Source of the DNA: an uncultured Prevotellaceae bacterium
GTDB lineage: Bacteria; Bacteroidota; Bacteroidia; Bacteroidales; Muribaculaceae
Assembly: GCA_946410125.1 (NCBI GenBank)
Contig: CAMJZF010000010.1
Span: forward strand, 1 to 40,179
Direction of reading: 5' to 3'
DNA length: 40,179 bases
Of this stretch, positions 1 to 40,179 are shown piece after piece. Position 1 is the first letter of the stretch. Every line of letters starts with the position of its first letter. Both the position numbers and the translations under genes were made by a program. The notes below the pieces were generated by a model. That model saw only the letters and a list, made by a program, of their open reading frames with translations, was not told the DNA's origin and ran no database searches.

Positions 1-193
1 AACCTTTGGACCAATAAGCAAGAATACTCCTATAATTCTGAAAGTAACACATGAAGGAGATGATTATGTCTTGTCACATTCCAAATTTACTGGAAGGATT
101 TCTGTCAGTAAGGATAATTCACCTTTTGTATTAAAAGCTGAAGAAACTGCAAATGGGAAACCATTAAATATGTCATATTCAATAGATTTCTAA
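1..193 (+). CDS. C-terminal end of an unknown protein (truncated by window edge)
   Basis: The reading frame is open from base 2 to the TAA at 191-193, giving about 63 residues without an internal stop. The segment has no recognisable domain. It contains a KVTHEGDDYVLSHSKF stretch and alternates charged and beta-prone residues. The composition is AT-rich, like the unknown genes at 1329-2375. The stop overlaps the inferred original stop of the convergent broken gene on the minus strand. The true start and function lie outside the window. I do not recognise the family; coding status is likely because of the uninterrupted frame, but the piece is short. Confidence 0.5.
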   Translation, partial: TFGPISKNTPIILKVTHEGDDYVLSHSKFTGRISVSKDNSPFVLKAEETANGKPLNMSYSIDF

Positions 194-487
194 AGATACA
201 CTTCCATACCATTATTTTCGAGCACGCAAACATCCATCAACTGGCGGATTTGACCGCTGTTTAATAGTTTGAAATGCTGCGTGCCTTTGTAGAAAATTTG
301 TGCAAACCGAACGCAAAAAAGCTTGCTTTTTTGCTGAGGTGCCGCCAAATTTATCTAAATTGTAGCGCAGCGGAATACAATTCTTCCACTCCTGGATTTC
401 TCCCGATTTCGTCCATAGTTTCAGGTCCACCGGGTCACCAGCATTGAGCATCTTGCGGAGTGTTGATATGTGTATCGAATTTGCCAT
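190..487 (-). pseudogene. Small unknown protein gene disrupted by a 64-bp hairpin element
   Basis: The frame starts at ATG 485-487 and reads MANSIHISTLRKMLNAGDPV through a KNCIPLRYN segment. It then enters foreign sequence and ends out of frame at a stop near 212. If exactly 64 nt are removed between about 296 and 359, the frame continues FYKGTQHFKLLNSGQIRQL and ends EVYL at a TAG (190-192). This restores a 77-residue ORF with consistent composition. I recall short Bacteroidales hypothetical proteins with this N-terminal pattern; no function is known to me. 64 is not a multiple of three, so the insertion causes a frameshift. The present gene could still make a 91-residue chimera (212-487), probably without function. 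Confidence 0.7.
293..359. repeat. REP/MITE-like hairpin insertion, about 64 bp
   Basis: The core is a perfect inverted repeat: GCAAAAAAGC (313-322), TT, GCTTTTTTGC (325-334). Outer short inverted ends are AAATTTG near 294-300 and CAAATTT at 346-352. AAA occurs at both junctions (293-295 and 357-359), as expected for a short target duplication. The insertion is deduced because excising 64 nt restores the flanking reading frame. Sequences with a GGCGGCACCTCAGCAAAAAAG-like core are, to my recollection, dispersed in Bacteroidales genomes; that needs a search. No transposase is present. Confidence 0.6.
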
Positions 488-534
488 AGTCTTGAGTTTT
501 CAGTCTTGCATAGTGAGCGGTAGCACAACTAAAC

Positions 535-655
535 CTAAAACAAAAATAGCCGCCCAAGGGCGGCCTTTATTAAAAAAGTAACCAAAAGCCAAAATATTAT
601 GAGCGTGATAATTGTAATTAAGATTTGGAATTGTTCTTATTTAGCTTTTGGTTGC
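535..655 (-). ncRNA. Candidate small structured RNA with terminator
   Basis: On the minus strand a TAACTTTG -7 element (660-667) is followed by a sequence whose first bases, GCAACCAAAAGC (644-655), pair with GCTTTTGGTTAC about 55 nt later (complement of 578-589). This is followed by a GC-rich hairpin (549-564) and a U-rich tail. Together these look like a self-contained transcript of about 115 nt with a closing stem and a rho-independent terminator. No protein frame is apparent in it. Alternatively it is an attenuated leader for the broken gene that starts at 487. It matches no RNA family that I recognise. Confidence 0.35.
549..564. terminator. Rho-independent terminator hairpin
   Basis: GCCGCCC and GGGCGGC form a 7-bp stem with a 2-nt spacer. 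On the minus strand it is followed by TATTTTTGTTTT, so termination is best in that direction. On the plus strand the tail CTTTATT is weaker. Confidence 0.6.
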
Positions 656-659
656 GATG

Positions 660-667
660 CAAAGTTA
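660..667 (-). promoter_or_regulatory. Bacteroidales -7 element (TAACTTTG)
   Basis: The minus-strand octamer TAACTTTG matches the TAnnTTTG consensus. No good -33 element is seen at the usual distance. It would drive the candidate RNA and possibly the broken gene at 190-487. Confidence 0.4.
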
Positions 668-787
668 CAACAAATATTCTTCAATATAAAAAAACTTTAG
701 CAACCCTCATTTCATTCTTGGAGTTTCGGAGATTTCTCAGTAAATTTGCGGTTGTAATCAATTCTCTATCATCTTTTAAGGAGCATC

Positions 788-1111
788 ATGTGTATTATCT
801 CATCAATGGCGTTACTTATAGACTTGTCGTTAAAGTACCAGTACGACGGTATTTTCAACTGGCTTTTGTTGATTGCCATAGGAATATGGGTCGCCAGTCT
901 CGTCTTGTTCATCCAGATGATGCAGAAGCAGAAAGAGATAGAGAGATTCGGTTACCGAAAAAACTCTCCCACACCTGTTGTTTGGTACATCGTCTATTTT
1001 GCGTGTCTGCTCTCGTTTGTATTCTGTTTCGTCTCATTGTTGATGGTTCCCATACAGAAAAAGCGAATTGAGAGCATTCTAAGGATGTTCCTTCAGAGCA
1101 AGAAATTATAA
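788..1111 (+). CDS. Small membrane protein of unknown function, two TM segments
   Basis: The 107-residue ORF begins at ATG 788 with a well placed AAGGAG (778-783), an unusually good ribosome site for this order. Residues about 20-42 (GIFNWLLLIAIGIWVASLVLF) and 66-88 are hydrophobic and should span the membrane, separated by a charged loop containing QKQKEIERFGYRK. The C-terminus is basic. It stands alone between the candidate RNA upstream and a gene-free stretch downstream. A longer overlapping frame from 625 lacks membrane-protein character and is rejected. I do not recognise the family; function is unknown. Confidence 0.6.
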   Translation: MCIISSMALLIDLSLKYQYDGIFNWLLLIAIGIWVASLVLFIQMMQKQKEIERFGYRKNSPTPVVWYIVYFACLLSFVFCFVSLLMVPIQKKRIESILRMFLQSKKL

Positions 1112-1328
1112 GGTGTTGCTAAATTGGCAATGAGATACTCTCATCTCTAATCAATGTTTGTTTGAGATACGGATGAAAAAACGGAGCAGGATGTTACAGA
1201 AAAACGGCGTAAACTGTTACAGTTTTGATGGCGTGCAACTGTGTTTCATGATTTGTTTGAGAGACGATCATAATAATGGCACGCTTTTTGCTATAATAAA
1301 CATATAACTAACTTATAAATATATAATA
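1112..1328. other. Gene-free spacer with a small dyad
   Basis: This 217-nt spacer has no credible ORF. It contains the dyad AAACTG-TTA-CAGTTT (1211-1225) and an imperfect upstream copy of TGTTACAG (1192-1199), which could be an operator. The 3' half is very AT-rich and probably holds the promoter of the gene at 1329, but no clear TAnnTTTG was found. Confidence 0.3.
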
Positions 1329-1973
1329 ATGGAAATTCATTTAGATCAAACAAGTATTAAAAATAACCTTCAGAAGGTTGGATTTGAAATAGCCAAAGGC
1401 CTAGTGGAAACAGATTATATGAATGCAGAATTGTCTTTAATAGGCTTTATACCATATAATGTTTACAAAAACAATCTTCACTTATCTTTGAGTGTGAACT
1501 TAAATGAAAGAATAATAGTCACACCATATCTTGTGAGATTTGATAACAAAAGCTATCCTATGCCTTTGTTTAAAAAGATTGAATTAGCTAAGGATGAGAA
1601 GTATAATATTAATAATGATTTATTAATTGACACAAGACTTGAAGATGTTCCTGATCCTTTTTTGGGGAAGATTATAGACAACGACCCTCTGCATCCTTTA
1701 CCTATACCTGGAGATAAATTTAAGATGTATATAAAAAAGGCATGGCCAAGAAAGAGACCATATTTGGAAAAAAATGAGGATGGTACTTATTACTATATAG
1801 GTCAAGATGGGGAATTATTACTGTCACAAAATATCTTAAATGTATGTTGTATTTCAAATGACTTTGTTTGTCTATGTAGCTATGAGAACAAAGTTACAGG
1901 CTTGCTGAGTTATATAGTTTTGCCTTCAAATGATATAATAAGAAAAGAGTCTATTAAAATATCAAATCTTTGA
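1329..1973 (+). CDS. Unknown protein, 214 aa
   Basis: This intact AT-rich gene starts at ATG 1329 and stops 3 nt before the next gene, so the two are almost certainly co-transcribed. The product has no signal peptide or membrane segment and is predicted soluble. It has beta-rich stretches (LHLSLSVNLNERIIVTPYLV) and a central proline-rich segment (DPLHPLPIPGDKF, about residues 120-132) before a basic KKAWPRKRPY stretch. It contains no motif that I can assign. The low GC relative to flanking genes suggests acquisition by transfer. The pairing with the following ExoX-C-like protein is its best functional clue, but I assign no function. Confidence 0.65.
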   Translation: MEIHLDQTSIKNNLQKVGFEIAKGLVETDYMNAELSLIGFIPYNVYKNNLHLSLSVNLNERIIVTPYLVRFDNKSYPMPLFKKIELAKDEKYNINNDLLIDTRLEDVPDPFLGKIIDNDPLHPLPIPGDKFKMYIKKAWPRKRPYLEKNEDGTYYYIGQDGELLLSQNILNVCCISNDFVCLCSYENKVTGLLSYIVLPSNDIIRKESIKISNL

Positions 1974-1976
1974 TTT

Positions 1977-2375
1977 ATGGCAAACTATTATTATTTCGAA
2001 AGTTTAATATCAAACTTTACTTTTGGTAAACATAAATATGAACCTTTATGTAAAGTTCTGTTATATGATCCTGAGTATATTCATTGGTGTGTTGAAAATA
2101 TTGATACATTTTATATAAATCCAGATATTAAGAGTCAGATAAAAGATTTATTTCCTTTGTTGGATATTAATGATAAATTTGATGGATGTTTTGATTATCC
2201 AGCAGAATTTCAAGATGATGATTTTGTTTATAATAATTACAACGATGATTATAATGAACGTCCAACTTTTGAAAGATACGGAGGATCGTATGCTCAAGAT
2301 GAAATGGGATATAGCGACGATGAAATAGATATTATCTTTGATGGTGACCCTTCAGCATATTGGAATATAGATTAA
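1977..2375 (+). CDS. Small acidic protein with ExoX C-terminal-like motif
   Basis: The 132-residue product begins with FTFGKHKYEPLCKVLLYDP followed by YIHWCVEN (about residues 14-41). This resembles the small exodeoxyribonuclease X C-terminal-like domain, usually FGKYKGK..V...DPxYLxWxLEN. That domain occurs appended to nucleases and as a free-standing module, and is thought to bind DNA or partners. The rest (residues 70-132) is strongly acidic and Tyr/Asn-rich (DDDFVYNNYNDDYNE), so it could mimic nucleic acid or bind a basic partner. No nuclease catalytic domain is present. It is the second gene of a two-gene unit with 1329-1973. Family assignment is from motif resemblance only. Confidence 0.6.
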   Translation: MANYYYFESLISNFTFGKHKYEPLCKVLLYDPEYIHWCVENIDTFYINPDIKSQIKDLFPLLDINDKFDGCFDYPAEFQDDDFVYNNYNDDYNERPTFERYGGSYAQDEMGYSDDEIDIIFDGDPSAYWNID

Positions 2376-2512
2376 TAAATAAAACTGAAGTTCTTGAATA
2401 ACTGAAAACTGTATAGTTTCTATAGCGTAAAAAATAGTTTTAAGCTATGTTTATCTTTGAGTTTTAAGCGAAGGGGTGTTTTGAGTTTTATAAATTATAT
2501 GCTTCTGATAGT

Positions 2513-2719
2513 TCAGAGTAGAAGTTTATGAGCGAGTTGCGGAGCGACATATCCACGTATGGTATCTCGCCATGTTGAAGCAGTTGGATGTATATGCTCA
2601 GGTGGCGAGGTTTTCAAGCTCGCCAGCCAGTAAGCGTTAGCGCCACGTGGCGATAACGTATAGTGGCCATAGCCCAATTTGCGACAGACGTAGAACATCT
2701 GATCCTTTAACTCATCCAC
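2513..2719 (-). CDS. Doubtful small ORF, 68 aa
   Basis: The frame starts at GTG 2717-2719 and encodes a basic, Tyr/His-rich peptide without a known domain. A TATTTTTG -7-like octamer (2743-2750, minus) and a GCAACA/TGTTGC dyad (2724-2743) lie just upstream. The peptide looks more like a remnant than a functional protein, because the surrounding 900 nt also contain a decayed gene. I cannot decide between a small gene and a fragment of a mobile element. Confidence 0.2.
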   Translation of the reverse strand: MDELKDQMFYVCRKLGYGHYTLSPRGANAYWLASLKTSPPEHIHPTASTWRDTIRGYVAPQLAHKLLL

Positions 2720-2915
2720 ATTTGCAACATTTTTATTTGTTGCAAAAATAAAGAAAAAACTGAATTATCGATTATCGATGACTTTTTTTGCAAAAATCAA
2801 TCCATATATAAGTCAATTTAATTATTCAATAATTTGTAAAATAATAAGCACGAGCAACAGGTATATTATGTTAATTGATAGTGCCATGCATGATTGTTTG
2901 ATTTGTGCCAAAATT

Positions 2916-3106
2916 TTATTCTTTGATGATTTCCCAGGGGCTGCCTTTGGTGCGGCGTATGATTCCCTGCTCGGTGAGGCGTGCGGTGATTGATTTGACT
3001 GGCGCTCTGATTTGCCTATCTCACTTGTAACAAACTTTTGTGAGACCGACGGGTTTTCTGTCTCACTCGCAACACGGCAATTTCTTCCAAAGTGCAGTTT
3101 TTGCAC
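2916..3106 (-). pseudogene. Remnant of a winged-helix DNA-binding domain protein
   Basis: On the minus strand the frame reads SVSQKFVTSEIGKSERQ and then shifts. The next frame continues KSITARLTEQGIIRRTKG and ends SPWEIIKE at TAA 2916-2918. Joined by one missing nucleotide near 2998, the text gives SERQxKSITARL, which has the usual shape of a helix-turn-helix followed by a wing (GIIRRTKGSPWEI). Such wHTH tails end several Bacteroidales ATPase or regulator families; I cannot tell which. The frame stays open upstream to about 3160 without a start, so only the C-terminal end remains. This is a decayed or deleted gene. Confidence 0.5.
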
Positions 3107-3139
3107 TTCGCCAGCAGCCCAAGTGCAGAATTTGCACTT
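3090..3139. repeat. Two copies of the dyad AAGTGCA-N5-TGCACTT
   Basis: Perfect 7-bp inverted repeats with 5-nt spacers lie at 3090-3108 and 3121-3139, 31 nt apart (about three helical turns). They are 90-140 nt upstream of the -7 element of the secreted deiminase gene and inside the remnant wHTH gene. They could be operator sites or a coding remnant. Confidence 0.45.
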
Positions 3140-3228
3140 GTAAGAGTCGGGGAAACTACACCTCCTGGTGAAGTGTTAAACAATGTAAACACTCCGAATG
3201 AGAAAGTAAATGTATAGTGCTAAATATG

Positions 3229-3236
3229 TAACTTTG
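3229..3236 (+). promoter_or_regulatory. Bacteroidales -7 element (TAACTTTG) for the deiminase gene
   Basis: TAACTTTG matches TAnnTTTG exactly and lies 28 nt before the ATG at 3265. No clear -33 TTTG is present, which suggests dependence on an activator. Confidence 0.6.
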
Positions 3237-3264
3237 CAGAAAAATCAATTAAATATCTTCGACA

Positions 3265-5358
3265 ATGAAACAACAATTCACCCTGAAATCATGGAGCCGC
3301 ATCGCCAGCCGCTATGCTGGCAAACTGGCTCTGCTATTACTCATCTTAATGATGGGCACAGCTGCACGCGCACAGCATGCAGAAGTTGATAGACAGCGAA
3401 CGCTGAAACCTGGCAGCCTGTCACACCTCCTTCACAAGCACGCCTCCAGTGGCGAGTTTACGCAACCTAATCTGCCCAAAGCGTCAGAGTCGCTCCGCCG
3501 AATGGCCCACGACGCTTCGGGCGAGCCTCTGAACTTCCCCGAGCGTGTGTGGTTTCCCGGCGAGTGGGAGGAGGTGAAGGCCGTGTGCGTCTCACCACTG
3601 TACTTTCACTTAGTACCCGGCTATGAGAATGACAACCGCTATGAGGCCAGCCCCATCGTCGAAGGCTATGGCAGCTATCTATACATGGAGAATCCAAAAG
3701 CCAAGACCGACACCATAGGCTACGGAGCATACATCTCAAAGCTTGACGTCGAGTCAAGCTATGGCATCCCTTTCCTCTACCTCATGGATGGTATCCAGAA
3801 GGCCGGTGCCGAGGCATGGGTACGCATTGAGGCAACCTCCGACGAGCAGAAGATTCGCTCGGCTCTTGAGAGCAGGGGAATGTGTACCGACAAGCTACGC
3901 TTCTTCATCAGCAGCGGCAATGCTTACTGGTTCCGCGACTGCGGTCCCATCTGCTTCTACTATGGCGATGATGACAAGCTGGCCATGCTCGACTTCTTCT
4001 ATGGTCGAAACCGCTCGCTCGATGACCTGCTGCCCTCAATTTTGCACAGGCAGATGAATATTCCCAACTACATCACAAACGTGGTGTGGGAAGGTGGCAA
4101 CTGCCTCGTTGACGGTACGGGAGGACTGATTACCTCGTCGGCCGTATATGCCAACAACAGCTACACTTTTGGCCCTGTTGTTTGGGACGGCATCGACTAT
4201 TCCACCATCAGCTATATCGAGAAGCCAGCCCTTAGCCAGAGCGAGGTGAACGAGGCTCTGAGCGGGATGCTTGGACAAGGTAACTACCGTGTGCTGACAC
4301 GCCTGGCACATGACGGCGGCACAGGCCACGTGGACCTCTATGCCGATGCCATCGACGAGAACGGATTCCTCTTCGCCCAGATGCCTGAGCGTTACAACAC
4401 CTGGGAGGACTATGGTGTGGTAAATCAAAACGTAGACCTCATGTACAATGAGAAGAGCTTCTGGAATGCCAACTACTACGACATGGGACGACTGCCCTTC
4501 CCCTCGATGAACGACGGCAGCGACTTCGCCAGCGAGACAGAATATGGCGAGAACTATTCGCGCACCTATGCCAACCACCTGTTGGTCAACAACTACATCC
4601 TGCAACCTTGTTTCTCGCCCGTGGGTGAGGACGGCATGCCTACTGCGGAGTGGGACCGCGCCAACATTGAGGCAATGAAGAAACTCTATCCCGGCTATAC
4701 CTTCTACTGCGTCGACATGCGCACGTTCGACGGCTCGGGCGGCTCCATACACTGTGTCACCAAGCAGATACCTGCCGACAACCCTATCCGCATCTTGCAC
4801 TTTCACCTGCACGGAAACGTGAGCATGGGAGACCTGACTGAGGTTCCTTTCAGGGCTATCATCACCAACAAGAGCGGCATCAAGAACGCACAGCTGGTCT
4901 ACCGCGTAGGTGATGGCGAATGGCAGACATCGGAGCTGACTGCCAACGGCAACAGCTGGTCGGGCAAGGTGGCTGCCAGCAACTTCACTAACGGACAGCA
5001 GGTGGACTACTACATCCAGGCTACCTCTAATAATGGCAAGACAATCACCAAGCCCATCAATGCGGCTCACGGCGGCTACTTCAGCTTCACGCCCGACAAC
5101 ACGGTGGCTTACAACGACGATGTGTTTGACTTTGGCATAGAACCCATAGCCAATGACAAAATCACTTTCGTCCTTGACACTAAATATCTGACCGAGGACA
5201 CCAGCACCGATTCGCCAACCGGCATCAGCGAGGTTTACACAGCAGGTCAGAATAACGTTGACGACGGGTGGTACACCATCACTGGCTGCCGATTGAATAC
5301 CAAGCCCAGCACTCCCGGCATCTACCTGCATCAGGGCAAGAAGGTTGTCATAAAATAA
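3265..5358 (+). CDS. Secreted peptidylarginine deiminase-like protein (PPAD type)
   Basis: This is a 697-residue exported enzyme of the Porphyromonas-type peptidylarginine deiminase/agmatine deiminase family, which hydrolyses the guanidino group of arginine to give citrulline. A signal peptide covers residues 1-36 (cleavage after AARA). The catalytic domain (about 92-510) keeps the expected residues: Asp225 in WFRDCGP, His355 and Asp357 in GTGHVD, and the nucleophile Cys497 in GSGGSIHC. The pair Arg248/Arg250 in YGRNRSLDD matches in position the RxR that binds the carboxylate of C-terminal arginine in PPAD, to my recollection. An Ig-like domain follows (about 515-615). The end (WYTITGCRL to KKVVIK) looks like a type IX secretion sorting tail. 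Gut commensal origin and all key residues intact make activity likely; peptide versus agmatine specificity is inferred. Confidence 0.85.
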   Translation: MKQQFTLKSWSRIASRYAGKLALLLLILMMGTAARAQHAEVDRQRTLKPGSLSHLLHKHASSGEFTQPNLPKASESLRRMAHDASGEPLNFPERVWFPGEWEEVKAVCVSPLYFHLVPGYENDNRYEASPIVEGYGSYLYMENPKAKTDTIGYGAYISKLDVESSYGIPFLYLMDGIQKAGAEAWVRIEATSDEQKIRSALESRGMCTDKLRFFISSGNAYWFRDCGPICFYYGDDDKLAMLDFFYGRNRSLDDLLPSILHRQMNIPNYITNVVWEGGNCLVDGTGGLITSSAVYANNSYTFGPVVWDGIDYSTISYIEKPALSQSEVNEALSGMLGQGNYRVLTRLAHDGGTGHVDLYADAIDENGFLFAQMPERYNTWEDYGVVNQNVDLMYNEKSFWNANYYDMGRLPFPSMNDGSDFASETEYGENYSRTYANHLLVNNYILQPCFSPVGEDGMPTAEWDRANIEAMKKLYPGYTFYCVDMRTFDGSGGSIHCVTKQIPADNPIRILHFHLHGNVSMGDLTEVPFRAIITNKSGIKNAQLVYRVGDGEWQTSELTANGNSWSGKVAASNFTNGQQVDYYIQATSNNGKTITKPINAAHGGYFSFTPDNTVAYNDDVFDFGIEPIANDKITFVLDTKYLTEDTSTDSPTGISEVYTAGQNNVDDGWYTITGCRLNTKPSTPGIYLHQGKKVVIK

Positions 5359-5510
5359 TATATTCCAGTTTCACAAATTCCCAAATCCCTGTTTTAACCT
5401 ATTACATAATTGTTTTTGAACCAGCGAAACTTGGATAATACTTTTTAAAGAAGACGAACAAGCTGGCCGTCAAAGCAGCCAGTATGAAATTAAAAGTATA
5501 ATAGAATGTT

Positions 5511-5549
5511 GCCCCGCAACGCAGATTTAAAGCGCGCTGCGGGGCATTT
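5511..5549 (+). terminator. GC-rich hairpin, probable terminator
   Basis: GCCCCGCA (5511-5518) pairs with TGCGGGGC (5538-5545), with extra GCGC pairing inside, and is followed by ATTTTCTG. It is about 150 nt downstream of the deiminase gene. The rest of 5359-5712 holds no credible gene; a GGGC-TTAC-GCCC mini-hairpin is at 5618-5629. Confidence 0.5.
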
Positions 5550-5712
5550 TCTGTCGTAAACAGAGCCACAATCCTTGTTTTAGTGGAAGTGGGATGGTGA
5601 GTCGTGGGAGCGGGCTTACGCCCCAACTGTACCTACCCTACCCTGTACGTCTTCGCCACCTAATACCAAATCAAAAAACAGGGAAGAAATTAAAAATTAA
5701 ATGGAGGATTAA

Positions 5713-5742
5713 TTGATGTGATTGTTTTTTTTCATACATTTG
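5713..5742 (+). promoter_or_regulatory. Promoter for the LRR surface protein
   Basis: The -7 element TACATTTG (5735-5742) is preceded by TTG at 5713-5715 with a 19-nt gap, the normal Bacteroidales spacing. It lies 55 nt before the ATG at 5797. Confidence 0.65.
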
Positions 5743-5796
5743 CAGTGAAATTGCAAATTACATTTTAATAAACCTATACTTTTTAAATTCAAAAAA

Positions 5797-7707
5797 ATGA
5801 AAAAAAACTACTTCTTAACAGCCGTGGCAGCATTGCTTGCCATAGGTATGCAAGCTCAGACGACCTTCACTTCGGGTCAAATCACTTACACCGTGACCGG
5901 TGAAAACACAGTAGAATGTAGTGGAGTAGACAATGCCGCTACAAGTATTGAAATTCCCCCCACCGTTGAGAATGATGGCGTTACCTATAATGTTAATGCC
6001 ATTGGCGAAGCTGCTTTCCAATGGAGCAATCTCACCTCGGCGGTAATACCCGGCTCGGTTGAAACAATCAAGGCCAAAGCTTTCTATTACAGCGACCTTA
6101 CCAGCGTGACCTTTGGTGACGGCGTAAAATATATTGGCGACTATGCCTTCTCGGGCTTAGGCATTTCCACTCTCATTCTCCCTAACAGCGTGGAATGGAT
6201 AGGCAACAGTGCGTTCTACAATCAGCACAATTCCAGCTACCAGCCTTGCTTGACACAGGTAGACCTGGGCAATGGGGTTAAACACATTGGTAATGCTGCA
6301 TTCTACAAACTGGCTGCCACCAGCATTGAAATTCCTGCTTCGACCGAAGAGATTGGTGCCACATGCTTCCTCCTCAGCAAGCTCGAGACCGTAACCCTAA
6401 ACGAGGGTTTAAAGAAGATTGGCGATGGCGCATTCAACAACTGTACTGCCCTTAGCAGCATCAACCTGCCCTCGACACTTGAGGAGATTGGCATGGAGGC
6501 TTTCCTTAACGACAAGGCCCTCACCGCCATCAACATTCCTGCCGGCGTTACAACCATTGGAGAGAGTGCCATAGCCAATACTGCCGTGAGCACAATCACC
6601 CTGGATCCCGCCAACACCTCATTTGTAATGGACAACGGCGTGCTCTACACTGCCGACAAGACATTGCTTCAAATGGCACCAATGACCGGCGTTAGCACCC
6701 ATGTGGTAGACGAGAACTGCCTGGGAATAGTGGGCGGAGCCTTCTGGGGCAGCGAACTGCAGAGCATCACACTTAACAACAAACTGACTGCCTTAGGCTA
6801 CGCTTGCTTCGAGAGCAGCAATCTGAGCGAAATCAATCTTGATGGACCTGAGAGCATCAACTTTATAGATGAGCAGGTATTTGCCGACACCAAGCTTACC
6901 GAGGTCGTTCTTCCTTCTAACCCTTATTACGTGAACGACGGTCAATTTGCCAGCTGCACTTCACTTACCTCACTCACCATCCCCGATGGCATTACCGAGA
7001 TTTATCCCCACGCTCTCAATAACTGCACCGCACTGCAGACTATCACCTGCCTTAGCAAAGTTCCTCCCACAATCATGGACTATTATGAGGACTATGACAT
7101 GCCGTTCTACAATAGCAATGAAAACGCTATTCTCTATGTTCCAAAGGGCAGCAAGAGTGCCTATCAAGCTAACGAATGGAGTTACTACACAATCGTTGAG
7201 CAGGCTCAGCCACTTGAGGTTGTTTCAACCAACCCAATGACTGGTTCCCAAGCCGAGACTTACCAGACCTACTCGTTTGAAGTAACCTTCAACCAGCCAG
7301 TTACCGTAGCTCTAAACACTCCCGATGTAAAAATCTACGTTGGCGAAATTGGCGGTTCTGAAACACTTAGCCCTCTCGACAGCTGGCATGCAACTTTGAA
7401 CAACGAGACTACACTGAACGTATGGGGCAGCGACTACGACGGCTACGTTGACTATTTCACAAGTGACAAGAACAAAACTTATTATGTTGTTATCCCTGCT
7501 GGAGTTGTAACTTGTGAAGCCGGTTCAAATGATGAAATCATTATCATTCTCAATCCTGACACCACATCGATTGAGACTCTGAGCAACAACAGCACTGCAA
7601 CCATTGAGGCCATCTATAACATCAATGGTCAGCAAGTGCGTGAGATGCAAAAGGGCATCAACATTGTTCGCTACAGCGACGGTACTGTGAAGAAAATCAT
7701 GAAATAA
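5797..7707 (+). CDS. BspA-like LRR_5 secreted surface protein
   Basis: The 636-residue protein has a signal peptide (residues 1-20, cleavage near GMQAQ). It then has about a dozen leucine-rich repeats of the Treponema/BspA type (about residues 40-460), each with an IP.SVE.IG..AF core such as IPGSVETIKAKAFYYSDL. A beta-sandwich segment (about 470-590, starting LEVVSTNPM) resembles Ig-like bacterial surface domains. The last 40 residues (IYNINGQQV to KKIMK) look like a type IX secretion sorting tail. BspA-family proteins act in adhesion to host matrix and in coaggregation; that role is inferred here. It follows the secreted deiminase but has its own promoter and a strong terminator, so it is probably a separate unit. 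Confidence 0.85.
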   Translation: MKKNYFLTAVAALLAIGMQAQTTFTSGQITYTVTGENTVECSGVDNAATSIEIPPTVENDGVTYNVNAIGEAAFQWSNLTSAVIPGSVETIKAKAFYYSDLTSVTFGDGVKYIGDYAFSGLGISTLILPNSVEWIGNSAFYNQHNSSYQPCLTQVDLGNGVKHIGNAAFYKLAATSIEIPASTEEIGATCFLLSKLETVTLNEGLKKIGDGAFNNCTALSSINLPSTLEEIGMEAFLNDKALTAINIPAGVTTIGESAIANTAVSTITLDPANTSFVMDNGVLYTADKTLLQMAPMTGVSTHVVDENCLGIVGGAFWGSELQSITLNNKLTALGYACFESSNLSEINLDGPESINFIDEQVFADTKLTEVVLPSNPYYVNDGQFASCTSLTSLTIPDGITEIYPHALNNCTALQTITCLSKVPPTIMDYYEDYDMPFYNSNENAILYVPKGSKSAYQANEWSYYTIVEQAQPLEVVSTNPMTGSQAETYQTYSFEVTFNQPVTVALNTPDVKIYVGEIGGSETLSPLDSWHATLNNETTLNVWGSDYDGYVDYFTSDKNKTYYVVIPAGVVTCEAGSNDEIIIILNPDTTSIETLSNNSTATIEAIYNINGQQVREMQKGINIVRYSDGTVKKIMK

Positions 7708-7726
7708 TAAACCAACCCTAACCACA

Positions 7727-7759
7727 CAACCCTGGGCTATCGGTTCAGGGTTGTTTTTT
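7727..7759 (+). terminator. Rho-independent terminator of the LRR gene
   Basis: CAACCCTG (7727-7734) pairs with CAGGGTTG (7746-7753) across an 11-nt loop and is followed by six T residues. Confidence 0.85.
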
Positions 7760-7847
7760 CTAATATTTTCTGGATAAAGTATTTAGATTCTTATTTATCA
7801 CCACATTGATTATCTCGATCGTTGGACTTAAAACCTTTTCTTAAAAG

Positions 7848-8339
7848 ATGAATCAACCATATTTTAGAGCTATGCGCCGCTCGCGTCAACAACTCACGCA
7901 AGACAGAGCCCTTGAAATTCTCCAGGAGGCAACGTCGGGGGTACTGGCTTTGCTTGGCGACTATGATTATCCCTATGCAGTTCCCCTCAGTTATGTATAT
8001 AGCGAAGGTAAACTTTACTTCCACAGCGCTATGGCCGGTCACAAGATAGATGCCATCAGCAAGTGCGATAAGGCATCGTTCTGTGTCATTGATAAAGATG
8101 ATGTTCACCCCGAGAAGTATACCACCTTTTTTCGGAGTGTAATCGCTTTTGGCAAAATTCACATCATCGAAGATGAGCAAGAGAAATTGGAAACAGCGCG
8201 CAAGCTTGGGAAACGCTATAATCCCAACGATGACGAATCCTTGCAAAAAGAATTGGACAGCGGTCTTTCCCGAATGCACATGTTACGCTTTGACATTGAA
8301 CATCTTACCGGGAAAGAAGCTATTGAACTTGTAAAATAG
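7848..8339 (+). CDS. NimA-like pyridoxamine 5'-phosphate oxidase-family protein
   Basis: The 163-residue protein belongs to the FMN-binding split-barrel superfamily, close to Nim-type 5-nitroimidazole resistance proteins. The N-terminal FRAMRRSRQQL, the SGVLALLGDYDYPYAVPLSYVY strand pair, and the FHSAMAGHKIDAI stretch are typical, and the length fits. These proteins bind FMN or haem and are soluble; some reduce nitroaromatics, but most chromosomal members have no proven substrate. It stands alone after the LRR terminator with a short leader and no evident TAnnTTTG. It is followed by the interrupted MBL-fold gene. Drug resistance cannot be claimed from sequence. Confidence 0.85.
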   Translation: MNQPYFRAMRRSRQQLTQDRALEILQEATSGVLALLGDYDYPYAVPLSYVYSEGKLYFHSAMAGHKIDAISKCDKASFCVIDKDDVHPEKYTTFFRSVIAFGKIHIIEDEQEKLETARKLGKRYNPNDDESLQKELDSGLSRMHMLRFDIEHLTGKEAIELVK

Positions 8340-8451
8340 ATTCAGCTCGGGAAATGATATGGATTGAAATAAATCTTTAATTCTTAGATCTAAATTAGTA
8401 CGCATTTGAGTTAGGTAAACGACTTGTTGAGAAAGCCAAAGAACAAGAAAA

Positions 8452-9288
8452 ATGAAAATACATGTTTTACACACTGGCGAGGTGCGAGTCTCGCCCCACT
8501 TGCCTTTCGGCGGTGACAACTGAAGTTTATTGAAAGCCTCTGGCTTGACAACTCCCAAAAAAGACTGGATTTGGCTGCCAGTGTGCTGCTATTTGATTGA
8601 GCACCCAAAGGGCAGGATTCTTGTTGACACGGGGTGGCATCGCGACATGTCGCCCAATGGAGAATATGACAAGAAAGCTCAAATCAAGAGTTTAGGTTCA
8701 TGGATTCTCTACCATGTCAATCAAGGCCGCATCGCCGCTGGCGAAGCCATAGATGAGCAACTTGCAGCAATGGGACTCAAAGGCAGTGACATCGACTATG
8801 TACTACTCTCCCACCTTGACTGTGACCATGCCAACGGCTTGCGAGCAGTAGCCGATGCCAAGCACATTCTTTGTGCCCCCGAAGAGGTGGAGTGCGACCG
8901 AAAGAATGGTTTAGTGCGTTATCAAAAGAAATGGTGGCAAAGTGTTGATTTGCGCACATTTGAGTGGAACGGCACCGATGGCCCCGCATGCAAGTCATTT
9001 GACTTGTTTGGGGATGGCACTGTCGTGATGATAAACATACCCGGTCATTGCGATGGATTGTGTGCAGTAAAACTCCTAAACAAAGATGGCAGATTTGTAC
9101 TTCTCTTTGCCGATGGTGGCTACGCAACAAAGTCTTGGAAGGAAATGATTACAAGTGGTATTTCTCTTGATAAGAAGATGCAGCGCAAATCGCTGGAATG
9201 GATTCGTGAGCAGTCGCTTGACCCTAACTGTATTGAGTCACTGGCGACACACGATACCGCTATTGTGCCACACACAATTGAATTGTGA
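8452..9288 (+). pseudogene. MBL-fold hydrolase (lactonase-like) with in-frame TGA
   Basis: From ATG 8452 the frame reads MKIHVLHTGEVRVSP to GGDN, then a TGA (8521-8523), and continues SLLKASGLTTPKKDW in the same frame to TGA 9286-9288. Without the stop the product would be 278 residues. It carries the metallo-beta-lactamase zinc motif as HLDCDH (about residues 121-126), a later GHCDG His and an FADGG Asp. This is the N-acyl-homoserine-lactonase-like branch (YtnP/AiiA-like). From memory, homologues have Cys at the TGA position. A TTG at 8530 could restart translation but would lack the first beta strand. Explanations are a nonsense mutation, a sequence error, or less likely recoding; no convincing selenocysteine hairpin follows. 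Confidence 0.7.
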
Positions 9289-9304
9289 CAGATAAGACCA
9301 TCAC

Positions 9305-9334
9305 ATAAATAACTATAAATAACTATAAATAACC
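9305..9334. repeat. Three tandem copies of a 10-mer (ATAAATAAC[T/C])
   Basis: The units at 9305-9314, 9315-9324 and 9325-9334 are identical except for the last base. They sit between two convergent genes just before a long hairpin. No function is evident. Confidence 0.7.
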
Positions 9335-9380
9335 CAACTCCATAACACTGCAATTATATCTCGGCAATGTTATGGAGTTG
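9335..9380. terminator. Long hairpin between convergent genes
   Basis: CAACTCCATAACA and TGTTATGGAGTTG form a perfect 13-bp stem with a 20-nt loop. The position between stops at 9288 (plus) and 9408 (minus) fits a bidirectional terminator, although the T-runs are weak (TAAGTTTTAG on plus, GGTTATTTAT on minus). Confidence 0.6.
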
Positions 9381-9407
9381 TAAGTTTTAGATAGAAAATG
9401 ACAATTG

Positions 9408-9863
9408 TTACCAGTTGAGTGGCTCTTGAAGGATTGTGCCATCTACCATTGGACTGTCTTTCTCGGTGAACGGGGTGCCATTGTATTGCACACAAAGCAT
9501 GGTCAAGTTCTCGCTGCCTGTGTTCTTCAAAGCACGCTTGCCTTCGGGTGAAACCCTTATTACACTTCCCTCTGTCACAGGCACTATCTCACCATCTACC
9601 TGATACTGGCCATCTCCACTCAAGATAAAATAAAGTTCCTCGTGTGTCTTATGAGTGTGAAGAAATCCGCTGTCCTGACCGGGAACGAGGGTTTGAAACG
9701 AGAACTCTCCCGCGGCAGCACCTACTGCTTGTCCGCCAAATACTTTGCCTTGCAGCGTGAAGTCGGGCCCCATGGGCAGTTCATATCCTATAATCTCACT
9801 TAGTTTGCCAAAATTGGCTACTGTAAAATTCTTGCCTTGCGCAATTGTTTCAATCTTCTTCAT
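9408..9863 (-). CDS. Cupin-domain protein
   Basis: The 151-residue protein is a single-domain cupin. The first cupin motif is present as FLHTHKTHEELYF, giving probable metal ligands His69, His71 and Glu75 or Glu76. The second motif lies around GSVIRVSPEGKRALKN. It starts 14 nt after the HxlR regulator stop, so the two form an operon. Small cupins beside HxlR regulators often serve in redox or aldehyde stress or small-molecule turnover, but no substrate can be read from the sequence. The protein is soluble and cytoplasmic. Confidence 0.85.
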   Translation of the reverse strand: MKKIETIAQGKNFTVANFGKLSEIIGYELPMGPDFTLQGKVFGGQAVGAAAGEFSFQTLVPGQDSGFLHTHKTHEELYFILSGDGQYQVDGEIVPVTEGSVIRVSPEGKRALKNTGSENLTMLCVQYNGTPFTEKDSPMVDGTILQEPLNW

Positions 9864-9877
9864 TTTTTAATAACTGT

Positions 9878-10258
9878 TTAATGATTTCTATTAGATGAAT
9901 ATTTTTTCCTGTCATTGAGAATGTCGGCGAGATTATCCAAAGCCCAATCAATAAGGTTGTTGATGTGTGGCATCAGCGATTGCGCCCTCTCGGTGATGCT
10001 ATATTCCACACGGGGTGGAATCTCGGCATAAGCATGACGCTCCACCAGTCCATCGGCTTCAAGATTTTTGAGAGCCACCGTCAGCATCTTTTGGGAAATG
10101 TCGGGTATTGCCGCAAGAATGTCGGAATAACGCATAGGCTGTTGTTTGCCGTCAAGCGTAATTAGTATGAGCATAGACCATCGGTCACTAATGCGTGACA
10201 GAATATTGCGTATGGGGCAATCGGGATAATGAGGGTCTACAATAATATCTCGTAACAT
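9878..10258 (-). CDS. HxlR-family transcriptional regulator
   Basis: The 126-residue winged-helix protein has the family pattern: an N-terminal Cys in DCPIRNIL (Cys14), the DRWSMLIL helix, the recognition region ISQKMLTVALKNLEADGLV, and the wing PPRVEYSITE. HxlR proteins are dimeric DNA-binding regulators that commonly sense aldehydes, electrophiles or redox state through the conserved Cys and repress their own operon. Here it precedes the cupin gene by 14 nt. A perfect TAGTAACT/AGTTACTA dyad overlaps its promoter, with a second TTAGTAA/TTACTAA pair further upstream, so autoregulation is likely. Confidence 0.9.
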   Translation of the reverse strand: MLRDIIVDPHYPDCPIRNILSRISDRWSMLILITLDGKQQPMRYSDILAAIPDISQKMLTVALKNLEADGLVERHAYAEIPPRVEYSITERAQSLMPHINNLIDWALDNLADILNDRKKYSSNRNH

Positions 10259-10282
10259 CTATTGTCTTATGAATAATTATAT

Positions 10283-10403
10283 TAGTAACTATTCGTTCGT
10301 TTCGGTTGCAAAGTTACTATTATCACGGCAAACGACAAAGAACATGACAAAAAGTTTGTCTCACACTTTTACGTTAGTAATGGGAATATCAGTCGATTAC
10401 TAA
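10283..10403. promoter_or_regulatory. Promoter and probable HxlR operators
   Basis: The minus-strand -7 element TAACTTTG is at 10309-10316. It is overlapped by the right half of a dyad TAGTAACT (10283-10290) / AGTTACTA (10312-10319). A second pair TTAGTAA (10374-10380) / TTACTAA (10397-10403) lies upstream. The shared TAGTAA half-site in four positions suggests cooperative binding by the regulator. Confidence 0.55.
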
Positions 10404-10696
10404 AGCACTATTTATACATTATTAATATTTACACAAAATAAATCTTTATCTTTTTTCACAAAGGTGCCGCAAGCCAAGAGCAGCATAATGCTTACATTAA
10501 TATTGGTTCAGCCCACATTAGCAGATTTATTTTTTCGGGGAAAAGTTACAAAATAATATCTCGAACTCTCTACATGTGCATGTCTCTGCGTATTGGATAT
10601 AGGTCGCTCACGTTTCGCCATAAATGAGAAAGCCGCCTTTGTGGGGCGGTTCTCTCGGTGGTTGGTGCAGTGCTCTCGATGTTTAAGATTGCTAAA
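10404..10696. other. Gene-free region with a terminator hairpin
   Basis: I see no credible gene. GAGAA...CCGCC (10626-10636) pairs with GGCGG-TTCTC (10645-10654) with a small bulge. On the minus strand it is followed by ATTTATGG, a modest terminator for the SDR gene that ends at 10697. The rest is AT-rich with no recognisable element. Confidence 0.45.
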
Positions 10697-11541
10697 TCAT
10701 CCTAATTTGTATTGTCCTGTGCGTATGCTGGCAATAACACCACCATCAATAAGCAGGTCGGTTCCCGTGATAAATTTGGCATGTTCGCCAAGCAGGAACG
10801 CTGCCGCCTCAGCAATCTCATCACTTGTTCCAGTGCGCTTTACAGCACTTGCGTCAATCATTCGCTGATAGCCTTCACCATTGGCATTGAATTCGTCAAA
10901 AGCAAGCGGAGTGACAATCACTCCTGGGCTGATGGTGTTGATGCGTGCCCCACGCTCGCGCCAAGTGGTGGCTGCTGCACGCTGTGCCTGCAGGTGGTTC
11001 ATGCGCTTGGCAATCATATAGGCAAAACCTGAATTCTGCATTGCCACCTCCTTGACAAACGGCACTTCGGCAAGTTGCTCGGTTGGGGTATTGCAAGTTG
11101 CAGTTCCACCTCATTGGGTATCGGGTACATATAGGCAGCCTGACTGCTGACAATAAGACCGGCTCCTCCCTGGGCCATCACCTGTCCAAAAGCATCAACA
11201 GCATAGCCCGTGCCCAACATGTCAAGGTTGACAATATGCTCTGGTGTCGCCTGGTTGGGCGATGCTCCTGCCGTGTCGATGAAATACATTACCGGGCCCA
11301 ATTCTGAGGCACGTTGGGCGAATGCCTTAACACTCTCTTTCTCCAAGGCGTTCACCTTCATCGCAACCACATCATAACCACTGTGTTTGAAGTCATTTGA
11401 CACTCTATCAAGAGCCTTTTCGCTCACATCACCAAGCAGGATTCTTTTACCGGCACCTATGCGGCGCACAATGGCGGTGCCCATGCTGCCAGCACCCAGC
11501 AGTGCAATGACTGCTTTTCTCTCGTTTCTGTCAAATATCAT
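10697..11541 (-). pseudogene. SDR-family oxidoreductase, frameshifted
   Basis: The N-terminal part (11541 to about 11090) has the nucleotide-binding GAGSMGTA (residues 16-23) and the GLIVSSQAAYMYP strand. The C-terminal part, in another frame from about 11085 to 10697, has the catalytic YMIAK (YxxxK), the RINTISPGVIVTPL segment and the GTDLLIDGG end. One missing base near 11086-11093 explains the break: the second frame continues TPTEQLAEVPFVKEVAMQN. Restored length is 281 residues, normal for a classical short-chain dehydrogenase. It lies 15 nt after the acetyltransferase gene and shares its promoter. As it stands, the catalytic Tyr and the Rossmann fold are on separate frames, so it is probably inactive unless the base is a sequencing error. 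Confidence 0.8.
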
Positions 11542-11556
11542 ATTTGTTATTTTTGT

Positions 11557-12084
11557 TTAATCTACATTTTTAATAAACTTGGCTGGATTTCCGCCTACAA
11601 TCGTGTTGGCAGCGACATCTTTAGTCACGACAGCACCTGCTGCCACAACTGCATTCTCCCCCACAGTAACTCCGGGCAGAATGGTGGCACCCGCACCAAT
11701 CCACGCATTGCGGCAGACGCGCACAGGTTTACACAGCAACAATTGGTGGTCATGCAAGTCGTGATTGTTGCTGATAAGTTGCACATTGGCTGCTATCATC
11801 ACATCGTCTTCAATGGTGATGCCGCCCCGCGACATCATCAGGCAGTCGGGCATAATCATCACATTATTACCTATCTTCACACGGTCGAAACACACGCCCT
11901 TTAGCGGTGGCATTACCATGCTGCCGTCTCCGATATTGCCGTTAAACAGTTCCTTTACCAGATTATTATACTCGTCGGTATAGGGCATGGTGTGATTGAT
12001 GCTGAATACCAATTTCACGTCTCTCATGCCGCGTTCCATTTCACTGGGCGTAGTCTTGCGAGGGTCTACTATAAATGCTTCCAT
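11557..12084 (-). CDS. Hexapeptide-repeat O-acetyltransferase (maltose/galactoside type)
   Basis: The start at 12084 (MEAFIVDPRKTTPSEMERG) is preferred over the longer ORF from 12153, because a TAAATTTG promoter element lies between them at 12118-12125. The 175-residue protein has an N-terminal helix pair and then a left-handed beta-helix of hexapeptide repeats. These include the active-site region QLISNNHDLHDH and the typical end AWIGAGATILPGVTVGENAVV and VGGNPAKFI. Such enzymes are trimeric, cytoplasmic and use acetyl-CoA to acetylate sugars. It is followed by the SDR pseudogene 15 nt away. Sugar specificity is not predictable. Confidence 0.88.
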   Translation of the reverse strand: MEAFIVDPRKTTPSEMERGMRDVKLVFSINHTMPYTDEYNNLVKELFNGNIGDGSMVMPPLKGVCFDRVKIGNNVMIMPDCLMMSRGGITIEDDVMIAANVQLISNNHDLHDHQLLLCKPVRVCRNAWIGAGATILPGVTVGENAVVAAGAVVTKDVAANTIVGGNPAKFIKNVD

Positions 12085-12117
12085 GTCTATATTTTTTTTT
12101 ATTTTATTTTTACAGCG

Positions 12118-12181
12118 CAAATTTACAACTACTTTCATTATCATCAGTTTCACAAATTACTTCAACCTTTTCACAAATTAC
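12118..12181 (-). promoter_or_regulatory. Promoter with two direct repeats for the acetyltransferase operon
   Basis: The minus-strand -7 element TAAATTTG is at 12118-12125. Upstream lie two exact copies of GTAATTTGTGAAA (complement of 12148-12160 and 12169-12181), spaced by 21 nt, two helical turns. No good -33 element is visible, so an activator binding the repeats is likely. Confidence 0.5.
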
Positions 12182-12270
12182 ACATTTTGCTCACACTCTA
12201 AAAACAAACAACTATGAAAAAACTGCAAGACACCTCAAGTTCATAAACCCTGGGGAAGATCTATTTACCG

Positions 12271-12303
12271 CAAAAAAATCCCTGGCGATTTCTCGTCAGG
12301 GAT
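12271..12303 (-). terminator. Rho-independent terminator of PPi-phosphofructokinase
   Basis: On the minus strand ATCCCTG-ACGA pairs with TCG-CCAGGGAT and is followed by seven T residues (complement of 12271-12277). It lies about 85 nt beyond the stop of the gene. Confidence 0.85.
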
Positions 12304-12387
12304 CAGCAAGCTGTAAAAAAGGTAAAAATGATACACAACTCTCACCCGACATCAGTCTTTCAACATGATATCATTAGTGAGCGTGCT

Positions 12388-14061
12388 TTATTTTCCTCCT
12401 TGCTCGTAGTAAAGAGTACAAGAAGTCTGGTCGCACATCTCTGGTGAACCAAAGTACTGAATTGGTCCAGGATAGATGTAGCAAGTTTCCTTAGCCCAAA
12501 GCTCACGGCTATTGGCAAACACCTTAAAGGGCTTACCTTTAAGATCGACGAGAGCTTTCTTGATGACGGGCTTTTGCTTACCGTTACGGTGCTCCATGTT
12601 CATCATCATGGTGATGGGAATACCACCTGCCTCCCACTCCGACGCGGGCTTTGCAAGATGACGAATCGACGACATGTAGCCAGTAGCACCGGCATTGATG
12701 AGCATTGTGGCATTGAAGCCAAGTGCATAGCAGTAATCGGCATCAAAGTTTGATGGGTCGGCGCATCGTCCTTCATAACCAAAGAAATGATGCTGAGTCT
12801 TGAATTTGCCAACAAACCTTCCTTCATCTTTCATCTTCTGAAGCTTCTTGGCTACCATCTCGCTAAGCAGCTTCTCGGTCTCAATGAGTGAGAGCTGAAC
12901 GTTGCCGTGAGGGTCACGGTCAAGAGTAAGCTGACGAGCCACCGCTGGAGGCAAAGACTCAAAGCGATCCTTGTTCTCTTGACTAAGTTTCGAAAGAACA
13001 AATTCACGCTGCTCATCAAGATGCAGTTTCGAGAAATTGGGATTGGCGGCAAGAATGTCGTTGAGCTCGTCAATAAGCTTCTTCATGGCAGGCATAAACT
13101 CCACTAGACCTTCGGGAATAAGCACTGTACCATAGTTCTTACCCTTAGCGGCACGAGCTGCCACCACGCGGGCAATGTCATTAACAACATCGTCGAGATA
13201 CATGTTCTTGGCAGCCACTTCCTCACCAATGACACAGTAGTTGGGCTGAGTTTGCAATGCACACTCAAGAGCAATGTGAGAAGCCGAACGCCCCATCAGC
13301 TTGATGAAGTGCCAGTACTTCTTGGCACTGTTGCAGTCACGCTCCACGTTGCCAATAAGCTCACTGTAAAGTTTGGTAGCAGTATCGAAGCCAAAAGATA
13401 TCTCAACCTTTTCATTCTTCAAGTCGCCATCGATAGTCTTTGGAACACCTATTACCTGCACGGGCACCTTCTTGTTCTTATAGTACTCGGCAAGAACAGC
13501 GGCATTGGTGTTACTGTCGTCACCACCAATAATAACAATAGCACGGATATTAAGCTTATTGATAATCTCCAAGCCTTTCTCAAATTGCTCAGGCTTTTCA
13601 AGTTTGGTGCGTCCCGAGCCAATCATATCAAAGCCACCGCAATTGCGATACTCGTCAATGATTTCGCGGGTAAGCTCCTTGTAATCATGCTCGATAAGGC
13701 CTTCTGGGCCCATCAGGAAACCATAGAGACGGCTTTTCTCATTAATAGCCTTGATGCCGTCAAAGATACCACAAATCACATTGTGACCACCAGGAGCCTG
13801 ACCACCCGAGAGGATTACACCAACATTGCAAGGCTTATCACCATGCATTGACTGGGCTTCATCATCTCTAACAAAAGTCAACTCAGGGAGACCATAAGTG
13901 TTGGGAAACAATTTCTTGATATCCTCCTGATTACCAGCCGACTCTGTAGGATTGCCAACAACAGCCTTCACTGGCCCCTGCAATGCAGCAGGAAGTTTAG
14001 GCTGATAGGCCGAACGCAATTGTTGAAGAATACTTTTCTGCTTGAATTTCAGAATATCCAT
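12388..14061 (-). CDS. pfp: PPi-dependent 6-phosphofructokinase (long form)
   Basis: This 557-residue enzyme reversibly converts fructose 6-phosphate to fructose 1,6-bisphosphate using pyrophosphate. Motifs in order are GVILSGGQAPGGHN (81-94), IIGGDDSNTNA (about 177-187), VPKTIDGDLKN (206-216) and LMGRSASHIALE (255-266). The second Asp in GGDDS and the Lys in PKTIDGD mark PPi rather than ATP as phosphoryl donor. The length fits the long (plant beta/Bacteroidetes) clade. It is monocistronic, with a near-consensus GAACTTTG -7 element (minus, 14107-14114) and a good terminator. It is cytoplasmic and glycolytic, and unrelated to the polysaccharide genes that start divergently. Confidence 0.95.
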   Translation of the reverse strand: MDILKFKQKSILQQLRSAYQPKLPAALQGPVKAVVGNPTESAGNQEDIKKLFPNTYGLPELTFVRDDEAQSMHGDKPCNVGVILSGGQAPGGHNVICGIFDGIKAINEKSRLYGFLMGPEGLIEHDYKELTREIIDEYRNCGGFDMIGSGRTKLEKPEQFEKGLEIINKLNIRAIVIIGGDDSNTNAAVLAEYYKNKKVPVQVIGVPKTIDGDLKNEKVEISFGFDTATKLYSELIGNVERDCNSAKKYWHFIKLMGRSASHIALECALQTQPNYCVIGEEVAAKNMYLDDVVNDIARVVAARAAKGKNYGTVLIPEGLVEFMPAMKKLIDELNDILAANPNFSKLHLDEQREFVLSKLSQENKDRFESLPPAVARQLTLDRDPHGNVQLSLIETEKLLSEMVAKKLQKMKDEGRFVGKFKTQHHFFGYEGRCADPSNFDADYCYALGFNATMLINAGATGYMSSIRHLAKPASEWEAGGIPITMMMNMEHRNGKQKPVIKKALVDLKGKPFKVFANSRELWAKETCYIYPGPIQYFGSPEMCDQTSCTLYYEQGGK

Positions 14062-14240
14062 ATTACTACCTATTAAATATTTTTTAAGTATTACCTTATT
14101 TTTTTTGCAAAGTTCGTAAAAATTGAGATTTGTTGCAACAAGAAAATATTTAAAAAATCTTTATAGGGCATGTATACCGATTGCATAAAGTTTTTTTTCT
14201 CAAGCAACAAGACTCGTAAAGTGCGGCAAATACCAATTTA

Positions 14241-14272
14241 TTTGACAAATCCAGATTAAATGTGTAAATTTG
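14241..14272 (+). promoter_or_regulatory. Promoter for the first flippase gene
   Basis: TTTG (14241-14244) and TAAATTTG (14265-14272) are separated by 20 nt, an ideal Bacteroidales promoter, 25 nt before ATG 14298. Confidence 0.75.
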
Positions 14273-14297
14273 CGACTCATAAACTAACAATAAACGA

Positions 14298-15770
14298 ATG
14301 GACGAGAATATCACCCCTCTTAAAGAGCGCACGGAACAGAGCTTATTTTGGAGCGTGCTGAACAATGGCACTTTGCAGGTGCTGAACATCTTGTTCGGAG
14401 TGATTCTCGCCCGATTACTCACTCCTGGAGATTATGGTATTGTGGGCGTGCTCACCATTTTCACCCTTATTGCTGGCAACCTTCAAAGCAGCGGTTTTAC
14501 CCAGGCTCTCATCAACATCAAGAAGCCTGAAGCCAATGATTACAACTCGGTCTTCTGGTTCAACGTGATTGTGAGCGTGTTAATGTATGCTGTCTTGTGG
14601 TTTTGCGCTCCATTGATTGCCCGTTTTTTCCATCAGCCCGTTCTTGTAGAAGTCTCTCGATTTGTGTTTCTCGCGTTTTTGATTTCTTCGTTAGGCATTG
14701 CCCATGCTGCCTATATGAGCAAGAATTTGATGAACAAAGAGGTTGCTATTATCAATCTCATTGCGTTGGTGTGTTCGGGCTGTGTGGGTGTTGTTCTTGC
14801 GTTTAACGGATACCGTTACTGGAGTCTTGCCTGGCAACAGGTAATTTACATCACTGTGCTCAACTTAGGGCGATATTACTATACCCCTTGGCACCCATCA
14901 TGGCAAATCGATTTTGGTCCCGTTAAACGCATGTTTGGCTTTGCCGTCAACATCCTCTTTACAAATATCATAAACACCCTTAGCGGTCAAATTCTCACCT
15001 TCATTTTTGGCCGTTTCTTTCCCATATCACAAGTGGGGAATTTCACACAAGCCAATAAATGGAACACTCAGGCTCACACCTTTGTGAGTGGAGCTCTTGG
15101 GCAGGTGGTACAGCCTGTTCTTGTTAAAGTAGGTGATGACCATGAACGCCTTAAGCGTGTGTTTCGCAAGATGATGCGCTTCACAGCGTTCCTGACGTTC
15201 CCTGTTTTGCTTGGATTAGCACTTGTGGCAAATGAGTTTGTGACATTGGTATTAGGCAAAGAATGGATACACTGCATACCCCTGCTACAAGTACTATGCA
15301 TAGCAGGAGCTTTCATGCCTTTCTACACTGTTTTCCAAAACCTGGCAATAGGTTGCAAGCGCAGTGACATGTATTTGTGGTGCAACATAGGGTTGATTAT
15401 AGCTCAAATAAGTATAATCTTGTTGTGCTACTACTTTTTCTCACAATCTATTACAGTTGTGGTTGCAGTATATTCGGCATTACTCATCTTTTGGTTACTT
15501 GTGTGGCAAGTGGTGGCCCACCGCTTGATTGGCGTAACATTGACAGAGACCTTGCTCGACACAATGCCATTCATGTTGATAACAATCGCATCACTTGGCA
15601 TAGCTTATCTTTCCATAATGTTTATTGACAATGACATTTTGAGATTAATATTCAAGATAATTATTGGAGCTGTGATTTATATAGCAACCATGAAACTTGC
15701 CCATGTCAAGATTTTTGAAGAGAGCCTGGAATTCTTCAAAAAGAAACTAAAGAAAAAATCAGCTCACTGA
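14298..15770 (+). CDS. wzx: Oligosaccharide flippase, WzxC-like
   Basis: The 490-residue polytopic membrane protein belongs to the PST/MOP superfamily. The N-terminus PLKERTEQSLFWSVLNNGTLQ followed by GVILARLLTPGDYGIVG (about residues 35-52) is the hallmark of WzxC-like lipid-linked oligosaccharide exporters. About 12-14 hydrophobic segments follow, and the C-terminus is lysine-rich (KKKLKKKSAH). It should flip undecaprenyl-linked sugar units across the inner membrane. The gene has its own promoter and its 3' end overlaps the convergent glycosyltransferase by 12 bp. A second flippase lies 1 kb downstream, so the two may act on different glycans. Confidence 0.92.
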   Translation: MDENITPLKERTEQSLFWSVLNNGTLQVLNILFGVILARLLTPGDYGIVGVLTIFTLIAGNLQSSGFTQALINIKKPEANDYNSVFWFNVIVSVLMYAVLWFCAPLIARFFHQPVLVEVSRFVFLAFLISSLGIAHAAYMSKNLMNKEVAIINLIALVCSGCVGVVLAFNGYRYWSLAWQQVIYITVLNLGRYYYTPWHPSWQIDFGPVKRMFGFAVNILFTNIINTLSGQILTFIFGRFFPISQVGNFTQANKWNTQAHTFVSGALGQVVQPVLVKVGDDHERLKRVFRKMMRFTAFLTFPVLLGLALVANEFVTLVLGKEWIHCIPLLQVLCIAGAFMPFYTVFQNLAIGCKRSDMYLWCNIGLIIAQISIILLCYYFFSQSITVVVAVYSALLIFWLLVWQVVAHRLIGVTLTETLLDTMPFMLITIASLGIAYLSIMFIDNDILRLIFKIIIGAVIYIATMKLAHVKIFEESLEFFKKKLKKKSAH

Positions 15771-16715
15771 CATTAGATAGAGACGACGTGTTGCAAGATA
15801 AAGGAAATCGATTAGCCTATAGGGTATTTTACGCGATTTCATCATAGCAGCGAGGCAACGCGGCACAAGGCTTGACGGCTTTAGTGTAAAATACTCATCA
15901 ACCAAACTGTTGCCCACATTAAAACGCCGGGCAAACCGCCATACATCAACCCACCCGATTTGGGCTGCAAAAGAATAGGATTTCCATTGTTGGTGACTTA
16001 AAAAGTACTCCCCAACTATGTTCTGAGATTTCAAGTACGAAACAGCGTTCTTGGTTGAGATATTATTAGTATATGACTGTGGATTGTCATTACGATAGAA
16101 ATAAAGGCAATCATTAACCCAAGAGCGCTTGGCATTAACAAGCAGTCGAGGTATAACCGAAAAATCCTCGCAGTAATCTACACCTGGTGTAAATCTTATA
16201 TTAAAGTCTGCAAATAGTGATTTCTTGATAAGGCGTCCCCAGATGCGGTTAGGCTCAACATTTTGGCATAAGATGGTTCTCAAATAAGCTTTATCACCCA
16301 CATGCTTGGGCTGGAATTCCTCAATCACACTGTTGTTGCTGACAATAGCATACCCTCCATCGACAATGTCGGCACCGCTGCGCTGCATCTCGGCTACCAA
16401 GATTTCTATCATTTGGGGATTAACATAGTCATCGCTGTCAACAATTACCACTGTCTCACCAGTTGCTACATCCAAAGCCGATTGGCGAGCCGATGCAAGA
16501 CCCATGTTATGAGCATGGTCAACAATTTTTACATTAGGCTTCCTGCCGGGAAATTTGTCAACAATTTCTTTAAGTCGAGTTATGGAATCGTCGGGGGTAC
16601 AGTCGTTTACAAAGACATATTCAACATCCTCGTAAGTCTGCTCCATTAGAGATGTAGCACACTGGGTGATATATCTCTCAACCCCATAAACCGGCACAAG
16701 AACCGAGACCTTCAT
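15759..16715 (-). CDS. Glycosyltransferase family 2
   Basis: The start at 16715 (MKVSVLVPVYG) is chosen because a minus-strand promoter element (TATTTTTG, 16745-16752) lies just upstream; the longer frame to 16769 would run through it. The 318-residue GT-A enzyme has the nucleotide-binding N-terminus VSVLVPVYGVERYI, the VNDCTPDDS acidic loop and the metal-binding DSDDYV (93-98). It then has a long C-terminal part without membrane helices. GT2 enzymes transfer sugars from nucleotide donors to lipid-linked acceptors at the cytoplasmic face. It is a single-gene unit between the two flippases and probably adds one residue of the same polysaccharide. Confidence 0.9.
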   Translation of the reverse strand: MKVSVLVPVYGVERYITQCATSLMEQTYEDVEYVFVNDCTPDDSITRLKEIVDKFPGRKPNVKIVDHAHNMGLASARQSALDVATGETVVIVDSDDYVNPQMIEILVAEMQRSGADIVDGGYAIVSNNSVIEEFQPKHVGDKAYLRTILCQNVEPNRIWGRLIKKSLFADFNIRFTPGVDYCEDFSVIPRLLVNAKRSWVNDCLYFYRNDNPQSYTNNISTKNAVSYLKSQNIVGEYFLSHQQWKSYSFAAQIGWVDVWRFARRFNVGNSLVDEYFTLKPSSLVPRCLAAMMKSRKIPYRLIDFLYLATRRLYLMSVS

Positions 16716-16744
16716 TTTATGCTCATTGTTGATAATTGAATGTG

Positions 16745-16752
16745 CAAAAATA
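16745..16752 (-). promoter_or_regulatory. -7 element (TATTTTTG) for the GT2 gene
   Basis: This matches TAnnTTTG on the minus strand, 29 nt before the ATG at 16715, and decides the start of that gene. Confidence 0.5.
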
Positions 16753-16815
16753 GTGATAAATATTGACAACGTTCATTTATCTCTTGATATTTTTTATAAA
16801 TCGACAAAAAACGAG

Positions 16816-16823
16816 TACCTTTG
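16816..16823 (+). promoter_or_regulatory. -7 element (TACCTTTG) for the second flippase
   Basis: This matches TAnnTTTG on the plus strand, 24 nt before ATG 16848. It excludes the possible TTG start at 16821, which lies inside the element. Confidence 0.6.
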
Positions 16824-16847
16824 CAGGCACATTATCAAAAAAATCTA

Positions 16848-18305
16848 ATGGCAGGAGTAAAACAACAAAGTCGAGGCAAGAAGTTTGTCAAAGACTTCGG
16901 GATATATGCAATAGGCAATTTAGGCTCGAAGCTTATAACATTCTTGATGATTCCACTATACACTTTTTTTGTGGAAAAGCCCAGCGATTATGGCTACTTT
17001 GACTTGTGCCTTGAGTTCTGCCTCCTACTTGTGCCCATAGTTACTTTACAGCTTCGCGATGGTGCTTTTAGGTTCTTGTTAGATACCCAAGATACCACCC
17101 ACCGCACGCGCATCGTTTCGTTTGTCTATCGTTCCATTCTTTATAATGCGCTCATAACTATTGCTATAGCGTTGATATTGTCATTGTTCTATTCCATACG
17201 ATATCTTGAATATGTTGTAGCATTACTCATTACCATATCATTCTATGAAGTTCTCGCACAAGTAACTCGAGGATTAGGCAACAACAAAGCTTTCATTTCG
17301 GTGGGACTTATTGCTTCATTTGGCATAGGCTTGTTCAGCTTGATATTCGTGGCGGGATTCAATATGGGCATTAAGGGAATATTCATTGCCAACATTCTTG
17401 CCCGGCTGGTATCAATAGCCATTGTTGAAACATGGATGAAAACTTTCAGCCGTTTTTTCAGGTTGAAAGCCAACTTCAAGGCAGTTTCCCGCGAGATATT
17501 GAAATACAGTTTACCATTAATACCGGTGACCCTATGCGGTCTCCTCCCGCCCTTAAGCGACAGGCTCTTTCTAAAGCATTTCTGGGGGTTGGAAGAAGCT
17601 GGAATCTATGCTATCGCAGTAAGGCTTGCCAGCATAATAAACATTTTGTCGGTTATTTTCTATCAAACTTGGCAGGAAAATTCCATTCAGCAATATAACA
17701 GTCCCGACCGCGACAGCTTTTTTTCAAAGATTTTCAACATGTATATCTATGTGTTGGCTATTGTACTGATTGGTTATATTTTTATTCTTAAAACATGCTT
17801 CACCTGGTTGGTTGCCCCTAACTATCAGGAAAGCATGATCTACCTCTACCCTATTGGCCTGTCATGGATAATCATTGCAATATGTAATTATTTTTACCTT
17901 CCTTATCAGTGCGCCAAGGACACTAAGTCGGTAATTCCATCGGTGTTTATCTTGGCAACAATAAATATTGTGTTTAACTACATGTTGGTACCAATGTGGG
18001 GCATATTTGGAGTTATTGCCACTAGCATTATCGGATATATGATTGTAACGATATATCTATGGCTTGACACTCGCAAATATTTTACTCTACATTTCTCACC
18101 TCGCACTTTGATACCTCTTGCTGTCATAGCGTTTAGCACAATTCCTTTCTACTACAATCCCAACCACTTTGCCGACATCTTATATATAATTGTTGCAATA
18201 GCCCTGATAGTAATAGCCATGCCTAAGGACTTTAAAAATGATATTACTAAGAAGATAAAAAAACGACTTGAGAAATCAGAGCAAAAAAAAGCAACTCAAA
18301 ATTAA
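16848..18305 (+). CDS. wzx: Polysaccharide flippase (Wzx family), second copy
   Basis: The 485-residue membrane protein starts at ATG 16848 (MAGVKQQSRGKK). It has the PST family pattern FVKDFGIYAIGNLGSKLITF with FLMIPLYTFFVEKPSDYGYFD (first two helices) and about 14 hydrophobic segments, with a basic cytoplasmic tail (KKIKKRLEKSEQKK). It is distinct from the WzxC-like protein at 14298 and belongs to the more common Polysacc_synt branch. It should move an undecaprenyl-linked repeat unit to the periplasm for polymerisation. The last codons contain half of the hairpin that ends the long convergent operon. Confidence 0.9.
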   Translation: MAGVKQQSRGKKFVKDFGIYAIGNLGSKLITFLMIPLYTFFVEKPSDYGYFDLCLEFCLLLVPIVTLQLRDGAFRFLLDTQDTTHRTRIVSFVYRSILYNALITIAIALILSLFYSIRYLEYVVALLITISFYEVLAQVTRGLGNNKAFISVGLIASFGIGLFSLIFVAGFNMGIKGIFIANILARLVSIAIVETWMKTFSRFFRLKANFKAVSREILKYSLPLIPVTLCGLLPPLSDRLFLKHFWGLEEAGIYAIAVRLASIINILSVIFYQTWQENSIQQYNSPDRDSFFSKIFNMYIYVLAIVLIGYIFILKTCFTWLVAPNYQESMIYLYPIGLSWIIIAICNYFYLPYQCAKDTKSVIPSVFILATINIVFNYMLVPMWGIFGVIATSIIGYMIVTIYLWLDTRKYFTLHFSPRTLIPLAVIAFSTIPFYYNPNHFADILYIIVAIALIVIAMPKDFKNDITKKIKKRLEKSEQKKATQN

Positions 18306-18320
18306 TCTGAGTTGCCTGAT
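18283..18320. terminator. Bidirectional terminator of the polysaccharide operon
   Basis: GCAACTCA (18291-18298) pairs with TGAGTTGC (18308-18315). On the minus strand it is followed by eight T residues (complement of 18283-18290), so it ends the long operon. On the plus strand it overlaps the flippase stop and is followed by CTGATCGTTTT. Confidence 0.8.
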
Positions 18321-18348
18321 CGTTTTGAATAGTCACTATTATTATTGT

Positions 18349-19257
18349 TTATTGTAATTTAATATCCCTCTTTAATCGTCCTGCCAATGACTTAGAGTAC
18401 TCAATTGCGCCATCTTTGTTAATATGAGATTTATCATAAAACCATTCTTGATGGCTTAAAAAATATGGGTTCTGGATGTCATTATAAAAACGGATTCCAT
18501 TCTGTTGGCAGATCTCTTCCACCTCTCTAATTGAAATTTGCTTACCTTCTATCTTTGTATACATGGGGGGGCTATATATCACCAATTGAATATTTCTCTT
18601 CTTGCATTGCAGCACAATATCCTTAAATAAATCCATTTTCACCTTGGAAACATAATCTTGGGAGATTGTGTGAGTCATTGACGGCAAGAAGGCTGGCTTT
18701 TCATGTCCAATGAATCCTTTTTCGCCATTATCGTAATATTTGACAAAATTATACAATAGGATTCTAAACCAGATAGTATTGTAACGATACAAATTAGATT
18801 TCAGCAGGTATTTCTCTAAACTGTTTTTACTTTCTAAAATACTATCAATCTCAGTAAAACCTTGCCTGTAATAAGGGACCAGGATATTATAACGCATTGT
18901 CTCGTCATCGTCAAAGTCAACAAATCTTAAACCCAAAATAATCATTTTAGGTGTATATCTTTTTAGTACACAATTAAGAACGGTGTGGTAGTAGAACAAG
19001 GTTTGACCACTTGCACCGGCATTATAGCACGACAAGCCCAATGAATCCTCTATTATTGATGGTTTAAGACTATTAATGACAATGCTGTTGCCTAAAATCA
19101 GGATATCTTCATTACACTCCTTAAGAGCATATTCTATGGGCTTGTAGTCACCTGGCAGGCCTTTTTGGGTCTGAGCATCCATTAAAAGTCCAAATAAATA
19201 GTCAACGATTACCAGAGAGCAAACTATTGACGCAAAATATATTATAAACTTTTTCAC
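18349..19257 (-). CDS. SGNH-fold acyl-transfer partner of MBOAT protein
   Basis: The 302-residue protein has an N-terminal membrane anchor (residues 4-25) and an SGNH/GDSL-like periplasmic domain. The probable nucleophile is Ser58 in ILGNSIV and the catalytic pair Asp275/His278 in DKSHINKDG. It starts 6 nt after the MBOAT gene. In alginate (AlgI with AlgJ/AlgX) and D-alanylation (DltB with DltD) systems, an MBOAT protein passes an acyl group to such an SGNH partner, which esterifies the polymer outside the cytoplasm. The same division of labour is inferred here. It is the last gene of the minus-strand operon. Confidence 0.8.
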   Translation of the reverse strand: MKKFIIYFASIVCSLVIVDYLFGLLMDAQTQKGLPGDYKPIEYALKECNEDILILGNSIVINSLKPSIIEDSLGLSCYNAGASGQTLFYYHTVLNCVLKRYTPKMIILGLRFVDFDDDETMRYNILVPYYRQGFTEIDSILESKNSLEKYLLKSNLYRYNTIWFRILLYNFVKYYDNGEKGFIGHEKPAFLPSMTHTISQDYVSKVKMDLFKDIVLQCKKRNIQLVIYSPPMYTKIEGKQISIREVEEICQQNGIRFYNDIQNPYFLSHQEWFYDKSHINKDGAIEYSKSLAGRLKRDIKLQ

Positions 19258-19263
19258 GATGCC

Positions 19264-20679
19264 TTAAAATTGGAAATAGATAAACTGTCCGCCATTAAAC
19301 TGCCCGCACAGAATGATGACAACAATCAAAAACACCGAGCTTAAAATGCTTATTGCATTGTTCTTATTGTGCAGGAACATTGGTGGCCTCTTGAAGAACT
19401 CATCCTTTATTTCCTTGCACATGAGAATCACAATAAGTATCAACGGTAAAATAATTGCCGGCTTGCCAGTGCCATTATACAGCAAGCCGGGTTCAGTGAA
19501 TATTTTCCTTATTGCCAAGAAAGAGTCGCTCAACGTGTTTGCCCTAAAAAATATCCAGCAAAACATTGCCATAATGAATGTGCCTACAATCTTAATAGGT
19601 ACCAGCAGCTTTATCTCTTTCTTCCCAAAGAACTTTCTTATCAGGCTGTTCACACACAAGAAGATCCCATGAAGGCCACCCCAAACGATAAAAGTCCAGT
19701 TGGCACCATGCCAAACACCGCTTATCAACATGGTAAGGAAAAGATTGCGTTGATGCTTTGCCTCTGAGCAACGGCTGCCACCCAAGGGCTTATATACATA
19801 ATCACCAAACCATGAAGACAGCGAGATGTGCCATCGATGCCAGAAATCACGTGGCGAACGCGACAGATAAGGGCTGTTGAAGTTTTGCATCAACGTAAAC
19901 CCCAAACACTTTGCCGCACCTATAGCGATTAAGGAATACCCACCAAAATCGCAAAAAATCTGGAATGTAAAATAGAATGAAGCAAGCAATATACTCGTGC
20001 CATTGTGATTGGGCAGATTGTTAAAAACAGCATCTACATAATAGGAAACTCCGTCGGCTATACACAGTTTCATGAAATATCCCCAAAGCATAAGCTTAAA
20101 GCCTTGAATGAAAGCGTCAGTATCAAACTTGTGTGGCTTATGGAATTGAGGCAAGAGATTTTTGGCTCTCTCAATTGGACCGGCTACCAGCTGTGGGAAG
20201 AACGAAACAAAGAGCGCATAAGTAACAAAACTCTTCTCCGGCTTAATAGTACCCCTATACACATCAATAGTATATCCCAGTGCCTGGAACGTATAGAAAG
20301 ATATGCCTACTGGCAACAACAATTTGAAATCGGGGAACTTAATGGCAACATTTGTCATTTGTAATAATGACTCTATACTATGAGTAACAAAGTTATAGTA
20401 CTTGAACATGAAAAGGATTGCCAAATTCAAGACTATACTTCCCACCAAAAAAGCTTTTTTATTCTTGGCATAACGCTCTATACCCAATGCTGACAGATAA
20501 GTTACTATTGTACTAACAAGCAGCAATACGGCATAAGCTGGCTCCCAATTCATATAGAAATAGTAGCTTGCCACAAGCAAGAACACATTTCTTGCCCTTA
20601 CCTGTGCCGATGGTATGCAGAAATAAACTACGCATACAAGCGGGAAAAAGAGCAAGAATGCTATTGAATTAAATAACAT
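19264..20679 (-). CDS. MBOAT-family O-acyltransferase (AlgI/DltB-like)
   Basis: The 471-residue polytopic membrane protein contains the MBOAT signature: SPRDFWHRWHISLSSWFGDY (about 275-294) and SGVWHGANWTFIVWGGLHG with catalytic His324. The N-terminal MLFNSIAFLLFFPLV and LLPVGISFYTFQALGY are typical of AlgI-like proteins. It carries an acyl group, usually acetyl, across the inner membrane for O-acylation of an exported polysaccharide. The SGNH gene immediately downstream is the expected acceptor partner. Both genes belong to the capsule operon, so the exported glycan is probably O-acetylated. Confidence 0.93.
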   Translation of the reverse strand: MLFNSIAFLLFFPLVCVVYFCIPSAQVRARNVFLLVASYYFYMNWEPAYAVLLLVSTIVTYLSALGIERYAKNKKAFLVGSIVLNLAILFMFKYYNFVTHSIESLLQMTNVAIKFPDFKLLLPVGISFYTFQALGYTIDVYRGTIKPEKSFVTYALFVSFFPQLVAGPIERAKNLLPQFHKPHKFDTDAFIQGFKLMLWGYFMKLCIADGVSYYVDAVFNNLPNHNGTSILLASFYFTFQIFCDFGGYSLIAIGAAKCLGFTLMQNFNSPYLSRSPRDFWHRWHISLSSWFGDYVYKPLGGSRCSEAKHQRNLFLTMLISGVWHGANWTFIVWGGLHGIFLCVNSLIRKFFGKKEIKLLVPIKIVGTFIMAMFCWIFFRANTLSDSFLAIRKIFTEPGLLYNGTGKPAIILPLILIVILMCKEIKDEFFKRPPMFLHNKNNAISILSSVFLIVVIILCGQFNGGQFIYFQF

Positions 20680-20735
20680 GTGAGCGTTATTATGCTATCG
20701 AGTAATGTGTAAAAACCGTAAGCTTTCTTGAGTTT

Positions 20736-21575
20736 TTATGCCACATCAAAATCCAGTAGATGGAAAACAATGTTTTCGGTAGTCATCTGAGGCAGTTCTC
20801 CATTACTCATATCTTTAAAAATCAAGTTGAATGGAGAACGCTTAATGAAACGGGGCAACTTGAAATAATATTTACTGACGCTATCGCCAAACCCAACATA
20901 TAGGTTAAGAGGTGCCGAAGTGGTTTTCAAACCAAATTGATCTATACTTAACCCATCGGGAATTACAGTAACTGCTGTATGGAACAATGGCTTGTCAATT
21001 TTGCCATAGATAGTATCGCCTTTATAGGAATAGCTGAAGTAAGGACACCTAAGCCGCCATCGCATAGCTTCTTCATCATAGAAGATGTGATTCTTCTTAT
21101 CATAAGATGAAGTCATAAATGGCGAACCAACTCCTACCTTAACCTCAAGTGGGGCAATTAAGTAAAAACCAAGATTCTTCAAAAAACCATGAGTGCTGTT
21201 AGCGTTAGCAACACCAATAACAAACTTGCGTCCCATTTCCTGAGCCCTACTGTAAGTGCGCTCTGCCAAGATGGTAAAGAGCCGCTTGCCACGATGGTTA
21301 GGGTGTGTGGCGGTGTTAAGTGACAGTACACCTTTGGTTACTTTGCCATCTATCAACATTTCAACTGGAATAACAGCATAATGAGCAGCAAGCACACCTT
21401 CCTTGTCGTAAGCGTTAAATGCAATCACCTCGCCACGAGGATTATCGGCATACTGCCACTTCAGATATTCATTGCTGAACTTTTCAGCTCTATTGGGGAA
21501 TGTGATATGCAACAACTCTTTAACCTCAGCTATCGATTTGTCGGTTGCCGACATCTGTTCAATTCTGTATTCCAT
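20736..21575 (-). CDS. GNAT-family N-acetyltransferase
   Basis: The 279-residue cytoplasmic protein has the acetyl-CoA-binding loop HPNHRGKRLF (91-100, the Q/RxxGxG/A equivalent). It is preceded by the beta4 strand VLSLNTAT, and FVIGVANANSTHGFLKNLGF follows as the beta5/alpha4 region. The C-terminal half (about 150-279) is an extra domain seen in large two-domain GNAT proteins of polysaccharide loci. It may N-acetylate an amino sugar precursor, but the substrate is unknown. It lies 49 nt after the deacetylase gene and 56 nt before the MBOAT gene. Confidence 0.82.
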   Translation of the reverse strand: MEYRIEQMSATDKSIAEVKELLHITFPNRAEKFSNEYLKWQYADNPRGEVIAFNAYDKEGVLAAHYAVIPVEMLIDGKVTKGVLSLNTATHPNHRGKRLFTILAERTYSRAQEMGRKFVIGVANANSTHGFLKNLGFYLIAPLEVKVGVGSPFMTSSYDKKNHIFYDEEAMRWRLRCPYFSYSYKGDTIYGKIDKPLFHTAVTVIPDGLSIDQFGLKTTSAPLNLYVGFGDSVSKYYFKLPRFIKRSPFNLIFKDMSNGELPQMTTENIVFHLLDFDVA

Positions 21576-21624
21576 AACGCATTTTAGCTATTTTTTCATT
21601 TGTTTTTACTGTACAAGACTATAG

Positions 21625-22470
21625 TTATAGCTCTACTCGCAAGACGTTATCCCAATCTATTGTCTCGCTTGCCATCTGTATGTCGGTAAAAGTGAAGTCC
21701 GTTAGCCATTTCTTCAATTTATTCTCAGCATGCCCTATGCCCACATAGGACTTAAACCGCCTTGACAGCTCAAGATTTTTCAGCACTGGCTGAGTGGCAT
21801 CAAGGTCGCGGGGATGAAGATATGACAGCAAATAATCCGATTCGTTTGTCCACTTTTTTATCAAGCTATATGGGAACAAACGGAAATATCCGCCGCCTGA
21901 AAAAATGACATTGTGGCCCAATACACGCCTGAAATTTATGGGAAATTCTCTAAGGGTTATTCCACCACATGATATCAATGTTGGGTGCTGATGAACAAAC
22001 GAAGGCATTCCGCCATGGGCATGTTTTCCTGAAAAAATTGAGCAATCGGTAGTGATTCCCAGTTTTGCCAATATTTCAAATGCCCAAGTCTCACTCTCAC
22101 GAATAGAGAATCCTGGTGCCCTGAAGCACTCTACTTTCTTTCCCGAAATGTCTTCCAGCAATTTCAGGCATGATTCAACATCGTCTTCAAACTCCTTTGG
22201 AGTCTGTTGCCAAACAAGTTGATGATTCATCGTGTGACAGCCCAACTGATATTTTTGGGCTATCTTCTTGACTACTTCTGGATATTTCTTGGCAATCCAG
22301 CCAATGATGAAGAATGTTGCTTTGGTATCATGTTCTTCAAGAATCGACAAGATTCTGTCAACATTCTCATGGATTCTCACTTCAAATCCATCCCATTGAC
22401 TTTGGGTCTTTGTGTCGGCAAAATCAAGTAAATGAAACCATTCTTCAATATCAAATGTCAAAATTCTCAT
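21625..22470 (-). CDS. Polysaccharide deacetylase, NodB domain
   Basis: The 281-residue protein has the carbohydrate esterase 4 motifs: TFDIEEWFH (Asp7 with Glu9/Glu10), the metal-binding HTMNH (His79/His83) and RAPGFSI (117-123). The C-terminal part resembles the DUF3473 extension found in exosortase-linked or capsule-linked deacetylases (FPINFRR, SGGGYFRLFPY). No signal peptide is visible, so it may act in the cytoplasm on a lipid-linked or nucleotide-linked sugar, as do related family members. It would remove N-acetyl from a hexosamine. Position in the operon supports a role in making or trimming the repeat unit. Confidence 0.88.
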   Translation of the reverse strand: MRILTFDIEEWFHLLDFADTKTQSQWDGFEVRIHENVDRILSILEEHDTKATFFIIGWIAKKYPEVVKKIAQKYQLGCHTMNHQLVWQQTPKEFEDDVESCLKLLEDISGKKVECFRAPGFSIRESETWAFEILAKLGITTDCSIFSGKHAHGGMPSFVHQHPTLISCGGITLREFPINFRRVLGHNVIFSGGGYFRLFPYSLIKKWTNESDYLLSYLHPRDLDATQPVLKNLELSRRFKSYVGIGHAENKLKKWLTDFTFTDIQMASETIDWDNVLRVEL

Positions 22471-22537
22471 AGATAATAGATTGTTTTATAAACAGCTCTT
22501 GCTTGAAAAATAAAATCAAACTCTCCATTTTTGACTT

Positions 22538-23242
22538 CTATATCTTATTAAAGAACACTTTCACCATAAATGAGACATCATTAACAAAGCGTTTAAGTCG
22601 CGCCTTGTTAAAATCGGTCACCACACGATAAGGTCCTTCAAGTCCACGGTCACGAAGCCACTTGGGCGCCCGGGTAAGGTTGCCCACATATATGTCGAAA
22701 CTGCCTCCTAAGCCTTGATACATTGCACTGTGCAATTTATGCATCTTAAACATCAAGTGTTCCTGCTTGGGCGAGCCCATTGCCACAAACACAAAATCAG
22801 GCTTTTTCTCTGCAACATCATTAATCAGCACATCTTCATCGTTTCCCGACAGATAACCATTTCGATAGCCCACAATATTAATCCCGGGGAAATCTACACG
22901 CAGCTTATTTATTGTCTTCTCAATAACTTCCTGCTTACCTCCTATAAAATAAAATGATTTCCCTCTCCTATAATACTTCTCAATTATCGATAACCAGAGT
23001 TCACAACCAGGAATTATTGCGGCATTAGGGAAGCCACGCTTTTTAAGTGCATATTGCGCGCCACGTCCATCGGCATAACCTATTCCAGAGTTAATGATTT
23101 CGCGTGTCTCGTCGGTTGCACGGTTTATCTTCCCCGCATTTATGGCAAGCAGCATCGATTTCTTGTCATCAATAAACTCCAGCAACTCATCGGCCGATAC
23201 AAATGGATATATCTCTACTCCATTAATTGAGACTTTTTTCAT
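22538..23242 (-). CDS. WecG/TagA/CpsF-type glycosyltransferase (GT26)
   Basis: The 234-residue protein carries the family's signature blocks: YADGRGAQYALK (56-67), FVAMGSPKQEHL (152-163), GLGGSFDIYVGNLTRAP (177-193) and KWLRDRGLEGPYRV (194-207). GT26 enzymes transfer N-acetylmannosamine or N-acetylmannosaminuronic acid to undecaprenyl-PP-GlcNAc, the second step of enterobacterial common antigen and of wall teichoic acid linkage units. It overlaps the preceding gene by 20 bp. With a WecA-like and a WecC-like protein in the same operon, it is the predicted ManNAcA transferase. Confidence 0.92.
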   Translation of the reverse strand: MKKVSINGVEIYPFVSADELLEFIDDKKSMLLAINAGKINRATDETREIINSGIGYADGRGAQYALKKRGFPNAAIIPGCELWLSIIEKYYRRGKSFYFIGGKQEVIEKTINKLRVDFPGINIVGYRNGYLSGNDEDVLINDVAEKKPDFVFVAMGSPKQEHLMFKMHKLHSAMYQGLGGSFDIYVGNLTRAPKWLRDRGLEGPYRVVTDFNKARLKRFVNDVSFMVKVFFNKI

Positions 23243-24446
23243 CTAATAGAAAATAAGTTAATGCATAAAACATAAAAGCATTGCTCCATCGCATGTATGA
23301 AATCTTGGAGCTAATGCCATCTTTCAATTGATAATAGAAATAGCCCTTGCGCGATTGCATGTTCTTGACAGTCCAGTTAAGAACTTTGTGTGCAAGGTCT
23401 TTATGGAGAGAAAAATTATCCAGGCGGGCTAAGGTTACAAACAGCTGTGCCGGACAATGTATGTCAATAGGATATTTTTTATTGTCATAGTACTTTGGGC
23501 AACCGTCTTCTTCAAAGAAATTGTTGATGTAATATTCAAATCCTTTCTCAATATTTTGGTGGAACGAAGCATCACCGGTAAGCGTCTCATAGGCACATAG
23601 AGCGTCAATATTATAGCCAGTGTGGAAACTGTCTACCCATTTTTGCTCAGGCAACATGCCATAGACCCAAGAGCCATTTTCATGCTGCGCGTTGCAGCAC
23701 GCGAGTACCGACTGGCGAGACAAGTCTAAATATTCCTCATCTTTGGTATAATGATAGCAATAGCTAAGCAATTTACTGCCCAGTAATGAGGCGTTAAAAA
23801 CGGTGTCATTACCATTAAGAGGGCTATAAGAAAAGATAAATCCACCGTCACAGGGTGTTCGGTGAAGGTCATGAATTACAAACTTTGCCGAGGACAATGC
23901 CGAGTTTAGATAATCTTCTTTTTTAGTTATCTCCCATGCCGCAAAAAGAGCTGTAGCGCAAAAGCACGTCGCCACAACTGTTGGTGTAAACTTTGGGAAA
24001 AGGAATAGAAGCCTGGCTTGCCAGTCGAAATTATATCCCCAGCAATCACCGCTCCAATCCCCAGGCGACTTCAACCTTAGCAGCAAGTCGGCGAGCTCGA
24101 CTATCCTATTCCTCAATTCATCTTTATCTCCAAGAACCAATGACATTGACTCATCTTTTTCAACAGCATTATATAGATTACAATAGCCCTGTAGCAGCAA
24201 GCCTATTCCCTTGGGATTATAATCTTTCTTAATCAATGCCAATGGCCTCAAATTGAAAGGACAGCGCTTGAAGCCCTGAATAACTATCAACCTGCATAAA
24301 GCCGATTTATTCAGCCCTGGTATAGCATTAAAAATCTTAGAGTTGAGCCCGTCGTAGGGGTCCCAACCCTTAAAGCCTTCTTTCTCACAATATTTCTTGA
24401 GTTTTAATAATGTATTAAGCAAAATATCTTTTGATTGCTCTGCCAT
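23223..24446 (-). CDS. Alpha/alpha-toroid protein of polysaccharide loci, unknown activity
   Basis: The 407-residue protein has repeated paired helices with aromatic and Asp/His-rich turns: PGDWSGDCWGYNFDWQARLLF, WVDSFHTGYNIDALCAYE and IDIHCPAQLFVTLARL. This pattern fits an (alpha/alpha)6 barrel like those of GH88/GH105 or epimerase-type enzymes. It has no signal peptide and is probably cytoplasmic. In public annotation such proteins sometimes carry misleading dehydratase names. Conserved acidic residues suggest a sugar-active enzyme, perhaps a lyase, hydrolase or epimerase on a lipid-linked intermediate. Its start is 7 nt from the GT4 stop, and its end overlaps the GT26 start. Confidence 0.7.
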   Translation of the reverse strand: MAEQSKDILLNTLLKLKKYCEKEGFKGWDPYDGLNSKIFNAIPGLNKSALCRLIVIQGFKRCPFNLRPLALIKKDYNPKGIGLLLQGYCNLYNAVEKDESMSLVLGDKDELRNRIVELADLLLRLKSPGDWSGDCWGYNFDWQARLLFLFPKFTPTVVATCFCATALFAAWEITKKEDYLNSALSSAKFVIHDLHRTPCDGGFIFSYSPLNGNDTVFNASLLGSKLLSYCYHYTKDEEYLDLSRQSVLACCNAQHENGSWVYGMLPEQKWVDSFHTGYNIDALCAYETLTGDASFHQNIEKGFEYYINNFFEEDGCPKYYDNKKYPIDIHCPAQLFVTLARLDNFSLHKDLAHKVLNWTVKNMQSRKGYFYYQLKDGISSKISYMRWSNAFMFYALTYFLLDEKSLN

Positions 24447-24453
24447 AAAAAAC

Positions 24454-25494
24454 TCAATTATAAATGTTTAAATATAAATTTCTATAATCATCCATAGAGA
24501 CTTTGTGCTCCTTATTATTTGGGGCATTATCGGTCGTTACTGTGACTATAGCTTCTACCAGACTGCCTGCATCTCGATTCTTAAACAGAATTGTGCCCGA
24601 AGGGCGGTTAATGACATCCGATGCAATAACTGTTTTACCAAAGAACAAAGCTTCCCTTATCGTTAACGCATCACCATCGGTATTGGTAGCCCTTAATACT
24701 ATATCACTAAGATTTATCAGTTTAACAAAAGACAACCCCGATTCCCAAATCAGGACATTGTCTTCCAAATTATGACTTTTAATGAAGTCCTTGTAGACTT
24801 CTAAGAGTTCTCTATTAGAATTATTATCAGCCACCACAAATAACAGATAATAGTTCTTCTTTGTCGCAACAAGTGATTTCATTGCCTCAAGGCACAAGTC
24901 AAGGCCATATAAATCGCAACCATCATGCATTGCAAGATTACCCGCATTGGATACCATGATCACTGAATCTTTACTACATCGGCACTTATCAATCCACCCT
25001 AAAATCTCTTGAGGCAGTTCGGGTTCGTTGTCAATTACCGGTGGTATAAATGCAGGTATTAATTGCAGGCTTTTTACTGTGTCCTTGAAGATATTATAGC
25101 ATTTTTCATTGACAACAATTAATGAGTCGCATTTCTTGACAAAGAGCTTTGTTAGTGACAGGCATTTCTCTCTTGTAACGTCGCGATGAATGGTTACTAT
25201 TGTTTTCTTGCCAAAGACCAACTTACACATCACAATATGGAAAATGCGCAGTAAAAGAGAGCCACTGTGAATGTGGATAATATTAGAGCTCTTAACTAAA
25301 CTAAAGTATTTAATTAAATTAAAGGAACGCAAATTGAACATTCCCTCATATTTTGTTCTGCCTTCATCAATATATTGAATATCAAACAAGTCTTTCAACA
25401 AAAATGATAAGCGTCTTATATGAACAGCAACCCCACCTACCGCAAGCGGAGATGGGCCAATAATCAATAACTTATTATTTTTTTTGTCTTTCAT
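24454..25494 (-). CDS. Glycosyltransferase family 4-like
   Basis: The 346-residue GT-B protein begins with LLIIGPSPLAVGGVAVHIRRL (glycine-rich acceptor loop). It has IIHIHSG and VTIHRDV strands typical of the N-terminal Rossmann domain. The C-terminal donor domain has GCDLYGLDLCLEAM and ATNTDGDALTIREALFFGKTV, with the Glu of the retaining GT4 E-x7-E region reduced to one clear Glu. It should transfer a sugar to a lipid-linked acceptor in the cytoplasm. It is in the middle of the operon, 78 nt after the membrane sulfatase-fold gene. Sugar specificity cannot be read. Confidence 0.88.
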   Translation of the reverse strand: MKDKKNNKLLIIGPSPLAVGGVAVHIRRLSFLLKDLFDIQYIDEGRTKYEGMFNLRSFNLIKYFSLVKSSNIIHIHSGSLLLRIFHIVMCKLVFGKKTIVTIHRDVTREKCLSLTKLFVKKCDSLIVVNEKCYNIFKDTVKSLQLIPAFIPPVIDNEPELPQEILGWIDKCRCSKDSVIMVSNAGNLAMHDGCDLYGLDLCLEAMKSLVATKKNYYLLFVVADNNSNRELLEVYKDFIKSHNLEDNVLIWESGLSFVKLINLSDIVLRATNTDGDALTIREALFFGKTVIASDVINRPSGTILFKNRDAGSLVEAIVTVTTDNAPNNKEHKVSMDDYRNLYLNIYN

Positions 25495-25572
25495 GGTCTA
25501 TATCACAATGCTTTCGCTAACTTATTTCCAAAACCGCCTATATTCTTTCACTCATCTACGAAACATAAATTA

Positions 25573-27363
25573 TTATTCTATAAAATATTTCTTTTCACCT
25601 GCATAAATAACACGTTTCGATTGTATAAAAGAGTTATCTATTACATCATTGTGACAATTATAATAATCTGTCTCTATTCTACCTATATGAAACAAAGTGT
25701 TACTTAATCGGTCTAATCCAAAATGGCGCTCGGTTGCCTTGAATATTTTTGCTGTTTCCTCTGGGTACTGTTCTTTGTATCTATCAGATAGCCAAACAAC
25801 AAAAGGCACTCTGTATATTGCATTCACAAGGTTTTCATCAACAACATTACCTAATACTCTTCCATAATGATCTCGGTAGTCATAGACTTCTTCTCCATGA
25901 TCGGAAAAATAAAATAGAATAGATGATGTCTTTTCTATTTTATTAATTATCTCACTCAAAACATAATCATTATATCTTGTTGCATTGTCATATTCAGCAA
26001 TCTTTTTTTTCTTCTTTTTCGTCAAATATGAATCTTTTCTTTTTATCGAGTCGATTGTGAAATACTGGAATTCTTTGGGATACCTGGATTTCGCATCAAA
26101 ATGTTGTCCGTTTAAATGAAAGATAACTAAATTTCTTCCTTTACTAATGTCAACGTCAAAGGTTTTTATAAAATCTGCATCATATTGAGAACATGATGAA
26201 TTTATCTTATCGTATGCAACATCTTTAATACTTTCGGCATAGAGGAATGAATTTAAGGCAAATGTTAAATTTGAATTTGGGAATAATGAGCGCTGGTTGT
26301 CCCACATATAAACATTAAAACCTGCTTTCCGAAAAATTGTCATGAACAAAGGATATTCGCACCAGGATTCTCCTTGGGAGAGATTGTTGCAACTTAATAT
26401 ATTTTTTACCGACAAACTTGTCTGGCTATATTGGCTTAAGACATCTTTAAAAACAGCCAAGTGACCTGTTTCTTGCTCTTTCGACAAGTAGGGATTTGTA
26501 TTTAACGAGTAACCATAAATTGAAGAATGTGACCGAATATGAGACTCACCAATAACAACAACAATATTTAGTGGCAAGGTATCATTGCAAGTAATTGCTG
26601 GACCATTAATTATACTTTTATTTTTATTTATAGCCTTTTCAACTTCACCTTTTGCCGACGATAAAACTTTAAATCCAACAAAACTTTTAGTAATGGGATC
26701 CAAAAATTTATGTTTCTGAGCATAAGTATTTATTTCTTCTACTCCTTCATCAAGATTAAACATTTTCACCATCACACACGACTCATATATTCCAACTAAA
26801 ATCAATACCGTCCCAACAACCGAAGATAATACCCAAATGCTTTTATGAACATTGCGATGACGTATTCGTGAATAAACATGTTCCAATGCTATTGCAATTA
26901 ATATGTAGATAAATACTCGCAAATACGCATAGAGGCTATTAGTTGAAAAAAGATAAATCTTAAAAAAATCGCTCGTCTCATGAGAATTTGTTTCGGCTAT
27001 CAATCTAAACACTTCGGCTCCAGGATGAGCATTAAAATTGTATAGAAGAAACAAATCAAACAACGCAATAATAAAGACCACACAATAAGCTATATATTTG
27101 GCATATAGCTTATTACACTTATCAACAATAAACGTCAACAGATAACTTAATACTCCAACTATACACAGACGCTCAATTATTCCAATAATACCGCCTTGTA
27201 TACCACTATATACTTCTCCTCCACCTGCTGCCGACAAATTCTGATTATTGACAATTCCAAATTTCATTGTCAATAACAACGAAAAGAACGTGACAATAAA
27301 AAGAGGTAATTGCCGTATAATTGGCCCACCAATTTTTTCAGAATATAACTTCAGTACTTTCAT
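25573..27363 (-). CDS. Membrane phosphoethanolamine transferase-like (EptA/sulfatase fold)
   Basis: The 596-residue protein has five N-terminal membrane helices (about residues 18-200) and a periplasmic alkaline-phosphatase-fold domain. Metal and nucleophile motifs are VVVIGESHIRSHSSIYGYS (Glu273), the probable nucleophile Thr315 in SQYSQTSLSV, and FYFSDHGEEVYDYRDHYGR with metal-binding Asp/His near residue 490-505. EptA-like enzymes transfer phosphoethanolamine from phosphatidylethanolamine to lipid A or glycans. Its place inside the operon suggests that it decorates the exported glycan or its lipid anchor. A lysine-rich stretch is encoded by a long A/T tract (26001-26020), a site where frameshift by slippage could occur. 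Confidence 0.87.
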   Translation of the reverse strand: MKVLKLYSEKIGGPIIRQLPLFIVTFFSLLLTMKFGIVNNQNLSAAGGGEVYSGIQGGIIGIIERLCIVGVLSYLLTFIVDKCNKLYAKYIAYCVVFIIALFDLFLLYNFNAHPGAEVFRLIAETNSHETSDFFKIYLFSTNSLYAYLRVFIYILIAIALEHVYSRIRHRNVHKSIWVLSSVVGTVLILVGIYESCVMVKMFNLDEGVEEINTYAQKHKFLDPITKSFVGFKVLSSAKGEVEKAINKNKSIINGPAITCNDTLPLNIVVVIGESHIRSHSSIYGYSLNTNPYLSKEQETGHLAVFKDVLSQYSQTSLSVKNILSCNNLSQGESWCEYPLFMTIFRKAGFNVYMWDNQRSLFPNSNLTFALNSFLYAESIKDVAYDKINSSCSQYDADFIKTFDVDISKGRNLVIFHLNGQHFDAKSRYPKEFQYFTIDSIKRKDSYLTKKKKKKIAEYDNATRYNDYVLSEIINKIEKTSSILFYFSDHGEEVYDYRDHYGRVLGNVVDENLVNAIYRVPFVVWLSDRYKEQYPEETAKIFKATERHFGLDRLSNTLFHIGRIETDYYNCHNDVIDNSFIQSKRVIYAGEKKYFIE

Positions 27364-27393
27364 AAAAAAATACCAACCTGAACTACCTTATAA

Positions 27394-28362
27394 TCAACCT
27401 TTTAGTTTCTTCAATGCCCTGAGTAATTTCACACCACACATAAAGTTGTTCAAATATAAAAGCACTATTAGCTTATAGTGAATTGGCAGATTCTTATGCC
27501 TTAGAATCTGTTTCTTATCAAATGTAAACACATCAAGGTTCTTTTTCACATCATCCAAATCACTATAGAAAAGATTTCTTCCTAATCGACCAATCTTAAA
27601 TTTATCAAACGATTCCAATACCTGCGGCAATTCAATCTCATTACGTTCAAAGAAGTCTTTGAAGAGATTGATTATCTTTATGTCATTTATCATGGGATAA
27701 ACACTTTTTGAAAGACTGCCTTCTACTGTGCGGTTATAGTAATAAAGTGTTTCGTCAATAAATGAAATTTTATTCATGAACATCAGGCTCTCTAACAAGA
27801 TTGTCATGTCATCACCCATGTTGATGCCTGGAACTGGATAAATATTATGATCTGCTACTATTTTGCGTCTAATCAATTTGTTTGATACACCGGCATGAAT
27901 TTCACCGGTTAATATCTTTGACACAAAATCTAAATTGTCTTTGGGTGGATAGTTTTTTACGACAACACGTTTGGTAGAAAATATTTTGCAAATGTTGCAA
28001 ACTACCATGTCGGCATCATCTTGCTTGGCTTTTTCAGCAAGTCGTTCTACCATTGTGCTTTCAACATAATCGTCGCTGTCTATCTGAAGAATATAGTCAC
28101 CCGTTGCAATTTTCATGCCCTCACGTCGAGCAGCGGCACTTCCCATATTAAATTCATTGTAGATAAACCTCACTTTATAAGCAATGTGAGGATACTCTAC
28201 AAGTATACGCTTAACGATATCTATGCTCGCATCTTTTCCACAATCATCAACAATTATTATTTCAAGATTTTCAAATGTTTGGTCTAAGACCGACCTTATA
28301 CATTTTTCAATATATTTTTCACTTTTATAAACTGGTATTATAATTGAAACTAACATACACAA
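27394..28362 (-). CDS. Glycosyltransferase family 2
   Basis: The 322-residue GT-A protein starts MCMLVSIIIPVYKSEKYI; an alternative start two codons later (MLVSIII) is equally plausible. The IIVDDCGKDAS acidic loop and the metal-binding DSDDYVES (95-102) are present. The C-terminal domain has a FYSDLDDVKKNLD segment. It should add one sugar of the repeat unit at the cytoplasmic face. It lies 3 nt after the polymerase gene, implying translational coupling. Confidence 0.92.
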   Translation of the reverse strand: MCMLVSIIIPVYKSEKYIEKCIRSVLDQTFENLEIIIVDDCGKDASIDIVKRILVEYPHIAYKVRFIYNEFNMGSAAARREGMKIATGDYILQIDSDDYVESTMVERLAEKAKQDDADMVVCNICKIFSTKRVVVKNYPPKDNLDFVSKILTGEIHAGVSNKLIRRKIVADHNIYPVPGINMGDDMTILLESLMFMNKISFIDETLYYYNRTVEGSLSKSVYPMINDIKIINLFKDFFERNEIELPQVLESFDKFKIGRLGRNLFYSDLDDVKKNLDVFTFDKKQILRHKNLPIHYKLIVLLYLNNFMCGVKLLRALKKLKG

Positions 28363-28365
28363 AAG

Positions 28366-29538
28366 TTATAATGTAGGGATAAAAAAGAAGTGATATAAGT
28401 AATATTGATAGGAATAATGAGGAATGTAAACCATCTTGTATACATCAATAAAACTATGAGAATAAGCAACTATTGATAATAATATTGCTAATGCATATTT
28501 TTTGTTTTTTATAAAGTACACCATCATATAAGCGTCCATAATCAAATAGAATACTATAAAATAATCAATGGGACGAAGTATGAAGTGCGTGGTATTGATA
28601 AGCAGGTTACTTAAACACATGCCTATAAATGCCATAATAAAAAAGTAGGGTAACAAAGTGTCGGTTTTAAAATACTTTTTCATCTCAGGATAGAAGTATA
28701 ACATTAGCACATTGGTTACCAATATTGAAACTCTACTGATACCCCAGTTTACAGACCTTAGTGTTCCACCCACATTGGGATCGCATTGATTGCCGTAATT
28801 GCTGTATCCTGTTAAGTCAAGGAACCACTGATAATTAGTAAACCAGTCAATCCAGAATGGAGAAGAACCAACAAGCACAAAAGCCCCAAATATACCCATC
28901 AGCAGCCACCTGTTCGGGGCTTTATCTCTTATCTTTATAAATCCAATAAGAAATACGGGAAGTAGGATTAAGACCGATTTGTGAATGAATGCACACAATA
29001 AGACTATCATCACATAAGGCAGGAACTTGCGGTCTCTTATAAATGGTATTAATGATACAAAAACGCACACTGCCACACTTTGTCTTATTGAGTTCATCCA
29101 GCTCAAGAAGAATGGACCGCACATTATACCAAGGCCCACCCAACACAAAAGGTGCTTATGATTTCTTAATCCAAAGTATAAAAATCCTATTTGCAGGATA
29201 GCCCAAAAGGCAAAATAAAAGAAATAATGAATATGGCACCACGCGAATAATTTTGAAATCCACTCAAAGCCATATTCAAAGTTGGTTCGACTAAACTCTC
29301 CTGTCTTTACCAAATTAAGATACTGGTCTAAATACATTTTATGATCAAAACCAGTATGATAACGGGCACCTGCAATAAAAGCAAACAGCAACAGTGATAA
29401 TATAATTTCCCAACTATAAAATGGCAAATTATTGCCACCTTGCAATAATTGCTGTTGCTCACGCCTGTTGACATGCCACCCCAGGAAGAAAAGGGATGCA
29501 CCAGTGAGAGAATATACGAGAAGACTTAGCAACATCAC
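28366..29538 (-). CDS. EpsG-like polysaccharide polymerase (Wzy function)
   Basis: The 390-residue protein has about 10-12 membrane segments and the EpsG family features: AGARYHTGFDHKMYLDQY (about 56-73), NFEYGFEWISKLF and SWMNSIRQSVAVCVFVSL (about 143-160). EpsG-type proteins act as Wzy-like polymerases joining lipid-linked repeats in the periplasm. Its start overlaps the end of the dehydrogenase gene by 4 bp (ATGA-type coupling). A second polymerase-like gene at 35599 is unexplained. Confidence 0.85.
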   Translation of the reverse strand: MMLLSLLVYSLTGASLFFLGWHVNRREQQQLLQGGNNLPFYSWEIILSLLLFAFIAGARYHTGFDHKMYLDQYLNLVKTGEFSRTNFEYGFEWISKLFAWCHIHYFFYFAFWAILQIGFLYFGLRNHKHLLCWVGLGIMCGPFFLSWMNSIRQSVAVCVFVSLIPFIRDRKFLPYVMIVLLCAFIHKSVLILLPVFLIGFIKIRDKAPNRWLLMGIFGAFVLVGSSPFWIDWFTNYQWFLDLTGYSNYGNQCDPNVGGTLRSVNWGISRVSILVTNVLMLYFYPEMKKYFKTDTLLPYFFIMAFIGMCLSNLLINTTHFILRPIDYFIVFYLIMDAYMMVYFIKNKKYALAILLSIVAYSHSFIDVYKMVYIPHYSYQYYLYHFFFIPTL

Positions 29539-30740
29539 TTTCTAAAGATGCCACAAAAGTCTAAAATAACTTTATCATTTCGCCACTCAAGTGTTTTAAA
29601 CTCTTTGTGGGCAGTTAAGAACACTACAATGTCGGCCTGCTCATAAGCTTGCCTATAAGGCGTAAGCTTAAAAACATCATGTTCCTTGATGTTTGGCTCA
29701 ACAACCAGTATATCAACGGTGGCATTGGCGTGCATAACCTCAGTAGTGATAAGCTTGGATGGTGACTCTCTTAAATCATCAATATTAGGCTTAAATGCAA
29801 GTCCCATCATGGCCACAACAGGCTTTCGGTTGTTTTTGAGTTCAAACTCAAGTATAGCATTCTTAACCTTCTCGGCACACCATTGTGCCTTGTAATTGTT
29901 TATTTCTCGTGCCTTAGCAATAATTTGAGCCTGCGCGGGATAAGCAGCTGTGATGAAATAAGGATCTACTGCAATACAGTGTCCCCCCACTCCACAACCA
30001 GGCTGGAGAATATTAACGCGAGGATGTTTGTTGGCCAAATCTATTAAGTTCCAAACATTAATATCAGCCTGCTCACAAATCATCGACAGCTCATTGGCAA
30101 ATGCAATCTGAACATCGCGACTTGAGTTCTCGGTCAACTTGCAAAGTTCGGCAGTGCGCGCATTTGTTGGGTGAAGCTCTCCTGTCACAAATTTAGAGTA
30201 AACCTCAATGGCATGACTCGTCGACACTTCATCGACACCGCCAATCACTCGGTCATTGTTCACAAGTTCATATATAACATTTCCGGGAAGAACTCGCTCC
30301 GGGCAATAGGCAATATGAATCAAGCCACGAAGTTCTGCCCTCTCTTTATAGATAATTTCAGCCATTTGTTCAGTTGTCCCAACTGGCGAAGTCGACTCTA
30401 TAACAAATAGATCACCTTCTTTAAGAAGAGGTATCAATGTGCGAGTGGCATTCTCAACATAAGAGATGTCGGGCTGATGATTCTCCTTGAATGGTGTAGG
30501 CACCACAACAAAATACACATCACTTACTTCGGGACTGGATATAGCTTTAAATCTTCCCGATTCAAGAACGTCTTGAAGCATTTCTTGCAAACCAGGCTCA
30601 ACAATGTGGAGATGACCTGCATTGGTTTGCTCAACGACTTTGACATTGATATCTACTCCAACCACCTCAATGCCACTCTTGGCGGCTATTATTGCTGTTG
30701 GTAGGCCTATATAGCCTAATCCCATAAAACACGCTTTCAT
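29535..30740 (-). CDS. wecC: UDP-N-acetyl-D-mannosamine dehydrogenase-type enzyme
   Basis: The 401-residue nucleotide-sugar 6-dehydrogenase has the NAD-binding GLGYIGLPTA (7-16), ESTSPVGTTE (115-124), YCPERVLPG (145-153), the LTENSSRDVQIAFANEL helix and the catalytic GCGVGGHCIAVDPYF with Cys255. The segment pattern and length match WecC, which oxidises UDP-ManNAc to UDP-ManNAcA with two NAD+. Use of UDP-GlcNAc or another UDP-HexNAc cannot be excluded. No UDP-GlcNAc 2-epimerase (WecB) is in the window, so the ManNAc supply must come from elsewhere. It overlaps the EpsG gene by 4 bp. Confidence 0.9.
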   Translation of the reverse strand: MKACFMGLGYIGLPTAIIAAKSGIEVVGVDINVKVVEQTNAGHLHIVEPGLQEMLQDVLESGRFKAISSPEVSDVYFVVVPTPFKENHQPDISYVENATRTLIPLLKEGDLFVIESTSPVGTTEQMAEIIYKERAELRGLIHIAYCPERVLPGNVIYELVNNDRVIGGVDEVSTSHAIEVYSKFVTGELHPTNARTAELCKLTENSSRDVQIAFANELSMICEQADINVWNLIDLANKHPRVNILQPGCGVGGHCIAVDPYFITAAYPAQAQIIAKAREINNYKAQWCAEKVKNAILEFELKNNRKPVVAMMGLAFKPNIDDLRESPSKLITTEVMHANATVDILVVEPNIKEHDVFKLTPYRQAYEQADIVVFLTAHKEFKTLEWRNDKVILDFCGIFRK

Positions 30741-30774
30741 ATAAACTAAATAACGGTTTTAATAACTGGATAGC

Positions 30775-33201
30775 TTATTTTTTCTTTTTCTTGCTATTGC
30801 TGTTGCCATAACCGTAACCGTAGCCATAACCGTAGCCATAGCCATAACGACGATAACCGTAGCCATAACCATTTGACTCTTCGGTTGTTCCGTTAAGCAA
30901 CATAACCATGTTTTTGAATCGCTTCTCTGTATAGAATTTCTCAATCTCTGGCAACATGTGTCGGTCAAGCAATCCTGACCTAAGCACGTAGACTGTGATA
31001 TCACAAAGATTATTGATAATCGAAGCGTCGGCAACAATGTCGATAGGAGGACAGTCGATGACTATCAAGTCATATTGACTGCGCATTTCGGTCAACAACG
31101 TTGACAGACGTTCGCTGAACAGCAACTCGGTTGGGTTGGGGGGAATCGTACCAACAGGCAACACATCAAGATTTTGATGTATACGCCCCTTAACCATTAC
31201 GTCCTCAACCTTTTCATACTGCCCATTTAGATAATCGGATATACCGCGCTGAGGCGAGTCAACAAATGTCGACATTGAGGCTTTTCGCAAATCCAAGTCA
31301 ATTAGCAATGTCTTGTTCCCCTTGATTGCGAAACTTGTTGCCAAGTTGGTTGAGATAAACGTCTTACCTGAACCCACATTTGACGAGGTTAGCATCATCA
31401 CCTTATGTTCTTTACCAAGAACAAACTCAAGATTGGTACGAACCACACGGAAGGCCTCATTAATATTGTTACCATTCTTCTCCTGAACAACAATCTCACG
31501 AACCTCTTTTCTCTTGTTGAACATGGCAAGCAACCCTTTGCGCTTGCGGTATGAGAGTGGAATCTCTCCAACAAATGGCATTGAGAGTTCGTCTATATCT
31601 TTACGTCCACGAACCTTGGTGTTCATGTTGTTGACAATAAACAGTATTACCATTGGAACAAAAATGCCAAACAACAATGCCATAATAAGAATATTGATTC
31701 TTACGGGTGAAGAAGGATGGCGTGAGCCTGATGGGGGAGTCAATAACTTTGTGTTATAGGCTGTATAGGCTTTTGAAAGCTGATTTTCTTCGCGTTTCTG
31801 CAACAAGAACAGGTATAGTTGCTCCTTAACTTTTTGCTGGCGTTCTACACTCAACAGGTCTTTTGCAAGATTTGGACTTGAAGTGATTCGCTCTGATGTT
31901 TGAGTTTTTGATGCCTCCAGAGCACGCTTTCGGTCATTTAAAGTTGATACTACAGTATTTAAAGATGTAATAATCGATGAGCGTATCGAATTAATTTGAT
32001 TGTCAAGGTCTTGAATCAATGGGTTGCTCGTGCCGCTATTTTCAACGAGACTGTTGCGCTGAACTACCTTATCATTATAATCCTTAATTTGACTGGCAAC
32101 AGCCGAATTGTCAATTCCTGAATTAGCGGGCAACACCTCAAACCTTCGTCCTGCCAGTTGACCCTTAATTAGATTTGCCATATAAATTTGGTTATCAAGG
32201 TCCAAGAGTTGCTGGCTGGTATTTTCCATCTTGTTAAGGTTGATACCGGTAGCAATTGAAAGATCGGGCGTTGCAGTTGCACTCTTATGTTGAGCTATGT
32301 CGGCATCCACATTACCAAGATCATTTTCTATCGTTCGAAGTTCCTCATCGATAAAGTCACTGGTACTGATAGCCTGTTTATTGATATCTTCAACCCATTT
32401 CCTGTTGTAGACCTCAAAGAGCTCGTTAAGCACGTCTTCGGCTCTTTCGGCACTAACGTCTTGAATAGCGATATCTACCACCGATGCGCGTTCTTGATTC
32501 AAATCAACCGAAAGTTTTGCGGCATAGGCATTAGCAACGTCGGTCAACCTATTTTTATACACACGAATAGGATGGTCATATTTTCCAATATATGAACCAG
32601 TGGGCGAAACAAGTACCTGACCTATTGGGGTCTTGACTATTTCTCCTAATTTTCCATTAACTACACTCTTGTCAATTTCTGAAATACTTGAAGATGAGAA
32701 ATTGGTAAGTTGTATTCTATTATTTGGCTCTATCGTCAATTCAAATGAAGCATGGTCGTCAGGGTCAATATCAGGCAATGCAACAACCACTGGGAGAGTT
32801 TTTCCATAGAGAGTCAACTCATGGTACTTTCCATCGGTCTTGTAATTCATATCCAAATGCAAGTCCTTAACGACATCAAGCATATAAGATGGTGATTTAA
32901 GACTTATCATTTCGTTATAGATATTCATCTTGCTGTTAATCCTCATGCCAAAATCAGAGAACTGACTGAACTCATTCGACAATGTATTGGCTTTGGCATC
33001 ATCCTTAATCAAGATTGAGGCACGCCTGCTATAAGAAGGCGTCGCAAACAGCAAGTACAGGAATGCAAGAACAAATGCTATTACAAGTGAAACAGCAAAC
33101 CAGCTCCACTTCGACAAGCACATGTAAAGCCAATTTCGGATTTTCTCAAAATCCTCATTCTTTGAAACAGTTATTTCCTTGGTTTTATATTCGTTGACCA
33201 T
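30775..33201 (-). CDS. wzc: Wzc-like polysaccharide co-polymerase with tyrosine autokinase
   Basis: The 808-residue inner-membrane protein has a Wzz chain-length domain between two membrane helices (about residues 34-53 and 505-528). The periplasmic part is coiled-coil rich. The cytoplasmic BY-kinase domain has Walker A TSSNVGSGKT (Lys613), Walker A' LLIDLDLR (632-639) and Walker B LIVIDCPP (711-718). The tail is unusual: ten tyrosines in near-perfect Gly-Tyr alternation (about 777-798) followed by NSNSKKKKK. Wzc autophosphorylation on a C-terminal Tyr cluster controls polymer length and export. The tail is encoded by degenerate GGY-TAY hexamers, so its length may vary. It is 10 nt from the Wza gene. 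Confidence 0.95.
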   Translation of the reverse strand: MVNEYKTKEITVSKNEDFEKIRNWLYMCLSKWSWFAVSLVIAFVLAFLYLLFATPSYSRRASILIKDDAKANTLSNEFSQFSDFGMRINSKMNIYNEMISLKSPSYMLDVVKDLHLDMNYKTDGKYHELTLYGKTLPVVVALPDIDPDDHASFELTIEPNNRIQLTNFSSSSISEIDKSVVNGKLGEIVKTPIGQVLVSPTGSYIGKYDHPIRVYKNRLTDVANAYAAKLSVDLNQERASVVDIAIQDVSAERAEDVLNELFEVYNRKWVEDINKQAISTSDFIDEELRTIENDLGNVDADIAQHKSATATPDLSIATGINLNKMENTSQQLLDLDNQIYMANLIKGQLAGRRFEVLPANSGIDNSAVASQIKDYNDKVVQRNSLVENSGTSNPLIQDLDNQINSIRSSIITSLNTVVSTLNDRKRALEASKTQTSERITSSPNLAKDLLSVERQQKVKEQLYLFLLQKREENQLSKAYTAYNTKLLTPPSGSRHPSSPVRINILIMALLFGIFVPMVILFIVNNMNTKVRGRKDIDELSMPFVGEIPLSYRKRKGLLAMFNKRKEVREIVVQEKNGNNINEAFRVVRTNLEFVLGKEHKVMMLTSSNVGSGKTFISTNLATSFAIKGNKTLLIDLDLRKASMSTFVDSPQRGISDYLNGQYEKVEDVMVKGRIHQNLDVLPVGTIPPNPTELLFSERLSTLLTEMRSQYDLIVIDCPPIDIVADASIINNLCDITVYVLRSGLLDRHMLPEIEKFYTEKRFKNMVMLLNGTTEESNGYGYGYRRYGYGYGYGYGYGYGNSNSKKKKK
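30789..30874. repeat. Degenerate hexamer tract coding the Wzc Gly-Tyr tail
   Basis: On the plus strand, units CCATAA, CCGTAA, CCGTAG and CCATAG alternate for about 80 nt, interrupted by an ACGACG (Arg-Arg) segment. Each six bases encode one Gly-Tyr pair on the minus strand, so gain or loss of a unit keeps the frame. Confidence 0.75.
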
Positions 33202-33211
33202 TGTGAAAATT

Positions 33212-34027
33212 CTATTTAAAGATTAATACCGATATTGTTGTAAGCAGTGAGGCTAATGAAATCCAAAGCGATGGTTGCAAGAATGTATTGCCCATTGCGG
33301 TTGATTCGCGAGCTTTCTTGTCGTTTGGTTCTATAAAAATCACATCACCCTGCTTTAAATAATATACTGGTGACGCATAGAGGTTTCTAAGATTTGTAAG
33401 GTCTATTCTATAGGCCATCTCTTTGCCATCTTCTTCTCGCATAACAAGCACATTCTCGCGCTTGCCATAAATTGTGAGGTCACCGGCACGGCTTATCGCA
33501 TCTATAAGTGTGGTCTTGTCGTGATCCATAACAAAGCGTCCAGGAGAATTCACTTCACCTAAAACCGAGAAGCACATATCAAGGAAATCCACTGTAACTA
33601 CAGGGTCTTTAAGTAAAGACCGGGAAATTAACTCATGTTTTACATAATCGGCAACTTCACGACGGGTTTTCCCCACGAGATTGATTTTGCCTAAAACAGG
33701 AAAGTCTATTTCTCCATTCTCATCAACTGTATAGCTTGCAACCTGGCTGGTTGTAAGATTTGCTTCACTCCTCGATGTTGAGTAACGACCCACAATCTGA
33801 AGATTAAAGAGATAAGCTAAGCCTGGATCTTTGCTGCCAACAAGGATTGATAACCTGTCACCAGGTTGCACTGTTAACAATTTGGGAGTTTGCAACTCTT
33901 GGATTTGACCTGATTGAACATCTTGAAAATATCCAAGTTTTGGCGCCTGACATGAGTTGAAAAACAAAGCCAGAATAAATATCAGAAGTGATGATTTTAA
34001 ATAATGTTGAATGGAACAATTTCTCAT
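33212..34027 (-). CDS. wza: Outer-membrane polysaccharide export lipoprotein (Wza-like)
   Basis: The 271-residue protein has a lipoprotein signal peptide with lipobox FFNSC (Cys26). A poly-export (BexD/CtrA) domain contains LLTVQPGDRLSILVGSK and YTVDENGEIDFPVLGKINLVG, and an SLBB-type segment contains FSVLGEVNSPGRF. A final hydrophobic segment (LWISLASLLTTISVLIF) ends the chain and may be the outer-membrane helix. It should form the export channel with Wzc. Its ATG overlaps the upstream gene by 4 bp, and the Wzc gene follows after 10 nt. Confidence 0.95.
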   Translation of the reverse strand: MRNCSIQHYLKSSLLIFILALFFNSCQAPKLGYFQDVQSGQIQELQTPKLLTVQPGDRLSILVGSKDPGLAYLFNLQIVGRYSTSRSEANLTTSQVASYTVDENGEIDFPVLGKINLVGKTRREVADYVKHELISRSLLKDPVVTVDFLDMCFSVLGEVNSPGRFVMDHDKTTLIDAISRAGDLTIYGKRENVLVMREEDGKEMAYRIDLTNLRNLYASPVYYLKQGDVIFIEPNDKKARESTAMGNTFLQPSLWISLASLLTTISVLIFK

Positions 34028-35118
34028 GAGTCTATTATTTTTGTATTATTTTTATCGATTTTATTTGACAATAACATATTAATTATTATCCAAAGTACTA
34101 AAGATGTGCCAATTATAAAATTCAAATTGACAAATCTAACCAATACTAACGTTATAACAATTATGAATATAAATACCAGCAACTCAACAAGAAGAGCTTT
34201 TGGTTGGCTAAGACCTAATTTCAACAATTTATGGTGAAAATGATTGTTGTCGGCTTTAAATATGTTTTTAGCATTCAAAAGGCGGTAGAATACCACACTG
34301 AAAACATCATAGAAAGGCAACAGCAATGGAGCAAAAGCAATGACTAACGGATTATTATAAAGCATAGGAGTACCGGGATTCTCATTCACAACCAACGCCA
34401 GTAGGAACAGAACAAGCCCAAGTACCGTTGAACCCGTGTCGCCCATAAACACCTTAGTACACTTGCTTTTGTTGCCAAATACATTAAAAAGGAAAAATGG
34501 CAACAGGGCTGCAAGGAATGCTATTGCTAATAAATAAAAATAATTTTTCTCAAGATATAAAATAAAAGCATAGTAACCCAAAGACAGAATTGCAATACTT
34601 GACGACAAGCCATCTATTCCATCTATGAAGTTAAAGGCATTTATCGAAAGGACCATAAGGAAGATTGTCACAAAACATCCAAATGGCGGCGGAATATGAT
34701 AAAGGGCAAGCATTCCATGGATTTCTTTGGTATAAATACTGGCAAAGCACAATACCAGTCCGGTGATGATTTGATACGTGAATTTCCGCCTATAACGCAA
34801 CCCTTTCAGGTCATCATAAATGCCAAAAAAGTAGATAACTGCTATCGCAAGCAGGAAAAACAAGGAATCACGGAGCAACGACGCATGAACGCCTAACTCC
34901 GCAACCTCGTTTTTCAGATATAGAATTATTAATGCAAATAAATATGCTATAAATGCGGCTGGAACAAAAGCCATTCCTCCTACTCGAGGAATATTGCCGT
35001 GATGTATCTTTCGCTCATCATGGCCATCAAAAATCTTATGATTATAAGCATAATGGATTACTTTCCATAAAAAGAGGAAGGAGAGTGAAAAACTTATAAC
35101 CGATATCAAATATATCAT
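34024..35118 (-). CDS. Undecaprenyl-phosphate GlcNAc-1-phosphate transferase (WecA/TagO-like)
   Basis: The 364-residue polytopic membrane enzyme belongs to the MraY/WecA family. Motifs are GNIPRVGGMAFVPA (41-54), the metal-binding YDDLKGLRYRRK (101-112), NAFNFIDGIDGLSS (160-173), KVFMGDTGSTVLG (222-234) and the His-rich DNNHFHHKLL (290-299). It begins repeat-unit synthesis by moving a sugar-1-phosphate, most likely GlcNAc-1-P, onto undecaprenyl phosphate. It is the first gene of the operon, after a leader of about 150 nt, and overlaps the Wza gene by 4 bp. Confidence 0.94.
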   Translation of the reverse strand: MIYLISVISFSLSFLFLWKVIHYAYNHKIFDGHDERKIHHGNIPRVGGMAFVPAAFIAYLFALIILYLKNEVAELGVHASLLRDSLFFLLAIAVIYFFGIYDDLKGLRYRRKFTYQIITGLVLCFASIYTKEIHGMLALYHIPPPFGCFVTIFLMVLSINAFNFIDGIDGLSSSIAILSLGYYAFILYLEKNYFYLLAIAFLAALLPFFLFNVFGNKSKCTKVFMGDTGSTVLGLVLFLLALVVNENPGTPMLYNNPLVIAFAPLLLPFYDVFSVVFYRLLNAKNIFKADNNHFHHKLLKLGLSQPKALLVELLVFIFIIVITLVLVRFVNLNFIIGTSLVLWIIINMLLSNKIDKNNTKIIDS

Positions 35119-35271
35119 TATTTTTTATCCAAATTATACAAGAATATATTATCCTGGGACATCAGACGACTCGCAAGGCGCTATCACCCAATGATTTAAT
35201 AAAAAATCCCAACTCAAATTTCAAGATCACACACAAAGAATTTGCTCTTTGTTGCTGTCAAATAAAACGTG
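35119..35271 (-). promoter_or_regulatory. Long untranslated leader of the polysaccharide operon
   Basis: About 150 nt separate the predicted start site from the first ATG. The leader contains a small hairpin (CAAAGA/TCTTTG) and, on the minus strand, GGGTGATAGCGCC, faintly like the ops signal of NusG-type elongation factors. Capsule operons in Bacteroides are controlled by NusG paralogues (UpxY) acting on such leaders; no UpxY gene is in the window. Confidence 0.3.
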
Positions 35272-35302
35272 CAAATTTATAAATAATATTTCTTCTATGC
35301 AA
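35272..35302 (-). promoter_or_regulatory. Promoter of the 14-gene polysaccharide operon
   Basis: On the minus strand TAAATTTG (35272-35279) is preceded by TTG (35300-35302) at a 20-nt distance, a good Bacteroidales promoter. The rest of the 480-nt gap up to 35598 is AT-rich with no gene. Confidence 0.65.
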
Positions 35303-35472
35303 CTTTTTGCTTAAACTTTTATAGCTCCAAAAACGCAGCAAAATCTTTTGAAAACATTACAATCTAATATACAGGTTGTTTTGTATTTTATTTCATTTGC
35401 ACACATTAGCAACTATCACACCATGAAAGAATTTTTTACTGAAAATAAATGAAATGTATCAGAATTTATAAT

Positions 35473-35480
35473 TACCTTTG
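35473..35480 (+). promoter_or_regulatory. -7 element (TACCTTTG) of the divergent polymerase-like gene
   Basis: This exact TAnnTTTG match lies 119 nt before ATG 35599. No -33 element is clear. Confidence 0.55.
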
Positions 35481-35598
35481 CAACCACATTGCAAAATTGT
35501 TACTTTGTTTCACTTTACTGTGATACATAGTTTTCTCTCATTGCACTATAGATTTTAATCAACAATTTATAATTGCAGCATAGTTCAGTCATTTCATA

Positions 35599-36963
35599 AT
35601 GGAAGACATCAATTTAATAAAGGAAAACCATTCTTATTTTAGGGTTATACTGTCATCGGTATTTATCCTATTCATTCTTCTTTCTTCTTTTTACACCATT
35701 TGGGGCTATAAAGAAGAGATTCCTACCTACATGGAAATAGGTAGAATTGTTTTGTCGCTAAACTATGCGATAATGATTGTTATCTCTTTTAAGTTCACTA
35801 ACATTTACCGTATTTTTTTCCTTGCAACGCTTGGTTTCTTGATTTGTGTGTTGTTCATGAAATATATCTACTATGCTAATGGAATAGATTCTTTTGCCGA
35901 CACCAGAGATGCCTATAACTATTATAATACTACAGTACATAACGGCTATAAGAACTTTGTTGCTTTTTTCAGAGACATGCCTCTTGATCTGAGAGCGACA
36001 ACCGCCGATTACGGTTACTTTTTCATCTTATATATAATGTATAAAATAAATGCCGATTTGAATTGGCTCATTTATGGAGTAATTTTCATCAATGCCATTT
36101 GTTTATACATATCAGCCATTTATTTATATAAAACTCAACTCATTCTTGGTTGCGAAAGGCAGTTAAGCAAGACGATAACCATTTTATACATTTCCTCTCC
36201 TTTTCTGGCTATCACAGCTATCAACGGTTTGAAAGAGGTTATTTTTGTAACTATTATTATCTTCACCATCTATAAAATTGTTCTTATAAAACAACAAAAA
36301 GGACTCTTTAACATCATTCACGCAGCTCTTGGAATTATTGCATGCCTCTACTTCAGGACGGCAATTGCTTATATATTGCTAATTTGTCTAATCATGTCAC
36401 TTACCCTGAATGAATCTAACAAGTTGGTATATATGATCATCATGATTTCCGGTATTTTCTTTTTCAATCTTTTACTACCGTTTATCATGGAAAATCTTTT
36501 AGGTATATCGATGGACGAATTGTCTTATACCACCAAAGCTCGTCTCTCTATTGCCGACAAGTCAAGCCGTCTTTATACAAGGGTGCTGCCTTTAATGGCG
36601 TCAATACTTGGGCCGTTCCCTAATCTTGACCGATGCGGTGAGTACACTTTTATGTTCAGTCTTGCTGTTTTCATGAAAAACTGCTTTACTGTGTTCTTTA
36701 TATTTGGCACCTTGAAAATCATTCGTAATCAGTTAATTGACTGGTTCCCTATTGTGGTTTACATCTTATTGTCTATTTCAATGATTTATGTAGGTTCGGT
36801 TTCTTTGGACTTAAGATATCATATTACATTCTATCCAGCTATCTTATTGATTATATCACGATTCTTCCGCCGAAAACCTTTAATTGACTACACTGCTATC
36901 GCATTGTTTATAATGATTATTTACATCTACTCTACTCGAAGAATTCATAACGTAATGATGTAG
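35599..36963 (+). CDS. Polytopic membrane protein, probable second polysaccharide polymerase
   Basis: The 454-residue protein has about 11-12 hydrophobic segments. A large periplasmic-type loop after the third segment contains DSFADTRDAYNYYN and ADYGYFFILYIMYK, and a later INGLKEVIFVTIIIFTIYK and YFRTAIAYIL pattern follows. These resemble Wzy/EpsG-like and oligosaccharide repeat-unit polymerase proteins (Asp/Tyr in the first loop, conserved K-E and R on later helices). It is transcribed divergently from the capsule operon with its own promoter. The operon already has an EpsG-like gene, so this one may polymerise another glycan or be an alternative polymerase. Family placement is approximate. 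Confidence 0.65.
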   Translation: MEDINLIKENHSYFRVILSSVFILFILLSSFYTIWGYKEEIPTYMEIGRIVLSLNYAIMIVISFKFTNIYRIFFLATLGFLICVLFMKYIYYANGIDSFADTRDAYNYYNTTVHNGYKNFVAFFRDMPLDLRATTADYGYFFILYIMYKINADLNWLIYGVIFINAICLYISAIYLYKTQLILGCERQLSKTITILYISSPFLAITAINGLKEVIFVTIIIFTIYKIVLIKQQKGLFNIIHAALGIIACLYFRTAIAYILLICLIMSLTLNESNKLVYMIIMISGIFFFNLLLPFIMENLLGISMDELSYTTKARLSIADKSSRLYTRVLPLMASILGPFPNLDRCGEYTFMFSLAVFMKNCFTVFFIFGTLKIIRNQLIDWFPIVVYILLSISMIYVGSVSLDLRYHITFYPAILLIISRFFRRKPLIDYTAIALFIMIIYIYSTRRIHNVMM

Positions 36964-37023
36964 CATGTAGTAGTTATTACTATTCTCAAGTTCCCAAACA
37001 GAGAAACCACATTTCATTAAGGC

Positions 37024-37058
37024 AAAAAAAGAGATGAACCAGAATTCTGGCTCACCTC
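37024..37058 (-). terminator. Rho-independent terminator of groESL
   Basis: A nearly perfect palindrome at 37031-37058, centred on AGAATTCT, is followed on the minus strand by seven T residues (complement of 37024-37030). It lies 42 nt beyond the GroEL stop. Confidence 0.9.
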
Positions 37059-37099
37059 TAAAGCTTATGTGATGAAAAATCAAATGTTTTCCATTATTT

Positions 37100-38752
<1,653 letters not shown>

Positions 38753-38756
38753 TTAA

Positions 38757-39032
38757 TTATTCTTCAACAATTGCCAAAATGTCACTCTGGCGCATCATCA
38801 ACAGCTTTGCGCCATCTACTTCAATCTCGGTACCGGCATACTTGCCATAAAGCACTGTATCGCCAGCTTTTACTACCATTTCCTCGTCTTTGGTGCCATG
38901 ACCAACGGCTTTTACCAAGCCCTTCAAGGGTTTCTCTTTTGCGCTGTCGGGAATGATGATGCCGCCAGCTGTAACTTCTTCGGCTTTGGCAGGTTCGATA
39001 AGAACTCTGTCACTTAATGGTTTAATTGTCAT
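38757..39032 (-). CDS. groS: Co-chaperonin GroES (Hsp10)
   Basis: The 91-residue protein starts [19 protein letters not shown]. It has the mobile-loop region [15 protein letters not shown] (about 21-35) and the domain-closing [26 protein letters not shown]. It caps GroEL and is the first gene of the two-gene operon. No CIRCE-type (TTAGCACTC-N9-GAGTGCTAA) operator is seen upstream. Confidence 0.98.
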
Positions 39033-39098
39033 TTTATTATAAGTTTTAAGTTAATATATGATTTGCAATACTTATGCGGGCTTAACGCCACTCCCCTA

Positions 39099-39154
39099 CT
39101 ATGCACATTTTATGCCAAAACCAACGGCACCTTTTCTATGCGACATTTTGTCAT
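39099..39154 (-). promoter_or_regulatory. Direct repeats upstream of groESL
   Basis: On the minus strand AAAATGTGCATAG (complement of 39099-39111) and AAAATGTCGCATAG (complement of 39136-39149) repeat at about 37 nt. The second sits in a small dyad GACATTTTGTC (39142-39152). No clear TAnnTTTG was found for groES, so these may mark a heat-shock promoter or operator. Confidence 0.35.
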
Positions 39155-39199
39155 AAAAAAATTATTCCTATTATCGGCTCTTTTTTAAATAAAATAATG

Positions 39200-39207
39200 T
39201 ATCTTTG
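39200..39207 (+). promoter_or_regulatory. -7 element (TATCTTTG) for the MFS gene
   Basis: This exact TAnnTTTG match lies 56 nt before ATG 39264. Confidence 0.6.
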
Positions 39208-39263
39208 CACTCGTATTTTTTGATAAAAACAAACATAAACATTATAAAACTAATAACAATCGT

Positions 39264-40179
39264 ATGACACAAACTATTCAAAAGACATTGCGCGATTCGG
39301 CTGCTATGCGCTGGACCGCTCTGTTGCTGCTGGCTCTGGCCATGTTCTGCAGCTACATTTTCATGGACATCCTCTCACCTATCAAAGACCTGATGGAAAC
39401 CACTCGCGGCTGGGATTCTACCGCATTTGGCACCATGCAAGGCTCAGAGGTTTTCCTTAATGTATTTGTCTTCTTCCTGATTTTTGCCGGTATCATTCTC
39501 GACAAGATGGGAGTGAGATTTACTGCTGTCCTATCGGGTGCGGTGATGCTTATTGGTGCACTCATCAAGTGGTATGCCGTGAGCGACGCATTCATTGGTA
39601 GCGGTATTGAAACCTGGTTCAACAACAACCTTAATTACATCCCTGGCTTCCAAGAGCTTGGAGTGGCACCTTTCTATGAGGGCATGCCGGCATCGGCCAA
39701 AGTTGCTGCATGTGGCTTCATGATTTTTGGTTGCGGTTGCGAGATGGCTGGTATTACCGTTTCACGCGGTATTGTTAAGTGGTTCAAAGGCCGCGAGATG
39801 GCTCTTGCAATGGGTAGCGAGATGGCTCTTGCCCGCTTGGGTGTTGCCACCTGCATGATTTTCTCGCCCTATTTTGCCAAGCTTGGCGGTCAGGTTAGTG
39901 TTAGCCGTTCGGTAGCCTTTGGCGTGGTGCTGCTGTGCATCGCCCTCATCATGTTTGTCGTTTACTTCTTCATGGATAAGAAACTCGACTCACAGACCGG
40001 TGAGGCCGAGGAGAAAGACGATCCATTTAAGATTAGCGACATTGGCAAAATTCTCTCCGACGGTGGTTTCTGGATTGTTGCCCTGCTTTGCGTCCTTTAC
40101 TACTCGGCAATCTTCCCATTCCAGAAGTATGCCGTGAATATGTTGCAGTGTAACCTCACATTGACTGAGCCTGCTGCCG
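39264..40179 (+). CDS. Major facilitator superfamily transporter (3' end outside window)
   Basis: The frame is open from ATG 39264 to the window end, 305 codons. The N-terminus MTQTIQKTLRDSAAMRWTALLLLALAMFCSYIFMD is a cytoplasmic lead and first helix. The loop DKMGVRFTAVLSG corresponds to the MFS loop 2-3 signature (GxLxDRxGRR). At least seven helices are visible, including a GCGCEMAGITVSRGIVKWFKGREMALAMG segment. The long loop around SDAFIGSGIETWFNNNLNYIPGF is typical of Bacteroidetes MFS proteins of the nitrate/oxalate-formate-like branch. Substrate is unknown. It is divergent from groESL with its own promoter. Confidence 0.85.
   Translation, partial: MTQTIQKTLRDSAAMRWTALLLLALAMFCSYIFMDILSPIKDLMETTRGWDSTAFGTMQGSEVFLNVFVFFLIFAGIILDKMGVRFTAVLSGAVMLIGALIKWYAVSDAFIGSGIETWFNNNLNYIPGFQELGVAPFYEGMPASAKVAACGFMIFGCGCEMAGITVSRGIVKWFKGREMALAMGSEMALARLGVATCMIFSPYFAKLGGQVSVSRSVAFGVVLLCIALIMFVVYFFMDKKLDSQTGEAEEKDDPFKISDIGKILSDGGFWIVALLCVLYYSAIFPFQKYAVNMLQCNLTLTEPAA

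Follow-up and report, generated by a model that had tools for sequence, protein, structure and literature searches.

Does a gut commensal export an enzyme that citrullinates proteins in the manner of PPAD, the peptidylarginine deiminase of Porphyromonas gingivalis? The question is raised by a gene in a 40,179-nucleotide stretch of DNA (hereafter the window) from an uncultured Prevotellaceae bacterium (GenBank assembly GCA_946410125.1, contig CAMJZF010000010.1), in which an earlier note had read a secreted enzyme of the PPAD type, so far best known from Porphyromonas. Protein citrullination by a bacterial member of the family has been studied well in PPAD, and the family name, Porphyromonas-type peptidyl-arginine deiminase, spans relatives of several kinds. 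"Best known from Porphyromonas" holds for the biochemistry, but the genes are spread more widely: pPAD genes have already been reported to be more widespread than thought (PMC8826395), and a very large set of bacterial PAD homologues is described in PMC7864903. A 2025 review mentions homologues in further Porphyromonas species (PMC12599369), and according to a 2026 review a peptidylarginine deiminase is encoded by strains of P. copri; going by their titles, the references behind this statement concern P. copri or dysbiosis in arthritis (PMC12959208). A search of open-licence literature gave, among the matches listed, no paper on the group of proteins treated here as clade C, to which the window protein belongs, although absence is not proven thereby.

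New in this study is the sorting of the exported relatives into three motif classes. The full PPAD grip on the substrate was found in class A, which has many members from the genus of the window, and not in class B or C. The sorting narrows a vague claim, that commensals citrullinate, to a few proteins open to testing, and it cautions against calling the window protein a PPAD.

Coding sequence and domain organization

The open reading frame runs from an ATG to a stop codon with no internal stops and is intact (Table 1). Its 697-aa product matched PF04371 (PAD_porph) of Pfam with 99.9 bits against a curated cut-off of 25 (E 2.2e-28). A signal peptide (MKQQ...LALLLLILMMGTAARAQ) was read by eye, and the region downstream of the catalytic domain aligned with the Ig-like region of PPAD; both features had been described in the earlier note and were found again here. 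The protein of a sister species (L069) is 92% identical to the window protein. In this one pair, dN/dS calculated with our own script (Nei-Gojobori) was 0.13 for the whole gene and 0.08 for the catalytic part, values that suggest, from this single pairwise comparison, purifying selection on the gene.

Table 1 Features of the deiminase locus in the window
Feature	Position	Strand	Basis or conservation
Promoter-like element TAACTTTG	3229..3236	+	Kept in sister locus L121
CDS of clade-C PAD_porph protein (697 aa)	3265..5358	+	ORF reading and Pfam
Signal peptide, residues 1-37, ending ...TAARAQ	3265..3375	+	By-eye reading
Pentein (guanidino-group modifying) catalytic domain, ~residues 94-505	3544..4779	+	Pfam 193-503, PPAD alignments
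Asp225 (PPAD Asp130)	3937..3939	+	79/79 clade C
Arg248-Asn-Arg250 (R248, PPAD R152; R250, PPAD R154)	4006..4014	+	R250 79/79, R248 5/79 clade C
Glu276, EGGN motif as in agmatine deiminase (Thr180 in PPAD)	4090..4092	+	79/79 clade C
Gly351-Gly352, place of PPAD Tyr233 (substrate-closing loop)	4315..4320	+	Position 352: G 77, S 2 (n = 79)
His355 and Asp357 (PPAD His236, Asp238)	4327..4335	+	79/79 and 78/79 clade C
Asn437 (PPAD Asn297)	4573..4575	+	79/79 clade C
Cys497 (PPAD Cys351 nucleophile)	4753..4755	+	79/79 clade C
Ig-like domain, ~residues 506-612	4780..5100	+	Aligns with PPAD C-terminal Ig-like region
Probable short T9SS sorting tail, residues 653-697, GISEV...GIYLHQGKKVVIK	5221..5355	+	Similar tails elsewhere in genome

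The closest solved structure by sequence was P. gingivalis PPAD (6i0x; E 4.7e-16, ~62 bits in phmmer); the second-best other solved protein in the single-sequence search was 1xkn, a "putative peptidyl-arginine deiminase" (1.1e-6). When a profile of five clade-C members was compared with solved structures, PPAD was again at the top (1.6e-27), followed by 6nib (4.1e-15) and 1xkn (4.8e-15), and chains named agmatine deiminase appeared only at 6e-11 or worse. The window protein is a real, intact and conserved member of the deiminase family that is probably exported.

Active-site residues aligned with PPAD

All equivalences between the window protein and PPAD given here are from sequence alignment, with PPAD residues numbered after PMC4487231. 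The catalytic residues proposed earlier, Asp225, His355, Asp357 and Cys497, were found at these positions and aligned with the catalytic set of PPAD; the Asn ligand about which the earlier note had asked is Asn437. Arg248 and Arg250, proposed as the counterpart of the carboxylate-binding arginines, did fall over PPAD R152 and R154: in phmmer, FFYGRNRSLDD of the window protein falls on FIYNRPRPNDD of PPAD, and profile-profile alignment to PPAD-type relatives gave the same register. PPAD Tyr233 was placed on Gly352 by one alignment and on Gly351 by the profile-profile alignment, and the position of the PPAD gatekeeper Cys239 is Leu358.

Shared with P. gingivalis PPAD (4YT9, 5AK7, 6I0X) are the PAD_porph pentein domain, the Asp-His-Asp-Asn-Cys set, the R154 equivalent, the Ig-like domain, probable T9SS-type export and, in the window protein, the R152 equivalent. 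Unlike PPAD, the window protein has no Tyr233, has Leu for Cys239 and Glu for Thr180, and carries a loop one residue longer and a 22-residue insert after residue 298; in addition, the R152 equivalent is not conserved across clade C.

Three motif classes among exported relatives

The sorting gave 49 ORFs in class A, 26 in class B and 79 in class C (clade C), 77 of the last being distinct; L069 and L121 are one identical coding sequence within the clade-C rows. Since the clade-C filter required W-x-R-D-type and FYY-like motifs and used no other positions, invariance at W222, R224, D225 and near 231-233 is partly by choice. Six of the 80 named loci (L132, L134, L137, L142, L148 and L193) yielded no ORF under the pattern filter and were left out, and L070 (genome G253; 89% over part, open frame 229 aa) was omitted from the clade-C counts.

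The classes differed mainly at the positions with which PPAD grips its substrate. At the R152 position, Arg was present throughout class A (49/49) and class B (26/26) and in 5 of the 79 clade-C ORFs, which mostly have Pro. Arg occupied the R154 position in every ORF of the three classes (154/154), as against Met in L038, the AguA-like protein of the window's genome. The Tyr233 position was Tyr in 49/49 of class A, Gly (23), Leu (2) or Asn (1) in class B, and Gly (77) or Ser (2) in clade C; that of Cys239 was Cys in class A (49/49), Met in class B (26/26) and Leu in clade C (79/79). At the Thr180 position, Thr predominated in class A (48, with 1 Ala) and class B (25, with 1 Ala), and Glu was found in all 79 clade-C ORFs. 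Even in the ten-member subclade of the window protein, the R248 position was R, T, D, E, W, P or Y, so it is not as strictly constrained as in classes A and B.

The five catalytic positions were retained in 78-79 of the 79 clade-C ORFs. In L129, Asp357 is replaced by Asn, and this protein is perhaps a dead copy. L129 and L144 are two clade-C copies sharing contig ONLW01000028.1.

Class A has the same family, export logic and order as the window protein, and partly the same genus, but differs in having the full PPAD set D R R Y H D C N C. These nine residues (D130, R152, R154, Y233, H236, D238, C239, N297 and C351) were complete in 48/49 class A ORFs, namely 29/30 from genus-mates and 19/19 from elsewhere in the order; the exception, L040, is truncated by the end of its contig, before the catalytic Cys. 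L043, from a genus-mate, matched PPAD with 351 bits over almost the entire chain and has a dockerin type I domain (49.4 bits) at its C-terminus; another member, L201, carries a Por_Secre_tail there. For PPAD activity in the genus, the class A proteins of genus-mates are stronger candidates than the window gene. The PPAD-type ORFs of genus-mates are L043:1192-2811 and 29 more (L040-L042, L044-L050, L071-L083 and L085-L090). The window's own genome, 84% complete, yielded no class A protein. The proposition that PPAD-type proteins occur only in Porphyromonas does not agree with the sequences of the class A ORFs in genus-mates and elsewhere in the order.

Class B (e.g. L094, which carries a Por_Secre_tail, and L099) resembles the window protein in having the R248 and R250 equivalents and no Tyr233 (Gly in 23/26). 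It is unlike clade C in its TGG motif (25/26), its HHIDMH-type loop, the Met at the place of Cys239 and its place apart in the tree.

Tree of the relatives

The tree comprised 78 hand-chosen rows, with PPAD itself left out, and was built by a quick method that carried a warning of long branches meeting. Support was 99 for clade C, 100 for class A, 78 for class B and 98 for classes A and B together. Nine AguA-type rows were set off at 100, far from clade C. In this best tree, clade C separates from the PPAD-type proteins as a branch of its own; in the AU test, clade C and class A as sisters gave p 0.081, a sister relation that was not rejected.

Probable function and alternatives

In PPAD, the substrate carboxylate is gripped by R152, R154 and Y233 (PMC4487231). 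According to the same source, R152 is indispensable and an Ala mutant of R154 is ~30% active; R154 also binds the preceding peptide carbonyl, seemingly the main reason for the preference for peptidylarginine over free arginine; and Ala or Ser mutants of Cys239 have ~8% activity. Clade C as a whole lacks the Arg-Tyr pair (R152, Y233) with which PPAD clamps a free C-terminal carboxylate, but keeps, as R250, the counterpart of R154, which in PPAD contacts the peptide carbonyl just ahead of the target arginine. Because the clamp is missing and the R154 equivalent is present, we infer recognition of peptides with a looser need for a C-terminal arginine. In our judgment the chances are about even that the window protein is an exported deiminase of peptide arginine without the strict C-terminal-Arg clamp of PPAD. 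Such a deiminase would be exported by the T9SS and probably anchored on the cell surface, where the Cys-His-Asp pentein mechanism would convert the guanidinium of arginine in peptides to citrulline and ammonia. Its physiological role, at a guess, may be to gain nitrogen or ammonia from dietary or microbial peptides in the herbivore gut. Two points run counter to this reading: the window protein itself has R248, its own R-x-R being complete in contrast to the clade-wide argument, and its EGGN and GGTGH motifs are nearer to those of the genome's agmatine deiminase (EGGS, DTDAH) than to those of PPAD. The 22-residue insert could provide other substrate contacts.

The earlier reading, a PPAD-type exo-enzyme citrullinating C-terminal arginines with R248/R250 as the carboxylate clamp, is upheld as far as the PAD_porph domain, the catalytic residues, the export layout and the alignment of the R-x-R are concerned, but not as to the PPAD type. 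In its favor are the alignment of R248/R250 over R152/R154, PPAD as the top solved match, the PPAD-like layout with an Ig-like domain and an export tail, and the AU test, in which a grouping of clade C with class A was not rejected. Against these stand the variability of R248 among the nearest relatives (Arg in 5/79 of clade C), as opposed to its invariance in classes A (49 ORFs) and B (26 ORFs), the missing Tyr233 and Cys239, the separate place of clade C in the tree (99, against 98 for A and B together), and a match to PPAD of ~62 bits, compared with 351 bits for the class A protein L043. Clade C is without key parts of the PPAD substrate grip, so that the same job as that of PPAD is not to be assumed, and we consider the exo-enzyme unlikely for the window protein. 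A secreted deiminase of a small guanidine (agmatine, free arginine or another guanidino compound), in effect an exported agmatine-deiminase-like enzyme, is conceivable though improbable. The EGGN motif with Glu276 and the GGTGH motif, which lie nearer to AguA than to PPAD (TGGN, Y-I-x-H), could imply a small substrate, and the model for agmatine deiminase AguA, TIGR03380, gave a weak match (3.7e-11). That match, however, reached 42.6 bits against an equivalog cut-off of 381.8; a strong AguA-like PF04371 protein, L038 (393.8 bits), is already present in the genome and is of ordinary length; R250 is present in 79/79 clade-C ORFs and is Met in L038; and the nine AguA-type rows stand apart in the tree. 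L038 shares with the window protein the pentein core, EGG[NS] and Cys-His-Asp, but has 350 aa and no signal peptide (by eye), Ig-like domain, tail or R154 equivalent. Agmatine deiminase as the identity of the window protein was rejected because of the TIGR03380 score and the tree.

That the protein is a catalytically dead or binding-only paralogue, as the D357N change of L129, with its second copy L144 on the same contig, might suggest, is very improbable in view of the catalytic positions kept in 78-79/79 ORFs and the dN/dS of 0.08 in the catalytic part. A bolder proposal, which we regard as doubtful, is that clade C, together with class B, represents an unrecognised exported kind of bacterial PAD that acts on internal arginines and with which herbivore-gut Bacteroidales citrullinate intact proteins in the extracellular space, with a PAD4-like combination of two arginines and a small residue reached independently in the window protein and class B. 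By published residue equivalences, R372/R374/S468 of human PAD4 correspond to R248/R250/G352, PAD4 having Ser where PPAD has Y233 (PMC4487231). Human PADs differ in being calcium-dependent (PMC12599369), and PAD4 has another domain make-up (PMC8826395). PAD4 has both arginines, so the grip by the R154 equivalent only, as in most of clade C, is without a characterised model here.

Distribution and hosts

In a search of 101 genomes of the genus (query residues 91-620, E 1e-8), orthologues beyond the window's own were found in G251 (95%) and G253 (89%, partial) only. Another 34 genomes of the genus matched through a different protein, mostly of ~545 aa; of these, 30 were read and carried class A ORFs, and the unread ones were G259, G272, G290 and G317. 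At 1e-9, 125 of 393 genomes of the order matched, mostly with ORFs of 500-1000 aa, and 19 of 20 stretches hand-picked from these matches contained class A ORFs, while L218 gave no ORF.

A scan of genome contigs, queried with five members of the clade, confirmed 134 relatives, of which the best 80 were named; all 80 are from Bacteroidota. Among the record titles of these best 80 of 134, 31 refer to herbivore hosts or gut sites and 49 give no host; a human is mentioned in none. Clade C thus appears to be found largely in herbivore-gut bacteria, and the relevance to autoimmunity against citrullinated proteins that had been suggested for the window protein is left unsupported by these titles.

Probable export by the T9SS

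The T9SS-like tail described earlier is backed by similar tails at 13 further places in the genome, six of which were read and all end their ORF (6/6), but no curated model (Pfam, NCBIfam) calls the tail of the window protein. Por_Secre_tail was called in 41/53 aligned proteins, the window protein not being among them. Short CTDs of 40-55 aa with Ile at +2 are described for P. intermedia (PMC11969387), and the window tail, with 45 aa and Ile at +2 of the likely cut, fits this description. The window's genome encodes SprA (2729.8 bits, cut-off 200) and three PorU-type C25 domains of 367-378 bits, which is below the full-protein cut-off of 420, the domain alone being used. Because SprA, the PorU-type domains and a repeated tail are present, the window deiminase is likely exported by the T9SS.

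The PorU-type C25 sortase domains lie in tandem at G000:C20:15574-25195 (L223, L225 and L224), in open frames of 1140-1177 aa. ORFs matching the dockerin tail of L043 at E 0.01 were also observed, with 50 matches in the window's genome (G000), 62 in G251 and 85 in G253; those listed match mostly the tail itself and occur beside T9SS-type tails.

Gene neighborhood and upstream elements

No operon was seen around the window gene, and clustering of the neighbors of the 80 named loci revealed none common to clade C; genes recurred lineage-wise only. The window deiminase gene is preceded by small ORFs, one of which has an ExoX-like motif at its C-terminus, and is followed by genes for a BspA-type leucine-rich-repeat protein and then for pyridoxamine-oxidase-like and metallo-beta-lactamase-fold proteins. 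Megablast of window positions 1-25000 against a plasmid collection, run for plasmid origin, gave no match.

Comparison of window positions 1-16000 with the sister locus L121 (UBA2751) showed shared DNA at 3153-5404 (90.7%) and in short pieces at 191-442. The 2.7-kb stretch between them (443-3152), with ORFs at 788-1111, 1329-1973 and 1977-2375 (the last ExoX-like at its C-terminus), has no counterpart in L121 and may be an insertion in the window or a deletion in L121. After the deiminase gene, the sister locus has an exported aminopeptidase-like gene (L121:8205-9794), presumably of the M28 type, in place of the BspA-type protein of the window.

The promoter-like element TAACTTTG ends 28 bases 5′ of the ATG and fits the consensus of the Bacteroidetes -7 element, TAnnTTTG. 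Before it, at 3173-3192, lies an imperfect palindrome, GTGTTAAACAATGTAAACAC, which is also kept in L121. With up to 3 mismatches allowed, it had one match in the window compared with 0.01 expected, and it is a possible candidate operator.

One neighbor cluster, absent from the window, was observed at 28 of the 80 clade-C loci (e.g. L131:4928-5944 and L141:5015-5896), and its ORF is one that we take to encode a beta-keto acid cleavage enzyme (Kce/BKACE type). A motif filter for this ORF retained 27 loci, none of them among L121-L128. Where its position was assigned, 25 loci have the ORF upstream in the same orientation, with a median gap of 16 bases.
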